Assembly (NCBI RefSeq): GCF_002896855.1
Contig: NZ_CP021850.1
Span: 521,665 to 585,664, forward strand
Reading direction: 5' to 3'
Origin: Clostridium thermosuccinogenes
GTDB taxonomy: Bacteria; Bacillota; Clostridia; Acetivibrionales; DSM-5807
Length of the DNA: 64,000 bases
Position numbers and translations under genes: made by a program. The notes beneath the pieces were generated by a model, which did no database searches, was not told the origin of the DNA, and saw only the letters and a program-made list of their open reading frames with translations. Position 1 is the first letter of the stretch. Each line of letters opens with the position of its first letter. This document shows positions 1 to 64,000 of this stretch, one piece after another.

Positions 1-812
1 TCGGTGTAGTTATCAGGGCTTGTTGCCACTAAGTACAATTGATTGGACGGAATTCCCGGAGCCTCAATCCACTTGCCTGTCAGGTCGACAAACATGTCAT
101 AAAGATCCTGAGCCAGGTTTGCTGTACCGTTGAGAGGAGGGAACTTCTCGTTTTCCAGAACCTTATCCATATAAGCAGTCATGGTTTCGATGGACGTTAC
201 AGGTTCCAGACCGTATTTTTTCAGCAGATCTGTACGGTATACAAAACCGGCTGGAGTATATTCGCTGTAAAGGGTAGGTACCCCATAAATTCTACCGTTA
301 AATTTGCTTCCTGCCCATGTGCTTTCAGGAATTTCTGCCTTCAGCTTTGGAGCTGCGCTGTCAAGCATGTCTGTTATGTCAACAAGTGATCCCTCTGCAG
401 CCAATGTATAGTAGGAAACGACAGCATTAGGCGAAGCATGGGACATATCGAATTTTTCTCCCGAAGCAAAGAGCAGGGGATATTTTGTTGCGATATCGCC
501 CCAGTCGATATACTTCACTTCCAAGGTAGCATTGATATCAGCCTTAAGCTTCTTGTTGATTTCGTTTAATATGTCCTTGTTTGCGACTCCTTCACCGCCC
601 CAAAGGTAGTATATGAGCTTAACTTCCTTTGAAGTGTCGGGAGTTTTTGACGTATCGCCTCCGGTAGTGGAAGTGCCTGTAGTAGCATTACCTGTTGTCG
701 CATTATCACCGGAAGGGGACCCAGTTTTGCCACATCCCACAAGCATGCCTATCATGCTGATGCAAAGCACTACAGCAATGATAGTGGAAAAAATCCTTTG
801 ACCTTTTTTCAT
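1..812 (-). CDS. Sugar ABC transporter substrate-binding lipoprotein, LipO/LplA-like (C-terminus outside window)
   Basis: The reading frame opens at an ATG on the minus strand (812) preceded by GGAGGAATTACC and stays open to the left edge, giving about 270 residues of a protein that is normally near 500-560. The N-terminus has lysines, a hydrophobic stretch and a lipobox ending VGC (Cys27), then a Thr/Ser/Gly-rich linker (about residues 28-62) typical of Gram-positive lipoproteins. The mature part starts with KLIYYLWGG and resembles extracellular solute-binding proteins of the LipO group. It follows two permease genes on the same strand, so it is the capture component of that importer; the ligand is inferred to be a plant oligosaccharide. 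Only the N-terminal half is visible, so the family call rests on that half and the context. Confidence 0.85.
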   Translation of the reverse strand, partial: MKKGQRIFSTIIAVVLCISMIGMLVGCGKTGSPSGDNATTGNATTGTSTTGGDTSKTPDTSKEVKLIYYLWGGEGVANKDILNEINKKLKADINATLEVKYIDWGDIATKYPLLFASGEKFDMSHASPNAVVSYYTLAAEGSLVDITDMLDSAAPKLKAEIPESTWAGSKFNGRIYGVPTLYSEYTPAGFVYRTDLLKKYGLEPVTSIETMTAYMDKVLENEKFPPLNGTANLAQDLYDMFVDLTGKWIEAPGIPSNQLYLVATSPDNYT

Positions 813-908
813 GGTAATTCCTCCTTGAAAAATTTAAGTTTCCTTTTTTATTATCCGAAGAGTACGCATTATTCATACCCTCCAGCTTAAAAAAGTTTTT
901 TATGATAA

Positions 909-926
909 TCGCATTTCGCAATGCGA
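909..926 (-). other. Intercistronic hairpin between permease and binding-protein genes
   Basis: A perfect 7-bp stem (TCGCATT / AATGCGA) with a 4-nt loop lies in the 124-nt gap between the LplC-like permease and the lipoprotein gene. No good U-tract follows directly on the minus strand, so it is more likely an mRNA-processing or stabilising hairpin that lets the binding protein be made in excess than a full terminator. That role is inferred. Confidence 0.4.
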
Positions 927-936
927 ATACCTTCTG

Positions 937-1848
937 TTATCCTTTAACGGCACCTACAGTAAGACCGCTTATAAAGTAACGCTGAACAAACGGATAAAGC
1001 AGAATGATAGGTCCGGTGGCCACCACGGCTGTCGCCATTTTTATGGACTGGCTCGGCAGCTCAGAGGCATCAATAACGATACCCTTGCTTATCAAAAACT
1101 GCACATTTGCCTGATTGACCATTTTCTGCAGGAAATACTGCAGAGGGAACTTCTCGGCCGATTCGATATAGAGCATGGCATTGTACCACTGGTTCCAGTA
1201 ACCGAGGGCTTGAAACAGGCCGACTGTAGCCAGTGCGGGTATCGACAGGGGCATGTATATCTGCCAGTATATCCTGAAGTCCCCTGCTCCGTCGATAGTT
1301 GCCGATTCATACATGGAATCCGGAACCGAACGCATGAAATTCCTCATAAGGAATATGGACCATGCACTCATCAAGCTCGGCAAAATCATCGAAAGAATAC
1401 TGTTTTTCAGGCCAAGGTATCTGACCATGAGAATATAGCTGGGTATAAGGCCGCCGCTGAACAGGGTTGTAAAATAGATGAAGAAAGAGAAAAAGTTGCG
1501 GTATTTAAAATCCTTCCTGTTCAACACATATCCTGTCATAGACATAAAGAACAAGCCAAAAAATGTTCCAGCTACGGTTATGATTATTGTGACTTTGTAA
1601 GAGTCAATAAGCTTCTTGGGGTTGCTAAGCAAAAATTCATATGCACTGGTAGTGAATTTTTTTGGAAAAAGCTTGAAGCCTTCGCTGATGATCTCCTTCT
1701 CCTCCATGAAGGACGAGGTTATCATCAATGCAAAAGGGAACAGGCACAGCAGTGCAAATACAGTGATAATTATATAACACGCCGTCTTAAGGGCAGCATT
1801 GTCAAGGCCCTGCTTCACGCGATTTTTATTATATGCTTGTGGAACCAT
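937..1848 (-). CDS. Carbohydrate ABC transporter permease, LplC/YtcP-like (MalG type)
   Basis: A 303-residue inner-membrane protein with six predicted membrane helices. The EAA loop that contacts the ATPase is clear: YESATIDGAGDFRIYWQIY. It is the second transmembrane half of a CUT1-type importer. An upstream ATG at 1932 is possible in frame, but GGAGG sits 6 nt before the ATG at 1848, so 1848 is chosen. It lies between the LplB-like permease and the LipO-like lipoprotein on the same strand, the usual order of lplBC-lipO clusters in Bacillales and Clostridia. No ATPase gene is near, so a shared MsiK/UgpC-type ATPase elsewhere is presumed. Confidence 0.9.
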   Translation of the reverse strand: MVPQAYNKNRVKQGLDNAALKTACYIIITVFALLCLFPFALMITSSFMEEKEIISEGFKLFPKKFTTSAYEFLLSNPKKLIDSYKVTIIITVAGTFFGLFFMSMTGYVLNRKDFKYRNFFSFFIYFTTLFSGGLIPSYILMVRYLGLKNSILSMILPSLMSAWSIFLMRNFMRSVPDSMYESATIDGAGDFRIYWQIYMPLSIPALATVGLFQALGYWNQWYNAMLYIESAEKFPLQYFLQKMVNQANVQFLISKGIVIDASELPSQSIKMATAVVATGPIILLYPFVQRYFISGLTVGAVKG

Positions 1849-1964
1849 TTTCATCCTCCTCGTACTGCAAACGCTTTTTATGTTCACGGTGGTTTGCTTT
1901 GTTTGATTTATACTCTGCAATACCAAGCACAAAGCCTGAAATTGCGCTTTGCCGCATAATACTC

Positions 1965-2900
1965 TTAGAACAGCGCGTTGTCAGGGTCAACCTTTTTAAC
2001 AACTAAGTTGACGGCAAGAACCATTACCAGGCCGAACACAGACTGGTAGAAACCGGCTGCGGCGCCCATTGAGAAGTTATACTGCCCAACCAGTGCTCTG
2101 AACACATAAGTATCGATGATGTCCGTCTGGGGAAACAGCACTGAGTTGTTGCCTATCAGGTTGTAAAACAAATCAAAGGAGCCTCTCAATATGCCGCCAA
2201 GCCCGAACAAAAACAGCAGTATAAAGGTCGGCTTAAGCATCGGAAGAGTAATATATCGGATTTTCTTCCATGAGTTTACACCATCGATATATGCGGCTTC
2301 ATAAATTTCTTTGTCAAAACCGGTTATAGCAGCAAGATATACAATCATACCGTATCCGGTGCTCTTCCAAATATTAAAGGCAACTATTATATACTTCCAT
2401 ATTCCCTGGTCGGAATAGAATTCATGCCGTTCAAATCCCAATAAAGTAAGGATCGTGTTTGCAAAACCATAATCGTAATTAAACAGATTGTATGCAAAGA
2501 AGCCTACCAGCACAAAAGAAATAAAGTGGGGCAGTAATATTATCGACTGGGATAACTTCTTGAAAGGCTTGCTGTTTATTTCGGAAAGCATTATGGCAAA
2601 GGCCACCTGTATAGCATTACCCAGCGCTATAAATACCAGGTTATAAAGCAAAGTATTTTTGGTTATATTCCATAAATCTCCGTTTCGTACAAGAAATTCA
2701 AAGTTCTTGAACCCGACGAAATTGCTTCCGAAAATGCCCTTATTCATTTTGTAGTCTACAAAGGCTATATAAGCGCCCGGCATAGGTATATAATGAAAGA
2801 CTATGAAGTAGACTACCGTTGGCAAAATCATCAAAAACAGAACTTTATTTTTCCAAAGCTCATGAGAAAAACCCATAAGACCGGAGCGAATTTTTGACAT
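1965..2900 (-). CDS. Carbohydrate ABC transporter permease, LplB/YteP-like (MalF type)
   Basis: A 311-residue multi-spanning membrane protein starting MSKIRSGLMGF, with a first helix around residues 19-38 and the EAA motif YEAAYIDGVNSWKKIRYITL near residue 205. It pairs with the downstream permease to form the channel of an oligosaccharide importer. The ATG at 2900 has an AGAGG about 12 nt upstream, a slightly long spacing; an in-frame ATG at 2939 has no ribosome site. This is the first gene of the minus-strand operon and faces the divergent sulfatase operon across a 449-bp regulatory region, so the two operons are probably co-regulated. Confidence 0.9.
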   Translation of the reverse strand: MSKIRSGLMGFSHELWKNKVLFLMILPTVVYFIVFHYIPMPGAYIAFVDYKMNKGIFGSNFVGFKNFEFLVRNGDLWNITKNTLLYNLVFIALGNAIQVAFAIMLSEINSKPFKKLSQSIILLPHFISFVLVGFFAYNLFNYDYGFANTILTLLGFERHEFYSDQGIWKYIIVAFNIWKSTGYGMIVYLAAITGFDKEIYEAAYIDGVNSWKKIRYITLPMLKPTFILLFLFGLGGILRGSFDLFYNLIGNNSVLFPQTDIIDTYVFRALVGQYNFSMGAAAGFYQSVFGLVMVLAVNLVVKKVDPDNALF

Positions 2901-3257
2901 ACCATAATCATTCCTCTCGTTTATAGTTGGGTGATACAAATTATGTGCTAGACTCGGAAGACAAAATACACTAACTTATTTATCAAGCTAAACTATTGCA
3001 TCAATGTAATTACAATTATGTAATAACTCCGTAATTAAGCTACTGTACTCAGTTGAAATATGTTGTGAAAACGTTTCTATTAATTTCAATCGTTATACCA
3101 CAAATATAAACAAACCACATCAAAAAGTCAATAGGTAATCTATAAAATTATATGTAAAATTTTTAAGTGAGCCATATATTTTTTGCACAATATTCCTATT
3201 ATAAAGGTTATAAAGGGGAGCGTTGGCTTGCGGTGTTTTCACAAAAGAACATTCGTA
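2901..3257. other. Non-coding divergent regulatory region
   Basis: No convincing gene lies between the divergent transporter and sulfatase operons. The stretch is AT-rich and contains a perfect 10-bp palindrome TGTAATTACA (about 3005-3014) and a cre/LacI-like operator (3066-3079, listed separately). The minus-strand promoter for the transporter must lie here, but I could not identify a convincing -35/-10 pair for it. Confidence 0.5.
3066..3079. promoter_or_regulatory. cre/LacI-family-like operator 1
   Basis: TGAAAACGTTTCTA matches the catabolite-responsive consensus TGWAANCGNTNWCA at all but two fixed positions and keeps the AACGTT core. LacI/GalR-family regulators and CcpA both bind sites of this kind, so the regulator cannot be named. 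It lies about 165 bp upstream of the transporter start on the minus strand. Confidence 0.45.
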
Positions 3258-3286
3258 TTGACAATGCAATGAACAAGATTTACAAT
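3258..3286 (+). promoter_or_regulatory. Sigma-A-type promoter of the sulfatase operon
   Basis: A perfect -35 TTGACA (3258-3263) is followed after 17 nt by TACAAT (3281-3286). The expected start point near 3293 gives a 5' UTR of about 55 nt that contains the operator at 3315-3328, an arrangement suited to repressor roadblock. Confidence 0.7.
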
Positions 3287-3314
3287 GGCATTAGTATGCT
3301 ATTTATTATTTAGG

Positions 3315-3328
3315 TGTAAACGTTTCCA
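3315..3328. promoter_or_regulatory. cre/LacI-family-like operator 2
   Basis: TGTAAACGTTTCCA matches the cre consensus at every fixed position but one. It lies about 20-35 nt downstream of the predicted transcription start and just ahead of the ribosome site of the sulfatase gene, so binding would block transcription. It could serve CcpA-mediated glucose repression or a dedicated LacI-type repressor. Confidence 0.55.
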
Positions 3329-3349
3329 TCAAAATTCGGAGGTATCGAT

Positions 3350-4813
3350 ATGAGAGTTCTAATGCTTGACCTTGACACCTTACGCCCGGATCATCTTCAC
3401 TGTTACGGATACAGAAGAAACACTTCGCCGTCCATAGATTCCATTTGCGAAGATGGAATGAGATTTGACAACTATTATTGCTCCGATGCACCCTGCCTGC
3501 CATCAAGAGCGGCGCTTACGACAGGCATGTTCGGGATACATAATGGTGCGATTAACCATGGCGACACCACTGCGGATTTGCGCCATTATGGAAACGGCAG
3601 AGGTTTCCATGATCCAATCCTCGAAAGCAATCTTTTCTTTTTATTCAGGAGAGCCGGCATGCATACGGCAACCATAAGCAGCTTCGCAGAAAGGCACTCT
3701 TCCTATTGGTTTAATGCCGGTTTCCATGAGGTGGTAAACTGCGGCAAACGCGGTGACGAAAGAGCCGATGAGGTTTTGCCGTCAGTGCTGGATTGGGTTT
3801 CCCGCAATGCGGATAAAGACAACTGGTTCCTGCATGTGAATTTATGGGACCCGCACACTCCTTACAGAGCGCCGATGGAATTTGGAAACCCGTTTGAAAA
3901 CGATCCGCTTCCGGAATGGATTACTGAGGATGTATTGAAAATCCATCTGGAGCATGTGGGACCGCACAGCATAAATGAAATAGGAATGTACACCGATAAT
4001 TCACCGGCCCAGTACCCAAGACAGCTGGGTAAAGCCACGAATTTAAAAGAAGTGAAAGAGGTTATAGACGGATATGACTGCGGAATCCGTTATATGGATG
4101 ATAAGATAGGAAGGCTTCTGGCGCTTCTGAAAGAAAAAGGCATTTATGATGACATGGTTATCATAGTAACGTCGGATCACGGTGAAAACATGGGTGAGCT
4201 GGGAATATATTCGGAGCACGGCACTGCCGACAATATAACTACCCGGATACCTATGATAATTAAGTGGCCGGGGATGAAGAAGGGTGTGGACAAAGGTCTC
4301 CATTATAACCTCGATCTTGTTCCGACCATAGCCGAGTTGCTGGGAATTCCGAAATATTCCGGATGGGACGGGCAAAGCTATGCTGAAACGCTGCGTACCG
4401 GTGCCGACACAGGACGCCCATATCTTGTGCTGTCTCAGTGTTCCCATGTTTGCCAGCGATCTGTGCGTTTCGACGACTATATATATATCAGAACATACCA
4501 TGATGGTTATCATCTTTTCCCGACAGAGATGCTGTTTAATGTGAAGGAAGATTTCCACGAACAGCATAATCTTGCAGAGGAGCGGCCGGATCTATGCGGG
4601 AAAGCCTGCCGGTATTTGCTGGACTGGCACCAGCAGATGATGATGGCATCCCGAAGCGATGTTGATCCCTTGTGGACGGTTATCAGAGAAGGGGGGCCTT
4701 TCCATGCAAAAGGCAATCTTCCGGCATACTGCGAACGTCTGAAAAAAACAGGCAGAGCTAAGGGCGCGGAAGAATTGATGAAGAGGCATCCTCAAGAATT
4801 TGGGAGAAGATGA
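3350..4813 (+). CDS. Cytoplasmic type I (formylglycine) sulfatase
   Basis: A 487-residue sulfatase that hydrolyses a sulfate ester. The formylglycine motif is CLPSRAALTTG with the modified residue at Cys49, the C-x-P-S-R form. The N-terminal MLDLDTLRPDH supplies metal-binding aspartates (Asp7, Asp9), and SDHGENMGELG (Asp276/His277) supplies the later metal ligands. There is no signal peptide, so it should act on imported sulfated oligosaccharides in the cytoplasm. Because the motif uses Cys, an anaerobic radical-SAM maturase (anSME) would be needed; none is in the window. A GGAGG lies just upstream of the ATG. It is the first gene of a catabolic operon with GH35, a phosphorylase and GH3. The sugar carrying the sulfate is unknown. 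Confidence 0.93.
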   Translation: MRVLMLDLDTLRPDHLHCYGYRRNTSPSIDSICEDGMRFDNYYCSDAPCLPSRAALTTGMFGIHNGAINHGDTTADLRHYGNGRGFHDPILESNLFFLFRRAGMHTATISSFAERHSSYWFNAGFHEVVNCGKRGDERADEVLPSVLDWVSRNADKDNWFLHVNLWDPHTPYRAPMEFGNPFENDPLPEWITEDVLKIHLEHVGPHSINEIGMYTDNSPAQYPRQLGKATNLKEVKEVIDGYDCGIRYMDDKIGRLLALLKEKGIYDDMVIIVTSDHGENMGELGIYSEHGTADNITTRIPMIIKWPGMKKGVDKGLHYNLDLVPTIAELLGIPKYSGWDGQSYAETLRTGADTGRPYLVLSQCSHVCQRSVRFDDYIYIRTYHDGYHLFPTEMLFNVKEDFHEQHNLAEERPDLCGKACRYLLDWHQQMMMASRSDVDPLWTVIREGGPFHAKGNLPAYCERLKKTGRAKGAEELMKRHPQEFGRR

Positions 4814-4823
4814 GGTAAAGCTG

Positions 4824-7214
4824 ATGGTCTTATTTAACGATAAAAAAATACTTATTGATTCAAAGCCGGTATTTTTGCTGTCGGGGGAGCTGCATTATTT
4901 CCGTCAGCCAAGGGAGAACTGGCAGCACCTCATTGACGAAGCAAAAGCAATGGGGCTGAACTGCATAGCTTCCTATGTTCCATGGATTTTGCATGAGGAG
5001 AAGGAGGGGGATTACAGGTTTGACGGAAACCTTGATTTAGGAGCATTCATTGACCTTTGCGGCAAAAACGGCTTGTACTTCTTTGTGAGACCGGGACCAT
5101 TTATAATGGCTGAAATGAAGAATGAAGGACTTCCCTATTGGGTGGCGAAAAAGCATCCTGATGCGGTGCCGGTGGGATTTGACGGGAAGCAGGTTCCATG
5201 CACCACCCTGGATTATCTGAACCCAGGATATCTGGAAGAATGCCGCAAATGGTACAGGAAAGTTATGTCGATTATAGCTCCCAGGCTTCACTGCAACGGA
5301 GGCAATATAATCGGAGTTCAGCTTGACAACGAAATCGGAATGCTCAACTGGGTTACCAACCACCCCTTGTTGAATGATAACGTGCTTAACCGCTTTATAA
5401 GCTACCTGAAGGAAATATATGATGAAGACAGCTTGAGAAAAAGGTATCCCTTTGCCTGGAATGATACGGAGGGAGTGTTTGAGAAACTCCGTTCTCCGGA
5501 AGAGAGCTATTCCGTGGAGTTTCATACTGATTATGGAAGGTTCATGCGCCGATATTATGCCGAATACGTATCTAAACTGAAGAGCTATGCCGAGGAATCC
5601 GGAATTCATGATACTCCGTTTTTTATCAATATCCACGGTACGGGACAGGGCCGCATCTTTGACTTCCCGTTAGGGATAAGCCAGCTTTATGAGGCTTACA
5701 ACCAGGGTGACGGTATGATAAGCGGCACGGATGTGTATCTGGGAGAACCGACGGAGGGTAAATACCAGGATTTGTATGTGATTAATGCATTAACCGATTG
5801 CATGAACAAAAAGGGCAATCCCCTGACTTCCATTGAATTTGAGTGCAGTGACGGGCCTTATTGCTCTTTGAGCGGCATGCGTTACCATCCCTCCGCCACA
5901 TCCCACAAAATGCTGATGTGCCTGTCTCAGAACGCAAGGATGTTGAGCTTTTATGTATTCAGCGGAGGAGAGAATTATTTGCTGGAGTATCCGGAAAAGG
6001 ACGGCAACGAGAGAATGGCATTTACAGGCCAGCTCCACGGATACAACGCTCCTGTCCAGCCCGACGGAAGCCATAACTATTCCTTCGATCATATAGCTAA
6101 AACAGCCCGGTCAATACATGCCTTAAATGGCCTTATAGCTTCTTCAAGGCAGAGGCTGGATGATGTTTCGATGGCATTTATTCCGGATTATTTCCTTACT
6201 GAGGCAGCTTATCAAAAGTCCGACAGGGTAAAAAGCGTATTTGAAAATTTGAAGAGATGGCGTTGCGCCCACAGCATAGACAGTGTTGCCCGGGCCCTTC
6301 TGGGACATAACATCAGCTTTGACGCGGTTGATATACAAAATGGAGAAATTCCTCAGGAAAAAGCGCTGGTTGTTTTGTCGGCGCGCTATATGCAAAGGGA
6401 AATCCAGGAAAAACTCGTGGATTATGTTGAAAAGGGCGGCAGGCTTCTTATTTATGGTGAGCTGCCTGAATTCGACCTGGAAGGCAACCCATGCACACTG
6501 CTAATTGATGCTATGAAGCTGTCTTCCCCTTCGTACGTTGAAAACACACCGCCGACATATTTTCTCACATTTGAAGGCTGCAACCAGTTCAAAAATGTGG
6601 TTCCCATGCACCGGGGAGAATCGGCGCAGTGCTTTGAAGCCGATGAGGACGCTATTTTATCCCCTTATGGAAGTGGCAAGATGTGTGGGATGATAAAATC
6701 CATAGGCAAAGGGGAAATATGCGCGATAACATGTGATTACCCAGCGGATATGGAATTTTACGCCAGGATTTTTGACAGGCTTGCCATCAAGGCTTCACTG
6801 AAGGTTAAGCATTACCGGCAGGGGATATATGCTGCGGCTACCGAGTCAGAGGACGGTCAGAGGCTTTTGTATGTTATAAACCTGGATGCTGTAAAGAAAA
6901 CTGTTGATATAGAAATGGATGGAGAAATTCTGTTTAAGGATTTTACGCTGGGAGAGAAAGCTTCATATATTTTGCCTGTCGGTGTAAAGGCCGCCGGTGG
7001 GGTTATTGTCAAATCCACGGCTGAAGTTGTGGGGCTGGCGGAAAATTCCATCGTATTCCGGCCTACACAGGGTAATGACTATATTATAATCAAGACCGAC
7101 AGAAATGTAATTCCGCCTGAAAACTGTACAGTAAGCCAAAAGGACGGCACAGCTGTAATTGTCAAAAACGGAAGTGATTTTGCGGGTGACACGATGATAG
7201 TTGAATTTGCATGA
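4824..7214 (+). CDS. GH35-like beta-galactosidase
   Basis: A 796-residue cytoplasmic glycosidase. The N-terminal TIM barrel carries the GH35-type segment GGNIIGVQLDNEIG with the presumed acid/base Glu170. A candidate nucleophile lies in SIEFECSDG (Glu338 or Glu340). The N-terminal SGELHYFRQPRENW and RPGPFIMAEM also match the family. GH35 members usually remove terminal beta-galactose. The ATG at 4824 is preferred because GAGG lies about 8 nt upstream; an in-frame ATG at 4800 would overlap the sulfatase gene. It sits 10 nt after the sulfatase stop, so the two are probably co-translated. No signal peptide is present. Family membership is fairly clear; the substrate (galactoside or related) is not. 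Confidence 0.85.
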   Translation: MVLFNDKKILIDSKPVFLLSGELHYFRQPRENWQHLIDEAKAMGLNCIASYVPWILHEEKEGDYRFDGNLDLGAFIDLCGKNGLYFFVRPGPFIMAEMKNEGLPYWVAKKHPDAVPVGFDGKQVPCTTLDYLNPGYLEECRKWYRKVMSIIAPRLHCNGGNIIGVQLDNEIGMLNWVTNHPLLNDNVLNRFISYLKEIYDEDSLRKRYPFAWNDTEGVFEKLRSPEESYSVEFHTDYGRFMRRYYAEYVSKLKSYAEESGIHDTPFFINIHGTGQGRIFDFPLGISQLYEAYNQGDGMISGTDVYLGEPTEGKYQDLYVINALTDCMNKKGNPLTSIEFECSDGPYCSLSGMRYHPSATSHKMLMCLSQNARMLSFYVFSGGENYLLEYPEKDGNERMAFTGQLHGYNAPVQPDGSHNYSFDHIAKTARSIHALNGLIASSRQRLDDVSMAFIPDYFLTEAAYQKSDRVKSVFENLKRWRCAHSIDSVARALLGHNISFDAVDIQNGEIPQEKALVVLSARYMQREIQEKLVDYVEKGGRLLIYGELPEFDLEGNPCTLLIDAMKLSSPSYVENTPPTYFLTFEGCNQFKNVVPMHRGESAQCFEADEDAILSPYGSGKMCGMIKSIGKGEICAITCDYPADMEFYARIFDRLAIKASLKVKHYRQGIYAAATESEDGQRLLYVINLDAVKKTVDIEMDGEILFKDFTLGEKASYILPVGVKAAGGVIVKSTAEVVGLAENSIVFRPTQGNDYIIIKTDRNVIPPENCTVSQKDGTAVIVKNGSDFAGDTMIVEFA

Positions 7215-7271
7215 TTCCCGCACTGCGTATATATTTTTAAGATGGCAAAAATGAAAGGAGATAGCTAACAA

Positions 7272-10200
7272 GTGAGACTAACCCAAAATGATGACATTAT
7301 TACGTTTGGGAAGGGGGAGTATGTTTATTCTTTCCTTTCTACGGGAGATATTTTTGAGTTTACCTGCGGCAATTTTTTGATAAATGAATTTCAGGGAAGT
7401 GCCATGGAAGGCTCTGCGAACAATATATACCTTCGCATTTACAAGGAAGGAGCAATCAAATTCTATCCTCTCCTGGGAATATCATCGAAGAGCAGGTTGT
7501 CGAGAGGCCAAAATACCCTGGTCTATTCAGGAGAAGTGGAGGGCATAGCCTATACTGTGACCTTTCATCCTGCCGATGATGGCATCTGGTTCTGGAATGT
7601 TGAGCTCTGCGGCAGTGGAGTGATAGTGGATGTGGTATACGGGCAGGATATCGGGGTTGCAAGCAAGGGAGGAGTTTTGACAAATGAGCTGTATATGGCT
7701 CAGTACCTTGGACACAGGGTATTCGAGACCGAAAACGGATACTGCGTGTGCTCCCGGCAAAATCAACCCCAGGATGGATGCTTTCCTTATATCCAGCAGG
7801 GAATGATAAAGGGCAGAGCCGTAGGCTATTCCACCGACGGAATGCAGTTTTTCGGGCTGTCCTACAAGGAGACTCAGAAGCCTGAAGCTTTGACCGGTGA
7901 TCTGCCCAACAAAAACTATCAGTATGAATTTTCCTATATCGGTCTTCAAAGTGAGAAGATCGTATTAGAAGGAAAGCACTCCCTGACCTTTTATGCAATC
8001 TTCCGAAAAAATCATGAGGACGCTATAAGAGAACTGGAGTACACCCACGAGGTAGTGGCTGCTTTTGATGCTTTTTCCAAGCTTATGGAAGAGGTGGAGG
8101 ATTGTCCTCAAATAAAGGTACGGGATGAATTCGGAGAACCATTTGCCTCCAGGGAGTGGAGCGTGGATGAGATCGACGCCCTTTTCCCGGAGCGTAAGCT
8201 GGAAGAACGGGAAGATGGACAGCTGCTTTCATTTTTCACCCCGAAACATTCCCATGTGGTCCTGAAGCAAAAGGAGCTTATGGTGGAACGCCCCCATGGT
8301 ACGATCATCACCACAAGGATAAACCCCGACAGGGTGGACAACAGGCTGATTTCTTCCACCAACTATATTTACGGGCTCTTCAATGCTCAGATGGTAGTGG
8401 GCAATACCTCTTTCCACAAGTTCCTTTCCGCTGCCCGGGGTATGCTCAATGTGCTGAAAAATTCCGGACAGAGGCTGTACGTGAAAATAGACGGCAAATA
8501 CCGCCTTCTGACCCTCCCGTCGGTGTATGAAATGGGGATGAACTATTCCCGTTGGTTTTATTCCATTGGCGATGATATTTTGAGGGTGACAACCTATGCC
8601 GCGGCTGAGAGATGCGATATAATCCTCCAGGTGGAGAGCATGTCCAATAAAGCCTATGACTTCATAGTGACCAACCAGGTGGTGATGGGAGAAAATGAGT
8701 TCCAGCACCCGGCGAGAGTTGAAGAGGTAGGAATTAACAGGAAGACCTTGCGTTTCAGGCCCGATCCCGAGCACTGGGCTAATAATCCTTACCCGGGGCT
8801 GCATTATGATGTTCATGTTTCCGATCCTTCTTATACATTAAGCGATGACAGAATTTTCTTCGAGGATGGGAAAAGCCGGAACGGGACTCTTGTAACCCTG
8901 TCCATCCGGCAGTCATCGGGATTTTCTGTGGTGATGCATGGCGCTCTTGAGGAGGAAGAAGAAGCTGCAACCATTTCATACAATTTTGAGGATGAATGGG
9001 AAAAGTATTATAGATTTTACCGGAAGATAAGCGGCGGCCTGCAGCTCAAAAAAGAAGGAGAAGGCAGTGAAAAGATTGAAAAGCTGAATGAGACCATATG
9101 GTGGTTCACCCATAATGCCCTGGTGCATTTTGCTGTGCCCCACGGATTGGAGCAGCCGGGTGGAGCGGCGTGGGGTACCCGTGATGTTTGTCAGGGTCCT
9201 ATGGAATTTTTCCTGACAACTCAGAACTACCTGCTTGCGCGATCTACCCTGCTTACGGTATTTTCTCATCAGACTCTGCAGACAGGTGAGTGGCCTCAAT
9301 GGTTCATGTTTGACCGGTATCCCTACAATGCCGGGGAATGCCATGGAGATGTGGTATTCTGGCCTTTGAAATGCATCGGCGATTATCTGCATGAATCCGG
9401 TGATTATTCGATTCTGGAGGAGAAAATACCATATATCGATGGGGAAAACGGGAGAGCCACCCTTGATGCTGAGACGCTGCTTGAGCATATAAAAAGGGCT
9501 TTCGGCTCGATTGAAAAGAGGTTCCTGGACGGCACCCATCTTATTTCCTATGCAGGGGGAGACTGGGATGATACCCTTCAACCGGCCGATGAGTCTATGA
9601 AAGAGAAGCTTGTGAGCTCGTGGACTCAAGCTTTGGCATACCAGGTTTTGACAAGGCTGGCAGAAACGCTGTCTACAGTGGATGAAGCCTTTTCAGGTCA
9701 GCTTAGGTATACTGCAAGGCAGATAAAAAAGGCCTTTGATGATATACTGGTAAAAGACGGAGTTATAGCAGGTTTTGTGTGCAGGGAAGATGATGGTTCC
9801 TTTAAACATATGCTTCATCCTTCGGATGACAGCACATCCATACATTACCGCCTTCTGCCCATGACGAGAAGCATAATAGCGGGCCTTGTGGACAAGGAGC
9901 AGGCTTACAGGAACGTGGAAGTTATTGACGAGCATCTCTCTTTCCCCGACGGAGTGCGGCTTATGGATAGACCTGCCCGCTATGACGGCGGTATAAGCCA
10001 CCTTTTCAGAAGAGCTGAGCAAGCGGCAAATGTCGGCAGGGAAATCAGCCTTCAGTATACCCATGCCCACATAAGGTATATTGAGGCGATGGCAAAGCTT
10101 GGAGAAAGTCAGAAAGCATGGGATGCACTGCTTAAGGTTAACCCTATCAAGATAAAGGATGAGGTTTCCAATGCCCTGACACGGCAGAGCAATATGTATT

Positions 10201-10622
10201 TCAGCAGCTCTGAGGGTGCGTTTTTGGACAGATACGACTACGAGGCCAATTTTGACAAGTTGCGGGATGGAAGCATTTCCGTAAAAGGTGGTTGGCGCTT
10301 ATATTCGAGCGGACCGGGAATATATTTAAGACAGCTGGTTTCCAATATTTTGGGCATCCGGTTTGAAAAGGACAGTTTGGTGATAGATCCTGTCATGCCT
10401 TGTCTTTTGGATGGATTGCAGGTTACCTTAAATTGCTTCGGCAGGGAAACCACATTTATATATAAGATTGCAGATGACCGGAAAGGAACGGTAAGGGTTT
10501 TGAGAAACTCCAGGGAGCTGGCCGGAAAGCCTGGCTGCAACGAATACCGGGGAGGTAAAATCGTCATCGACAAGCAGGAATTTTTGCAGGAAAATGGCCA
10601 TGTTGAAATATATCTGGATTGA
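7272..10622 (+). CDS. GH94/GH149/GH161-like glycoside phosphorylase (1116 aa)
   Basis: A large protein built as an N-terminal beta-sandwich followed by an (alpha/alpha)6 barrel, judged from family-like motifs. WGTRDVCQGPMEF (near residue 636) corresponds to the W-G-x-R-D-x-x-Q segment of GH94, and GDWDDTL (Asp764-Asp767) corresponds to the catalytic GDWND region of cellobiose phosphorylases. Those enzymes cleave a beta-glucoside with phosphate to give glucose 1-phosphate. The length of 1116 residues exceeds the roughly 800 of cellobiose phosphorylase and fits better with the beta-1,3-glucan phosphorylase families GH149 and GH161, but I cannot assign the family from sequence alone. It starts at GTG 7272 behind AAAGGAG. 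There is no signal peptide. It lies 57 nt after GH35 and 135 nt before GH3. Confidence 0.72.
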   Translation: MRLTQNDDIITFGKGEYVYSFLSTGDIFEFTCGNFLINEFQGSAMEGSANNIYLRIYKEGAIKFYPLLGISSKSRLSRGQNTLVYSGEVEGIAYTVTFHPADDGIWFWNVELCGSGVIVDVVYGQDIGVASKGGVLTNELYMAQYLGHRVFETENGYCVCSRQNQPQDGCFPYIQQGMIKGRAVGYSTDGMQFFGLSYKETQKPEALTGDLPNKNYQYEFSYIGLQSEKIVLEGKHSLTFYAIFRKNHEDAIRELEYTHEVVAAFDAFSKLMEEVEDCPQIKVRDEFGEPFASREWSVDEIDALFPERKLEEREDGQLLSFFTPKHSHVVLKQKELMVERPHGTIITTRINPDRVDNRLISSTNYIYGLFNAQMVVGNTSFHKFLSAARGMLNVLKNSGQRLYVKIDGKYRLLTLPSVYEMGMNYSRWFYSIGDDILRVTTYAAAERCDIILQVESMSNKAYDFIVTNQVVMGENEFQHPARVEEVGINRKTLRFRPDPEHWANNPYPGLHYDVHVSDPSYTLSDDRIFFEDGKSRNGTLVTLSIRQSSGFSVVMHGALEEEEEAATISYNFEDEWEKYYRFYRKISGGLQLKKEGEGSEKIEKLNETIWWFTHNALVHFAVPHGLEQPGGAAWGTRDVCQGPMEFFLTTQNYLLARSTLLTVFSHQTLQTGEWPQWFMFDRYPYNAGECHGDVVFWPLKCIGDYLHESGDYSILEEKIPYIDGENGRATLDAETLLEHIKRAFGSIEKRFLDGTHLISYAGGDWDDTLQPADESMKEKLVSSWTQALAYQVLTRLAETLSTVDEAFSGQLRYTARQIKKAFDDILVKDGVIAGFVCREDDGSFKHMLHPSDDSTSIHYRLLPMTRSIIAGLVDKEQAYRNVEVIDEHLSFPDGVRLMDRPARYDGGISHLFRRAEQAANVGREISLQYTHAHIRYIEAMAKLGESQKAWDALLKVNPIKIKDEVSNALTRQSNMYFSSSEGAFLDRYDYEANFDKLRDGSISVKGGWRLYSSGPGIYLRQLVSNILGIRFEKDSLVIDPVMPCLLDGLQVTLNCFGRETTFIYKIADDRKGTVRVLRNSRELAGKPGCNEYRGGKIVIDKQEFLQENGHVEIYLD

Positions 10623-10757
10623 CCTGCACTGCAAAGATACACATAAAGCAATGATCTTTAGTATAGATTTAGTATAGAGAAAAAGAAATTAAAATGTGCC
10701 TATGAGAGCATAAGCACAGCGTTGTTTTGATAATGTTGACATAATGGGGGAAAAGGA

Positions 10758-12908
10758 ATGGCAAAAGAGTTTATTGAAAAACTGGTAAAAGAGATGACAA
10801 TTGAAGAAAAGCTGGCACAGATGACGCAGCTGTCACCTGACTTTTTCGATACGGATGAATCGGTAGACCTGACCGGCCCGGCTAAGGAAATGAATATCGA
10901 TACTGACTGCATTAAAAATGTGGGAAGCACCCTAAATGCTTTCGGAGCCGAAAAGCTTATAAAAATGCAGGAAAAGTATTTGAAAGAAAACCCCCACAAG
11001 ATTCCTCTGATTTTCATGGCAGATGTGATACACGGGTATAAGACCATATTCCCAATTCCCCTGGCAATGGGGTGCAGCTTTAATCCCGATGCCTGTAAGA
11101 AGGCTGCGGAGGTAGCCGCAAAGGAAAGCTCCGCTGCCGGAATTCATCTTACCTTTGCACCGATGGCTGACCTCGTAAGAGATCCCCGCTGGGGACGGGT
11201 GATGGAATCACCAGGGGAAGACCCCTATTTGAACTCTCTTATGACAGCTGCGGCAGTAAAAGGGTTCCAGGGGGAAGACCTCAAGGAAAACGGCAAGATA
11301 GCTGCCTGTGTGAAGCATTTTGCAGGATACGGCGCTCCGGAAGGCGGACGGGATTATAATACAGTGGATATATCCACAGGCATGTTATATGAGTTCTACC
11401 TTCCTGCGTATAAAGCCGCAGTTGATGTGGGAGTAAAAATGGTTATGACTTCCTTCAATATCTTGGATCGCATTCCGTCAACCGCAAATAAAAAGCTGGT
11501 CAGAGAAATTCTCAGGGAAAAATGGGGCTTCGACGGGGTGGTGATTTCCGACTTCAATTCAGTGGGCGAAACCCTCATCCATGGCGTGTCGGAGAACGGT
11601 GAGGAAGCTGCCGCAAAATGTATTGAAGCGGGAGTGGACATTGAAATGATGTCAACCTGTTATATAAACTTCGCCAAAAAGCTGATCGAAGAAGGAAAGC
11701 TTCCCATGGAGCTTGTTGATGAAGCTGTCACCAGGATTCTGGAGCTGAAGGATGAGCTGGGGTTGTTTGAAAATCCATACAAGGATGCAAATCCTGAAAA
11801 GGAAAAAGAGCTTCTTCTCTGCAAAGAACACAGGGAGGCGGCCCGAGATGTGGCGGCACAGTCGATAGTGCTGCTGAAAAACGATGGGGTTCTTCCGCTC
11901 AAGAAGGGATTGAAAGTGGGAATAGCCGGCCCCTTTGCCACATCAAGAAATGTTTTGGGCGGATGGGCAGGAAAGGATATAGAGAATGTTGTAAGCCTGT
12001 ATGAAGGCATATCTTCAAAAATACCCGGCACCATGATAAAGACGGCTATGACAAGCGAACTTGGTGCCATGCAGGAAGGCATATTTGATGTAGAAGACAG
12101 AGTGGATGAAGCCTGTGAGCAATTGGCTGACTGTGATGTTATAATTGCAGCGGTGGGCGAAAGTCCTTCGGATGTGGGAGAGGGTGCCAGCAAGGCGTAC
12201 TTAAGGCTCTCACCCAATCAGGAAAAGATGATTTTTGAACTTAAGAAACTGGGCAAGCCGGTGATAGTGGTTGTGTTCAGCGGCAGGCCCATGGAAATTA
12301 AACCGGTGTTAGGTCACGCCGATGCGCTGGTGCAGGCATGGTTTCTGGGTACCGAGTCGGGCAATGCAATCGCCGATGTGCTGTTCGGGGATTACAACCC
12401 ATCAGGGCGTCTTTCCATGAGTTTTCCTCAGACTGTCGGACAAATACCCGTTTACTACAATTGCTACGGGACCGGACGTCCGTCTGACGGCACTCTGCAG
12501 CGTTATGTATCCCGTTATCTTGACTGCCCAAATGAGCCATTGTTCTGCTTCGGGTATGGCTTGAGCTATTCCAATTTTGTTTACAGCGGCTTCAAGGTTG
12601 AGAAAGACGGGGAGAAGATTATCGCTTCCGTTTCAATAGAAAATAATTCCGACATCCCCGGAAAAGAAACCGTACAGCTTTATATTCGTGACGTGGCTTC
12701 CAGCGTGGTGCGCCCGCTCAAAGAGCTAAAAGGATTTCAACAGATATGGCTTGAAGGCGGGGAAAGCAAAACGGTTTCCTTCGAGATCACAAAAGACATG
12801 CTTAAGTTCTGGAATTATGATCTGGAGTATGTTTTTGAGCCGGGAGAGTTTGATATCATGATAGGGCGCAACAGTGAAGATGTCATGGTTGAGAGGATAA
12901 AAATATAA
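10758..12908 (+). CDS. GH3 beta-glucosidase, BglX-like
   Basis: A 716-residue GH3 enzyme without a signal peptide. The barrel domain contains HLTFAPMADLVRDPRWGR, CVKHFAGYG (Lys186-His187) and the nucleophile motif VVISDFN (Asp265). The alpha/beta sandwich domain follows with VGEGASKAYLRL, where Glu475 is the probable acid/base. The C-terminal 110 residues form the usual fibronectin-III-like domain (GKETVQLYIRD). It would release glucose or xylose from the non-reducing end of imported beta-linked oligosaccharides. A GGGGGAAAAGGA site precedes the ATG. It is the last gene of the sulfatase operon, ending at the terminator hairpin at 12927-12993. Confidence 0.93.
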   Translation: MAKEFIEKLVKEMTIEEKLAQMTQLSPDFFDTDESVDLTGPAKEMNIDTDCIKNVGSTLNAFGAEKLIKMQEKYLKENPHKIPLIFMADVIHGYKTIFPIPLAMGCSFNPDACKKAAEVAAKESSAAGIHLTFAPMADLVRDPRWGRVMESPGEDPYLNSLMTAAAVKGFQGEDLKENGKIAACVKHFAGYGAPEGGRDYNTVDISTGMLYEFYLPAYKAAVDVGVKMVMTSFNILDRIPSTANKKLVREILREKWGFDGVVISDFNSVGETLIHGVSENGEEAAAKCIEAGVDIEMMSTCYINFAKKLIEEGKLPMELVDEAVTRILELKDELGLFENPYKDANPEKEKELLLCKEHREAARDVAAQSIVLLKNDGVLPLKKGLKVGIAGPFATSRNVLGGWAGKDIENVVSLYEGISSKIPGTMIKTAMTSELGAMQEGIFDVEDRVDEACEQLADCDVIIAAVGESPSDVGEGASKAYLRLSPNQEKMIFELKKLGKPVIVVVFSGRPMEIKPVLGHADALVQAWFLGTESGNAIADVLFGDYNPSGRLSMSFPQTVGQIPVYYNCYGTGRPSDGTLQRYVSRYLDCPNEPLFCFGYGLSYSNFVYSGFKVEKDGEKIIASVSIENNSDIPGKETVQLYIRDVASSVVRPLKELKGFQQIWLEGGESKTVSFEITKDMLKFWNYDLEYVFEPGEFDIMIGRNSEDVMVERIKI

Positions 12909-12926
12909 AGAGGGACGTAAAGGGGG

Positions 12927-12993
12927 ACGCTCCTGCACTTACTGCATTTTAAATTCTATATTTGCAGTAGGTGATGGAGCGTTTTTTCTTTTT
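12927..12993 (+). terminator. Intrinsic terminator of the sulfatase-GH3 operon
   Basis: A long imperfect stem pairs ACGCTCC...ACTGCA (12927-12946) with TGCAGTAGGTGATGGAGCGT (12963-12982) and is followed by GTTTTTTCTTTTTT. It lies 18 nt after the GH3 stop. The stem begins with GGGGACGCTCC, the core of the repeat family that follows. Confidence 0.75.
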
Positions 12994-13001
12994 TCGGAAG
13001 A

Positions 13002-13205
13002 TAAGGGGGCGTTTCTCTACTTATTGCTTTTTTAATTCAAAGTTAGTAGTAAGTGAAGAGTGCCTTCTTTTTTTATATAAAACAGGTTTCCAACAAGGAA
13101 AGGAACGTTCCCTTCTTCGTAAGGGGACTATGCTGTGCTTATTGTATTTCCAGAATTCAGTATTGCAAAATAAAGGAACGTACCCCTTTTCCACAATATT
13201 GTAAT
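13002..13205. repeat. Two degenerate GGGGACG-type hairpin repeats
   Basis: Two further imperfect palindromes resemble the terminator hairpin. One spans about 13006-13063 (GGCGTTTCTCTACTTATT pairing with AGTAAGTGAAGAGTGCC, then a T-rich run). The other spans about 13121-13196 (AGGGGACTATGCTGTGC pairing with AAAGGAACGTACCCCT). They appear to be diverged copies of one element; no open reading frame in the stretch looks real. Confidence 0.5.
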
Positions 13206-13399
13206 AAGTGAAGGAGCGTCCTCTGTTTTCGTATATTTCCATGACTTCATTTCTGCAACAAGTGAAGGAGCGTCCCCTGTTTTTATATATTTCCATGACT
13301 TCATTTCTGTAACAAGTGAAGGAGCGTCCCCTGTTTTTTCTGTTTTCGTTTATTTCACGGCTTCATTTCTGCAACAAGTGAAGGAGTGTCCCCTGTTTT
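13206..13399. repeat. Tandem repeat array, four copies of about 54 bp
   Basis: Units starting AAGTGAAGGAGCGTCC begin at 13206, 13260, 13314 and 13376, giving periods of 54, 54 and 62 bp. Between the cores lies a conserved spacer containing TTTCCATGACTTCATTTCTG or a close variant. The longer third unit contains a short TTTTCTG-like insertion. The array lies between the GH3 terminator and the next gene and does not code. Function unknown. Confidence 0.8.
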
Positions 13400-13558
13400 C
13401 AACCATGAATTTTGTTTTATGCCGTATGTAATAAATGATATAATAAGGTTGTCAAATGTCACAGAGCAAAAGAGGTTTTCAGTTTACAACAAACCATTAG
13501 GCCAGCGGTTACGCTGAAAGCTGCGGCGCTCCAAACACATTAATTTACAAAGGGGCTG

Positions 13559-15604
13559 GTGGAATTGAAGCATGATTTAGTAGTACCCGGTGAGATGATA
13601 TCCCGCTACATAAGGGAAATCAACTATGATCTTCTCGATAGGGTTGAGCCTGATATATCTTTACAGTATCTATCGGAGAATATGATCAAAGTCAGTTTGG
13701 ATTTTAACTTGAATGAGGAAATAATTCAAGACGATTGGCAACTGCATGTAATCCCTGCCTTTAAGCCTGATTTTCATTGGGCACCCCATTTAACTCCCAC
13801 AGATGAGCATATTATTGATCAGCACAGTTTCCGTTCTCCTGCGCTCATAGTCGGGGACAAAAGCAAAGTGCTCATATTGGTGCCTGACATAGACATTTTG
13901 CTTCAGGGGACACCTGTAAGATGGTATCTTGACAACAATGCCAGGGAAAATAAGCTCATCCTGGGCATGAGCAATTATTCTGTGAAGGAACATGTGCTGT
14001 ATGTGCGAGAACCCGGAGCTGTTTATCCTGCGGGAAAGACCAGCATTGGCTTTTATTTGATCATGCTGGAGGACGAGGAAGCTGTTTTTAATCCATGGCG
14101 CATAGTGTTGGAATTTTTATGGAACAACTGGGGAAAGAAAATATACACAAACAAGAAAGGACAGAGCATTCCCCTGGAAAGATATGTGGAGCGCACATAT
14201 GAATGGGCATTTAAAAACTGGGCTGAAAGCGTGTGGCAGGAATTTGAACTGGATGGGAAAAAAGTTGGAGCACCGGTGTTTATAGTTAATGTGACTCAGA
14301 GTCCGAATTATGATGGACCTGTGGATGAAAGGGAGTTCCGTTCGGTATGGAATCAGGCGTGGTTCAGCTCCCTAAGGTCGGCATCAGGATTGTATAGATA
14401 TGCAAGACGTACAGGAAACAGAGAATTACTGGAGAAATCTATTCTAGCAAAAGAACTGGCCCTTTCCGCTCCTCAGAAAGAAGGGCTTTTCCCTTCTGTA
14501 ATTGCCACAGAAATGGAAAGGGTTGATGTGAGCGGGCGGATGGTAAATCGGAGCAAAGGCTGGGATCACTATTTTTGGGGAAATTCCAACCGAAATCCTT
14601 TTGCCTGGGATGCGAAATTGTCACCCTATCACATACTTGACATGAGCTGGACAGCGTTATTGATGCTCAGGTGGTATACGGAGCTGGAAACAGACCCGCG
14701 GCTTCTGGATTATGCATTAAGATATTCTGAAGCCCTATTGAAGCTGCAGGATGAAAAGGGATATTTTCCTGCATGGTTGGATACCAGGACTCTGCAGCCT
14801 ATGGGTATATTGGATCAGTCGCCTGAGACTTCAATGTCGGTGACGTTTCTTCTGAAGATTTACGAGGTAACCGGCAGGGATGTTTATTTAAAATCCGCCC
14901 TGAAAGCTATGGATGTCATATGCGATGAAATCATACCTGAAGGAAGATGGGAGGATTTTGAAACCTATTGGTCCTGCTCCCGCTACGGAAGTGATACCCT
15001 CGTTGGTAAAAAGGTTGAAAGAAATAATATGTATAAACAGTGCAATCTTTCAATGTTTTGGACTGCTGAAGCATTGTATTACAGTTATAAGGCAACTGGC
15101 AACAAGAAATATTTGAAACATGGACAGAGATGTCTGGATGAGTTGCTGATGACTCAGGCATCCTGGCAGCCGCCCTATATGCCTGTGGATGTGTTTGGTG
15201 GGTTTGGAGTGATGAACTGTGACGGAGAGTGGAATGATGCACGCCAGAGCTTGTTTGCAGAGCTTATAATGCAATACGGACTGGAGCTTAAAATGGATGA
15301 ATATGTGGAACGCGGGTTATCTGCATTGCATGCTTCCTTCAAAATGATGTACTGTCCTGAAAATGAGAAAGCAAAGGTCCAATGGGAAAGGAAATGGCAG
15401 TTTTTCAATGAAAAGGATTATGGCTTTATGATGGAAAACTATGGTCATGGCGGCGTTGTGGATACAAATGGGGAAGGTATAGGCGAATTTACTATCTATG
15501 ATTGGGGAAATGGAGCAGCAGCAGAAAGTTTTCTTAGAATATCGGACCACTACGGGCAAGAAATAATGCAAGACAATGGTATGCCTGGCGCAAATCAGGG
15601 TTAG
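13559..15604 (+). CDS. Uncharacterised protein, probable six-hairpin (alpha/alpha-barrel) glycosidase
   Basis: A 681-residue cytoplasmic protein I do not recognise as a named family. An N-terminal beta-rich part (about 1-190, with VPGEMISRYIREINYDLLDRV) is followed by a long helical part with repeating pairs such as HILDMSWTALLMLRWYTEL, YALRYSEALLKLQDEKGYFPAW and QCNLSMFWTAEALYYSYKATGN, the pattern of an (alpha/alpha)6 toroid. Many Trp/Tyr and acidic residues (WNDARQSLFAEL, SRYGSDTLVGKK) fit a carbohydrate-active site, but no catalytic pair can be assigned. The start is GTG at 13559 behind AAAGGGGCTG; a TTG at 13565 is an alternative. It stands alone after the repeat array. Glycoside hydrolase or lyase activity is inference only. 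Confidence 0.6.
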   Translation: MELKHDLVVPGEMISRYIREINYDLLDRVEPDISLQYLSENMIKVSLDFNLNEEIIQDDWQLHVIPAFKPDFHWAPHLTPTDEHIIDQHSFRSPALIVGDKSKVLILVPDIDILLQGTPVRWYLDNNARENKLILGMSNYSVKEHVLYVREPGAVYPAGKTSIGFYLIMLEDEEAVFNPWRIVLEFLWNNWGKKIYTNKKGQSIPLERYVERTYEWAFKNWAESVWQEFELDGKKVGAPVFIVNVTQSPNYDGPVDEREFRSVWNQAWFSSLRSASGLYRYARRTGNRELLEKSILAKELALSAPQKEGLFPSVIATEMERVDVSGRMVNRSKGWDHYFWGNSNRNPFAWDAKLSPYHILDMSWTALLMLRWYTELETDPRLLDYALRYSEALLKLQDEKGYFPAWLDTRTLQPMGILDQSPETSMSVTFLLKIYEVTGRDVYLKSALKAMDVICDEIIPEGRWEDFETYWSCSRYGSDTLVGKKVERNNMYKQCNLSMFWTAEALYYSYKATGNKKYLKHGQRCLDELLMTQASWQPPYMPVDVFGGFGVMNCDGEWNDARQSLFAELIMQYGLELKMDEYVERGLSALHASFKMMYCPENEKAKVQWERKWQFFNEKDYGFMMENYGHGGVVDTNGEGIGEFTIYDWGNGAAAESFLRISDHYGQEIMQDNGMPGANQG

Positions 15605-15727
15605 CATCCTGTCATCCATATATTTAAATAAGTTTTGCTTCGGCATGCCATGACCCATTTGGCTGCTTTTGCTGCTAAAATAGGTAAAAAGAAAAAATAT
15701 GCTTAATTCTGCCGGAAGCATAAGAAT

Positions 15728-15757
15728 TTGACAAAACATGTATCAAAATGGTAGAAT
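15728..15757 (+). promoter_or_regulatory. Promoter of radC
   Basis: TTGACA (15728-15733) and TAGAAT (15752-15757) are separated by 18 nt, about 65 nt upstream of the preferred radC start. Confidence 0.55.
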
Positions 15758-15824
15758 TTTCTTGCACTACACTTTTATCCATTATTCTACTAAATAGTAT
15801 ATGTTTTCTGTTCAAGGGGAGTTT

Positions 15825-16508
15825 ATGGGAGAAAAGCTGCACAGCGGACACAGGCAAAGGGTAAAAGCCAGATATTTGTCGGAAGGATTGGATGCTTTTG
15901 AGGACCATCAGGTATTGGAGATGCTCCTGTTTTACTGTATTCCTATGAAGGACACCAATGAACTGGCGCATAGGATGATAAAGGAGTTTGGCTCCCTGGC
16001 AACATTATTTGAAGCTGATCCGAAGGATATCTGCAGGCGGTGCGGCGTTAGTGAAAATACTGCTATTTTGGTATCGCTGATACCATCATTGGCGCGAAGA
16101 TATTTTAAAGGCAAGTGGGGAGAAAAGCCTGTCCTTAACAGTTCTTCCAAAGCCGGTCAATATTCGGTGTCACTTTTTGCAGGAAGGACCTATGAAGCCT
16201 TTTATTTAATCTGTCTTGATGCACAAAACCGGGTGAACTGTGCTGCATTGGTGCACGAAGGTACGATAAATGAAGCGCCGGTGTATCCAAGGGTGATAGT
16301 TGAAGCGGCATTGAGGCACCAAGCCAACAGCGTAATATTGGCGCATAACCACCCCGGTGGGAGTCTGCAGCCTTCTCAGGCTGACATTGAAGTTACAAAA
16401 AGAATTTCAACAGCTCTGGGGGCTATATCCATAAGCGTGGTGGACCATATTATCGTTGCCGGGGACAAGTATATGAGTTTTGCCGAAAAGGGTTTACTGG
16501 GAAAATAG
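15825..16508 (+). CDS. radC: RadC family JAB-domain protein
   Basis: A 227-residue protein with an N-terminal helix-hairpin-helix UPF0758 region (HSGHRQRVKARYLSEGLDAF) and a C-terminal JAB/MPN metal-binding domain. The JAMM motif HNHPGGSLQPSQAD supplies His174, His176 and Asp187. RadC proteins are widespread, but their once-proposed role in DNA repair is not established. An in-frame ATG exists at 15801, but AAGGGGAG lies just before the ATG at 15825, which also aligns with the usual N-terminus. It has its own promoter and is unrelated in function to the surrounding carbohydrate genes. Confidence 0.93.
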   Translation: MGEKLHSGHRQRVKARYLSEGLDAFEDHQVLEMLLFYCIPMKDTNELAHRMIKEFGSLATLFEADPKDICRRCGVSENTAILVSLIPSLARRYFKGKWGEKPVLNSSSKAGQYSVSLFAGRTYEAFYLICLDAQNRVNCAALVHEGTINEAPVYPRVIVEAALRHQANSVILAHNHPGGSLQPSQADIEVTKRISTALGAISISVVDHIIVAGDKYMSFAEKGLLGK

Positions 16509-16578
16509 AATAAAGTAATATAAAATAATGCACAGTATTATACATAAAATGCATCCGTGGTTTAGGCTAGGTGATTTA

Positions 16579-16604
16579 GTTAAGTTATTTACATAAAACT
16601 TAAC
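16579..16604. other. Palindromic hairpin in radC-DUF6472 intergenic region
   Basis: GTTAAGTT and AACTTAAC form a perfect 8-bp stem around a 10-nt loop, and the flanking ATTT/AAAT extend it. No U-tract follows. It could be a protein-binding palindrome or a weak RNA hairpin; the rest of the 272-nt gap shows nothing else recognisable. Confidence 0.35.
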
Positions 16605-16780
16605 TGAAATCCCATGGCTTTATTCGTAGGGAGTGCCAATTAAAACATCGCCACTTTTTGGCAAAGGGCAACAAGCATGTTAATCATGGAAGTATGCAAT
16701 TAAAACAAAAGCATGGGGACAATTAAACGTTCTGCTCCATGGATAACTTTGCGCAGTACATCATCAGGAGGGTTTAGCAA

Positions 16781-16963
16781 ATGAAAGGCAAAAGTCATTG
16801 CGACTGTTGTGTATATTATGTTTACGATGAGGAGTATAATTGCTATGACTGCCAGGTTGACCTGGATGAGGATGAAATGATGAGGTTCCTGAGCAGATCT
16901 TATGACAATTGTCCTTATTTCCGGTTTAATGATGAATATAAGACTGCCAGGAAGCAGATGTGA
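16781..16963 (+). CDS. Small cysteine-rich protein, DUF6472-like
   Basis: A 60-residue acidic protein with the Cys pattern CDCCVYY...CYDCQVD...CPYF, which suggests a small metal-binding knuckle. Short proteins with this pattern are common in Clostridia and are annotated as DUF6472; the function is unknown. AGGAGGGTTTAGCAA precedes the ATG, a strong ribosome site that supports it as a real gene. It stands alone between radC and the convergent regulator gene. Confidence 0.75.
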   Translation: MKGKSHCDCCVYYVYDEEYNCYDCQVDLDEDEMMRFLSRSYDNCPYFRFNDEYKTARKQM

Positions 16964-17135
16964 GCCCTGGGTTACTGCAGGCGCTTTGCCGCTGCTGATA
17001 GAATGTAACGGAACACAGGTATCAGACAGGCGATTATAATTTAAAAAAGTTTTCTGATTAAAAGGTGTATTCCGGGATAATTAAATTAAGCGATATAAGC
17101 AAAAAAAGTATAAAATAATGTGAGTGATTATTTTT

Positions 17136-17168
17136 AGCCTGAAGGGTTGGTCCACAACCCCTCAGGCT
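17136..17168. other. Strong hairpin at the 3' end of the ArsR-like regulator gene
   Basis: AGCCTGAAGGGTTG pairs with CAACCCCTCAGGCT with one mismatch; the 3' arm overlaps the stop codon of the minus-strand regulator. On the minus strand an A-rich rather than U-rich run follows, so it is not a standard intrinsic terminator for that gene. It may protect the mRNA 3' end or block antisense transcription. Confidence 0.5.
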
Positions 17169-18114
17169 ATCGGTCATTGTTGAACTTTGTTGCGTAATCC
17201 AGGCGCATAAGAATATTTTGCTGGTAGTCGCCAAACTTTTCGCCAAAAATAGTAATGCCTCCGACGTTTTCCGCATCTTCGCTTATACCTATCCGCACGC
17301 TGATGTAGTTCCCGTTTTTGAGATTCAGCTGATCTATCGTAACGTCCGACGACTGTTTTTCATCGATGAAGGAACCCTGAGAATTAACCTTCCAGGTTTT
17401 CAGCAGCCCGTATTGTGTATTTGAATCCGGCCACCAGGGTGGATTGAGCCTTCCTCTGCGGCCCCCCAGATCACCCGGGCTGGTCCATGTTCCAACAGCA
17501 ATGCCGTTGATCCATACGGTAATATCGGATGGCCAATTATTGCGGTAGTTGGGAGCTTCCGAGCAAATTTCCATGGACAGCTCAATGGATAGAGGGTCGC
17601 TATGGTGAAGAATGCTGTTGGAGAACCTATATTCTACATACCCCTTGCTGAACCACAGGATTTGGGCATCGGTGCGACGAGCATTGTAGAATCCGCTGGG
17701 ATTGTCGTCCGTGTCTATATATGCCCTTTCGCTGGAAATGCCGCAGGTCGGATATATTTCACAATCCACGTAGTTTCCAATAGGCATATTAATGTAAAAG
17801 TGATTGTCGAGAGTGCCGTTATCCGGGTGAGCAAGATGCAAATTCAGCACATCGATTTTGCGGCTGCACAGCTTCATTGAGCCTCGAACACCAGGCTGCA
17901 ATTCCGTCCTTATGAGATCGGCCTCTTCCAGTATCCTTACATTCATGGCAGCGGTGGAAACAGGTAGATCGAGCTTCTCTGCGATTTCATTAATATTGAA
18001 GCTGCCATAATTCAATAATTCAATTATATCAATCCTGCTTTTTGACGAAAGTGCTTTTGCGACCGCAAGAAGTTTATTTCCGTCTTCTATACCGATAGTC
18101 AATTCTTTAGGCAA
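17167..18114 (-). CDS. ArsR-like winged-helix regulator with a large C-terminal domain
   Basis: A 315-residue protein. The N-terminal 75 residues form an ArsR-type winged helix (ALSSKSRIDIIELLNYGSFN, then the recognition region INEIAEKLDLPVSTAAMNVRILEEADL). The remaining 235 residues are a Trp- and Gly-rich, probably beta-sandwich domain (NWPSDITVWINGIAVGTW, RRGRLNPPWWPDSNTQYG) that could bind a sugar ligand. The best start is TTG at 18114: GGAGGG lies exactly 6 nt upstream, whereas the in-frame ATG at 18129 overlaps that site. The gene is divergent from the 21.5-kb uptake operon, and the palindrome TGTAATATTACA recurs in the shared intergenic region, so it is the likely local regulator. Ligand specificity is inference. 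Confidence 0.8.
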   Translation of the reverse strand: MPKELTIGIEDGNKLLAVAKALSSKSRIDIIELLNYGSFNINEIAEKLDLPVSTAAMNVRILEEADLIRTELQPGVRGSMKLCSRKIDVLNLHLAHPDNGTLDNHFYINMPIGNYVDCEIYPTCGISSERAYIDTDDNPSGFYNARRTDAQILWFSKGYVEYRFSNSILHHSDPLSIELSMEICSEAPNYRNNWPSDITVWINGIAVGTWTSPGDLGGRRGRLNPPWWPDSNTQYGLLKTWKVNSQGSFIDEKQSSDVTIDQLNLKNGNYISVRIGISEDAENVGGITIFGEKFGDYQQNILMRLDYATKFNNDR

Positions 18115-18193
18115 ATATAATCCCTCCATTTTGTACTTAATTATATTATAATAGAAAATTATGCAATAAATCAATAATATTAACGATAAAATA

Positions 18194-18205
18194 TGTAATA
18201 TTACA
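18194..18205. promoter_or_regulatory. Putative operator, perfect palindrome TGTAATATTACA
   Basis: A perfect 12-bp palindrome about 80 bp upstream of the regulator's start. Near-copies follow at 18214-18224 (AGAATATTACA), 18390-18400 (TGTAATATTCT) and 18501-18509 (AATATTACA), with a half-site near 18410 (TGTAATG). The recurrence on both sides of the operon promoter suggests binding by the divergent ArsR-like protein. Confidence 0.55.
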
Positions 18206-18310
18206 AAGAAATTAGAATATTACAATTATTATCAAGATAAAAGCAAAGTTCCTGCGAATGAGTAAGATACACTGTTTCGGACGATATTTATAAAAAATTA
18301 TAAATCCGTA

Positions 18311-18340
18311 TTGACAGATTATTGATACATATCATATAAT
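18311..18340 (+). promoter_or_regulatory. Promoter of the surface glycan-uptake operon
   Basis: TTGACA (18311-18316) and TATAAT (18335-18340) are both perfect, separated by 18 nt. The predicted start near 18347 leaves a leader of about 190 nt that holds three of the TGTAATATTACA-like sites. Confidence 0.75.
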
Positions 18341-18535
18341 AAAACTGTACTTAATTGGTCTTTATATTATAAATTATATACATAAATTTTGTAATATTCT
18401 AGTAGATTTTGTAATGTGTAAACAAAAGGAATAAATCATTCCTCTGTCTGAAATACTGATCGGTTAAACAAAACAGGTTTCTGAAACATTTAATAATAAA
18501 AATATTACATTATTATAAACTGGGGATGAGACAAA

Positions 18536-21469
18536 ATGACCGCTAAAAAATCACTCAGGTTTCCTATCAGGCTGTTGGCAAGTTTTGTTGTTTTCGTGTT
18601 ATGTATACCACTTCTTGCAGGATTGACAAACGCTGCTGAGCTTGATTCAATACGATCTGAGATACCTGATCTTGAAAAACTCTATCTTTCTTTACCAGGC
18701 ATCCCGGAGAATGACTACTATATTTATAAAAGAAAATATGAAGACAAAAAGTACAAAGGTGAGGTTATTACATATCCCATAGAAAAACTGGTGAGTGGAC
18801 GCCAACTGGAAAACGGCGGCATACTCATCCCTTATAATGAGACGGTGGAGCTGAAGCTGGATGTCTCGCAAGAGGGTACTTATTTGATCGGTTTTTACTA
18901 TTGTACCGCGGACGATAATATTCTGCCCTCCGGCATTTCCATGAAAGTCAATGGGGAGTATCCCTTCCCGGAGATGCAGAGGCTGTCGGTCAGCGATACC
19001 TGGGTTGTGGAAAGAGAAGGATTCCAGCTTGACCGCTATGGCAATGAAGTGGTACCTATGCCGGTGAAAAGGCACGAATGGAAGCACACCTACTTATATG
19101 GGGAAGACCGTCTTTACAGCACACCAATGAGCGTTTATCTGCAAGAAGGTACAAATACCCTCACCATAACATGCACGGAAGGCGATCTGATCATAGGGGA
19201 TATCACCCTTTCGCCCGAAAAGCAGCTTGATGGCTATACGGCAGCCGGCAAGCCGGACGGGGATAACATAATCGTGATTGAAGCCGAGCATATGGACAGA
19301 AGAAACAGTCCCAATATTCGTCCGGACAGCATATTTGACACGAATCTGACGCCCTACAGCTCTACCAAAAAAATATTGAACACCGTGGCCGACTACTCCT
19401 TCAAAGCCGGTGGCAACAGGATAGAGTATGATTTTGAGATTGAAGAAGAGGGTTATTATTATATAGGTTTTAATTACCGTCAGAGCACGAAGGCCAACTT
19501 TCCGGTATTCAGAAATATCTATATAGATGGAGAAATTCCGTATAAAGAGTTCCAAAGTATGGCGTTCCCGTATTCCACGAAATACACCCGCCTTGTGGCA
19601 GCTACGGAGGAAGGCGAAAAGATGGCGGTTTACCTGGACAAAGGCAAGCATACCATCGCTATTGAGGTGTCCTTGGATAATGTCCGGGATGCCATAAAGA
19701 TACTTACCCGGGTCGTGAATGAAATGAATGACATGGCTCTGGATATCGGAAAAATCACAGGCGGAAATACGGAAAAATTCAGGGATTTCGTATTGGAAGA
19801 TTTCGATTTTGATATAGAAAGCAAGCTTAACCAATGGACGGAAATAATTCTGGATGTATATGACGCACTGGCTGTTTACAATCCCGGAGTAAAAAACATC
19901 GGTGAGTTATCTTCATTGAAAGTTGCCGCCAGAACCTTGCAGCAGCTGGCTAAAGAGCCCAATGACCTGCCCAAGAAGCTGGATGCCTTTTCTCAGGGCC
20001 CCAGTTCTGCAAGACAAAGCCTTACGACTATGATTGAGCTGCTTAACCAGAGTCCTTTGGGTTTAGATAAGATATTCATTTTCCAGGATGAACATCAGCT
20101 TCCAAAGCCTATAGGCTTTTTTGAGAAGATAGTGGAAAATGTAAAACGCTTTTTCTATTCCTTCAAACAGCAGGAATATGCTCCTACATATGACGCAAAC
20201 TCAGAAAACCTGCAGGTATGGGTGAGCAGGCCAAGACAGTATCTTGAGATAATCCAGAGGATGGCCGACACCGATTTCAAGGAGAAGTACGGCATAAATG
20301 TGGATCTTTCCATAATGCCGGATCAAAACAAACTGATCCTTTCCAACGCCTCGGGAAAATCTCCGGATATAGCCATGTCAATAGCATCAGGAATAACTTA
20401 TGATCTGGCAGTCCGCGGCGTATTGGCTGATATGAGGCAGTTTGACAATTTTAAGGAAGTAGCCAGAAGGTTTGCTCCGGGCATGCTGATTCCCGGCGTT
20501 TCTGAAAATGGGCTGTATGCTATTCCTGAAACCTTCAACTTCTGGGTGCTTTATTACAGGAAGGATATACTGGATTCCATGGGTCTTGAAGTGCCCGATA
20601 CCATGGAAGAAGTCCGCCAGATGCTGCCTCAGCTGCAGCGAAGAGGGCTGAACTTTAACAGTCATGTCTCCAATTTTATCGGTTCAAAGCCTTTTGCGGC
20701 TACAATACCTTTTATATATCAAAATGGAGGCCGGCTATTTGATGAAGATACGATGAAAAGCAGCTTGGATTCCAAAGAGGTTCTCAACGGAATGACAATG
20801 CTTACGGAAAATTACACCATATATAATATGCCCTATGAAGTGCAGAGCTTTTATCAAAGCTTCAGGGATGGAAGGATTCCGATTGGTATTTCCGATTATG
20901 GCATGTTCAATCTGCTGACCAATGCTGCTCCGGAAATTAAAGGGCTATGGGATGTAGCACCCTACCCGGGTGTGAAGGATGAGAACGGAGAAGTGCAGCG
21001 CTGGACTTTGGGGTCGGCGGAGAGCTGCGTGATATTTGAAAGCAGTGACAAAAAGGAAGAAGCATGGAAATTCCTCGACTGGTGGACATCTACCGAAGTT
21101 CAGACTGAATTTGCGTATACGCTCCAGTCCACCCTGGGAAATGAGTACTTGTGGAATTCCTCTAATCTGGAAGCGATGAAAAATACACCTTGGATTCGCA
21201 AACATGAGGCAATCCTCGAACAGGTTCAATGGACCCGGGAGCCTCCAAGAATCCTGGGGGGATACATGATAGAAAGAGAGCTTAGCAATGTCATCACCTC
21301 AGTGGTGATGGAAGGAGAAAATGTCCGTTCGGCTATGGATGAGGCAATAAAACGGATAAACCGGGAGATCAACAGGAAGCTGGAGGAGTTTGGATATATA
21401 GTCAACGGTGAAGTTGTAAAACCGTTTGTCGTACCGGATATAGATACTGTAAGGGAGTGGGTGGAGTAA
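18536..21469 (+). CDS. Solute-binding protein fused to two N-terminal carbohydrate-binding-like domains
   Basis: A 977-residue exported protein. A signal peptide ends near Ala33 (GLTNA), with no lipobox cysteine, unusual for a Gram-positive binding protein. Two beta-sandwich domains follow (about 65-230 and 245-395); the second begins [12 protein letters not shown], like CBM35/CBM6-type modules. A helical linker (about 400-545) leads to a family 1 extracellular solute-binding domain (about 556-965) with [20 protein letters not shown] and [17 protein letters not shown]. It should capture long sugars at the wall and pass them to the permeases. The ATG follows GGGGATGAG. It is the first gene of the operon, and the permease start follows its stop by 1 nt. 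How it is retained at the membrane is not evident. Confidence 0.85.
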
Positions 21470-21470
21470 A

Positions 21471-22415
21471 TTGAAAAGCGATTTGACGATTTCTACCAGA
21501 AAAGCCGAAAAACCAAATACAGCCCTGCGGAAGCCAGGGTTCCGTATAAATCCGGCGTTAGTGTTTTTACTGCCTTACGGAGTGCTTTTTACGGTGTTTA
21601 TAGTTATACCAGTCACACTGGCAATGGCTTTGTCCTTTACCAATTTCAATGCCGTGCAGTTTCCCCGGCTGACTTACTTTCTGAATTATATCAACCTGCT
21701 TACGCAGGATGCCATTTTTATGCAATACGTGCTTCCCAATACCTTGATATTTGCCTTGGTTGTCGGACCATGCGGATACATACTCTCATTTTTCCTGGCC
21801 TGGTCGCTGAGTCAGATAAGCAAGGTACCAAGGACAATACTGGCTCTTATCATCTACTCTCCGTCCATGACATCCGGCGTTACCATGGCGGTTATCTGGA
21901 GAATAATTTTCAGCGGCGACAGGATGGGTTACTTGAATAATCTTTTGCTGAGCCTGGGATGGATATCGGAGCCTATACAATTCTTACAGTCTCCTGACTT
22001 TCTCATGCCGATTATGATAATCGTCGCGCTATGGGGAAGCATGGGTGTCGGATTCCTGGCAATGCTGGCAGGAGTGCTGAACTATGATGTCAGTATTTAT
22101 GAAGCAGCCAGTATAGACGGCATACGCAACCGGTTCCAGGAGGTATTCTACATTACCATTCCGATGATGAAGCCCCAGATGCTGTTTGGTGCGGTGATGT
22201 CGGTGGTGAATACCTTTCAGGTCGGCAGCATCGGTGTGGCTTTGAGCGGTACCAATCCCACCCCCCAATATGCAGGACAGCTTATAGTCAATCATATTGA
22301 GGATTATGGTTTTATCAGGTATGAGATGGGATATGCTTCCGCTGTTTCGGTGGTGCTGCTGTGTATTATCTACGGAACATCCAGGTTTGCGAGAAGACTA
22401 TTTCGGGAGGGTTAA
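21471..22415 (+). CDS. Carbohydrate ABC transporter permease (MalF/UgpA type), first of four in the operon
   Basis: A 314-residue membrane protein with six predicted helices; the first lies at about 31-53 ([20 protein letters not shown]). The EAA loop is [18 protein letters not shown]. It is one half of a CUT1-type sugar channel. It starts at TTG 21471, one base after the preceding stop, with GGTGGAG upstream, so translation is coupled to the CBM-fused binding protein; that coupling suggests the two work together. Its MalG-type partner is not adjacent and may be the permease at 32125 or 27651. Confidence 0.88.
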
Positions 22416-22420
22416 TTCCC

Positions 22421-24466
22421 ATGAATAAAATTAGGGCTAAATCCAGATTTATAACTGCATTGCTCGCCTTTGGAATAGTGTTGTCATGCATCGGTATGGC
22501 TGCTCATGCTGCCAGTGCTCCTTATACCACATTGACGGAGGACTACAGAGGGAGGCTCGTAAGCAGCCAGGATGGCTACCTGCCGTTGAATACCATTACA
22601 AAGGTCGGAGATTATGAATTCAACAAGGCATTGGATATTTTCATTGATGATGATGACATCCTGTATATCGCTGACACCGGCAACGGGAGGATTATTGTCA
22701 GCACTCTGGAAGGGGAATTGATTTCCGTAATCGGTGAAGGCATCCTGACTGCCCCCAGCGGAATTTTTGTGGATCGTGAAGGAAACATTTATGCGGCTGA
22801 TCCCAGAAAGGAAAAGGTCTTCGTTTTCTCCCCCGATGGAGAATTAATACGCGAATATACAAAACCTGAAGGCTCTCTTTATGGCAAAAACAATCGTTTC
22901 GTACCTCAGAAGCTGGTGGTTGATGCTGCGGGAAGCTTATATGTCATATCCGAGGGAAATACAAACGGTATCGCCCAGTTGAGCAAGCAGGGAGAGTTTC
23001 TTGGATATTTCGGAGCCAATTATACTCCGCTTTTTATCCATGAAATAATCAGAAGGCTTACCTTTACAAAAGAGCAGAGGGAACAGCTTAAGCTAAATGT
23101 GCCTCCGTCCCCTAAAAACCTTACCATAGATGATAGGGGACTGGTGTATACCGTCACCCAGGGAGCTGGCACAAAAGGGTTGAAAAAGTTCAACATGGCC
23201 GGCATAAACATGCTGGACGATACCCTGCCGGACGAAAATATTACCGATGTGGCCATAGGGCAGATTGAGAACATTTTTGTAGTTTCCACCGAGGGATATA
23301 TTTACGAGTACTCCAGGGAGGGAGACCTGTTGTTCCTGTTCGGTGGCAGGGATGACGGTAAAAACCGCAGCGGTTTGTTCGTATCGGCTGCCGCTATTGA
23401 TGTGGACAAATCCGGACATTTGTATGTACTGGACACGGAAAGCAACAAGATTCAGATATTTGAAAAAACCGAGTATGCCAGCATAGTACATGAAGCTCTG
23501 AACCTCTATCAAGAAGGATATTATATTGAAAGCAAGGACCCCTGGGAGGAAGTGCTCCGTCAAAACAGCCTTTTTGACTATGCTTACAGGGGAATAGGGC
23601 AGGCTCATTACAAGCTGGAAAATTATGAACAGTCCCTTGCCGCTTTCAGGCTGGGAGGAGATAAGGCAGGATATTCCTCCTCCTTCTGGGAGGTAAGAAA
23701 CATATTCCTGAAGAATAACATGCTGAAAATTTTCCTTTTCCTGGTGCTGATATGGCTTGTTGTCAAGACTGTCAGGTTGCTTAACAGCATGTTTGGTTTG
23801 CTGGTACCGGTACAAAAGGCAATAGCCTCCTTCAGGGAAGTGTCGGTAGTACGTGAGCTGAGGTTTGTGTACTACGTGCCCAAAAACCCGGCAGACGCCT
23901 ATTACGGTATAAAAAGGGAAGGCAAGGTCTCAATATTGTCGTCCACCATATTGTATATCATCTTCTTTGTCATATACCTTGCTGATAAGTATTTTTCGGG
24001 ATTCCTTTTCAAAAAGGTGGCGGAAGGGCATTATGAACTGGCGACGGATATAGCCTCCGTATTTGGAGTTATTGGACTTTTTATCATCTGCAACAACCTC
24101 ATATCCTCCATCAGGGATGGTGAGGGGAAGCTTCGTGATATATACTGCTCCCTGGCTTATTCCATAATGCCGTATATATTTCTGAAGCCTGTGGCGATTG
24201 TATTGAGCCATGTGCTGACTTACAACGAAGCCTTTATCATAAATTTGATTAATATTGTGATCTATGCTTCCATAGCTGTACTGATTATTGTGATGATCAA
24301 GGAGATCCAAAATTATTCCCTCCGGGAGACTTTCAAGAATATCGCATTAACGTTGTTCACCATGTTGATTTTCGTCATCAGTGCAGTAGTTATTGTGGCT
24401 TTGGTCAATCAGGTAGTTGATTTTATTCTGTCCATCGCAAAAGAGGTGAATTATCGTGTCTCGTAA
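22421..24466 (+). CDS. NHL-repeat / TPR / Yip1-domain membrane protein
   Basis: A 681-residue protein with a signal peptide (cleavage near residue 28-31, AHAAS). An extracellular NHL-type beta-propeller follows (about 55-350) with repeats such as ALDIFIDDDDILYIADTGNGR, GIFVDREGNIYAADPRKEK and AIDVDKSGHLYVLDTESNK. Next come a short TPR-like segment (ALNLYQEGYYIESKDPWEEV, AYRGIGQAHYKLENYEQSL), a membrane helix near 435-455, and a C-terminal Yip1-like domain of about five helices. GGGAGGG lies 9 nt before the ATG at 22421; the permease ends 5 nt upstream. It overlaps the next gene by 11 nt. No function is established; its position inside a sugar-importer operon suggests a structural or sensing role at the cell surface. 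Confidence 0.8.
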   Translation: MNKIRAKSRFITALLAFGIVLSCIGMAAHAASAPYTTLTEDYRGRLVSSQDGYLPLNTITKVGDYEFNKALDIFIDDDDILYIADTGNGRIIVSTLEGELISVIGEGILTAPSGIFVDREGNIYAADPRKEKVFVFSPDGELIREYTKPEGSLYGKNNRFVPQKLVVDAAGSLYVISEGNTNGIAQLSKQGEFLGYFGANYTPLFIHEIIRRLTFTKEQREQLKLNVPPSPKNLTIDDRGLVYTVTQGAGTKGLKKFNMAGINMLDDTLPDENITDVAIGQIENIFVVSTEGYIYEYSREGDLLFLFGGRDDGKNRSGLFVSAAAIDVDKSGHLYVLDTESNKIQIFEKTEYASIVHEALNLYQEGYYIESKDPWEEVLRQNSLFDYAYRGIGQAHYKLENYEQSLAAFRLGGDKAGYSSSFWEVRNIFLKNNMLKIFLFLVLIWLVVKTVRLLNSMFGLLVPVQKAIASFREVSVVRELRFVYYVPKNPADAYYGIKREGKVSILSSTILYIIFFVIYLADKYFSGFLFKKVAEGHYELATDIASVFGVIGLFIICNNLISSIRDGEGKLRDIYCSLAYSIMPYIFLKPVAIVLSHVLTYNEAFIINLINIVIYASIAVLIIVMIKEIQNYSLRETFKNIALTLFTMLIFVISAVVIVALVNQVVDFILSIAKEVNYRVS

Positions 24467-26708
24467 AAGGATAGGGGTTCGTGCAATGAGTATCGTGGTA
24501 TCTGCAGTTGTTATAGCTCTGGTTGCCGTTTTGGCTGTTTTGGTTTATGTGACCACCAGAAATGCAGTTACCACCGGAAAGAGCGTGTCCGCCAAGGATT
24601 TTTCCCTTTTGGATACCAGCCTTCTTTCCCGCAATATTTCGGATAAACCTTACATAGCAGCTGAAAATGACAGGCTGCAGATGATATTGGATCCTGTTTC
24701 CCTGGGAATAACCCTCGTGGATAAGGCTTCCGGGGAAAGGCTGGAATCCGTACATGGCACCGAGGAGGATAAGTTGAATGCATCCTGGAAAGGGTTTCTC
24801 GGTTCCGGTGTATCGATAGAATTTTTCAATGGGGATTCACCTTCTTTGGAGCGGGCTGATATGTTCAACCACAAGCCTGAGGTTTATATAGAAAACAGGG
24901 ATGATGGTTTCAAAGCCACTATTGTGTATGAAAAACTCAAGATTGCACTGGACGTCATTGCAGAGCTTACGGAAGACGGGATGAAAGTTACCGTTCCGGC
25001 TGACAGCATTTATGAGGGAGAGCAGTACCGGCTTGCCTCCGTGTATTTGTATCCTTTCATGGGAGCAACCCGATTGGGGGAAGAAAAAGGCTATATGCTG
25101 CTGCCGGAGGGATCAGGAGCCCTTATCGACCTGGAGGATAATAAAGGACGGTTCCGTGCGCCGTATTCCAAGAAAGTGTACGGGGACAATATAGCTGTCG
25201 ATCGGGAGATATCGCAGCAGTACAACCGTCCGAACGTCAAAGCGCCGGAGCAGATCATCATGCCGATTTTTGGAATGGCGCATACCGACAGGAAGATCGC
25301 TTTGCTGGGTATCGCAGAAGAAGGGAAATATAACTGCCAGTTACTGGCATATCCCAACGGTGTCTCAACAAATTATAACTGGATTACAATTAAATATTTG
25401 TACCGTGAGGACTACATTACACAGGTTTCCAGAAGCAGCGGCATACGTGCGGCGCCAAAAGAAGGAGACTTCCGCGATGTAGGGGTAAAATTTACGGTGC
25501 TCACAGGTGAAAAAGCAAATTACTCCGGAATGGCTGAAGCATACCGGAATTATCTGGTGGATAACGGGATAATTGAAAAAAAGAATACTGATTACAATAT
25601 AAGGCTGGACTTTTTAGGGGCTGAGAGCAAAGAGTGGATTGTGATGAAAACCATAGTGCCCATGACTACCATTTCACAGATGGAGACAATGCTAAAAGAG
25701 CTCATGGAGTACGGTGTAAAGGATATTTTGCCCACCTACATGGGATGGCAGAAAGGAGGCCTTTCTCTCAGCTATGGTGACAACGGATATAAGGTGGAAG
25801 AAAAGCTTGGCAGCTTGAGGCAACTGGACACCCTGGCCAAAGAGCTTAAGGATCAGGGTATAAATTTAATGCTGTACCAGGATTTTCTCCTGGCCAATAC
25901 TTCCCGGAATTATGACACCCAGTCGGACATTGTAAAGAATTTGAGCAAAAATCTGGCCAAGAAGCTGACCAATAAGCGTTTATACCCTTACTACTATTAT
26001 CTGACACCTAAACGCTCCCTGTCCGATGCCCGGAAATATATTGAAAAGTTTGAGGGTACGGATTTGAAGGGCATCACTTTTGGGTCTGTCGCCAACACAT
26101 TGTTTTCATACTTTTCCGGCGGAAACATATACAGCCGTCAGGAAACTAAAAAAGCGGCGGACACCATGATGGAGGGCTTCGGAGAGTTTAGCAAGGCCAT
26201 GATCCAACCCTTTGACTACATGTGGAAATATGCGGATTACTACTTTGATATACCGCTTTATGCGTCCAACTACAATTATGTGAGCAGAGAAATACCGTTT
26301 TTGCCCATGGTACTCAAAGGATATATGCCCTACTATGCCGATTATGCCAACTTTGAACCCAATAAAAACAGCTTCCTGCTGAAAATGGTGGAGTATGGAG
26401 CATATCCCTCCTTCATTCTGACATGGGAAGAGTCGTCGGAATTGAAGGATACCAATTCATCGGACATATTTACGTCAAATTATGATGACTTTAAGTCCAT
26501 GGTGGTGGAGTATTACAACCTGCTTAAGGAGATAAGCGATAAAACCGACGGAACTGCAATAACAAGGCATGATATAATTGCGGACGACGTCGTAAAGGTT
26601 CAGTATGAGAACGGAGTGGAGATTTTAATAAATTATTCCAACCGGGAATTTGAATACAAACAAGATATGATTGCTCCGCAGTCATATAAGGTATATGAGG
26701 TGAATTAG
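24456..26708 (+). CDS. Membrane-anchored DUF5696-like protein
   Basis: A 750-residue protein with one N-terminal membrane helix (about 11-33) and a large predicted extracellular part. It starts at GTG 24456 behind AAAAGAGGTG, overlapping the preceding gene by 11 nt, so the two are translationally coupled. The ectodomain is rich in aromatic residues and has a barrel-like middle part (DILPTYMGWQKGGLS, GINLMLYQDFLLANTSRNYD, PFDYMWKYADYYF) that could be a glycosidase-like fold, but no catalytic pair can be assigned. I recognise it as the DUF5696 type seen beside sugar permeases in Paenibacillus and Clostridia; its function is unknown. Extracellular glycan binding or cleavage is inference. Confidence 0.68.
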   Translation: MSRKRIGVRAMSIVVSAVVIALVAVLAVLVYVTTRNAVTTGKSVSAKDFSLLDTSLLSRNISDKPYIAAENDRLQMILDPVSLGITLVDKASGERLESVHGTEEDKLNASWKGFLGSGVSIEFFNGDSPSLERADMFNHKPEVYIENRDDGFKATIVYEKLKIALDVIAELTEDGMKVTVPADSIYEGEQYRLASVYLYPFMGATRLGEEKGYMLLPEGSGALIDLEDNKGRFRAPYSKKVYGDNIAVDREISQQYNRPNVKAPEQIIMPIFGMAHTDRKIALLGIAEEGKYNCQLLAYPNGVSTNYNWITIKYLYREDYITQVSRSSGIRAAPKEGDFRDVGVKFTVLTGEKANYSGMAEAYRNYLVDNGIIEKKNTDYNIRLDFLGAESKEWIVMKTIVPMTTISQMETMLKELMEYGVKDILPTYMGWQKGGLSLSYGDNGYKVEEKLGSLRQLDTLAKELKDQGINLMLYQDFLLANTSRNYDTQSDIVKNLSKNLAKKLTNKRLYPYYYYLTPKRSLSDARKYIEKFEGTDLKGITFGSVANTLFSYFSGGNIYSRQETKKAADTMMEGFGEFSKAMIQPFDYMWKYADYYFDIPLYASNYNYVSREIPFLPMVLKGYMPYYADYANFEPNKNSFLLKMVEYGAYPSFILTWEESSELKDTNSSDIFTSNYDDFKSMVVEYYNLLKEISDKTDGTAITRHDIIADDVVKVQYENGVEILINYSNREFEYKQDMIAPQSYKVYEVN

Positions 26709-26709
26709 G

Positions 26710-27651
26710 ATGGGCAAAAAAAGAAGGCTTCGCCTGGGTGTGACAACCCGACGGGAAATGAAAGGATATCTGTTTATTCTGCCATGGTTGGTGGGCTTTG
26801 GAATATTCTTTGCATATCCCATGTTTCAGTCGTTTATCTACAGCATCAGCAGCGTGAGGATAACCGCCAAGGCCAGGATAGTGAAACCTGTGGGTTTTGA
26901 CAACTATGTGTATATATTCACAAAAGATATATATTTTGCAGAACGGTTGAGAGCATTTTTCCTCAATACGATTTTCAGCTTGCCGGTCATCCTTGTTTTT
27001 TCACTGATGATTGCCATGCTGATAAACCAGAAGATAAAATTCAAGGGGTTTTTCAGAACATTGTTCTTCTTACCCATAATAGTTGTCAGCGGGCCGGTGC
27101 TTGAAAGGCTGATCTCCGATGGAGCGACCACAATACCGATGATAGAGCAGTATGGAGTATATGACATCATAAATGAAGTGGTGCCATATATGCTTGTGGA
27201 GCCGATAAGCTACCTCTTCAGCCAGCTGATACTAATCCTCTGGTATTCCGGCATACCTATACTTATATACCTTGCAGGATTGCAAAAGATAGACATTAAC
27301 CTTTATGAAGCCGCTTTGATCGATGGTGCATCCTCCTGGGTGGTGTTTTGGAAAATAACTTTGCCTTCATTAAAAGGGATAATATTGATCAACGCCATAT
27401 ACACTCTGGTTTTTTTGGGAACATCGGAGATTAATGAGGTGATAATCCTGATCAAAAATAACATGCTGAATCCCAACACCGGCTTCGGCATAGCTTCGGC
27501 AATGGCATGGACCTTCACCGTCGGTCTTGGTCTCATAATGGTAATTATATATTTCATAGGCGGCAGGGAAAAACCTGCTGTCGTGCAGAAAAAGCTTCCG
27601 GCCAAAAAGCCGGAGAAAAAAGCAAAAAAAATACTGCCAGTCAGGGGGTGA
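26710..27651 (+). CDS. Carbohydrate ABC transporter permease (MalF/UgpA type), second
   Basis: A 313-residue permease with its first helix at about 20-40 (GYLFILPWLVGFGIFFAYPM) and EAA motif YEAALIDGASSWVVFWKITL. The ATG follows the DUF5696 stop after one base. Its C-terminal tail is unusually lysine- and proline-rich (KKLPAKKPEKKAKK), likely cytoplasmic. Its stop codon overlaps the ATG of the next permease, so these two are the most probable channel pair. Confidence 0.9.
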   Translation: MGKKRRLRLGVTTRREMKGYLFILPWLVGFGIFFAYPMFQSFIYSISSVRITAKARIVKPVGFDNYVYIFTKDIYFAERLRAFFLNTIFSLPVILVFSLMIAMLINQKIKFKGFFRTLFFLPIIVVSGPVLERLISDGATTIPMIEQYGVYDIINEVVPYMLVEPISYLFSQLILILWYSGIPILIYLAGLQKIDINLYEAALIDGASSWVVFWKITLPSLKGIILINAIYTLVFLGTSEINEVIILIKNNMLNPNTGFGIASAMAWTFTVGLGLIMVIIYFIGGREKPAVVQKKLPAKKPEKKAKKILPVRG

Positions 27652-28655
27652 TGAGGTTGAATATTTCTGCTCTTATAGATAGGCACAGGATGGATAGGTA
27701 TATAAATAAAGCCAAGAAGGCGTTGCTCGGTTCCAGAGAAAAAACCGGAATCCTGTTCACAATCTTTGTTTATACCATGCTGATATCCCTGGGGTTTATT
27801 TATCTCTATCCCATGCTTCATATGTTTGTTACCAGCTTTATGTCCCTGGATGATCTGCTGGATGAGTCGGTGCGATGGATTCCGACCCATATTTCACTGG
27901 AAAACTATATTGAAGCCTTCCGGGTTATGAAGTTCAAAACAACTATAGGTCCGACCATCCTGCTGACGGTCATACCTTCCCTCTGCCAGACTGTGGTGTG
28001 CGCAGTGACAGGATACGGGTTTGCCAGATATCGCTTCAAAGGGAAGTCCATCATTCTCGTGCTTGTGCTTTTGACCTTTGTCATACCTCCTCATGTTATG
28101 ATGGTACCCAGATATCTGATGTATACGGACTACAAGATGATAGGCAGCATAGGTGTCCTGCTTTATCCGGCTATATTGGGCCAGGGATTGAACAGCGCCA
28201 TATTCATTCTGATATTTACACAATTTTTCAGACAGACACCGGTTTCGCTGGATGAGGCTGCAAGGGTGGATGGCGCCGGTGAGCTGAGAATTTTTCTGAC
28301 AATTGCCGTACCTCTGGCAGTGCCGGCGTTTATAGTATCCATTCTGTTTTCTTCTGTGTGGTATTGGAATGAGACCTATTTCAGCTCTCTCTACTTAGGC
28401 AGCTCCAACATAGGAAACCAGAATACTGTTACTACAATTCTCATGGAGCTGAGCAGGTTTGAGGACAGCTACAAAAAATATGTACAGCAGGTTGCAGGGT
28501 ACTGGGGAGCAGGCGGGTCTGTAGAATCCATCGCCAATGAGGCTATTCGCATGGCAGGTACCATGATCAGCATACTGCCTCTCCTGATTGTTTACTTCCT
28601 GCTGCAGAAGCATTTTGTAGAGAGCATAGAACGTACAGGCATAACGGGAGAATAA
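27651..28655 (+). CDS. Carbohydrate ABC transporter permease (MalG type), third
   Basis: A 334-residue permease with EAA loop DEAARVDGAGELRIFLTIAV. It starts at the ATG overlapping the previous stop (TGATG) with AGGGGG just upstream; a longer frame exists from 27507 but lies wholly inside the previous gene. It pairs by position with the preceding MalF-type permease. It is the last gene before the IS110 insertion that separates it from the second binding protein. Confidence 0.9.
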   Translation: MRLNISALIDRHRMDRYINKAKKALLGSREKTGILFTIFVYTMLISLGFIYLYPMLHMFVTSFMSLDDLLDESVRWIPTHISLENYIEAFRVMKFKTTIGPTILLTVIPSLCQTVVCAVTGYGFARYRFKGKSIILVLVLLTFVIPPHVMMVPRYLMYTDYKMIGSIGVLLYPAILGQGLNSAIFILIFTQFFRQTPVSLDEAARVDGAGELRIFLTIAVPLAVPAFIVSILFSSVWYWNETYFSSLYLGSSNIGNQNTVTTILMELSRFEDSYKKYVQQVAGYWGAGGSVESIANEAIRMAGTMISILPLLIVYFLLQKHFVESIERTGITGE

Positions 28656-28900
28656 CCATTTTACTGCTTATGATGGCTTTTAAGCCAATATGATATAACC
28701 CGGAAATATCCGGCCATTATTAAAAAAAAGACCAGCTAATTAAAGTCAAGAGCTTTTTTTGAAAAATAAAAGAATTTTTCAAAAAACACATGAGCTAAAA
28801 AAGGCATGACAACAAGACCACCCAGGTGAAGTAGACATAAAATAGCTGGTCCAAAATAGTAAGTTGCTCTTTGAAAACTAAACATCAAGTAACAGTACTA
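28656..28900. other. Non-coding left flank of IS110 copy 1
   Basis: About 245 nt without a gene, part operon spacer and part IS end. GACCAGCTA (28730-28738) and TAGCTGGTC (28843-28851) are inverted copies that would enclose a structured RNA of about 120 nt. The exact element boundary cannot be read from one copy. Confidence 0.45.
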
Positions 28901-30420
28901 TTAAGCTGCTGTATGCTTTGCTGCAAGATTCTTCGCATGTTCCTGAGGGCTACGTAGCTGATAAGGCTTTCTATCCCTAAGAACAGCAAAAATATAATTA
29001 ACAAGCTTACGCATAACAGCTCCTAAGGCCACTTTTTTAGGCTTGTTCTGGCATTTGTTTTTGTAATATTCCATCAGTACAGGGTTGCAAGCTGTTTTGT
29101 CACGCTTAGTGCGGATATTAGCAAGAGCAATTGTGAAAAGTACCCTGCGAAGCAGCCTTGACCCCCTTTTTGACATCTTGTTTTGTGTGCCGGTAAACTC
29201 TCCGGACTGCATTACAGAGGGGTCAATGCCGAAATAAGCAACTAGCTTGCCTGGCTTTGAAAAAGCTGAAAAGTCGCCAATTTCAGCCAGAATGGTAACA
29301 GCAGAGATAAGTCCTATACCTGGAATGCTTTGTAGAAGCTCGAGAGTCAGTGCCAGCATGGGTATGTCCTTTGCCATATCTTCAGCAATCAATGAACGAA
29401 TGGCTTTGAGGACTTTCTCAAGGTTTTCCTCCAAGGTTTTAATCATAGAGATATACACCCCAAGCATGGCAATATTTGAAGAGTTATTAATGCTCAAAGG
29501 TGCAAATTCTCTGGCCTTGGAGACCAAAAGCTCATACTTTGCAGTTGACCACTTAAGGCTTCTGCGGGAATTCTTTTGTATCAGTGCAATCAACTTGTTT
29601 CTGTTGGCTTTAAGAATATGCACAGGCGTAGGATATTTTTCTAATACTGCGAGAGCAGCCTTTGAAAAGATGTTAGGGAATACATCCTTGAAGTTTAGCA
29701 TGAGTTGGTCAACAATACCTGTAAGCCTGTTTTTGTAGGCAGTAAGTTCGTCAGAGAGCTTGTAGTACTGTCGGCAAAGGCTTCGCAGACATTCAATATC
29801 TTCATCTGGGATATTAGTAGTTTTAAGCTCCTGAAATCTGTATAGCAGGGCAATTTTCCGGGCATCAACTTTATCATTTTTCACTTTCCTGATTCCAATA
29901 TTTTTGATAGAATCAGTTTGGATGGGGTTTATGATGGAAACCTCAAATCCAGCTTTACAAAGTGAATGGAAAAGGATTTTGTGATAGTGCCCGGTGGATT
30001 CCATGACGACGAAAGGCCTAGAATCAAAGTCCTTTTCCGTTTTTTTCAGTAATTTAACGGCTCTTTCAACGTCAGAACTGGAATCATGGCGGATCTTCAT
30101 GCGGGCAATTACTTCATTGGATGGAGAAAGAATTGCCATCTCACTAAAGAATTTACCTACATCGATTCCTGCCATAGGTCTGAAATTCATAAAAAATGCC
30201 TCCTTTACAAGATGAATGGACTTAAAAGTCTCCATTCCTTCCCATGTAAGCAAACAACCTTGCATGTGACACGAGGAACCAGCTTTAAGCTGGCCTCAAC
30301 CAGCCAAATCATGTAGACTTACCGGAATGGATAAATACTCTTTTTTACGGGTAATCGGCCCGCTAAGGTCCGTCCCAGGAGGTGAAACACACACCTTCCA
30401 AGTCCGGAAAATATTATACA
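28730..30420 (-). mobile_element. IS110-family insertion sequence, copy 1 (boundaries approximate)
   Basis: It comprises the recombinase gene at 28901-30190 and long non-coding flanks on both sides. It lies inside the glycan-uptake operon, between the third permease and the second binding-protein gene, and is oriented against operon transcription. IS110 elements make no or minimal target duplication and lack classical terminal inverted repeats, so the ends given are estimates. Confidence 0.7.
28901..30190 (-). CDS. IS110-family transposase (DEDD recombinase), copy 1
   Basis: A 429-residue recombinase. The RuvC-like N-terminal domain has AGIDVGK (Asp10), VVMESTGHYH (Glu) and KNDKVDARKIA (two Asp), the DEDD set. 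The C-terminal Tnp_20 domain has SIPGIGLISAVTILAEIGD and SKRGSRLLRR with the conserved serine region. The start at 30190 follows AAAGGAGG; an in-frame ATG at 30265 has no ribosome site. It appears intact. The protein differs clearly from the other two IS110 recombinases in the window, so they are separate arrivals. Confidence 0.93.
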   Translation of the reverse strand: MNFRPMAGIDVGKFFSEMAILSPSNEVIARMKIRHDSSSDVERAVKLLKKTEKDFDSRPFVVMESTGHYHKILFHSLCKAGFEVSIINPIQTDSIKNIGIRKVKNDKVDARKIALLYRFQELKTTNIPDEDIECLRSLCRQYYKLSDELTAYKNRLTGIVDQLMLNFKDVFPNIFSKAALAVLEKYPTPVHILKANRNKLIALIQKNSRRSLKWSTAKYELLVSKAREFAPLSINNSSNIAMLGVYISMIKTLEENLEKVLKAIRSLIAEDMAKDIPMLALTLELLQSIPGIGLISAVTILAEIGDFSAFSKPGKLVAYFGIDPSVMQSGEFTGTQNKMSKRGSRLLRRVLFTIALANIRTKRDKTACNPVLMEYYKNKCQNKPKKVALGAVMRKLVNYIFAVLRDRKPYQLRSPQEHAKNLAAKHTAA

Positions 30421-30606
30421 TGATTGTCAAAGTTCAGGCCAACAGATGCTGGCATAATGGCTAAGATGTGAAGCCGGATGATGTGCTTGATGTTTGGAAA
30501 AGTATGAAGCTTAAAATGTTATGTTAACTATAAAAATTGATGGGTCAAACAGTGGCTTTGGTCACTGATTTAATACAATATTAATTGTACAAGGAGGAGT
30601 AAAATT
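30191..30606. other. Non-coding region: IS110 copy 1 upstream flank and leader of the second binding-protein gene
   Basis: No gene is visible. The first ~230 nt belong to the IS upstream flank and hold a perfect short hairpin (CCAGCTTTAAGCTGG, near 30281-30295) plus further inverted segments; this is where a bridge RNA would lie in the IS110 group. The last ~100 nt contain a small hairpin (CAGTG...CACTG near 30551-30568) and AAGGAGGAG before the ATG at 30607. Confidence 0.45.
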
Positions 30607-32049
30607 ATGACTAAAAAGTTAATTGCGCTACTGCTGGTATTGGTCATGACACTTTCAGTGATGACGGCCTGCAGCAAGGGGGATGATGGTAAATCTTCAA
30701 CTACACCCTCATCTACTCCTGCAGCTGATGCACCAGCTACATCCGGTGACGAATCTTCAGGGGATGCTGGAGATGCTGGAAAGGATGCCGGAGGATTGCC
30801 GCCCATGACTACCGACAACATCACCTTGACTTATGCTTGCTGGGGATTAGCGGAAAAAGGTGAAATCGAGGTAAGGGATAAGCAGTTGGCGGCTTTTATG
30901 GAAGCTTACCCGAACATCAAAGTGGAATTCGTTGAAATTGAACAGGGCTCCTGGGACGAGGCTCTGTATAACAGAGCGGCAGCAGGTACTTTGCCCGATG
31001 TATTCTGGGTGTTCTCGGTTACCAACGCCGTAAAAAACCAGTGGGCACTGGATGTAACCGATATGTTTGATGCCGACCCGGATACTCAGGAAATATATCC
31101 CGGTATCAGGGAGATTTCCAAGATCAATGGCAGAAGATACCATGTTCCTGGCATCATGTTCCCCCATATGATATTCCTGAACAAAACCTTATTTGACAAG
31201 TATAATGTGCCGCTTCCAAGTTACGACTGGACTTTCGAGGATTTCAAAAAGATAGCTGAGGAGATCACCCATCCTGAAGAGTATTATTTTGGAACTTCCA
31301 ACCCAATATATTACGATCTGATGGATGCATGGTACAATGGCACTACCCGTTATGGATGGGACGGACAAAACTACAACCTTGGTCAGACTTGGGTTGATGC
31401 CTGGAATTTAAGACTTGACTGGATTGACCGAAAAGTAGTGGAATGGATGAGTGCAGAGGAAAAAGAGCAGGTATTGGGAGATCCTTCTGCATGGCCTCCA
31501 GGAAAAGGGCGTGTTGCTATGCATATAGACTGGCCCTGGACTATAGCTCACTTTGAAGATGTCGTATCTCCTGAAACAGGATGTGAGTTCCTCTACTATC
31601 CGCTGCCGCAAGGACCTACAGGACGTCAGATGGCTATAGTTGATAACAGCGTTATCTCTGCGACCACCCAGCATCCAAGAGAGGCATGGGAACTGCAGAA
31701 ATGGACTACATGGGGAGTGGAGGCTTGCAAAAACCGTTTCGAAGGATATAAAGAGGCTGGAGCACCCCTGTCCCGTATGCCTGTAATAACCAACAAGGAA
31801 GTTTGGCAGCAGATCATTGATGCCGCTCCTAATGAAGCCCTGAAAGCATTCTATGAGCATTTGACCGATATCGTACCTTCTCCGTGGCCTATTGCTCCGG
31901 GTTGGGGCGAATTTGAAGCGTGGATGGCTGAACAGGATATGTGGGGTAAGCTGGAGAGACGTGAAGTGCGTCCTGAAGATGTTGTGAAAGAGCTGAATGA
32001 CAAACTGAACGAGTTCAAGCAGCAGTATATCGTTTCCATTGATTATTAA
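30607..32049 (+). CDS. Sugar ABC transporter substrate-binding lipoprotein, second
   Basis: A 480-residue lipoprotein with lipobox MTAC (Cys22) and a Ser/Thr/Ala/Asp-rich linker to about residue 60. The mature domain is a family 1 solute-binding protein (ITLTYACWGLAEKGEIEVRDK, GRRYHVPGIMFPHMIFLNKTLF, REAWELQKWTTWG), rich in Trp and Tyr as expected for an oligosaccharide site. A strong AAGGAGGAG precedes the ATG. It would feed one of the permease pairs. The hairpin downstream (32058-32087) would raise its expression over the following permease. The IS110 copy upstream separates it from the rest of the operon. Confidence 0.9.
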   Translation: MTKKLIALLLVLVMTLSVMTACSKGDDGKSSTTPSSTPAADAPATSGDESSGDAGDAGKDAGGLPPMTTDNITLTYACWGLAEKGEIEVRDKQLAAFMEAYPNIKVEFVEIEQGSWDEALYNRAAAGTLPDVFWVFSVTNAVKNQWALDVTDMFDADPDTQEIYPGIREISKINGRRYHVPGIMFPHMIFLNKTLFDKYNVPLPSYDWTFEDFKKIAEEITHPEEYYFGTSNPIYYDLMDAWYNGTTRYGWDGQNYNLGQTWVDAWNLRLDWIDRKVVEWMSAEEKEQVLGDPSAWPPGKGRVAMHIDWPWTIAHFEDVVSPETGCEFLYYPLPQGPTGRQMAIVDNSVISATTQHPREAWELQKWTTWGVEACKNRFEGYKEAGAPLSRMPVITNKEVWQQIIDAAPNEALKAFYEHLTDIVPSPWPIAPGWGEFEAWMAEQDMWGKLERREVRPEDVVKELNDKLNEFKQQYIVSIDY

Positions 32050-32057
32050 TTATAATC

Positions 32058-32087
32058 AGTCATACGGGGATTCTTCCCTGTATGACT
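32058..32087 (+). terminator. Hairpin / partial terminator after the binding-protein gene
   Basis: AGTCATACGGGG and CCCTGTATGACT form a 12-bp stem (one G-U pair) with a 6-nt loop, followed by GCATCTTGTTATTTTT. The U-rich run is displaced, so partial termination or 3'-end protection is likely, a common arrangement between binding-protein and permease genes. Confidence 0.6.
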
Positions 32088-32124
32088 GCATCTTGTTATT
32101 TTTATCAGGTTTGGGGGTCGCAGT

Positions 32125-32997
32125 ATGAGCGTAAGACAAATAACCAGAATAAATCCGAAGGGGTTTCACAGAAGCCAGTTAAAAATTTATGCCTATTTAT
32201 TGCCCTTGGCAATATTTATGCTGTTGCCTATTTTATATATATTGAACCACGCTTTTAAGCCAGTTAATGAGTTGTTTGCCTTTCCGCCCAGGTTTTTTGT
32301 AGAGCACCCTACGCTGGAAAACTTCAGGAAGCTGTTTCAGGCGACGCAGCAGTCAGGCATCCCCATCGGACGGTATGTTTTCAACAGCATCGTGGTGACG
32401 GTTTTGGTGGTGTTTCTCACCGTGCTGATAAGCACCATGGCGGGTTTTGCCCTTTCAAAGCTGAAATTCAAGGGAAAAAACGTCTTGTTTGAAATCAATA
32501 CCCTGGCTTTGATGTTCGTACCTGTGGCAGTCATGATCCCGAGGTATTTGACCATTGACAAGCTTCATATCATGGATACTTATCTGGCTCACATACTTCC
32601 GTTGTTATCCATGCCGGTAGGACTTTTCCTCATAAAACAGTTTATTGACCAGGTTCCGGATGAACTGATAGAAGCAGCGGTGGTGGACGGTGCTTCAATT
32701 TATAAAATATATTATAAAATCATCATACCGATGATCCGGCCGGCAATAGCTACAGTGGCTATATTGTCCTTTCAGTCGGTATGGAACAACACTGAAACCT
32801 CCACTTTGTTTGTAACTCAGGAGAGCATGAGAACTTTAGCTTTCTTTATGAACTCCCTGTCTTCCAACACAAATGTTGTGGCAGGACAGGGTATTGCGGC
32901 AGCTGCGGGCCTTATCATGTTCATACCCAATATTGTCCTCTTCATAATACTTCAGAGCAATGTGATGAACACTATGGCATACTCCGGCATGAAATAA
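32125..32997 (+). CDS. Carbohydrate ABC transporter permease (MalG type), fourth
   Basis: A 290-residue permease with EAA loop IEAAVVDGASIYKIYYKIII and a first helix at about 24-43. The ATG follows GGGGGTCGCAGT, a weak ribosome site. It completes a second MalF/MalG set with the permease at 21471, although the pairing cannot be proven from order alone. No ATPase gene is present in the operon. Confidence 0.9.
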   Translation: MSVRQITRINPKGFHRSQLKIYAYLLPLAIFMLLPILYILNHAFKPVNELFAFPPRFFVEHPTLENFRKLFQATQQSGIPIGRYVFNSIVVTVLVVFLTVLISTMAGFALSKLKFKGKNVLFEINTLALMFVPVAVMIPRYLTIDKLHIMDTYLAHILPLLSMPVGLFLIKQFIDQVPDELIEAAVVDGASIYKIYYKIIIPMIRPAIATVAILSFQSVWNNTETSTLFVTQESMRTLAFFMNSLSSNTNVVAGQGIAAAAGLIMFIPNIVLFIILQSNVMNTMAYSGMK

Positions 32998-33126
32998 TCT
33001 GTTGTTTCGGCTGGAATCCGCCGATGGTGCCGTGATGGAAAGTGCTTACATGCCTTATAGGGAAAGGAGATACCCTTCCTTTTCCAATAGAGGCGATATT
33101 ATAAAAGGATGAGGAGTGGATAGTTT

Positions 33127-35649
33127 TTGAAATTTATAAGGTGCCTTAGAGCAATAGCTGTAGTGTTATCTATCCAGATGCTGCTTGCCTCCCTCATCGG
33201 CTGTGACAGTGGACAATCTGATAACAGAGAGGTTGATGAAAGAATGGCGGAAAAAATACCTTACGAATTCAAGGTTGCCGAAACGTATAAAAACCCAATG
33301 GAGATTGCCGGACAGCACGGGGTTTGCCAATATACTGCAGGAAAGGAATACGGCATCGGCGATCCCTTCGTCATGCGCTATAATGGAAAATACTACCTGT
33401 ATCCTTCCTCCTGCGAGAACAAGGTAAAGGTTTTTGAATCTACCGATCTGGTGAACTGGGAATATAAGGGCTATGTCACCGAAGGCTCGGATGTATATTT
33501 TGCTTATGCTCCTGAAGTGGTTTATTATGACGGCATGTTCTATATGACCACATCTCCGGAAGGAAAAGGGCATTACATTTTGAAGAGTGAGAGTCCTCTG
33601 GGGCCATTTAAGCGTATCACAGATAATTTCGGGCATGTGATTGACGGGTCTTTTTGGATTGATGATGATGACAGGTTGCTTTTTATCTTTCCCGAGGCAT
33701 CCATTATAAAGGCTGCGGAAATAGATACAAAAACCATGCTCCCGGTTGCCAAAAGGACCCATTTCAATGCTACACTTAAGGGATGGACCGAAGGACCCGG
33801 CATTTTCAGAAGAGGAGAATATCATTATCTGACTTACACCGGCAACCATGTGCTTAGCAGGGGATACAGGGTGGCCTATTCCTATACCAAAGGGAACAAT
33901 CCCTTAGGACAGTATATAATGCCCGAGGATAATATCCTGTATATACGCTCAGAGCATGACGACGAATATACGGGTCTTGGGCACAGCTCAAATGTCATAG
34001 GCCCGGATCTGGACAGCATTTATGCTCCCTATCACAATCTGGTAGGCCTGGCCGGTCCCCAGAGAAGATACTGCCTGGACCGGTTGCTGACCAATGGCAG
34101 CGTTGTTTACAGTACGGGACCAACCAGCTTTGATGTTCCTATTCCTGCCATGCCGGAGATATACGGATGGCTGGACGATCCGAAAGATACTGCTGCAGAG
34201 AAGCACTTCGTGATAAACGATGATGGTGTCACAAGCAAAAATGAGGTGCAGGATGTATTTACTGCGGAATATAACTTCAGGCTGGATGGATCGGAGAAAA
34301 GCCCGGTGGATCTCAAGTTTGGAATAAAAGGTGCATCCTGGTGGGCAGTCAGGGTAGATACCGAAAAAAATACTCTCAGCCTGTTGTCTGTTGAAGATGG
34401 GAATGAGAAGACCATAGCCTCCGAAAAGATACACGTGTCCCATGGATATACCAGATTGTGCACGGTTCGAGTGGAGAATACTGCCGCCGTAAGCTATATA
34501 TATTTCAATTCAGCGCGCAAGCTGACCGTGAAAAATGCAGGTATCACCGGGGGCAAGATAGGTGCTTCCGGCAAGGGCGTCACATTTGGATATATCGGTG
34601 CCAACAGCGACGCTTTGGGATCGGGGGATTACGATGCTGTCAAGAACATACCGGGCAAGTTTGCAGCAATGCATTATATAAAAGGAGAAAACAGGGGCTT
34701 TAATATATCCAAAGCCGCTTTAAAGCCTGAAGGGATACGATATGGAGAAAAGGAAAACAGCATATTGAACAAGGACGGCTCTTATTCTTTAGTTCTTGAC
34801 ACACCCGGAGATTATGTAGTATACCCGGTAAATGTAAGCAACGACGGCATGTACAGCGTAGGTGCAAAGCTTGCTCCGGAAAGCAGTGGCGCGGTATATG
34901 AGTTGATTATGGATGGGGACACGGAACAGACATATCGTTTTACCGTACCGGAAACGGAAGGTGTAAAAACCGACAATGTCAGCGTAAATTTGGGAACACT
35001 GCCGCTTAAGGCAGGATTTCATACCATGACTTTGCGGCTTTTAAAAGGTGAAATGAAGATCAATATGTTTGAGTTCTACTCATCCGCGAAAGAGCCATGG
35101 GCTTACAAGAGCGTTTTTAAGATCAATGAAGACAGAAAAGACTGGATATTTTACGGACCATGGAGAATGAGCAGCGGAAAACTGACCATAGGAGAAGGAA
35201 ATAGCGGTTTTGCCTTAATCGGCGAAACAGGCATGAATGATTATGTTATTGAGGCTGATGTGGACATACCGCGAAAAGGAGCAGGGGATTCCGGTCTGAT
35301 GTTCAGGGTGACCAATCCTTCCATTATGGAACACCAGGTACGGGAATCTTTTATAGGGTATGGCATCAGCATTGGAGATGGCAGCATTACCCTCAGCAAA
35401 TATAATTACGGGAAGATCGGCAACAGCCAAATCGTAAGCATCAAAGAGATAAAAGGCTCAGATAAGGTTAAACTGAAGGTGGTTGTCAGCAACAACATCT
35501 TCCGGATATATATAAATGACCAGGAAAAACCGGTTCTTGAATACATGGATGCACAAGCCTGGCTTCATGGAAAAGTGGGCTTCTATAGCTTTGGAAAGGA
35601 ACTGACGGTCAACAACCTGTCTGTAGTTTCTATAGATAATGAAAAATAA
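33127..35649 (+). CDS. GH43-like glycosidase lipoprotein with C-terminal beta-sandwich domains, paralog A
   Basis: An 840-residue surface lipoprotein (lipobox ASLIGC, Cys26). The five-bladed propeller domain (about 55-340) has the three GH43 acidic residues: Asp79 in GIGDPF (base), Asp173 in VIDGSF (pKa modulator) and Glu222 in WTEGPGIF (acid). Two or three beta-sandwich regions follow to the end, the last (about 660-835) resembling LamG/DUF1080-type modules. GH43 enzymes act on arabino- and xylo-configured chains. It starts at TTG 33127; AGGAG lies about 12 nt upstream and no ATG is well placed. It shares architecture and long similarity with the gene at 37524. Confidence 0.82.
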   Translation: MKFIRCLRAIAVVLSIQMLLASLIGCDSGQSDNREVDERMAEKIPYEFKVAETYKNPMEIAGQHGVCQYTAGKEYGIGDPFVMRYNGKYYLYPSSCENKVKVFESTDLVNWEYKGYVTEGSDVYFAYAPEVVYYDGMFYMTTSPEGKGHYILKSESPLGPFKRITDNFGHVIDGSFWIDDDDRLLFIFPEASIIKAAEIDTKTMLPVAKRTHFNATLKGWTEGPGIFRRGEYHYLTYTGNHVLSRGYRVAYSYTKGNNPLGQYIMPEDNILYIRSEHDDEYTGLGHSSNVIGPDLDSIYAPYHNLVGLAGPQRRYCLDRLLTNGSVVYSTGPTSFDVPIPAMPEIYGWLDDPKDTAAEKHFVINDDGVTSKNEVQDVFTAEYNFRLDGSEKSPVDLKFGIKGASWWAVRVDTEKNTLSLLSVEDGNEKTIASEKIHVSHGYTRLCTVRVENTAAVSYIYFNSARKLTVKNAGITGGKIGASGKGVTFGYIGANSDALGSGDYDAVKNIPGKFAAMHYIKGENRGFNISKAALKPEGIRYGEKENSILNKDGSYSLVLDTPGDYVVYPVNVSNDGMYSVGAKLAPESSGAVYELIMDGDTEQTYRFTVPETEGVKTDNVSVNLGTLPLKAGFHTMTLRLLKGEMKINMFEFYSSAKEPWAYKSVFKINEDRKDWIFYGPWRMSSGKLTIGEGNSGFALIGETGMNDYVIEADVDIPRKGAGDSGLMFRVTNPSIMEHQVRESFIGYGISIGDGSITLSKYNYGKIGNSQIVSIKEIKGSDKVKLKVVVSNNIFRIYINDQEKPVLEYMDAQAWLHGKVGFYSFGKELTVNNLSVVSIDNEK

Positions 35650-35719
35650 GGAATAGATAAACGAAAAACTAACACGGGATTTATACGAAAGAACATTTAT
35701 ACGAAAAGGAGAGACAAAG

Positions 35720-37486
35720 ATGCAGGTAAATAATACGGCAATACCTAGGCCAGAACATCCCAGGCCGGATTTTGAGAGGAAACACTGGATGAACCTTAAC
35801 GGAACATGGAGATTTGATTTTGATGATACCGACAGGGGTGAGAAGGAAAAGTGGCATTTAGATCACGATTTTGAAAGGGAGATAACTGTTCCTTTTTGCT
35901 ATCAAAGCAAGTTGAGCGGTATAGGCGACGAATCCCATCATGAGGTGCTGTGGTACCAGCGGGAATTCACAGTACCGTCGGATTTTGACGGCAAGCGGAT
36001 TTTTCTGCACTTTGGAGCGGTGGATTATTTTGCAAAGGTCTGGGTGGATGGTGTTTATCTGGGCAGCCATACAGGCGGATATTTACCCTTCAAATTTGAT
36101 ATAACCGATTATGTAAAGACAGATGCGACAACAACCCATAAGGTCACGGTACGGGTGGAGGACAGCAGATCCTGTATACAACCTAGAGGCAAGCAGAACT
36201 GGAAGGATGAGCCTTTCGGCTGCTGGTACACGCCTGTAAGCGGAATATGGCAGACAGTCTGGCTGGAAGCAGCAGGCATGGTTTATGCCGAAAGGGTAAG
36301 AATTACCCCGAATGTGGATGAGAGGAGCGTCTTTTTTGAAACTTACTTAAATTCTGTACCTGAAGAGGCTAAATTGCAGATAACCATCAGCTATCAAGGG
36401 GAAAAGGTCAATCAAATACTTACCGATGTAAAAGAACGCTGCATCAGGACTACCATAAACCTGCTGGAAACCGACAAGGTGGATGCAATTCATTACTGGT
36501 GGCCTTCCAATCCCTGCCTCTATGATGTGGACATTACCGTGTATTCCGGAGAAGCGGCCATAGATCAAGTATCGACTTACTTTGGGATGAGAAAGGTACA
36601 CTGTGATAATGGCTGGGTATACATCAACAATATACCCTTCTATCAAAAGCTTATACTTGATCAAGGCTATTGGCCCGACAGCCTGCTGACACCTCCCAGC
36701 GACGAGGCCATCATCCTTGACATAGAAATGACCAAAAAGTTTGGATATAACGGAGCGCGAAAGCATCAGAAAATAGAAGATCCGCGATATTATTACTGGG
36801 CGGATAAAATGGGGCTGCTGGTGTGGGGTGAGTTGCCCAGTTCCTATGACTTTTGCACTGAAGAGATGGAAAACATCTTTGATACCATGAAAGGCTTCAT
36901 AGACCGGGATTATAACCATCCGTGCATCATTACCTGGGTGCCCCTGAACGAATCCTGGGGTGTTCGCAATATATATGCCGATAAAAAGCAGCAGAAATTT
37001 GCCCGAGGCCTTTACCATTTGATCAAGGCTCTGGACGACAGCCGCCTGGTGAGCACCAATGACGGTTGGGAACATGTGGATACGGATATTGTTTCCATAC
37101 ACGATTACACCGCCTGGGGGCATGAGCTGTCTCCGGAATACAGCGATATAGACCAGGCAGTGAAAGGTGCGCCCAACAAATACCGCAACACTTTCGCCAA
37201 AGGCTTTAATTATACCGGCCAGCCTGTCCTGTGCACGGAGTATGGTGGAATAGCCTTTGAAAAGGACAGTGGAAACGGTAATTGGGGTTATAACGGTGCG
37301 GTAAAGGATGAGGAGGAATTCCTGAAACGCTTTGGAGACATAACCCGGGCTTTCAAAGCCATGCCGTACATGAGAGGCTACTGCTACACCCAGCTTACCG
37401 ATGTGTTTCATGAGGTAAACGGGTTGATGGATATGAACAGAAAACCAAAGGTAGATCCCGGCAGGGTGGCTGAAATTAACAAGTAG
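35720..37486 (+). CDS. GH2-family glycosidase
   Basis: A 588-residue cytoplasmic enzyme: jelly-roll sugar-binding domain (about 20-185), immunoglobulin-like domain (about 186-290), then a TIM barrel. The acid/base lies in VPLNESWG (Asn410-Glu411) and the nucleophile in VLCTEYGG (Glu507). GH2 covers beta-galactosidases, beta-glucuronidases, beta-mannosidases and arabinosidases; at 588 residues this is of the short form, and specificity cannot be read. There is no signal peptide. AAAAGGAGAG precedes the ATG. It lies between two GH43-like lipoproteins, consistent with stepwise breakdown: surface trimming, import, then GH2 inside. Confidence 0.9.
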   Translation: MQVNNTAIPRPEHPRPDFERKHWMNLNGTWRFDFDDTDRGEKEKWHLDHDFEREITVPFCYQSKLSGIGDESHHEVLWYQREFTVPSDFDGKRIFLHFGAVDYFAKVWVDGVYLGSHTGGYLPFKFDITDYVKTDATTTHKVTVRVEDSRSCIQPRGKQNWKDEPFGCWYTPVSGIWQTVWLEAAGMVYAERVRITPNVDERSVFFETYLNSVPEEAKLQITISYQGEKVNQILTDVKERCIRTTINLLETDKVDAIHYWWPSNPCLYDVDITVYSGEAAIDQVSTYFGMRKVHCDNGWVYINNIPFYQKLILDQGYWPDSLLTPPSDEAIILDIEMTKKFGYNGARKHQKIEDPRYYYWADKMGLLVWGELPSSYDFCTEEMENIFDTMKGFIDRDYNHPCIITWVPLNESWGVRNIYADKKQQKFARGLYHLIKALDDSRLVSTNDGWEHVDTDIVSIHDYTAWGHELSPEYSDIDQAVKGAPNKYRNTFAKGFNYTGQPVLCTEYGGIAFEKDSGNGNWGYNGAVKDEEEFLKRFGDITRAFKAMPYMRGYCYTQLTDVFHEVNGLMDMNRKPKVDPGRVAEINK

Positions 37487-37523
37487 ATCAGCCGTTGCCC
37501 TGCCTTGCAGGTAGGAGAAGGTT

Positions 37524-40007
37524 ATGAAGCATTTTAAGCGTGCAATTGGCACAGCGTTCATATTGGCTTGCTCTATAATTTATTTGGCAGTAGTCCCGGT
37601 AGGATGCACCAGGACTACTGCAGTTTACAAACCAAAAGAAAATGAATGGAAGGTAGATAGCATGATTAAAAACCCTATAATCCTTCCGGAAAAGCCGGGG
37701 GATGGTGCTGCAGATCCTTTTATCATGAGGTATAACGGCTGGTATTATCTGTACACAACAGGCGTTGTGAACATCTGGCGCTCAAAGGATCTGGCCAACT
37801 GGTCCTATGTCGGAACGGCAAATGATGCTAAACCCCTATCGGCGGCATATGCACCGGAGGTTTATTACTGGAACGGAAAGTTCTACATGTATACTTCCCC
37901 GGCAGGCAACGGGCATTATATACTGGAGGCGGATGAGCCTACAGGCCCCTTCATCCGTGTGACGGAAAACCTGGGTTTGTCTATCGATGGCTCCATCTTT
38001 ATTGATGATGACGGTTCATGGCATTTCACCCGCGCTGATTCCAGGGGAATTATCGGGCATGAGATGTCTTCTCCCACAGAAATCGATCCAAAAGGAGTAA
38101 ATTTAGGAGCATATATGGGGCACTGGACGGAAGGCCCGATGATTATAAAACGGAATGGACGCTATTTCATGACCTATACCGGAAATCATTTTCAAAGCAG
38201 AGGGTACCGGGTGAATTATTGCGTGTCGGAAGAAGGACCCTTCGGACCTTATAACAAGCCATCCGATAGTCCTATCCTGATAAATGACATGGATATTTCC
38301 CGTTCCCTGGGACACAGCTCCTTTGTATACGGGCCAGACCTTGATTCCATGTATATAGCATACCATTCCTATACAGTCAACATTTCGCCCAGAGTGCTCA
38401 ATATTGACAGGCTATCCTTTAATGGCAGCCGCATGTATGTCAACGGGCCAACCTGGTTTGAAATGCCTGTAGCCGACATGCCCAGCTATGCTCTCTGGCC
38501 TGAGGACGATCCGGCTTCACAAATGGACAGAACATCTCTGGATAATATGGAGAGCTTGCTGTCAAAGGAGGAAACCGGGAATACCTTTACGGCGGAATGG
38601 AACCTGTCGGGAGGAAATGGAGATACCGGAGTTGTGCTGTGTAAAAATGACGATGGTGATTATATAAGGATATTGTGGCTAAAGGACAGCAGCAGTGTAG
38701 TTGTTGAAAAGCACGAAAAAGGTGCCTTCAGAACCTTAGGCAGCTTTGAGCTGCCAAATGGATTCCGGCGGGATGCGCTCCACACTGTTAAAGTGCAGTA
38801 CTGCCCGGAGCTGCTGGATGTGTATTTTGATGGCATGCACAAGCTGGAATATAAAAATCCGGGACCTGGGTCAGGACGCATTGGGTATGTTTATGAAGGA
38901 TCACAGCCTTCCATAGGTTTCACCGGTTTTTCCGACGCATATAAAGGTTCGGGGGATTATAAAGCTGTTAAACCCATACCCGGCAGATTCGATGCGGTTC
39001 ATCACCTGCCGGAAAGAAATAAGGGGAATGGAGGCAGCATCGCTAACGGCACCCTGGCTGGGGATATCAATACTTTAATCCTTGAAAAGAAAGGCGCATG
39101 GGCATCTTACCGGGTCAACGCCGAAAAGGACGGCACCTATGGCATAGCTCTGCAGGTAAGCAAGAGCACACAGGAGAATATTGAAGTGGAGGTGCTGGAG
39201 GACGGACAAAGCCTGGGTGTATTCAGCCTGAAAGAGCTCAGTGAGCTGCGGCGCAGCACTGGGGAATCAAAAGGCATTGACAGGGCAGAGAGGGAAGAAA
39301 AGGCGGAATCGGAGATAAAAACCGAAGCAGACTTTGTTAAAATCCCTCTGGGCACGATATCCCTGAAAGCTGGCATGCATCAACTGGCATTGCGGCTGGC
39401 CGGCGGTGAAAATCTCGAAATACTGTCGGTGGAAATCTATGGCGAGGATAGCAGCGCTTTGCCAGCAGAATATGATATGACAGGCTGGCACCGGGACATG
39501 AAAGTATATGGACATGGCAGCTTCAGTTTTGACGAAAAAGGCATGGGCAATCCTGACAGGGAGGATATGAAAATGACGGTAGGAAGCCGCACCTGGACCG
39601 ATTACATAATAGACGTAGAAGTAACTCCCGGACGTTTCGGAATGGGAAGGTCGGGGCTTTTATTCAGGGCTTCCAATGAGTCTTATCATCCCCACCAGAA
39701 TAACAATGCTCTGCAGGGTTACTTTGCAGGGATGGACAGTGACGGCATATTCCTTAAGCGTATGAATTATGAAGATACCAAGGAGATTGCAAAAGTGCCT
39801 TTCAAAGCAGCGGAAGGGGTTACATACTCCATGAGGGTAGAGGCACGAGGCAACAGCATAAAGGTCTATGTAAACGACATGGATAACCCGGTGATAGAAT
39901 ACTGCGACCCCAATCCATTCCTGTTTGGAAGGGTTGGAGTATGGTCCTTCAAGGATGTGGCAGTTTATAAAAACTTAAAAATTGCTCTTTTACAGGATAA
40001 GGGATAA
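37524..40007 (+). CDS. GH43-like glycosidase lipoprotein, paralog B
   Basis: An 827-residue lipoprotein (lipobox VPVGC, Cys28) with a propeller domain and the catalytic set Asp64 (GAADPF), Asp155 (SIDGSIF) and Glu203 (WTEGPMI). Shared blocks with the 33127 gene include WTEGP and YTGNH followed by SRGYRV, and both continue into similar beta-sandwich regions, so they arose by duplication. The C-terminal domain (about 655-825) has RSGLLFRASNES and GRVGVWSFKD. AGGAGAAGG precedes the ATG. It is the last gene of the operon, followed by a strong terminator 31 nt after its stop. The two paralogs probably differ in linkage or side-chain preference. Confidence 0.82.
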   Translation: MKHFKRAIGTAFILACSIIYLAVVPVGCTRTTAVYKPKENEWKVDSMIKNPIILPEKPGDGAADPFIMRYNGWYYLYTTGVVNIWRSKDLANWSYVGTANDAKPLSAAYAPEVYYWNGKFYMYTSPAGNGHYILEADEPTGPFIRVTENLGLSIDGSIFIDDDGSWHFTRADSRGIIGHEMSSPTEIDPKGVNLGAYMGHWTEGPMIIKRNGRYFMTYTGNHFQSRGYRVNYCVSEEGPFGPYNKPSDSPILINDMDISRSLGHSSFVYGPDLDSMYIAYHSYTVNISPRVLNIDRLSFNGSRMYVNGPTWFEMPVADMPSYALWPEDDPASQMDRTSLDNMESLLSKEETGNTFTAEWNLSGGNGDTGVVLCKNDDGDYIRILWLKDSSSVVVEKHEKGAFRTLGSFELPNGFRRDALHTVKVQYCPELLDVYFDGMHKLEYKNPGPGSGRIGYVYEGSQPSIGFTGFSDAYKGSGDYKAVKPIPGRFDAVHHLPERNKGNGGSIANGTLAGDINTLILEKKGAWASYRVNAEKDGTYGIALQVSKSTQENIEVEVLEDGQSLGVFSLKELSELRRSTGESKGIDRAEREEKAESEIKTEADFVKIPLGTISLKAGMHQLALRLAGGENLEILSVEIYGEDSSALPAEYDMTGWHRDMKVYGHGSFSFDEKGMGNPDREDMKMTVGSRTWTDYIIDVEVTPGRFGMGRSGLLFRASNESYHPHQNNNALQGYFAGMDSDGIFLKRMNYEDTKEIAKVPFKAAEGVTYSMRVEARGNSIKVYVNDMDNPVIEYCDPNPFLFGRVGVWSFKDVAVYKNLKIALLQDKG

Positions 40008-40037
40008 TGGAAATAAAATAATGAGTTTTTGATTAGG

Positions 40038-40062
40038 AAAACCGCCGTAAGGCGGTTTTTTT
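40038..40062 (+). terminator. Strong intrinsic terminator ending the glycan-uptake operon
   Basis: AAAACCGCC and GGCGGTTTT form a 9-bp stem on a GTAA tetraloop followed by a run of Ts and TTCTTTTT. It is the only strong terminator seen between the promoter at 18311 and the two-component genes. Confidence 0.92.
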
Positions 40063-40192
40063 CTTTTTGCACTAAATTGTCAGAAATTTTTAAGAAAAAG
40101 GCCATCTTTTTCGTAAGTTATATGTTTTAGCATGGTAATGGGCGAAATGGGGTTTATTTTATGCTAAAATAGGAAAGAAGGTGGGGATATGT

Positions 40193-40894
40193 ATGGACAA
40201 ACCATGTATACTGGTTGTGGATGACGATAGAGAGATTGTAAAGGCAATATCCATCAATCTTGAGAATGAAGGTTACCGTGTTCTGAAAGCATATGACGGG
40301 TTGCAGGCTCTTGATATGTTGAGCAGCCAGAGTGTCCAGCTTATTTTGCTTGATGTCATGATGCCCAAACTGGATGGGCTTTCTGCCACAATGAAAATAA
40401 GGCAGGATAAGAATATTCCGATAATAATACTGTCGGCAAAGTCGGAGGACACTGACAAGGTGTTGGGACTTTCCATGGGGGCCGATGACTATGTAACAAA
40501 GCCGTTTAATCCCATGGAGCTCATGGCCAGGGTCAAATCACAGCTTCGCAGGTATATGACCCTCGGGGACATAAATGTAAAGGGGAAGAGCAATTTACTG
40601 AGATCCGGAGGTTTGTGCTTTGATCCCGACACATATACTCTGACGGTGGATGGGGAACCGGTTAAGCTTACGCCGACGGAGACAAAAATTGTTGAGCTTT
40701 TGTTGAGAAATGCCGGACGTGTCTTTTCAACAGAAGAGATTTATGAGCGTGTATGGGAAGGCCCGGCTTACGGAGCTGAAAACACGGTAATGGTACATAT
40801 CAGGCGTATTCGCGAAAAGATAGAAATAAACCCTAAAGAGCCCAAATATTTAAAGGTGGTGTGGGGTATTGGATACAAAATTGAAAAAATCTAA
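40193..40894 (+). CDS. OmpR/VanR-type response regulator
   Basis: A 233-residue regulator. The receiver domain has the acidic pair in VVDDD, the phosphoacceptor Asp54 in LLDVMMP and the conserved Lys in TKPF. The C-terminal winged-helix DNA-binding domain (about 135-232) contains LTPTETKIVELLLRNAGRVFSTEEIYERVW. A GTG at 40181 is possible, but the ATG at 40193 lies 7 nt after GGTGGGG. It overlaps the sensor kinase gene by 26 nt. An inverted pair TTTTAGCAT / ATGCTAAAA (40125-40133, 40161-40169) sits in its promoter region and may be an autoregulatory site. Confidence 0.93.
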   Translation: MDKPCILVVDDDREIVKAISINLENEGYRVLKAYDGLQALDMLSSQSVQLILLDVMMPKLDGLSATMKIRQDKNIPIIILSAKSEDTDKVLGLSMGADDYVTKPFNPMELMARVKSQLRRYMTLGDINVKGKSNLLRSGGLCFDPDTYTLTVDGEPVKLTPTETKIVELLLRNAGRVFSTEEIYERVWEGPAYGAENTVMVHIRRIREKIEINPKEPKYLKVVWGIGYKIEKI

Positions 40895-42959
40895 ACCGTT
40901 TCTCATATGGCTGTGCTTCTTTATCGGAATGAATATAGTTATTTCAGCTATAATGCTGGGAATTATGTCATTGGATGAAATTAATAATAATTTCGATGTA
41001 ATCCGCGCAGTTTTAAAACAGGACCTAAAGTCTTCACAGAATTTCATAAATTTTATAGCAGACAGATTTGACTTCTTGGCCCGGTATATTAATGATGATG
41101 CTGATAGGTACAACGCTTCAGGGGAGTATCTTGATAGGTTGGAAAATGAAGGGGAAAACCTGATTTACTACGCGATAAACCCGAAAACGGAGAAAATACT
41201 GACCAATTCAAAAACTGACCATGGGATTTCAGAAAAAGGAAAGCCTTCCTTGCCTAAAGGGTATGACTATTTCTTATATTTCGACGGAGAGAGATTTATA
41301 GCAGAGCAGGGAGGGAAAACTATTGATGTTTATCGGAAGGACAGCGGGTATAAAAAAAGCACACTGTGGAGATATATCAATGGAAATCCTTCGTCAAGCA
41401 CTGTCAATGCTGGTGAACTGACCCTTAAACATCAAGCCGGGCTCATTGATAGCCCTTTTGCAGATATACCTGATATCAAGGGCTGTAGAATTCTTCTTAT
41501 GGTAAAAAAGAATATTATAGAAAATCCATATGCATACAGTTCTCTTTATAATTTGAAAAGAAGCTTTGAAACTGCCTTGGTCATTATAGCCGCAGCTCTG
41601 ATTATATTTTTAGCCGGTGTTGCCTTGCTGGTGTTCTCAATAATCAAGCGGAATGTCAAGAGAGAATTTGACAAAGTCCTTGTAAGGAAAAGCGGAGCAG
41701 TATGGTTTGAGGTAAAAGCGGTTATATCGTTATTCATCATTAATATACCTTTGCAAGTGCTAATGTATGGCTGGTATTTTAATAAGGAACTGGTACATGT
41801 TTTAATATTAATTTGCTTTTGGTGGTTCTACCTCATGTTTAAAGACCTGTATGCCAACAGGCGAAGTTTTTTCTCCAACAATTCGATAAGCGCTTTAATT
41901 AAGTTTTACCGATCCTTTGAGAGCAGAAAGCCCTTTCAAAAAGCAATGCTTTTAAGGATATATGCCTTTATTGCGGCGGAAGCAGTATTGGTTATCCTTG
42001 TTGCAATATTTTTCTATGGCTTCTTGGCAGAAGGTGGTATATATTTGCTTCCGGCATTGGTTTTTTTTGCGATGGGAGTTTATCTGGCTTACCGCTATCT
42101 TAAGAGGTATTCCAACGAAATAGGCGATATAGGCAGAGTTTTGGATCATATAGAGGCCATCAAAAAAGGCGATATGGAAACAAAGCTTGCCTTAGATCCC
42201 GGTGCCGATCTATATACTGCTGCAGAAAATTTGAATAAAATACAGGAGGGTATAAGCAAGGCTGTTGAGGAGAAAATAAGGAGTGAGCGCATGAAGGTTG
42301 AGCTTATAACCAACGTTTCCCATGACCTGAAGACTCCCCTTACTTCGATTATCAGCTATGCGGACTTGCTGTCAAAGGAAGAAGGGCTGCCGGACCATGT
42401 CATGGACTATATAAAAATCCTGGTGCAAAAATCCGACAGGCTGAAGACGCTTATACAGGACATTTTTGAGCTGTCCAAAGCAACCAGCGGAGATTTGAAA
42501 GTTGAAAAAGAAAGGATTGATTTAGGAAAGCTTATCAGGCAGACTCTTGCTGATTTGGATGAGCGGATATCCCAATCGGGGCTCCTATTTAAGATTGATA
42601 TACCGGATGAGCCTGTATATATAATAAGCGATGGCAAAAAACTCTACAGGGTGTTTCTAAATCTCATCGGCAATGCTCTAAAATATTCTCTGGCAGGTTC
42701 CAGGGTTTACATCACCCTCGAAGTAAAAGACGGCAAAAAGGCCATGGCTGTGATTAAAAACATTGCCAATTATGAAATGGATTTTAAGGAAGAGGAAGTG
42801 CTAGAGCGTTTCGTAAGGGGGGATAAATCCCGCACAACCGAAGGTTCAGGGCTTGGCCTTGCTATAGCCAGGAGCTTTGTGCAAGCTTGCGGTGGAAGCA
42901 TGAATATAAAGGTGGACGGTGATTTATTCAAAGTTGAGCTGGGGTTCAATATTGAATGA
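40869..42959 (+). CDS. Membrane sensor histidine kinase (VanS-like)
   Basis: A 696-residue kinase. One helix at about 11-33 is followed by an extracellular segment (about 34-225) and then five or more membrane helices (about 235-430), an elaborate sensor. The phosphoacceptor is His485 in VSHDLKTPLTSIISY. The ATP-binding domain has NLIGNALKYS (N box) and EGSGLGLAIARS (G box). It starts at TTG 40869 inside the regulator gene, with GTGGGG upstream; a TTG at 40881 is an alternative. The signal is unknown. The convergent oligopeptide/oligosaccharide importer is a plausible target. Confidence 0.92.
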   Translation: MDTKLKKSKPFLIWLCFFIGMNIVISAIMLGIMSLDEINNNFDVIRAVLKQDLKSSQNFINFIADRFDFLARYINDDADRYNASGEYLDRLENEGENLIYYAINPKTEKILTNSKTDHGISEKGKPSLPKGYDYFLYFDGERFIAEQGGKTIDVYRKDSGYKKSTLWRYINGNPSSSTVNAGELTLKHQAGLIDSPFADIPDIKGCRILLMVKKNIIENPYAYSSLYNLKRSFETALVIIAAALIIFLAGVALLVFSIIKRNVKREFDKVLVRKSGAVWFEVKAVISLFIINIPLQVLMYGWYFNKELVHVLILICFWWFYLMFKDLYANRRSFFSNNSISALIKFYRSFESRKPFQKAMLLRIYAFIAAEAVLVILVAIFFYGFLAEGGIYLLPALVFFAMGVYLAYRYLKRYSNEIGDIGRVLDHIEAIKKGDMETKLALDPGADLYTAAENLNKIQEGISKAVEEKIRSERMKVELITNVSHDLKTPLTSIISYADLLSKEEGLPDHVMDYIKILVQKSDRLKTLIQDIFELSKATSGDLKVEKERIDLGKLIRQTLADLDERISQSGLLFKIDIPDEPVYIISDGKKLYRVFLNLIGNALKYSLAGSRVYITLEVKDGKKAMAVIKNIANYEMDFKEEEVLERFVRGDKSRTTEGSGLGLAIARSFVQACGGSMNIKVDGDLFKVELGFNIE

Positions 42960-43446
42960 ATGCTGTGCAGCGTTTTTGTTGAACAGAGCCGTAAAGAGGA
43001 GCTTCCGATCCGTTTAAGCACTTTGGCTGGCTTTACGGAAGGATTATAGGCAAAATAATTTCCCTTACAGAAGAATTAAAAAGTGATTTCTTTAATTTAT
43101 ATAAATACTGCTGTATATGTACCTATATTTCTTGTTTCGGCCGCTAAAACAGTGTTTTGCCTTTGATGGAGATGATAAATAAAAATACTGGGAGCCGTCG
43201 CACTAGTATCTAGTGTGAGGCTCCCTTTCAATAGGGTAATACCATCTTTATTTTATATGCTTAGGATAGGCGAGAGTATTACCCTATCTGTACTGATTTA
43301 TTTATGGAGGGGAAGAGTATCAATCCTTTGAACTATGCTTGCATAAAATTAACTCGTTGTGCTGGCATTTTCGCTAGCGGAGTTCTGAACAACGCTGTCT
43401 CAAACCAGCTAGCACAACAAGTAAATTAGCATTTATGTTTTATATA
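42960..43446. other. Non-coding convergent intergenic region with several hairpins
   Basis: No gene is visible. Inverted repeats lie at 42989-43038 (CCGTAAAG / CTTTACGG), 43190-43225 (GGGAGCC...GGCTCCC, a long stem listed separately), 43231-43287 (ATAGGGTAATAC / GTATTACCCTAT) and about 43353-43421 (CTCGTTGTGCTGG paired with CCAGCTAGCACAACAAG). The region separates two converging operons. Confidence 0.6.
43190..43225. terminator. Long-stem hairpin, probable terminator of the two-component operon
   Basis: GGGAGCC plus CGCACTAG pairs with CTAGTGTG plus GGCTCCC around a 3-nt loop, one of the most stable hairpins in the window. Only TTTCAATA follows on the plus strand, so termination efficiency is uncertain. 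Confidence 0.5.
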
Positions 43447-43692
43447 TTAATTCCTGCTCCTCACGCGTTTTCCTTTAAGGTAAAGGATAACTAAAAATAT
43501 GCTGTCTATTGCAAAAGTAATTGTACTCAATGCAAAGGCCACTGATTGAGTATCATTTCTCAAGCTTACAATGCAATATAATGATAAGAGCCAGCATAAC
43601 AGGACAAATACCATATAAGGGCGGGTCATAAAAAGCAGCGTCTCATCCCAATCCGTAAGCCCGTTATACTCCTGTTTGTTCTTATTCGGCAT
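43447..43692 (-). CDS. Small membrane protein (81 aa) at the end of the Opp-type operon
   Basis: Two predicted helices (about 25-43 PYMVFVLLCWLLSLYCIV and 50-72 SVAFALSTITFAIDSIFLVI), a charged N-terminus and a basic C-terminus. It begins 15 nt after the ATPase gene on the same strand and has GGAGGAGC upstream of its ATG, so it is likely a real last gene of the operon. I do not recognise a family; a transporter accessory role is only a guess from position. Confidence 0.6.
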   Translation of the reverse strand: MPNKNKQEYNGLTDWDETLLFMTRPYMVFVLLCWLLSLYCIVSLRNDTQSVAFALSTITFAIDSIFLVILYLKGKRVRSRN

Positions 43693-43707
43693 TTCCGATT
43701 GCTCCTC

Positions 43708-44775
43708 CTAAGCCCCTGCGACATCCTCTGTGAAAAGCTCGAATTTTGGCAGCTCATCTACAAGGTGGCAGGTTACTATTGATGAACCATGTTTTACCGG
43801 TTCCGGATGTTTTACCTTACAAATATCTTTGCAGTACATGCATCGGGTGTGGAATCTGCATCCGGAAGGCATATTGGAAATATCGGGCAGTTCTGAAGAA
43901 GCATTGAGCTGCAGTTCTTTTCTTTTCCTGGATAGACGTGGATTTGGTATCGGAACCGCAGTAAGCAAAGCACGCAAATAGGGGTGCTGCGGATTGGACA
44001 ATACTTCCTGCAAATCACCGGTTTCTACAATCTCGCCTAAATACATGACGGCAATGCGGCCATTTTTACCAACATAACGGGCGGTGGCGAGGTCATGCGT
44101 TATATACAATATTGCTATGTTACGCTCCTCATTTAACCGGGCGAGCAGATTCAGTATTGACACTCTAAGGGATACATCAATCATAGAAACCGGCTCGTCA
44201 GCCAAAATCAGTTCGGGATTCATGGACAGGGCTCGTGCAATCAATGCGCGCTGCCTTTGCCCGCCGGACATCTGGTGAGGATATTTATTAATAAAATGCT
44301 CTGTTGGTGTTAAATCCACTGCTTCCAAAACTTCATTGACTTTTTCCAGGAGATTGTCTTTAGTGGCATATTTTTTGAGCAGCATCGGGTCCCCCAGAGA
44401 CTTTATCATCGTTCTCATGGGGTTTAATGCCGCATAGGAATCCTGCTGAACTACCTGAATGCTGCTGCGGTAGACATTCGCCTCTTCCTTGGTCATGGAG
44501 TGTATTTCTTTCCCTTTAAATTTGTAGGTTCCTGAAACTGGAGTCAGCAAACCGGCAATCACATTCGCCAGGGTAGTCTTGCCGGAGCCGCTCTCACCAA
44601 CGACTACAACGATTTCTCCATTATGGATCTTTAGATTTATATTATGCAGAGCATTTAATTCCTGCGGCTTTCTAAACATACCTTTGCTCTTGTAAAAATT
44701 CATTTCCAAGTTATTAAGTTCTACTAACGGCACTTTTGCATCTGTTTTATCATTCACATTTGTCTTATCAGTCAT
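43708..44775 (-). CDS. Oligopeptide/oligosaccharide ABC transporter ATP-binding protein, OppF/DppF-like
   Basis: A 355-residue ATPase with Walker A GESGSGKTT, signature MSGGQRQRALIARAL, Walker B LILADEPVS and the His switch YITHDLA. The C-terminal oligopeptide-transporter extension carries the Cys cluster CRFHTRCMYCKDIC. It starts 4 nt before the stop of the upstream ATPase gene, so translation is coupled. Unlike the CUT1-type systems in this window, this importer brings both its own ATPases. Confidence 0.95.
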   Translation of the reverse strand: MTDKTNVNDKTDAKVPLVELNNLEMNFYKSKGMFRKPQELNALHNINLKIHNGEIVVVVGESGSGKTTLANVIAGLLTPVSGTYKFKGKEIHSMTKEEANVYRSSIQVVQQDSYAALNPMRTMIKSLGDPMLLKKYATKDNLLEKVNEVLEAVDLTPTEHFINKYPHQMSGGQRQRALIARALSMNPELILADEPVSMIDVSLRVSILNLLARLNEERNIAILYITHDLATARYVGKNGRIAVMYLGEIVETGDLQEVLSNPQHPYLRALLTAVPIPNPRLSRKRKELQLNASSELPDISNMPSGCRFHTRCMYCKDICKVKHPEPVKHGSSIVTCHLVDELPKFELFTEDVAGA

Positions 44776-45788
44776 ATTGCCTTCCCCCTTATCTCTTTAT
44801 GACAGGCTACGGTATGTTCCTCGGAAACTACTCTGGTTTCCGGTTCAACTTGTCTGCATATGTCGTCAGCGTACGGACATCGGTCCGCAAAAATACATCC
44901 CTTTCTCTCTTGCATTAAATCAGGAGCCGTGCCCGGGATGGCTGCGCGTTCCTTCACATCACCTATCAGAGAGGGAGCAGCCTGGATCAATAATTGGGTA
45001 TAGGGATGACATGGTTGCTCAAACATATCATATATATTGCCGAATTCTACAATATTTCCACCATACATTACCACCATATAATCGCACAGGGTGGCTACAA
45101 CAGCTATATCATGGGTAGAAAGCACCATTGTTGTCCCTTTTATTTGATGGACGGTCTTCAAAATTCTAAATATATAATCCTGGGTTATTACATCCAACGC
45201 GGTTGTAGGTTCGTCCAAAAAGAGTATTTCTGGTTCAAGCAGCTGGGCAAAGGCAATCATAATCCTCTGCTTCATGCCGCCGGACATTTCATGAGGATAG
45301 GATTTCAGCACGCGGTCTGCATCCAGTCTTACAGCTCGTAAGAGTTTTTTTACATGCTCTATAATCTCCTTCTCCGACATATCCTTTTTATGAGCTAGAT
45401 AGGTTTCTATAAACTGCTCCTGCAGCGTCATGGTGGGATTCAAACAGTTCTGGGCAGCCTGGAAAACCATGGCAACATCACGCCATCTATATTCCCTGAG
45501 CTCTTTATCGGATAGGGATACTATATCCTTTTCACCAAACAAAATACTCCCCTTGGTTATTTTACCCGGATTGGATACAGTGCGGAGAATTGCGCTTGTA
45601 AGAGTTGTTTTCCCCGAGCCGCTTTCTCCCACCAAGCCGGTTATTTTGCCTGTGGGCACGTCTAAGTTCACATGATTAACCGCCCGCAGTATGCCATTCG
45701 GAAGAAAATAATCCACGCATAAATCCCTTATTTTCAGAATAGGTTCAACATCCTGGGTTTGCACTTGTTTCTTTTCAGATGCTTGCAT
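44772..45788 (-). CDS. Oligopeptide/oligosaccharide ABC transporter ATP-binding protein, OppD/DppD-like
   Basis: A 338-residue ATPase with Walker A GESGSGKTT, signature MSGGMKQR, Walker B ILFLDEPTTALD, His switch STHDIAV and the C-terminal Cys cluster region CIFADRCPYADDIC. GGAGGAACTCACC precedes the ATG. It overlaps the permease gene upstream by 14 nt and the next ATPase by 4 nt, typical of an opp/dpp-type operon. Confidence 0.95.
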   Translation of the reverse strand: MQASEKKQVQTQDVEPILKIRDLCVDYFLPNGILRAVNHVNLDVPTGKITGLVGESGSGKTTLTSAILRTVSNPGKITKGSILFGEKDIVSLSDKELREYRWRDVAMVFQAAQNCLNPTMTLQEQFIETYLAHKKDMSEKEIIEHVKKLLRAVRLDADRVLKSYPHEMSGGMKQRIMIAFAQLLEPEILFLDEPTTALDVITQDYIFRILKTVHQIKGTTMVLSTHDIAVVATLCDYMVVMYGGNIVEFGNIYDMFEQPCHPYTQLLIQAAPSLIGDVKERAAIPGTAPDLMQERKGCIFADRCPYADDICRQVEPETRVVSEEHTVACHKEIRGKAI

Positions 45789-46716
45789 GGTGAGTTCCTC
45801 CTTGTTCTGTATTTTTCCTGGCAGGGGTATTCTGCTTTTTCTTTTTGTCTGGCTTATACGAAGATGATGCGCGAAGGCGTGGATTCAACGCTTCATCCAG
45901 TCCGTTGGCAAAGAATACTAATGACATTTGAAGCAAAACGAAAGCAGCAGTAGGAACCAACATATTAAAAATTCCTGCTGTATTCGTACCGCTATTTGCC
46001 TGTACAGACGCATTGGAAAGCATGATCGACCAATGGGTAGGCTCATAAGGGGCCATGCCCAACATCATAAGTCCAACACTGGTAGCTATGGCCGCATTAG
46101 TGTTGAGCACAAATACTGACGCCAGATAGGGAGTAATGTTAGGGAGTATTTCCTTGAATATAATATGTCTTTTAGGAAGTCCCATGATGCGGCATATAAG
46201 AACAAACTCCCTCTGCTTTAATGAAAGAATAGTTGCCCGGACATTTCTGGCTAGTAACCCCCAGCTTAAGCATGCCAGCACTACCGCAAGCATTATAACA
46301 TTACGGATGGGGAAAATTACGGCAATAATCAGCTGAATAGGGAATATGGGCACAGAAAGCAGTATTTGTATCATCAGGGAAATTACCTTGTCTATAATCC
46401 CACCTGCAAAGCCGGCCAAAGCGCCTAAAGCAAAGCCTAAAATAACGGTGAAAAGCGATGCCAAAAGTCCAATGTATAAAACAGAGCGCGAGCCGTGAAC
46501 AATTTGCTGGAACAAATCATTTCCTACATAATCGGTACCTAAAGGATGCGCAAAAGACGGCCATTGATATCTGTTCAGAAAATCCGTGCTCAAGTCCAGA
46601 GGAACGACCATCGGACCGAAGGTCGCCATAACCACAAAAAATAACAGGATAATCATTCCAACAAAAGCTTGTTTGTTGTCATACATTGTTTTAAAAAAAG
46701 ATTTTATTACCTCCAT
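45775..46716 (-). CDS. Opp/Dpp-type ABC transporter permease, DppC-like
   Basis: A 313-residue permease with a first helix at about 19-40, the characteristic HPLGTDYVGNDLFQQIVHGSR and five later helices. It forms the channel with the DppB-like protein encoded 2 nt upstream. Its C-terminus is Lys-rich (PDKKKKQNTPARKN). The ATPase gene starts within its last codons. Confidence 0.93.
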   Translation of the reverse strand: MEVIKSFFKTMYDNKQAFVGMIILLFFVVMATFGPMVVPLDLSTDFLNRYQWPSFAHPLGTDYVGNDLFQQIVHGSRSVLYIGLLASLFTVILGFALGALAGFAGGIIDKVISLMIQILLSVPIFPIQLIIAVIFPIRNVIMLAVVLACLSWGLLARNVRATILSLKQREFVLICRIMGLPKRHIIFKEILPNITPYLASVFVLNTNAAIATSVGLMMLGMAPYEPTHWSIMLSNASVQANSGTNTAGIFNMLVPTAAFVLLQMSLVFFANGLDEALNPRLRASSSYKPDKKKKQNTPARKNTEQGGTHHASI

Positions 46717-46718
46717 CC

Positions 46719-47717
46719 CTAGTCCTCCCTCTTTATCCTTGGATCGAGTCTTGGAAGTATCAAGTCAACAAATAAACTGGCAAGCACTGTTGCTGAAGTG
46801 GTAATCAGGAGCAAACCCTGAGCCACGGTAAAATCACGATTTCCCAGGGCTTTGCTTAACTGGGAACCGATACCCGGGTAAACAAAGGGTCCCTCCATAT
46901 AAGGCGCACCACCTAACATGGAACCAAAACTGATAGCCAGTGTAGTGTATAACGGCAATAGTGCATTTTTCTTTACATATTTATTGCGTATGGTCTTATC
47001 CGATAGGCCTCTTGCATAAGCCGCGGTCACGTAATCCTCTGCCATGACGGAGATGCAGCTTCCTTTCATATTCATAACCCAGCCATTAATCTGTGTAGTG
47101 GTATAAGCGAATATTGGCAGTGCAGCATGCCAAAGCACATCTTTAATAAAAGGCAGATTAAGCCCCGGCTTAACTTTCATGGAATACGCCCCTTGTATAG
47201 GAAACCATTTAAGGCCGAACGCGAATATGGAAAGCACCAGGGTTGGAATCAATGCCGGCGGTATTGAATTCACAATGGTGGAATAGGCAGCAATAATCGC
47301 GCTGATAATTGATTTTCTCCTCCAGGCCATTATGCTTCCCAGCCAAATACCCAGAAAATAGCTCAAAAGAAGAGCTATGGATACCAGAAACAGCGTCCAG
47401 GGCATATAATAAGCGACGATCTGGTTTACTGTTATGGAGCTGTTGGTTATTGATGTTCCCAAGTTCCCGCGGAATAAGGATGAATAATATCTCCACATCT
47501 GTTGTAATATTGGTTCATCAGGATCATAGTTGTAGGTCTGGACGACCAGCCTTTTTGCTTCGTTAAAATCTATACCACGTTGCACAGCCATGTCACGGGC
47601 TCTGACATCAAATACATCACCCGGCATCAGCCGGAACAATATGAATGTCAATATTGAGCATATAGCTATGGTTAGAAGGGCTATACCGATCTTTTTCAAA
47701 TAATATCTCGAATTCAT
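46719..47717 (-). CDS. Opp/Dpp-type ABC transporter permease, DppB-like
   Basis: A 332-residue permease starting MNSRYYLKKIGIALLTI with RLMPGDVFDVRARDM, the family's usual N-terminal RLMPGDP-like segment, and a central helix set. The ATG follows AAAGGAGGAGG. It lies 147 nt after the binding-protein gene, separated by a perfect hairpin, and 2 nt before the DppC-like gene. Confidence 0.93.
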   Translation of the reverse strand: MNSRYYLKKIGIALLTIAICSILTFILFRLMPGDVFDVRARDMAVQRGIDFNEAKRLVVQTYNYDPDEPILQQMWRYYSSLFRGNLGTSITNSSITVNQIVAYYMPWTLFLVSIALLLSYFLGIWLGSIMAWRRKSIISAIIAAYSTIVNSIPPALIPTLVLSIFAFGLKWFPIQGAYSMKVKPGLNLPFIKDVLWHAALPIFAYTTTQINGWVMNMKGSCISVMAEDYVTAAYARGLSDKTIRNKYVKKNALLPLYTTLAISFGSMLGGAPYMEGPFVYPGIGSQLSKALGNRDFTVAQGLLLITTSATVLASLFVDLILPRLDPRIKRED

Positions 47718-47747
47718 GTGCGCCTCCTCCTTTATTTAATTTTTATT

Positions 47748-47777
47748 GGCTAGAGGTGTTTAAATTCACCTCTAGCC
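47748..47777 (-). other. Intercistronic hairpin after the family 5 binding-protein gene
   Basis: GGCTAGAGGTG and CACCTCTAGCC form a perfect 11-bp stem with an 8-nt loop. On the minus strand an A-rich run follows, so this is not an intrinsic terminator; it more likely stabilises the 3' end of the binding-protein mRNA. Confidence 0.6.
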
Positions 47778-47864
47778 ACAGATAACTTTTTGCGCTATCT
47801 ATTGTCACAATCAGGGAAAAGCTTAAGAGTGATCATAATACATCCCCAATAGGGTATGATGTCA

Positions 47865-49787
47865 TCATTTTTCTGTAGTAGGAGCAAGTCTTGACATTTT
47901 ACGCACACCACCCGAGAATCCCCAGTTGAGATCATGTACTGCAATTCTTTCTTCCAGTGTTTCAGGGAATGGCATCCAACGATTTTCGGGTATTTTATCC
48001 TTCATCGGCAAGTTATCGGTATATTTCAGGTTCTCCCATGCACCCGTTACATTTTCGTAGAAGTTGATGGCAAAGGCATTTTCATTTGTAGCCCAGATGA
48101 TGCGCTCCCATTGATCCTTTCTTACTTCGTCATCCATTTCGTTCGGCATGTTGGAAATCCACTGCCATACGTCAAAGGTATTGCCGTCCCAATCCTCCAG
48201 CTTCAATGTAGTACGATTGGTCTTTTCGTCAAAGGGGAAGTTCATCTTTTTAGCAGGTCCACCACCGCGGCTATAGAAATTATTGAGAGTGAAATATGGA
48301 TGAGAGAAGGACCAAGCAACATCTATCCACTCCCAGCTCATATCAAATACATGCTCAACCTCGGACTGCTGTCCGTACACTGAACCGTCAACCGCGATTA
48401 CTTCCGTATCTATTCCGAACTTTGTAAGCTGGTTAGCATAGATAGGGCATACCAAGGTTGCCACATACCAGCCTTTATCCAAGCCAATAGTTAATTTTAT
48501 CTGCTTTCCGTTCGCGTCATGCCATTTACCGTTGATTTTTTTGCATCCGATGCTTTCCAAAAGCTCCGCAGCTTTTGCTTCGTCATGGCTGTATTTGCGC
48601 ATTCTATCAATTACGTCCTTATCCACATATGTTTCCAGCATTGATGGAGGTAAGCCCAGGGATGACCAAGAATGTACATCGGACTGATATGATCCTATAT
48701 CACGCAATGCTTCTTTATCAGCTACATAAATCAAAGCTTGCCGGAATTCTTTTTTATCCATGGGGGCGTTCTTTGATCCTATGTTGAAATACAAGCCATG
48801 GGATGCAGGGTCCCTCATGGGGTAATATACAATATTTTTATTGGCTTTCAGAAGCGATTCTGTCAGGTCCTTTGGCATTGTACCGTCCATGTTGTGGATT
48901 TCTTCTGCTTCCATCATAGGAGATTTTGTTGCATCAGTAGTGGATCTTATGATGATCTTGTCAAATTTCTGACCGTCCGGATTCCAATAATATGGGTTTT
49001 TGCTCATGCTTCCTTCGTTTATTGTATGGCCGGGGTCATTAATATATGGACCTGTACCCACGATTATGTGGTCTTCGTTGGGGGGAGTCTTGATATATTC
49101 CTTCCATACCTTGTCTAACTCTTCGGCAATTTTGGGATCGCCTGCCGGATATCTGCCGAAAGGTCCGCGTATTCCCTGGGCCTTTTGCTCCTCAGTCAAC
49201 AATGGAGCCTTTTGGAGCAGCTCATACCGCTTTTCGGCGAATTCCCCATATATATGGTAGGGGATACGTCCATGGTGGACTTCCTGAGCAATTAACATAA
49301 TCCTTAAATCATCGAAAGGAGCCGGTTCAGCCCATACGAATTCAACAGTTAAATCATCGGGAGTTTCGATAGAAGTCAAGAAGTTAACCGGAGAGTTGTG
49401 GCATATTTGGTAGAAGCACCAGATATCTTTGCTGGTGAAAGGTTCTCCGTCGCTCCATTTTATGTTGGGGCGCAGTTTAAATATTGTCTTGTTACCCACG
49501 TGCTCGTAACTTTCTGCTAACTGCAAAGCAATGTCATCGGTACCACGCTGATAGCGGATTAATCCTTCAAAAGCGAAATCACCGAAAGTGCTTGTGCCAA
49601 CCTCAGAGTTCTGATTTGCGATGAACTGGGCAGGATCAGGAAGACCGCCTTGTCTGATGTACACTTTATCTTTGTTGTATCCTTCAGTGGATGCCGACTT
49701 GTCTTTCTGACTACATGCAACTGGTGATATAGCCATGATAATGGCAAGAATGCAAATTAATACCATTCTTACTGACTTTTTCATCAT
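47865..49787 (-). CDS. Family 5 extracellular solute-binding lipoprotein
   Basis: A 640-residue lipoprotein (lipobox SPVAC, Cys25) of the SBP_bac_5 group, with GDFAFEGLIRYQ, TIFKLRPNIKWSDGEPFTSKDI and KDLTESLLKAN. It is longer than typical DppA/OppA (about 540), and the domain is rich in Trp and Asn, as in members that bind oligosaccharides rather than peptides; given the hemicellulose genes nearby, an oligosaccharide ligand is possible but unproven. Alternative starts 49787 and 49784 differ by one Met. AAAGGA lies 12 nt upstream. Only about 60 bp separate it from the start of IS110 copy 2, so its native promoter may have been displaced. Confidence 0.9.
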   Translation of the reverse strand: MMKKSVRMVLICILAIIMAISPVACSQKDKSASTEGYNKDKVYIRQGGLPDPAQFIANQNSEVGTSTFGDFAFEGLIRYQRGTDDIALQLAESYEHVGNKTIFKLRPNIKWSDGEPFTSKDIWCFYQICHNSPVNFLTSIETPDDLTVEFVWAEPAPFDDLRIMLIAQEVHHGRIPYHIYGEFAEKRYELLQKAPLLTEEQKAQGIRGPFGRYPAGDPKIAEELDKVWKEYIKTPPNEDHIIVGTGPYINDPGHTINEGSMSKNPYYWNPDGQKFDKIIIRSTTDATKSPMMEAEEIHNMDGTMPKDLTESLLKANKNIVYYPMRDPASHGLYFNIGSKNAPMDKKEFRQALIYVADKEALRDIGSYQSDVHSWSSLGLPPSMLETYVDKDVIDRMRKYSHDEAKAAELLESIGCKKINGKWHDANGKQIKLTIGLDKGWYVATLVCPIYANQLTKFGIDTEVIAVDGSVYGQQSEVEHVFDMSWEWIDVAWSFSHPYFTLNNFYSRGGGPAKKMNFPFDEKTNRTTLKLEDWDGNTFDVWQWISNMPNEMDDEVRKDQWERIIWATNENAFAINFYENVTGAWENLKYTDNLPMKDKIPENRWMPFPETLEERIAVHDLNWGFSGGVRKMSRLAPTTEK

Positions 49788-50087
49788 ATTAACATCACAT
49801 TCCTTTCGCTGTGCTCAAGGCACAAAAAAGAATGAAAAATTTTTACTTAAGCCACCCTCTGTAGTAAAATATAAGTGGGTATGCAGGTATACTACAGAGC
49901 ACGGGGAGGTGAGTGTGACAACCAAACTTTGAGTTGTCCGTATATTAACATGTGCCGTTCGCTCTCTCAAGTACAAATAAGTGTGCCATCGAGCACGAAC
50001 ACTAATCTTTGTTTTAAACAAAGCTCTTGTTTATATTGAGTGGACAGTCAATGCCTGCATCCCTAAATATTTACAAGGGTGAGGTTG
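49788..50087. other. Non-coding upstream flank of IS110 copy 2
   Basis: Three hundred nucleotides without a gene. The first ~60 nt are leader of the minus-strand binding-protein gene; the rest is the IS upstream flank, the place where IS110 elements encode bridge RNA. It contains the hairpin at 49857-49899 and a second short palindrome (TTTGTTTTAAACAAA, about 50009-50023). Confidence 0.5.
49857..49899 (+). ncRNA. Candidate bridge RNA stem-loop of IS110 copy 2
   Basis: CTCTGTAGTA and TACTACAGAG form a perfect 10-bp stem enclosing a 23-nt loop, about 190 nt upstream of the recombinase start. In the IS110 group, bridge RNAs are made from the flank upstream of the recombinase and begin with stem-loops of this sort, with internal loops specifying target and donor. 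Whether this loop plays that role is inference. Confidence 0.35.
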
Positions 50088-51353
50088 ATGCTTAAGATTG
50101 TCTATCCCATCTGTTGTGGAATTGATGTCCACAAAAAGTTTGTAATTGCCACTATTGCCACCACCAATGATAAAAATGTTACTTCCTATCAAACACGTCG
50201 TTTTAATACTTTCAAAAATGATCTAATCGCTCTCAACAACTGGTTAGTAGAAAACAAGTGCAAAGATGTCTGTATGGAATCCACCGGAAAGTACTGGATT
50301 CCTGTTTTTAACGTGCTCGAGGATTTCTGCACTATTACCCTTGCAAACCCGAGATACGTTAAAAATATCCCAGGTAAGAAAACCGATAAGCGAGATTCAA
50401 TTTGGCTTGCTGACTTACACAAGCATGCATTGGTAAAAGGTAGCTTTATCCCATCTAAGCCTATACGGGAGTTGCGGGATTTAATTCGGTACAAGTCTAA
50501 ACTTACCAACGTCTCTTCCAGTGAGAAAAACCGGGTGCAAAATTCGCTTACAGTTTCAAACATCATGCTTGCCAATGTTGTTTCCGACACCTTCGGCAAG
50601 TCTGCTTCCTCAATTATTAAGCACATGATAGAGAATCCTGATATCATCGACTTTGATTATTCTTCAATGCTCCACAAAAGTCTGAAGAAAAAATCGGATG
50701 AAATTGAACAAGCCGTTGCTGGTAAATTCTCTAAGGAGCAAGCGGCAAAATTGTCTGTATGCTATGAGCACTATAACAGCGTTGAAAAATGCATCGAAAT
50801 ACTGGAAGCTACAATACTCGAGCTATCTTTACCTTTCAAAGAACAAATTGACATCATCGCTACTTTACCTGGTATTAAGCAGGCATCGGCTACAGCTATT
50901 CTTTCAGAAATCGGAACCGATATGTCCGTCTTCACCTCGGACAAGCATCTTTGTTCCTGGGCTGGCCTTACACCCCAGAGTAATGAAAGTGCCGGTAAGA
51001 AGAAAAGTGTCCGTATTAGCCGCGCCGGTGTCTACATTAAACCTTTACTTGTCCAGTGTGCTAATGCCGCTGTAAAGGACAAGTCCTGCACTGTTTTCAA
51101 AAACCGCTATGAAGCGATTAAAAAACGTCGTGGTCACAAACGTGCTATTATTGCTACCGCAAGAATGATTTTAACCTGCATCTATCACATGCTCTCTAAA
51201 AATGAGCCATTCAATCCATTGCTGTATGATGACAATGCGAAATCTAAGAAGCGTAATCAGCAGGATTCTCTAAGTATTGAGCAGGCCATCGCATTTTTGC
51301 AAGCCAATGGGTATACTGTGAATATTTCTGATCTAGTGGCAATAACAAACTAA
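50088..51353 (+). CDS. IS110-family transposase (DEDD recombinase), copy 2
   Basis: A 421-residue recombinase with CCGIDVHKKFV (Asp13), VCMESTGKYW (Glu) and KKTDKRDSIWLADL (two Asp) in the RuvC-like domain and ATLPGIKQASATAILSEIG plus WAGLTPQSNESAGKKKS in the Tnp_20 domain. It appears intact. GTG at 50079, TTG at 50085 and ATG at 50088 are all in frame; the ATG is chosen, with AAGGGTG upstream. It resembles the group sometimes placed near IS1111 by its C-terminal motif, but subgroup assignment needs comparison. Confidence 0.92.
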   Translation: MLKIVYPICCGIDVHKKFVIATIATTNDKNVTSYQTRRFNTFKNDLIALNNWLVENKCKDVCMESTGKYWIPVFNVLEDFCTITLANPRYVKNIPGKKTDKRDSIWLADLHKHALVKGSFIPSKPIRELRDLIRYKSKLTNVSSSEKNRVQNSLTVSNIMLANVVSDTFGKSASSIIKHMIENPDIIDFDYSSMLHKSLKKKSDEIEQAVAGKFSKEQAAKLSVCYEHYNSVEKCIEILEATILELSLPFKEQIDIIATLPGIKQASATAILSEIGTDMSVFTSDKHLCSWAGLTPQSNESAGKKKSVRISRAGVYIKPLLVQCANAAVKDKSCTVFKNRYEAIKKRRGHKRAIIATARMILTCIYHMLSKNEPFNPLLYDDNAKSKKRNQQDSLSIEQAIAFLQANGYTVNISDLVAITN

Positions 51354-51430
51354 TAGTGTAATTCCAGTTTCATCCACAGTCCTAGGTATTCCTTAAGGGC
51401 TTGCTTTGTTGCGGCCTTCGCGGGTCTTTT

Positions 51431-52042
51431 TTATTTTCACACTACCTCCATCTTAAAATAAATAGCCTGTTAACTTTAATAATGAAAATGAAACCTGAGA
51501 CGCCTCTGGTATAAGGGAATCGTCCTCAACTACCATCTCCCGGAAGGGAGAGTTCGAGTTTCATGACTGTTTTAGCTAACAGAGCAGAGTTTTTGGCAAC
51601 ATATCATCAGCTGATGGCATTTCATATTATAATAGAAAAGGGAAAGGGCGCGAAATTCTAAATTTCTCACAAAGGTGGACTAATTTCATTATATAGAAAA
51701 AGAATATGCTATTAAATTCTAAATTTTCATAAAGGTGGATTAATCTTACAATGGGAGCTGCGGCCCAAGATTTCACGGCCAATGCAAGAGGAATTCCCAA
51801 TCTCAATAAGGCTTTTTGAAGCATGGCTCATGTGACTTATACATTTCTTGCAGCTTTTCCTGGTTTTGAATAAGAAAACCAGGAAGCTGCAGGACTTGAG
51901 AGATGCCATGGAGTATTTCTAAAGGAAATACCATATATCTATTGCTAAATTTATATATGCTTGCCAAAAAAGGGTAACTGCTGATTCTTACTTAAATCAA
52001 ATTAAGGGTAGCTGCAAAATGTATAAAATATACGATATAAAA
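51431..52042. other. Non-coding, degenerate region after IS110 copy 2
   Basis: No intact gene. Seen here: a hairpin CTCCCGGAAGGGAG near 51537-51550; two direct repeats of about 31 nt sharing AAATTCTAAATTT and AAAGGTGGA (starting 51653 and 51714, period 61); and a 16-bp imperfect stem GCAGCTT...AAGCTGC at 51850-51890. A plus-strand frame near 51752-51830 reads like a broken coding fragment but cannot be assigned. Confidence 0.5.
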
Positions 52043-52077
52043 CTAATTGTATTATATGTACACTGATTGTATTATAT
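52043..52077 (+). promoter_or_regulatory. Direct-repeat operator candidate upstream of the XRE regulator
   Basis: CTAATTGTATTATAT (52043-52057) and CTGATTGTATTATAT (52063-52077) are near-identical, spaced by 20 bp, about two helical turns. The second contains a TATTATAT-type -10 region. The position directly before the XRE gene suggests autoregulation. Confidence 0.45.
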
Positions 52078-52098
52078 AATTTGAAAGTAGGTGTGAGA

Positions 52099-52413
52099 AT
52101 GGGCGAAATCAGAGAGAATGTTAAGCGAAATCTTGGTTATTACCTGTCGTTAAGAGGTATCAGTCAAAAGGAGTTAGCCGATAAACTTAATGTTTCTCAA
52201 TCAGCGGTTACCAATTGGATTAAGGGAAAAAACTCCCCTGATATTGAAACTGTCGCTGAAATATGCGATATTTTGTCAATATCCGTAGTTGACCTGTTTG
52301 GTACTGAAAATAATGATATGTATACGGAAATGGAAAAAAGAGTCATAGCCGAATATCGAAAAAAACCGGAGCTTCAACACGCAATTCATGTGCTCTTGGG
52401 AATTGAAAAGTAA
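52099..52413 (+). CDS. XRE-family helix-turn-helix regulator
   Basis: A 104-residue protein with an N-terminal Cro/CI-type domain (SLRGISQKELADKLNVSQSAVTNWIKGKNSPD) and a short C-terminal helix region (MYTEMEKRVIAEYRKKPELQ) that probably dimerises. A TTG at 52081 is in frame, but the ATG at 52099 lies behind GTAGGTGTGAGA and is preferred. It sits alone in the mobile region; it may be a leftover of a lost element or a free-standing regulator. Confidence 0.85.
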   Translation: MGEIRENVKRNLGYYLSLRGISQKELADKLNVSQSAVTNWIKGKNSPDIETVAEICDILSISVVDLFGTENNDMYTEMEKRVIAEYRKKPELQHAIHVLLGIEK

Positions 52414-52627
52414 TTGAATGTCAATTTAAGCCAATGTTTGCAAACTAAAGAAAAAGCATGCTATTTAAGCTTCCTGTGATAATGTTAAGATTTTGAGTAT
52501 GGCAATCGGGATTTGATCCTCATACCCCGTTATGTGATTATTACTGCAGTTTTTTCCATACTCCTTAGCATTTCACCATAATAAGGATAGGGAAGAAAGG
52601 CTGGCCTATATGGCTTTTCCTATTCAT

Positions 52628-53358
52628 CTATTCTGCTGCCAATAATTTGCTGTGAAAGGATGGCAGCTCAGCACCCGGTTTGCCAATATTTGCATTGTAT
52701 TGATTATTCCACAGCTTATAATACCATTTATTATTGCGCAGAAGGGACTCATGGGTACCTTGCTCTACTATTTGTCCCTTTTCAAAGACATAAATATATT
52801 TCACCAATAGCAGAATCGGAAATTGGTGTGTAATTATGATTGTAGTGCGGTCTTTAGTTACTTCTGACAGTGCGTCTATAATTGCTTTTTGGGATTCTGA
52901 GTCAATAGAGCTTGTCGGCTCATCGAGAATAAGTATCTTTGGATTTTTTAAAAGCACTCTTGCCGGAGCAAGTCTTTGCTTTTGTCCCCCTGAGAGCTTT
53001 GCACCATTTTCTCCAACGATAGTATCATAGCCATCAGCCAACTCCTTGATGAAGGAATGGGCATTAGCGATTTTTGCGGCCTTAATAATTTCGGCATCGG
53101 TGGCTTGTTCGCAGCCAAGGGATATATTTTCTTCACACTGGCATCAAAAATAAACGGGTCCTGCGATAAAATTCCTATACAGTCACGCAACTGTCTTGGT
53201 GAAAAATTCTTGATATCCTGCCCGTCAATTTGAATTAACCCTTCATAATTGGAATACAGTCCGGTCAATAACTTGATTATGGTGCTTTTCCCGGAGCCGC
53301 TTAAACCTACAATTCCAATGGGATTTTCTCTGGAAGCCGACAAATTTATATTAAGCAA
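52628..53358 (-). pseudogene. ABC exporter ATPase half, frameshifted (3' part of an IS-interrupted gene)
   Basis: The reading frame from 53358 has Walker A VGLSGSGKSTIIKLLTG and the Q-loop [10 protein letters not shown], then is lost near 53130 by a frameshift. The other frame resumes with [19 protein letters not shown] and continues to the signature LSGGQKQRL, Walker [11 protein letters not shown] and a C-terminal tail ending at 52628. The residues after the signature (APARVLL) and the His-switch region ([11 protein letters not shown]) deviate from the family. Joined across the IS, the protein reads NFNLLNINLSASREN, so this is the 3' half of the gene whose 5' part is at 54785-55457. Non-functional. 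Confidence 0.85.
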
Positions 53359-54784
53359 CAGTACTTACGCAAAACAAAATGATCCTTGAAAAATAAAGAT
53401 TTCACGCACTTAATTTGTCCCAAATGGTTGTTGCGAGAGGATTTGAGACAGTATTTACCTCTTTACCTGTCCGGTCTTTGGATGTTACATTAATAATGTA
53501 CACAATACCGTTGACTTTAACCTGGACAATGTCCTGCAGGAAGCTGATGGTTTCACCCATGGTATTCAAATTATTCTGTATCTGCAAAATCTGCACGAAT
53601 ACAGAAGTTATGAACACCAAGGAGAAGTGACCCTCAAGTTTTCTAATAGACCGGACTTGAACTTTTTCAAAGTTCAGAAACTGCTTGATGTCTCTGAAGA
53701 ATACTTCAATGTCCCAACGGCAAAGGTATTTCTTGAGGATGTCTTGAGCAGCTACACCGGGCAAGTCAGTAATGATAAATCTGGTGTTTTGGATAGATGC
53801 GTTATAGCCGTTTTTGACTATTGCCATCATGGTGTTACCCACACCAGGTAAGATTACCGATAAAGCCTTGATGTAGAAGCCTGTACCGGGGTAGTACCTG
53901 TACTGTTTCTTGCTAAACAGCAGGCTTATGGTCTTAACGTTAAAGTTAACCCTGTTGTTGTACAGCACTTTGCGGTTATTCTTTATCATGCAGACATAGT
54001 GGTAACCGCACTCTGAGAGCTTTTGCAGGAGCTCTTTACAGGAATACCAGGTGTCGAATGTGACGTATTCGGCAGCCAAACCAAATTTGTGGGCGAAGGA
54101 TATCATACGTATGGCTAGTTCAACCTTGGTATGATATTCTTCACACTTTTCTTCCGGTTTCCATATCCGAAACGCCACGGGGATTTTAATCCAACCATTA
54201 GACCATAGAAGGACTACAATGTGCATTCCCCAGACATACCGATTATTTGTGTGATCGTATACATAAGATGTCGGGAAAATGCTCTTGCCGAAAGGCTTCC
54301 TGATAATCACATCATCGATGATCAAATATCCAAGACCAGCCGTTTGTGACTGTATTGCCTGGATGAACAGGATCATGATATTTGTGTTATTAATAGAAAG
54401 CAACGGCAGCAGCCTTGTTATGGCATCATGGGATACCCAGTACAGCTTCTGCGCAATATATGTTGCTGTAGGATTATTAAACAGGATTATACCCATACAT
54501 GCTGCAACGAAGACCAGTGTATACTTCTCAGGGAACAAAAACTTATCCAAATTGAACTTTCTCACCAGTTCAGTAATAATATCGTGAATGCCGTGCTTGG
54601 CAACGGTTATGTCGGAAATGCAATTTTTGGTAGACCTCATGGAACCCCTGCCAAAAGAATAGCATAATTCGAAAACTGGTGAATAGCTGTAATATATGGA
54701 AACCTCAATGCAACAACCTTTTAAGCTATATTCTGTTTTCAAAGTGCTGATATGACTTGTTTATGTTACTTTTGCGTAAGTACT
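53359..54784 (-). mobile_element. IS4-like insertion sequence with intact ends
   Basis: Perfect 15-bp inverted repeats AGTACTTACGCAAAA at 53360-53374 and its complement at 54770-54784 bound an element of about 1,425 bp. The flanking sequence is duplicated: TATTAAGCAA at 53349-53358 and at 54784-54793, a 9-10-bp target duplication (one base is shared with the element end). Removing the element restores an open frame across the ABC exporter gene, which confirms the boundaries. Confidence 0.92.
53402..54640 (-). CDS. IS4-family-type DDE transposase
   Basis: A 412-residue DDE transposase. First Asp in YLIIDDVIIRKPFGKS, second in YVTFDTWYSCKELL, and the Glu in CRWDIEVFFRDIKQFL, which fits the IS4 Y-R-E-K type signature. 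The start at 54640 follows AGGGG by 5 nt; the frame is open further upstream but without a ribosome site. The gene appears intact and fills the element between its inverted repeats. Confidence 0.9.
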   Translation of the reverse strand: MRSTKNCISDITVAKHGIHDIITELVRKFNLDKFLFPEKYTLVFVAACMGIILFNNPTATYIAQKLYWVSHDAITRLLPLLSINNTNIMILFIQAIQSQTAGLGYLIIDDVIIRKPFGKSIFPTSYVYDHTNNRYVWGMHIVVLLWSNGWIKIPVAFRIWKPEEKCEEYHTKVELAIRMISFAHKFGLAAEYVTFDTWYSCKELLQKLSECGYHYVCMIKNNRKVLYNNRVNFNVKTISLLFSKKQYRYYPGTGFYIKALSVILPGVGNTMMAIVKNGYNASIQNTRFIITDLPGVAAQDILKKYLCRWDIEVFFRDIKQFLNFEKVQVRSIRKLEGHFSLVFITSVFVQILQIQNNLNTMGETISFLQDIVQVKVNGIVYIINVTSKDRTGKEVNTVSNPLATTIWDKLSA

Positions 54785-55457
54785 ATTAAGCAAATTAAAA
54801 TTGGAAAGATTAGAGGGATATTGAAAACTTACATCGGATAATTTTATGGTTCCCTCAATATTCTTTACATCCACCCGGCATATTTGCTCAGGTTCAGCTT
54901 TTATCTCCTCTGACAATACTTCTATCGATCTTTCTGTTTTAACTAATGCCGTTTGAAAATTTGTAAGAGAGCTTAGGAAAATGTTAATTCTGCCTTGTAG
55001 CATAGTAAAATAGGCAATGATTGCAAATATATCCCCAGGCCCTATTTCCCCCCGCACAACCCTGTATCCGCTGCGGACAATAACTGCGAATATGGCTATA
55101 TAAAGATGCTCTTTGCACAGATTGTGTAATATGCCTGTTCATAGAATCATTAACATAGTTTTTGGCAACATCTATCAAATCGGCAAATACTATGAGCAAA
55201 AAATAGAAAATAGAGTATCTCCAAATCCTTGACTTGTCTAAAGTACTCATAGCATTAATAGATTTTTTCAGATATTCATTTGGAAATACTATGAAAAAGC
55301 TTGTCGCTAAAGTTAAAAGCAGTGAACATAATACTAAATATTTATGATTCAGCATGCTTCTTATCAAGAATGCATACGCACTTTTATCTTTTATTTTAAC
55401 CGGTCCTATGGAAAATCCTTTTAGCAATTGAGTTATCAAATATGCCACCCCGCACAC
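54785..55457 (-). pseudogene. ABC exporter membrane half, deleted and frameshifted (5' part of the IS-interrupted gene)
   Basis: From 55457 the frame encodes two membrane helices (YLVLCSLLLTLATSFFIVF, YSIFYFLLIVFADLIDVA), then is lost near 55120. Another frame continues EHLYIAIFAVIVRSGYR and RGEIGPGDIFAIIAYF, the last helix region of an ABC exporter, and the linker to the ATPase domain ending NLSNFNLLN at the IS. The middle of the usual six-helix domain is missing, so an internal deletion of roughly 150 residues occurred. The gene resembles bacteriocin/lipid-type exporters; its original substrate is unknown. Confidence 0.75.
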
Positions 55458-55547
55458 TTATTTAAAGTTATGTGTTTTTTGCGATAAACTTCTGACTGGT
55501 ATATCTGGCTATTATATGGGAAGATTGCTTGCTTATGCTCAGTTGAT

Positions 55548-55909
55548 AAACACAACAGCTTTTGCTTCTAATACATGGTAATATTTTACCAGTAAAAAAT
55601 ATCCTTAACAACCCTATGATAGCATTATTGGTTGAAGGTGTGAAAAATCCGGTAATCAGAGTAAAGGCAGCCAAAAATAAAAATTATAAAAGCATGATCT
55701 CAATAATATTTTTTGCCCCAGAGTTGTTATGAGCATTGCTGGGTTACATACTTATGAGTATCGCCACATTGGACTCACGTTTGGAGGGAACCTTTTCGGT
55801 AAACACATTAATTGTCGTTGCTGCATTCTTCCTTTTCCAATTGATATATTATGCAATAACTCAGAGGAAGTACAACAGGGATATTATAAAAACAAGGGTG
55901 GCTGAATAA
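55548..55909 (+). pseudogene. C-terminal remnant of an integral membrane protein
   Basis: A plus-strand frame of about 120 codons starts after a stop near 55546 and reads NNPMIALLVEGVKNPVIRV, then SIIFFAPELL, an in-frame TGA at 55730-55732 (probably a former Trp codon), and ALLGYILMSIATLDSRLEG plus a hydrophobic helix TLIVVAAFFLFQLIYYAI to a stop at 55909. There is no start or ribosome site. It looks like the end of a transporter or permease that has decayed; the family is not recognisable. Confidence 0.6.
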
Positions 55910-56302
55910 GTGTAAGCGAACCCCAATTATTTTACATAAAAGGAGTACATAATGAGCAATTGATTAACCCAGTGAAAAAGGAGCGCTAGCTACTCTAACA
56001 TACTGCAATGGCAGCATAGGGAACAGGTATGCTAACAGCGCCGGGATATGATTTAGAAGGTGCAATAGTATCTGGCTGAAAGGTGAGAAGGTGTAAAATA
56101 TAGGTGATTTTATAAGATTTATGGTGTAAAATAAAGTATATAGTTCGAATTGGTAAAAGTATGCAATAAGCAAATTAAATTATTATGGAGCATTCCTATA
56201 AGGAAACAAAATGGCCTTTGAAAAAATAGATGCCTGACTGTAAAATTTGAAATGTGAGTTGCCGCAAGTAACCACAAATCAAAAACACAGGAGGCATCCA
56301 AT
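55910..56302. other. Non-coding upstream flank of IS110 copy 3
   Basis: About 390 nt without a gene, AT-rich in its second half, ending in AGGAGGCATCCAAT before the transposase ATG. GGTGTAAAATA occurs twice (near 56091 and 56124). Part of it should be IS DNA; the left boundary is not visible. Confidence 0.4.
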
Positions 56303-57583
56303 ATGAAGTATACTCAGAATGAAAAGATTTTGCAAATCAAAGAAACGACGCTGATTGTCGGAATTGACGTTGGTAGTGAATCACACTACGCCAGAGCTTT
56401 CAATTTCAGAGGCGTAGAGTATGGGAAGCTGTTGATTTTCAGCAACAATACTGAAGGGTTTGCGAAGCTCAAAGAATGGGCAGGGAAGATAGCGGAAGCC
56501 AAAGGCTTTACCGAGGTGATCCTTGGGATGGAGCCGACAGGACACTATTGGTTCAACCTTGCTGAGAATACTATGAAAAGCGGGATGCGCATTGTACTAG
56601 TAAACCCGCATCATGTGAAGAAAAGCAAGGAATTGGATGACAACAATCCCACCAAGAACGACCGTAAAGACCCAAAAACCATAGCAATGCTGGTTAAGGA
56701 TGGGAGATATATTGAACCGTATATTCCGGAAGGTATTTACAAGGAGCTACGGTCGGCCATGGACAGCCGGTGGCGGCTAGTAAAGGAACTTTCAGCTGTC
56801 AGGAACCGTATCAGCCGGTGGATATGTATCCATTACCCTGAATTCACCAAGGTATTTGAGGATTGGGAGGGGAAGGCTGCATTGTTGATACTGAACGAAT
56901 GCCCGACACCCAAAAAGGTTGTTGAAAAAGGCATTGAAGGTATCATAGCCATCTGGAAGAAACACAAGATAAGGGCTGTAGGAATAAAAAGAGCTGTGAG
57001 GCTTCTTGAATCCGCTAAGACTTCTATTGGAACATCCGAAGGGCTTATATCTGCAGAAAATGAACTCTCAATGTTGCTTGAGGACTATGAGAGCAAAATG
57101 CGACAGCATGAAAGAACAATGGCTTTAATTGAGGAGCTGGCAATGCAAATTCCCGGGTTTGAGAAGATGCTTGAAATCAAAGGTGTTGGACTCGTGGTAG
57201 CTGCAGGCTTTCTAGCGGAGGTAGGCGATATCTTTAGATTTAGTCATCCAAAGCAGATCCAAAAGCTGTCTGGGCTAAGTCTCAAAGAGAACAGTTCCGG
57301 TAAGCATAAGGGTCAGACAACCATATGCAAACGTGGAAGGAAGCGGCTGCGATACTATTTGACATTTGGTATTATGCCCTTGCTGTCCAAGAATGAGGAA
57401 TTCCGAGCCTTACACCAATACTATACGACTAGGAAGGAAAGGCCCTTGAAGAAAATGCAATCCCTGGTTGCTTTGAGTAATAAGTTAATACGGATATTTT
57501 ATGCGATACTGACGAAAGACATAGCTTACGACCCACAAAAGATGATAAGCGATATAAAAAGACCGGAAGTAAAAGCAGCATAA
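56303..57583 (+). CDS. IS110-family transposase (DEDD recombinase), copy 3
   Basis: A 426-residue recombinase with LIVGIDVGSESHYA (Asp22), LGMEPTGHYW (Glu) and KNDRKDPKTIAMLV (two Asp), and a Tnp_20 domain with EIKGVGLVVAAGFLAEVGD and CKRGRKRLRYYL. AGGAGG lies 8 nt before the ATG. It appears intact and differs from the other two copies throughout, including ME-P-TGHYW in place of ME-S-TG. Confidence 0.93.
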   Translation: MKYTQNEKILQIKETTLIVGIDVGSESHYARAFNFRGVEYGKLLIFSNNTEGFAKLKEWAGKIAEAKGFTEVILGMEPTGHYWFNLAENTMKSGMRIVLVNPHHVKKSKELDDNNPTKNDRKDPKTIAMLVKDGRYIEPYIPEGIYKELRSAMDSRWRLVKELSAVRNRISRWICIHYPEFTKVFEDWEGKAALLILNECPTPKKVVEKGIEGIIAIWKKHKIRAVGIKRAVRLLESAKTSIGTSEGLISAENELSMLLEDYESKMRQHERTMALIEELAMQIPGFEKMLEIKGVGLVVAAGFLAEVGDIFRFSHPKQIQKLSGLSLKENSSGKHKGQTTICKRGRKRLRYYLTFGIMPLLSKNEEFRALHQYYTTRKERPLKKMQSLVALSNKLIRIFYAILTKDIAYDPQKMISDIKRPEVKAA

Positions 57584-58088
57584 TTTGCACCGCATATGAA
57601 AGAATACATCGCTCTCGTAAGCCAGTCAAGGGCAAGACTGCGTTCGGCTTGTGCCGACCCTTGACAGTCTTACTCACGCGATGGAATGTGTAATCAAGCG
57701 GGGCAAGCAGTTAAACTAAAACTAACGCTTTCACTTTAATGATAGATTTGAACCTTGACAAAATGAGCCGGATAGTCGGGATGAATTTTCACCATAAGGG
57801 CTTAAGACCCCGTGTTGGAGCTTGACTGACATCCACCTCACGGACAGACAGAATGAAGGAATTAAGGGCATTGACCCAGTTAGATTTGGGAGGTTTGTTG
57901 CCGGAGCTAATGTGGATACCAATGGCCGTGATACTGGAAAAAGGACGTAGTTTCATTGGGATACACATCATCATCCATAATTGTGCAGTAATACAATATC
58001 TGTCCATATGGCTTGTTTTTAAAAAGGTGAAAATCTGAGATTGAGTGAGTATGCGTAAGAAAAACGAAGAAATATTAGGGAGGTAAAG
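57584..58088. other. Non-coding region after IS110 copy 3
   Basis: No convincing gene in about 505 nt. The structured segment at 57625-57665 (GTCAAGGG / CCCTTGAC with an inner CGGC / GCCG) lies 40 nt after the transposase stop and may be part of the IS. The last 60 nt are leader of the YcxB-like gene with TTAGGGAGG. Confidence 0.5.
57625..57665 (+). ncRNA. Candidate structured RNA at the right end of IS110 copy 3
   Basis: GTCAAGGG (57625-57632) pairs with CCCTTGAC (57658-57665), and CGGCTTGTGCCG inside forms a second short stem. In the IS1111 branch the bridge RNA is encoded downstream of the recombinase, so this segment is a candidate for that RNA or part of it. Not tested. Confidence 0.3.
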
Positions 58089-58610
58089 ATGGAAGAACCT
58101 AAAATGATCATAAACACGATTATGACAAAGAATGATTATAGAAAATTTCTGTATATTGCCACCTTTAAAAGAAATAAATTTACAATTCCTATGCTGGCTT
58201 TAATTGCTTTGCTTGGAAGCCTGATAGTAAGTTTTGATAATGAGAATTTCAACTGGATAAAACTCATCATAAGCTGGGCTTTATTGTTTGCGTTGGCAAT
58301 TATCGCTGTTCTGATTAAAGTTGAAAGAAGAAATGCCCAGAGAATAAAGACGGATAAAACAGGTGCCTTTGATATCGTCAATACCTTAAAATTCTACGAT
58401 GACAGAATTGTTATGGAGAATGAGGCCTTGAAATCAAAAGGTGAGTTGAGATATGATCAGTTTTACGCAGTAATGGAGAGCAAAGATTACTTTATATTTT
58501 ATCTGACGGCAAACCAGGCTTCGTTAATTAGAAAAAAAGATGTAGATAATCTTAATGATTTCAAGGAGTTTATCGTTGGAAAATTTCAAGGCAGGTATAA
58601 AAGCATCTAA
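58089..58610 (+). CDS. YcxB-like membrane protein
   Basis: A 173-residue protein with two adjacent helices (about 34-52 FTIPMLALIALLGSLIVSF and 58-78 IKLIISWALLFALAIIAVLI) followed by a cytoplasmic-type domain ending in YFIFYLTANQASLIRKKDV. This two-helix-plus-domain layout matches YcxB-like proteins, whose function is unknown. GGGAGGTAAAG precedes the ATG. It appears monocistronic. Confidence 0.75.
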   Translation: MEEPKMIINTIMTKNDYRKFLYIATFKRNKFTIPMLALIALLGSLIVSFDNENFNWIKLIISWALLFALAIIAVLIKVERRNAQRIKTDKTGAFDIVNTLKFYDDRIVMENEALKSKGELRYDQFYAVMESKDYFIFYLTANQASLIRKKDVDNLNDFKEFIVGKFQGRYKSI

Positions 58611-58713
58611 GGGTAGATAGGAAAATGATGGCGCAGTTTTCGTAACTTTATTGTGCCTTAAATGTAATGCAGCCTTTATATGTTATGTAGAAATATGCAA
58701 AAGAGGGGTCTTT

Positions 58714-59115
58714 ATGATTGAATACAGAACCACACTTGAGGGTATAAGTCCTGATGATTTAAAGGGCTTTTTTGTCGGTTGGAAAAAACCTCTGACACCT
58801 GAACAACACTATGCTATACTTAACAACAGCAGTTTTTTTGTACTGGCATATGATAAAGATAAATCAAAAGTTGTGGGTTTTATAAATGCTCTAAGCGATA
58901 GGGTAAACTTTGCATTCATACCAATGATTGAAGTTCTTCCTGAATATCAGCACAGGGGAATCGGAAGAAATCTTTTCAATATGATGCTAAAGCTCCTGGA
59001 AGATATCCCATGTATTGATTTGACTTGTGATGTTGAAATGCAGGGCTTTTATGAAAAATTTGGAATGCTCAAATCGCACGGTATGGTTTTTCGCAAGTAT
59101 TTTAAACAAGATTAA
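58714..59115 (+). CDS. GNAT-family N-acetyltransferase
   Basis: A 133-residue acetyltransferase. The acetyl-CoA-binding motif A region is IPMIEVLPEYQHRGIGRNLFNMML (Q/R-x-x-G-x-G/A form), preceded by VVGFINALSD and followed by a C-terminal strand-turn region FYEKFGMLKSHGMVF. It starts at ATG 58714 behind AGAGGGG; the frame is open from 58651 but without a ribosome site. The acceptor is unknown. It lies about 100 nt after the YcxB-like gene. Confidence 0.88.
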   Translation: MIEYRTTLEGISPDDLKGFFVGWKKPLTPEQHYAILNNSSFFVLAYDKDKSKVVGFINALSDRVNFAFIPMIEVLPEYQHRGIGRNLFNMMLKLLEDIPCIDLTCDVEMQGFYEKFGMLKSHGMVFRKYFKQD

Positions 59116-59337
59116 TTTTTTGCACTAAATATTTATTTATATAGTAATGCCGATAGATAGGAATTTATCGGACGGATTGAATTGCAGATTACTTTGAATA
59201 CCCAATAAGAAAGGTAACATTGAAATAAAAATAAGATATTATTAAGTAGGGCGCTCTTAAATATGCAACTTATATTGATATTAAACGTCTAAATAAGTAA
59301 AGAAGTTTTTCTATGCGAATATTTTGAAGGTGTTTTT

Positions 59338-60246
59338 ATGCGAAAAAATATATATTTATTCATTTGTTTTGCCACTTTTTTTGCCCTACTAACAGGTTGT
59401 AAAGTCGATTATAACAGGATATCAGTCATGAACTCAAAAAGCACCTATACAGAAGGTGCTGACACAGAAGGTACAATAGACATAGGAAATATAAAAGAGA
59501 ATTCTGACCGGTTTGTTGATGTGACTGACTGGAATCCATCAACATACGAAACTATCAACAACTTGGATGGAGTTACTATGACTGTTAAGAAAGGAACTAC
59601 ATCTCCAACCGGATTGACTGTAGTAATTGAGAATAACTCTGGCAGTCAATGCATTTATGGAGAGTACTTTGAATTAGAAAAGAAAATCAATGAATCTTGG
59701 TATAAGGTTCCTGTTACTATAGATGGCAACTACGGATTTCATAGCATTGGATATGATTTATCCTCTGGTGGCAGTAAAGAATGGGAAGTCGATTGGAACT
59801 GGCTCTATGGAAGCTTGGAACCAGGGAAATATCGAATTATAAAAGACATATTGCATTTTCAGGATACAGGTGAATATGATACTTACTATTTAGCATCGGA
59901 GTTTACCATATTCCTGGGGAGCAGCAGCAATTCTGTATATAAAGGCAAAAAAATTGGCTTAATCGAAATAATTAGTAGGTCGGATAAGAAAGAGTGGCTA
60001 CTTTCAAATAAGGATACAATAGATAAATTTATAAAGGCATTAAACAATAGGAAGAAAACCAATGCAAAAATTGACATACGGCCTTATGATTATGCTGTAA
60101 AAATATATTTTGCTGATGAATCAATTGATGAGTACTGGCTATGGGTAGATGAAGATATTGATGTTCGAGGAGTTCTAATGAATGAGGATACCACCTGGTT
60201 TATAAATAAAGAGTCAAATCCTGTTTTCAAGGAAATCCTAAAGTAA
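59338..60246 (+). CDS. Lipoprotein with an immunoglobulin-like domain
   Basis: A 302-residue lipoprotein (lipobox LLTGC, Cys21). A linker of about 50 residues leads to a beta-rich domain (about 75-185) with TVVIENNSGSQCIYGEYFELE and LEPGKYRIIKDI, the pattern of bacterial Ig-like domains found in many Firmicute lipoproteins. The C-terminal third (KKIGLIEIISRSDKKEW, DYAVKIYFADESIDEYWLW) is a separate alpha/beta region. GAAGGTGTTTTT precedes the ATG. It is monocistronic; function unknown. Confidence 0.72.
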   Translation: MRKNIYLFICFATFFALLTGCKVDYNRISVMNSKSTYTEGADTEGTIDIGNIKENSDRFVDVTDWNPSTYETINNLDGVTMTVKKGTTSPTGLTVVIENNSGSQCIYGEYFELEKKINESWYKVPVTIDGNYGFHSIGYDLSSGGSKEWEVDWNWLYGSLEPGKYRIIKDILHFQDTGEYDTYYLASEFTIFLGSSSNSVYKGKKIGLIEIISRSDKKEWLLSNKDTIDKFIKALNNRKKTNAKIDIRPYDYAVKIYFADESIDEYWLWVDEDIDVRGVLMNEDTTWFINKESNPVFKEILK

Positions 60247-60565
60247 ATAGAGCAAATTTTCAAAATGTTTTCATTGTCCAGCATTATATGGCATGCACAT
60301 ATATTGCCTGGTAATGATAATATAACTATCTCAATATAGTTAAATAAAAGAAATAAGCAAAATATTGTTTGTACAGCCAAGGACCATCCATGGCAAATAA
60401 TTGCGGCCCTTCCGTTATTTTCTTTTTTAATTACAACAATAACTGTTGCTTTCGGTGTTACCTTCCGTATAATCAATCACTAACATTATAAGCAATTTAA
60501 AGGTGACTTTTAATGAAGATGTAATATTACTATATGTAAGATTTTTATATCGTCCCAGTCCACCA
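60247..60565. other. Non-coding region upstream of the helicase gene
   Basis: About 320 nt, AT-rich, with no gene, repeat or clear hairpin that I can support. Confidence 0.4.
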
Positions 60566-60595
60566 TTGTTCCTATTCTTTCAAATATGATATAAT
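60566..60595 (+). promoter_or_regulatory. Probable promoter of the UvrD-like helicase gene
   Basis: A perfect TATAAT (60590-60595) lies 18 nt after a weak -35 TTGTTC (60566-60571), about 65 nt upstream of the start codon. Confidence 0.45.
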
Positions 60596-60661
60596 GGTTG
60601 GAAATTTGCAATGGTTATGCTAATAGATGATGAAATTCTATACATAAGGTGAAGGCACTTG

Positions 60662-62752
60662 ATGTTTTTAAGTACATTAAAAGAGAAGTATAATATAAAT
60701 CTTGATGAACAACAGCAGCAGGCAGTTAAACATGTTAATGGGCCTGCTCTTATTTTGGCAGGGCCTGGCTCGGGCAAAACAACTGTAATCACTGCCAGAA
60801 CTGCATACCTTATTTTGGAAGCGGGAGTGAGCCCTGATAGCATACTCACATTGACCTTCAACAAAGCGGCACAGTTGGAAATGGAGCACCGGTTTAACAG
60901 GATATATGGTGCTGATGTTGCACGGAAAGTACGATTTTCAACCTTGCACAGCTTTTCCAACCGTGTTGTCATGGATTATGAGAAAAAGCAGGGTAAAAGG
61001 CTCAAGAGGATTGAAGGGGACGAAGAAGCTGGAGAAAGCAAAAGAAAAATTCTAAGCATGCTTTATCAGCAGATAAACGAGTCAAAGCTCAATGACGACG
61101 AACTGGAAAATCTAATCAACGAGATCGGGCTTGTAAAAAACAAGATGATAAAAGATTTTGAGGGTATCAAATTCGATACCAAAAACTTCCCCATCATCTA
61201 TAAAGCCTATGAGGATTATAAAAAGTCCAACCTATATATTGATTTTGACGACATGCTCACATACGCTTACTCAATCCTCAACAAATGTCCCGATATACTT
61301 TCCTATTACAGGGAGAAGTACCGGTATATCCAGGTGGACGAAGGTCAGGATTTGTCTAAAATACAGTTTGAAATATTGAAGTTGTTAGTGAAAACGGATG
61401 ATGGCAATATCTTCATTGTAGCAGATGATGACCAGTCGATTTACGGCTTCAGGGGGGCAGATCCTCAATATATTTTGAATATTCGGGAGCAGTTCAGGGG
61501 ATGCCGTTTGTATCGCCTGGAAAATAACTACCGTTCTACCAAAAATATAGTTGAGATAAGCAGCAATTTTATAAAGACAAATACCCAGCGGTTTGATAAA
61601 AACCACAAAACGGATAATGATTATAAATATGACCCCAATATTGTGCAGGTTGAGGATGAAAAAGAACAACTGAAGTTTATTGTAGAAAAACTGAAAGCAC
61701 ATATGGAAGAAGGCAAAAGTGTGGCAGTCCTCTATCGGAATAATCTTTCTTCCATTGCAATTGCGGATATGTTGGACCGCAGCGGGATTCCGTTTAAGGT
61801 AAGGCAGAACAAGCTATTCTTTTTTAACCACTGGGTTGTACAGGATATTCTTGCCTTTTTTAAGTTTGCGCTGAACCAGTGTGATGGGGAATCCTTTTCA
61901 AGAATCTATTATAAAATGAACCGTTATATATCCAAAAGCATGCTGGAACATGCATTGAATGTCGATTTCAAAGAATCAGTCATTGATGGGCTTCTCAGCA
62001 GTGGTGATATAAAGCCTTACCAGCAAAGAGTGCTGGAAGAACTGAAAAAAGAGTTCAAGATGCTGGCGAGGAAACATCCCTTGCTGGCATTGGAATATAT
62101 TGAGGATAATTTCAAGTATTTTGACAGTGTTAAGGAATACTGTGAAAACACAGGATTGTCCTTTGACTACCAATACAGCTTCTTTGGAATCATGAAAGCT
62201 ATAGCCAGAGAATGCCTCACCATCCCGCTGTTTTTACAGCGCATGGAGGAGTTGCGGGAGCTATTTGAAAAGTCAAAGAGTTCGGATTTAAAAAAAGCGG
62301 CTACGCTTACGACCTTGCATTCATCCAAAGGTTTGGAGTATGATGCGGTACTGATGGTGGATTTAACAGAGGATGAAATTCCGGGCAGGAGAGCAGTTGA
62401 GCTGGCAAAAAAGAATCAGGATAATAGCACCCTCGAGGAGGAGCGCCGTTTATTCTATGTAGGGATGACCAGGGCAAAGGAATATCTCTATCTGGTGAGC
62501 CCATCCGTGAAAAATGGGATTAGAGCAGTAAGGTCAACCTTCATCAATGAAGTCATCAGTGTTATGAAGAAAAAGGAAGCGGATGAAATCGGAGAAGGGA
62601 TGATCATTAACCATAAACATTTTGGAGAAGGAGTAATTACTGCCATACTTGAGCAAAAAGGCGGGCAGGTTATTCTGGAAATTGACTTCGGAGGAATAAG
62701 GCGAAAGCTGGATTTTTCAATATGCCTGGAGAATGGGCTGATAACTTTCTAA
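60662..62752 (+). CDS. UvrD/PcrA-like superfamily 1 DNA helicase
   Basis: A 696-residue ATP-dependent 3'-5' helicase. Motif Q is LDEQQQQAVKH, motif I GPGSGKTT, motif Ia LTFNKAA, motif II VDEGQD (DEAQD is commoner), motif III DDQSIYGFRGA, motif IV near NYRS, motif V LTTLHSSKGLEYDAV and motif VI EERRLFYVGMTRA. The C-terminus (HFGEGVITAILEQKGGQVILEIDFGG) is a PcrA-like tudor/KOW module that contacts RNA polymerase in related proteins. A TTG at 60659 precedes the ATG at 60662; TAAGGTGAAGG is upstream. It is probably a repair helicase paralog rather than the main PcrA. Confidence 0.93.
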   Translation: MFLSTLKEKYNINLDEQQQQAVKHVNGPALILAGPGSGKTTVITARTAYLILEAGVSPDSILTLTFNKAAQLEMEHRFNRIYGADVARKVRFSTLHSFSNRVVMDYEKKQGKRLKRIEGDEEAGESKRKILSMLYQQINESKLNDDELENLINEIGLVKNKMIKDFEGIKFDTKNFPIIYKAYEDYKKSNLYIDFDDMLTYAYSILNKCPDILSYYREKYRYIQVDEGQDLSKIQFEILKLLVKTDDGNIFIVADDDQSIYGFRGADPQYILNIREQFRGCRLYRLENNYRSTKNIVEISSNFIKTNTQRFDKNHKTDNDYKYDPNIVQVEDEKEQLKFIVEKLKAHMEEGKSVAVLYRNNLSSIAIADMLDRSGIPFKVRQNKLFFFNHWVVQDILAFFKFALNQCDGESFSRIYYKMNRYISKSMLEHALNVDFKESVIDGLLSSGDIKPYQQRVLEELKKEFKMLARKHPLLALEYIEDNFKYFDSVKEYCENTGLSFDYQYSFFGIMKAIARECLTIPLFLQRMEELRELFEKSKSSDLKKAATLTTLHSSKGLEYDAVLMVDLTEDEIPGRRAVELAKKNQDNSTLEEERRLFYVGMTRAKEYLYLVSPSVKNGIRAVRSTFINEVISVMKKKEADEIGEGMIINHKHFGEGVITAILEQKGGQVILEIDFGGIRRKLDFSICLENGLITF

Positions 62753-62974
62753 ATACTGAAATAACGTATGCCTGTGAGAATAGCTTTTACGAAGCATGCA
62801 ATTTAATTATAAAAGTTGTATTTCAATTATTGACTTTATATTTGATGATGGCAATGGTAAAATATTACTAAATAAGTTAATAGAACAGATCAGTGTTATA
62901 TAAAGTGATCAAAGTCTTTTTCGATATGCTTAAAGTTTATGATATTGCAGAACATAAAGGGAAGGAGAACATTC

Positions 62975-63733
62975 ATGCGAAAAACGGCAAAAGCTTTGTT
63001 ATTCATTGTTATGGCACTGGTGCTTATGTCAGTAGTTGCATTTTTACCTACATTCCGGCTGAAGACAAGCAAAATGATTACTAAAGAAACGGATAATTTT
63101 GTTTTTTATTATGAAAAGCAAGATGAAAATGCTGTTCAAGATATGGCAGATATCATGAATGAATATTATAAGAATGTCAATTCTGCTTTGAATTTTAACC
63201 CGACGAAAAAAGCAGAAATATATGTTTATCCTGACCTTAAAGTCCTTCACACAAAAAAATATGGTTATTTGGGCAGGATTTTTGGTCCTGAATGGTATAT
63301 CGGAGACAATGTAAAAGATAAGGTGATTGTCGTCTCGCCGCTAAATCCGGGGCCAAAACATGACTATGACAGCGTAGTTCAGACTGTTGTGCATGAATAT
63401 GTCCATACGGTAGTTTATCAGATAAACAAAAAAGCGCCAAAATTATTAAATGAAGGCTTGGCAGGCTATTTATCAGGCAATGCCAAACCCAATTATCCGT
63501 TGGGAAATGTACCTGATATGAAAGATATAAAAACGAATAATCCTATCAAATTTGGCAATATAGGACTTTATGGATTTTCTTATACATATATAGAATTTCT
63601 CGATAAAAATTACAGCATGAGCAAAGTCGTGGACCTGGTAAAGAATCCTTCGGCATATGAAGAAATATTCGGCGTATCGGAAGAAGACATATATATGCAG
63701 TGGGCACAATACGTCAAAGACAATTATCAATGA
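62975..63733 (+). CDS. Membrane-anchored HExxH metalloprotease (gluzincin-like)
   Basis: A 252-residue protein with one N-terminal hydrophobic segment (about 5-25), either a signal peptide or an anchor, and an extracellular zinc-protease domain. The zinc motif is VVHEYVHTVV (His140, Glu141, His144), followed after 15 residues by the third ligand Glu160 in LLNEGLAGYL, as in peptidase MA-like gluzincins. AAGGAG lies before the ATG at 62975; the frame extends upstream to 62939 without a ribosome site. The substrate is unknown. It stands just ahead of a small membrane-protein gene. Confidence 0.85.
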   Translation: MRKTAKALLFIVMALVLMSVVAFLPTFRLKTSKMITKETDNFVFYYEKQDENAVQDMADIMNEYYKNVNSALNFNPTKKAEIYVYPDLKVLHTKKYGYLGRIFGPEWYIGDNVKDKVIVVSPLNPGPKHDYDSVVQTVVHEYVHTVVYQINKKAPKLLNEGLAGYLSGNAKPNYPLGNVPDMKDIKTNNPIKFGNIGLYGFSYTYIEFLDKNYSMSKVVDLVKNPSAYEEIFGVSEEDIYMQWAQYVKDNYQ

Positions 63734-63794
63734 GAATATTGTACGCATCGGTACAATTCTGTCATAAATAAAAAATGTAATGGAGGGTAAAATT

Positions 63795-64000
63795 ATGTGG
63801 TTAATATTAGGAATCATAGCCATAGCAGCAACTTTTATAAATCTTTATATGTATAAAGCAGGGAAGGATTATAGGCTTGCTATGGCAGCAGGATTGTCAT
63901 TCACAGCATTAACACTTTGTTCGCAATACAGCCTTGTGTCAGTATGGGTAAAAGGAGAGGTTTGGGCAGCTTTATTAGACGTCGTACCTACTATGGAAAT
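63795..64000 (+). CDS. Membrane protein, N-terminal part (runs off the right edge)
   Basis: The ATG at 63795 is preceded by TGGAGGGTAAAATT and the frame stays open to the window end (68 codons). It starts MWLILGIIAIAATFINLYM with a second helix near residues 30-50 (LAMAAGLSFTALTLCSQYS) and an amphipathic stretch. It looks like a small multi-pass membrane protein; the family is not recognised. It starts 61 nt after the metalloprotease and is probably in the same operon. Confidence 0.65.
   Translation, partial: MWLILGIIAIAATFINLYMYKAGKDYRLAMAAGLSFTALTLCSQYSLVSVWVKGEVWAALLDVVPTME

Follow-up and report, generated by a model that had tools for sequence, protein, structure and literature searches.

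An NHL-Yip1/DUF5696 gene pair at the core of a conserved CUT1-type sugar-import module of Gram-positive bacteria

Between CUT1 sugar permease genes of Clostridium thermosuccinogenes, two genes are located which encode an NHL-TPR-Yip1 and a DUF5696 protein, and the question arises what such proteins do in a sugar-import operon. The locus was analyzed within a stretch of 64,000 nucleotides (contig NZ_CP021850.1, positions 521,665 to 585,664; referred to as the window, Table 1). The gene pair is the core of a conserved and widespread sugar-import module of Gram-positive bacteria.

Organization of the module in the window

The reading frames of NHL-TPR-Yip1 and DUF5696 share exactly 11 nt, and a plausible ribosome-binding site (AAGAGGTGAATTATCGTG) is present. 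The PermA stop is separated from the NHL-TPR-Yip1 start by 5 nt and the DUF5696 stop from the PermB start by 1 nt, so that the overlap and the coupling to permeases on both sides, described in the first-pass annotation of this DNA, are correct in coordinates and spacing. PermC and PermB overlap by 1 nt. Three permeases and one binding protein had been assigned to the operon at that stage; the module comprises four permeases and two binding proteins. Both binding proteins score above the Pfam cut-offs and all four permeases contain EAA loops, as expected for CUT1 importers. PermB, PermC and PermA2 also exceed the Pfam cut-off, while PermA is recognized only by NCBIfam (GlcT, 5e-15, below the equivalog cut-off) and by its role profile (451 bits). 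SBP1 contains an SBP_bac_8 domain (residues 579–861, 3e-21), and its N-terminal part matches CBM35/CBM6 structures at the profile level (5x7g, 5.6e-7; 2w47, 3.7e-5; 2vzp, 0.01), which bears out the CBM fusion proposed earlier.

Table 1. Features of the import module and its surroundings (positions within the window).
Feature	Position	Strand	Remarks
Promoter-like site	18311..18340	+	TTGACA-18-TATAAT, 12/12; upstream of module; consensus scan only
SBP1, family-1 solute-binding protein	18536..21469	+	977 aa; two N-terminal CBM35/CBM6-like beta-sandwich domains, helical linker
PermA, UgpA/GlcT-like CUT1 permease	21471..22415	+	EAA loop read from sequence
NHL-TPR-Yip1	22421..24466	+	ATG start; 681 aa; single fused protein
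DUF5696	24456..26708	+	GTG start; 750 aa; type II membrane protein
PermB, CUT1 permease	26710..27651	+	EAA loop EAALIDGASSWVVFWKITLP; Pfam BPD_transp_1 2.3e-6; role profile 345 bits
PermC, UgpE-like CUT1 permease	27651..28655	+	EAA loop EAARVDGAGELRIFLTIAVP; Pfam BPD_transp_1 6e-14; role profile 395 bits
IS110-family insertion element	28725..30596	-	Transposase 28901–30265, Pfam DEDD_Tnp_IS110 7.6e-33; between PermC and SBP2
SBP2, second solute-binding protein	30607..32049	+	Pfam SBP_bac_1 8.6e-25; lipobox-like MTACSKG
Terminator/attenuator-like hairpin	32057..32088	+	14 pairs; between SBP2 and PermA2; consensus scan only
PermA2, UgpE-like partner of PermA	32125..32997	+	Role profile PermA2 384 bits vs PermC 121

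The ends of the IS110 element are approximate, being derived from the span common to other copies, of which nine near-identical ones are found elsewhere in the genome. An SBP gene after PermC, as with SBP2, is also present in relatives. PermA2 is displaced from its usual position directly after PermA; a loss from the operon was considered and rejected, since the gene was found past the IS110 element. Its nearest relatives are the PermA2 proteins of two other loci (L089 and L033, 64%).

No ATPase is encoded in the module of the window, and a motif scan across all loci revealed few ATPase-like frames; in P. cellulosilyticus, a ugpC ATPase gene is located directly upstream of the module. The absence of an ATPase gene from the operon is a feature shared with CUT1 importers of the MalEFG, MsmEFG and XuaABC type, as are the family-1 binding proteins, the EAA-loop permeases and the CAZyme surroundings. 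A shared MsmK-like ATPase is known from C. bescii (PMC8579813), and the Xua system of R. cellulolyticum takes up large arabinoxylo-dextrins (PMC9675976). Unlike these importers, the module contains two permease pairs and two binding proteins as well as conserved accessory parts (NHL-TPR, Yip1 and DUF5696), with which no description of a CUT1 importer was found. A literature search covering DUF5696, Yip1 and NHL in combination with importers, and related topics retrieved no publication on the module and none mentioning DUF5696, and neither NHL nor Yip1 was found in a paper on the C. bescii regulon.

Linkage and co-occurrence of the accessory genes

The survey comprised 131 distinct DUF5696 loci, with linkage counted in testable loci only. 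The NHL/Yip1 gene is located directly upstream of DUF5696 in 128 of 128 such loci and the CUT1 pair PermB-PermC directly downstream in all 120, while the CBM-fused binding protein and the second permease pair are present in most loci. Since no testable locus has the pair without CUT1 permeases, it is not a chance insertion, and the possibility that it occurs mostly without sugar permeases, named beforehand as a refutation, is not the case. Among 398 genomes of the phylum, NHL-Yip1 was found in all 37 genomes with DUF5696, and one further genome showed a partial NHL match (Fisher p of approximately 2e-51 for co-occurrence, relatedness of the genomes being ignored). In some clades the module is reduced to NHL-Yip1-DUF5696-PermB-PermC. 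Approximately one tenth of the sampled genomes of the phylum carry the module, including gut and rumen Lachnospiraceae, Paenibacillus and plant-cell-wall-degrading Clostridia.

The pairwise distances of DUF5696 track those of NHL (0.96), PermB (0.95), PermC (0.95) and Yip1 (0.92) more closely than those of PermA (0.84) and PermA2 (0.82). The accessory proteins therefore belong with PermB-PermC, although similar rates, instead of contact, can also raise such a correlation. One fused gene encodes NHL and Yip1 in 35 of 128 loci, while most of the remaining loci have two neighboring genes for them; by the Rosetta-stone argument, this suggests that both parts interact.

Predicted folds and catalytic positions

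NHL-TPR-Yip1 exceeds the Pfam cut-offs for NHL (1.7e-11; 44 bits against a cut-off of 20), SGL (1.6e-7) and Yip1 (PF04893, 4.8e-10; 40 bits against 28.6, residues 488–655), whereas the TPR match is below the cut-off in a region modeled as helical pairs. An N-terminal signal helix is followed by a six-bladed NHL propeller (50–347; Z 31 to known NHL propellers), helical repeats and about six transmembrane segments, with such segments in the multi-span Yip1 domain (AF2 model, pLDDT 87.6). The predicted model and the Pfam matches thus agree with the earlier description of an extracellular beta-propeller tethered to a Yip1-like membrane domain.

The second protein covers nearly the whole DUF5696 profile (PF18952, positions 4–612 of 612; 1.1e-170, 569.6 bits against a cut-off of 25.6). 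It had been described as a large aromatic-rich ectodomain on one helix: a single N-terminal transmembrane helix (12–30) and an ectodomain of about 714 residues are indeed present, while the aromatic richness did not hold up, as F, W and Y account for 12.6% compared to 7–14% in other long ORFs of the window. Nor does the ectodomain lack recognizable features. According to the predicted structure (AlphaFold, AF2; pLDDT 91, pTM 0.91), it has the fold of GH129 glycosidases, with three domains including a TIM barrel, which assigns a fold to this 600-residue domain of unknown function. The full-length three-part fold is shared with GH129 (NagBb and ZgGH129/DagB) and GH101 enzymes (Z 28.5/28.3), to which DUF5696 is also distantly similar in sequence (profile E-values from 1e-9 to 3e-12). 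With NagBb (5wzq), the VIA Z of 28.5 corresponds to an rmsd of 3.8 for 565 residues spanning 65–749, and Foldseek gave an E-value of 8e-34 to 5opq. The structure libraries served for fold comparison alone, and the closest fold is the closest among the families listed there. A query of the phylum with the L020 protein for further GH129 members gave no match, which is no evidence of their absence. Unlike these enzymes, DUF5696 carries an N-terminal membrane anchor and has an obligate ABC permease neighbor.

A further difference concerns the catalytic positions, which were mapped by profile alignment at about 12% identity, backed by strand positions in the model. Among 78 aligned DUF5696 sequences, the nucleophile column (NagBb D435) contains mostly arginine (40/78) and rarely Asp or Glu (7/78; Asp for example in L033 and L034), with acids in 51/78 at the adjacent column. 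The acid/base columns (584/585; NagBb E478) are occupied by Gly, Ala or Pro in nearly all members (Asp or Glu in 7/78 and 0/78). The protein of the window has G543/S544 and Q584/P585, respectively, and thus lacks the GH129 acidic pair; a search for an acidic catalytic pair had been suggested beforehand. Non-acidic pocket residues are conserved (W431, 74/78; N586, 71/78, Phe in the window; Y588, 70/78; N632, 78/78), as are acids specific for DUF5696 (D552, 68/78; D610, 67/78; E646, 74/78), of which the window copy retains only E646, D552 being replaced by Tyr and D610 by Ser. These acids could serve another chemistry in other members. Since the acid/base position is Gly, Ala or Pro and the window copy has no catalytic acids, trimming of glycans by DUF5696, as the first-pass annotation had envisaged, is unlikely. 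The findings fit best with a non-catalytic surface subunit which holds or hands over glycan or stabilizes the permeases.

Possible roles in glycan import

We give about an even chance to the proposal that both genes encode the accessory core of a large CUT1-type importer, which takes up glycans of plants and microbes, and that the two proteins act by scaffolding and hand-over. Gene order, linkage, co-occurrence, folds and missing catalytic residues are the observations on which the proposal builds; from these we infer a physical complex, glycan binding, hand-over and a shared ATPase. A membrane-surface assembly of three parts, namely the secreted NHL propeller with its TPR-like helices, the Yip1 membrane domain as tether and the DUF5696 pseudo-glycosidase, would serve both permease pairs (PermA-PermA2 and PermB-PermC) and both binding proteins. 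The Yip1 domain would dock on PermB-PermC and keep the assembly together, while propeller and dead glycosidase barrel would form an extracellular scaffold above the permeases. That a Yip1-family protein acts together with an ABC transporter has a precedent in YknW (PMC4887032). The scaffold would bind chains whose length exceeds the capacity of an ordinary binding protein and pass them on to PermB-PermC together with SBP2. SBP1 with its CBM domains might act on the same substrate together with PermA-PermA2, and a shared ATPase of the MsmK/UgpC type, encoded outside the module, would provide the energy. Alternatively, each permease pair could be an independent transporter within one operon. More tentative, and rather doubtful, is the idea of an undescribed class of ABC importers, in which four permeases and two binding proteins form one assembly and the pseudo-glycosidase and the propeller/Yip1 scaffold thread long glycans to the permeases. 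If true, such an importer would correspond in role, among Gram-positives, to the SusCD systems, and a dead glycosidase as transporter subunit would be a new bacterial use of the GH129 fold. This is relevant to the capture of long glycans against competitors ("selfish uptake") by Gram-positives, which have no outer membrane, and the module is a small gene set amenable to deletion and purification.

A role of both proteins purely in assembly or stability of the permeases, with no glycan contact, is somewhat less probable still. YknW, a Yip1-family protein of Bacillus, modulates the assembly of the ABC transporter YknXYZ (PMC4887032) and resembles NHL-TPR-Yip1, by family and gene context, as a bacterial Yip1-domain membrane protein with an ABC transporter; YknXYZ, unlike the module, is an exporter related to MacAB, and neither an NHL-TPR ectodomain nor a DUF5696 partner of YknW is described in that paper. 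The strict one-to-one linkage with PermB-PermC would be in line with an assembly function as well. The SLC3 heavy chains 4F2hc and rBAT are type II proteins with a single helix and a dead GH13-fold ectodomain, which partner eukaryotic amino-acid exchangers. The layout and transporter context of DUF5696 may be seen as a bacterial parallel, if the proposed role is true; this is a functional analogy only, with a GH129 instead of a GH13 fold and a bacterial ABC importer instead of an amino-acid exchanger. A pure chaperone would need none of the conserved pocket residues (W431, N586, Y588, N632) near the strand ends which in GH129 make up the active-site face, and the glycan-binding domains of the adjacent binding proteins also argue for contact with glycans.

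Glycosidase activity of DUF5696 through a rebuilt site (e.g. D552 and D610), with trimming at the membrane before import, is improbable, even though the closest folds are active GH129 enzymes, the acids specific for DUF5696 occur family-wide and some members have Asp in the nucleophile column. Almost all members remain non-acidic in the acid/base column. In the profile alignment, none of the catalytic residues of GH129 is matched by D552 or D610, and these two vary among paralogues, where a catalytic pair is expected to be invariant. We give still less credit to a glycan sensor of substrate or transport flux, coupled for example to adjacent two-component systems: histidine kinase and response regulator genes adjoin the module in Butyrivibrio fibrisolvens pNP243, whereas an ArsR-type regulator and no kinase is found next to it in the window, the type of regulator varies while the core is constant, and the core contains no signaling domain. 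Hitch-hiking in the operon without functional coupling is scarcely credible, being contradicted by complete linkage and co-occurrence as well as correlated divergence, with nothing found in its favor.

As for the substrate of the proposed scaffold importer, arabinoxylan had been suggested, for which specific support is absent. The enzymes encoded next to module loci (GH10, GH26, GH28, GH43, GH42, GH13, GH76, pectate and alginate lyases) are too varied for an arabinoxylan-specific role, which was therefore not adopted. Together with the seven module copies in the C. thermosuccinogenes genome, the diversity of the neighboring CAZymes suggests a general device for varying substrates.

Extent and layout of the importer module

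The importer module extends further across the window than first reported. Role-by-role profiles built from the first set of loci identified a second solute-binding protein (SBP2) and a further permease (PermA2) beyond an IS110-family element, and the module therefore spans 18536-32997, in the order SBP1, PermA, NHL-Yip1, DUF5696, PermB, PermC, IS110 element, SBP2 and PermA2. The NHL-Yip1 and DUF5696 genes are located where the first-pass annotation had placed them, with the 11 nt overlap it described; 5 nt lie between the end of PermA and the NHL-Yip1 gene, and 1 nt between the DUF5696 gene and the start of PermB. The CBM-fused binding protein was likewise recovered (SBP1, two CBM35/CBM6-like domains at the N-terminus). 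An EAA loop is present in all four permeases, that of PermA being read by eye with a spacing one residue longer than the search pattern.

Coordinates of features in the window
Feature	Position	Remarks
CUT1 permease pair	937-2939	outside the module
Beta-1,2-oligoglucan phosphorylase-like protein (SOGP/GH94)	7272-10622
ArsR-type HTH regulator	17167-18174 (-)	long C-terminal domain; divergent from module
-35/-10 match	18311-18340	perfect; between regulator and module
NHL-Yip1 gene	22421-24466	ATG start; Pfam NHL, SGL, Yip1 above cut-off
DUF5696 gene	24456-26708	GTG start; Pfam DUF5696 at 1e-170
IS110-family element	28725-30596	~1.9 kb; splits module between PermC and SBP2
SBP2	30607-32049	second solute-binding protein
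PermA2	32125-32997	usual PermA partner; role profile 384 bits vs 121 for PermC

The AlphaFold2 model of the NHL-Yip1 protein (pLDDT 87.6) comprises, from the N- to the C-terminus, a signal helix, a six-bladed propeller (residues 50-347; Z 31 vs NHL propellers) and a stretch of helical repeats, after which membrane helices begin at approx. residue 430. The DUF5696 protein was modelled as a single membrane helix (12-30) with an ectodomain (pLDDT 91), whose aromatic content is ordinary by composition and not elevated as previously claimed.

For C. bescii, sugar regulators of the ArsR type (ArbA) have been proposed (PMC8579813). The source genome harbors nine other near-identical full-length copies of the IS110 element and two diverged ones; a 99.9% copy is found downstream of a paralogous module (L033) at G000:C1:3271182-3273060. 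Upstream of the transposase gene lie about 330 nt without coding sequence, the part from which a guide RNA can be specified in IS110 elements.

Linkage of the accessory proteins to PermB-PermC

All six other full DUF5696 copies of the source genome (seven in total) are accompanied by a full module. In the phylum sample, DUF5696 was detected in 37 of 398 genomes, and the NHL-Yip1 profile matched the identical 37 plus a single genome lacking DUF5696, in which the NHL match is partial (G302:C103:7907-8497; profile 10-200, 284-aa frame). The neighborhood survey covered 131 distinct loci, namely the phylum-survey loci and 80 from named genomes picked by similarity to one subgroup, with role profiles trained on 17 of the counted loci and the window. 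The claimed coupling of the pair to permeases held throughout: PermB-PermC was directly downstream of DUF5696 in 120/120 testable loci, and NHL/Yip1 immediately preceded DUF5696 in 128/128. In 35 loci a single gene encodes NHL and Yip1 as a fusion; in most others the two are separate. On two named plasmids, the NCBI annotation gives the same order ('NHL repeat-containing protein', 'YIP1 family protein', 'DUF5696 domain-containing protein').

The count for PermA/PermA2 (98/100) is inflated by a low threshold; by stricter gene calls, a strong PermA is found in 28 of 40 phylum-survey loci. A short form consisting of NHL-Yip1, DUF5696, PermB and PermC occurs in several clades (loci L084, L086, L087, L091, L092, L094, L104 and L118). 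Pairwise distances of DUF5696 correlate at 0.96 with NHL, 0.95 with both PermB and PermC, 0.92 with Yip1, 0.84 with PermA and 0.82 with PermA2. At the level of sequence, these correlations and the existence of the short form tie the accessory proteins to the PermB-PermC pair, with which they would belong.

One module (L179), arranged almost as in Clostridiales contigs such as L173, lies on a contig labelled Anaerolineaceae (Chloroflexota), reflecting either transfer or mis-binning. DUF5696 relatives are also encoded in MT835587.1 and MT835600.1, two unannotated phage-collection entries from human faeces labelled 'Bacteriophage sp.'; these more probably derive from fragments of bacterial DNA than from phage genes.

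Fold and catalytic positions of DUF5696

Compared with solved structures, a 78-sequence DUF5696 profile matched the GH129 glycosidases NagBb (~1e-9) and ZgGH129 (3e-12), and the model aligned with both from end to end (Foldseek E 8e-34; Z 28.5 and 28.3). A true GH129 protein (L020, 2e-144 to NagBb) gave an uninterrupted alignment to the profile across the two catalytic residues. NagBb E478, the catalytic residue paired with D435, falls on Gly/Ala/Pro columns (D+E 7/78 and 0/78) and shares its column with ZgGH129 E517 in pairwise alignment. Mutation of E517 inactivates ZgGH129, E517 not being equated there with any NagBb catalytic residue (PMC5698469). The column of D435, a member of the NagBb catalytic pair (PMC5698469), contains Arg in 40/78 sequences and D+E in 7/78; the next column has D+E in 51/78. 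Both positions follow directly on modelled barrel strands (539-542 and 579-583).

The window copy carries G543/S544 and Q584/P585 at these columns. Near-pocket residues W431, R561, N586, Y588 and N632 are conserved in the family, with Phe at N586 in the window copy, and the DUF5696-specific acids D552 and D610 are replaced in that copy by Y and S. Judged by alignment and predicted structure, the window copy is most probably not a glycosidase of the GH129 type, and the catalytic-pair search makes the proposed trimming of glycans unlikely for it. Other DUF5696 members might catalyse by other means.

Proposed role and substrate

The best-supported reading is an accessory surface assembly that would serve PermB-PermC, bind long glycans non-catalytically and be kept at the membrane by Yip1. 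The main rival is a pure assembly role for the accessory proteins. The bacterial Yip1 protein YknW modulates assembly of the ABC exporter YknXYZ (PMC4887032); no other functional precedent for a bacterial Yip1 protein acting with an ABC transporter was found in the literature. Xua is an established Gram-positive ABC system importing large decorated oligosaccharides, but accessory proteins of the NHL-Yip1/DUF5696 type are not described in the available part of that account (PMC9675976). The NHL, Yip1 and DUF5696 families are already named in databases, and the module is classed among the CUT1 importers, as a variant of these; a literature search with most subscription journals outside its scope returned neither a mention of DUF5696 nor a paper on the module.

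Genes flanking the modules encode GH10, GH26, GH28, GH30, GH35, GH42, GH43, GH76, GH13, GH113, GH130, CBM65 and pectate or alginate lyases, and the substrate therefore probably varies from copy to copy. The module of the window is followed by GH43 and GH2 genes, a loose indication of hemicellulose or pectin side chains. In Paenibacillus cellulosilyticus (L209, NZ_CP054609.1), the genes after the module encode four LLM-class flavin-dependent oxidoreductases and one NADPH-dependent oxidoreductase, and its flanks carry aldo/keto reductases instead of CAZymes. This set, which we take to recall oxidative sulfo-sugar desulfonation, suggests an unusual substrate. A second glycan locus of the window, comprising GH3, GH35/42 (GLMA) and a sulfatase around the SOGP/GH94-like protein, is located beside another CUT1 permease pair.
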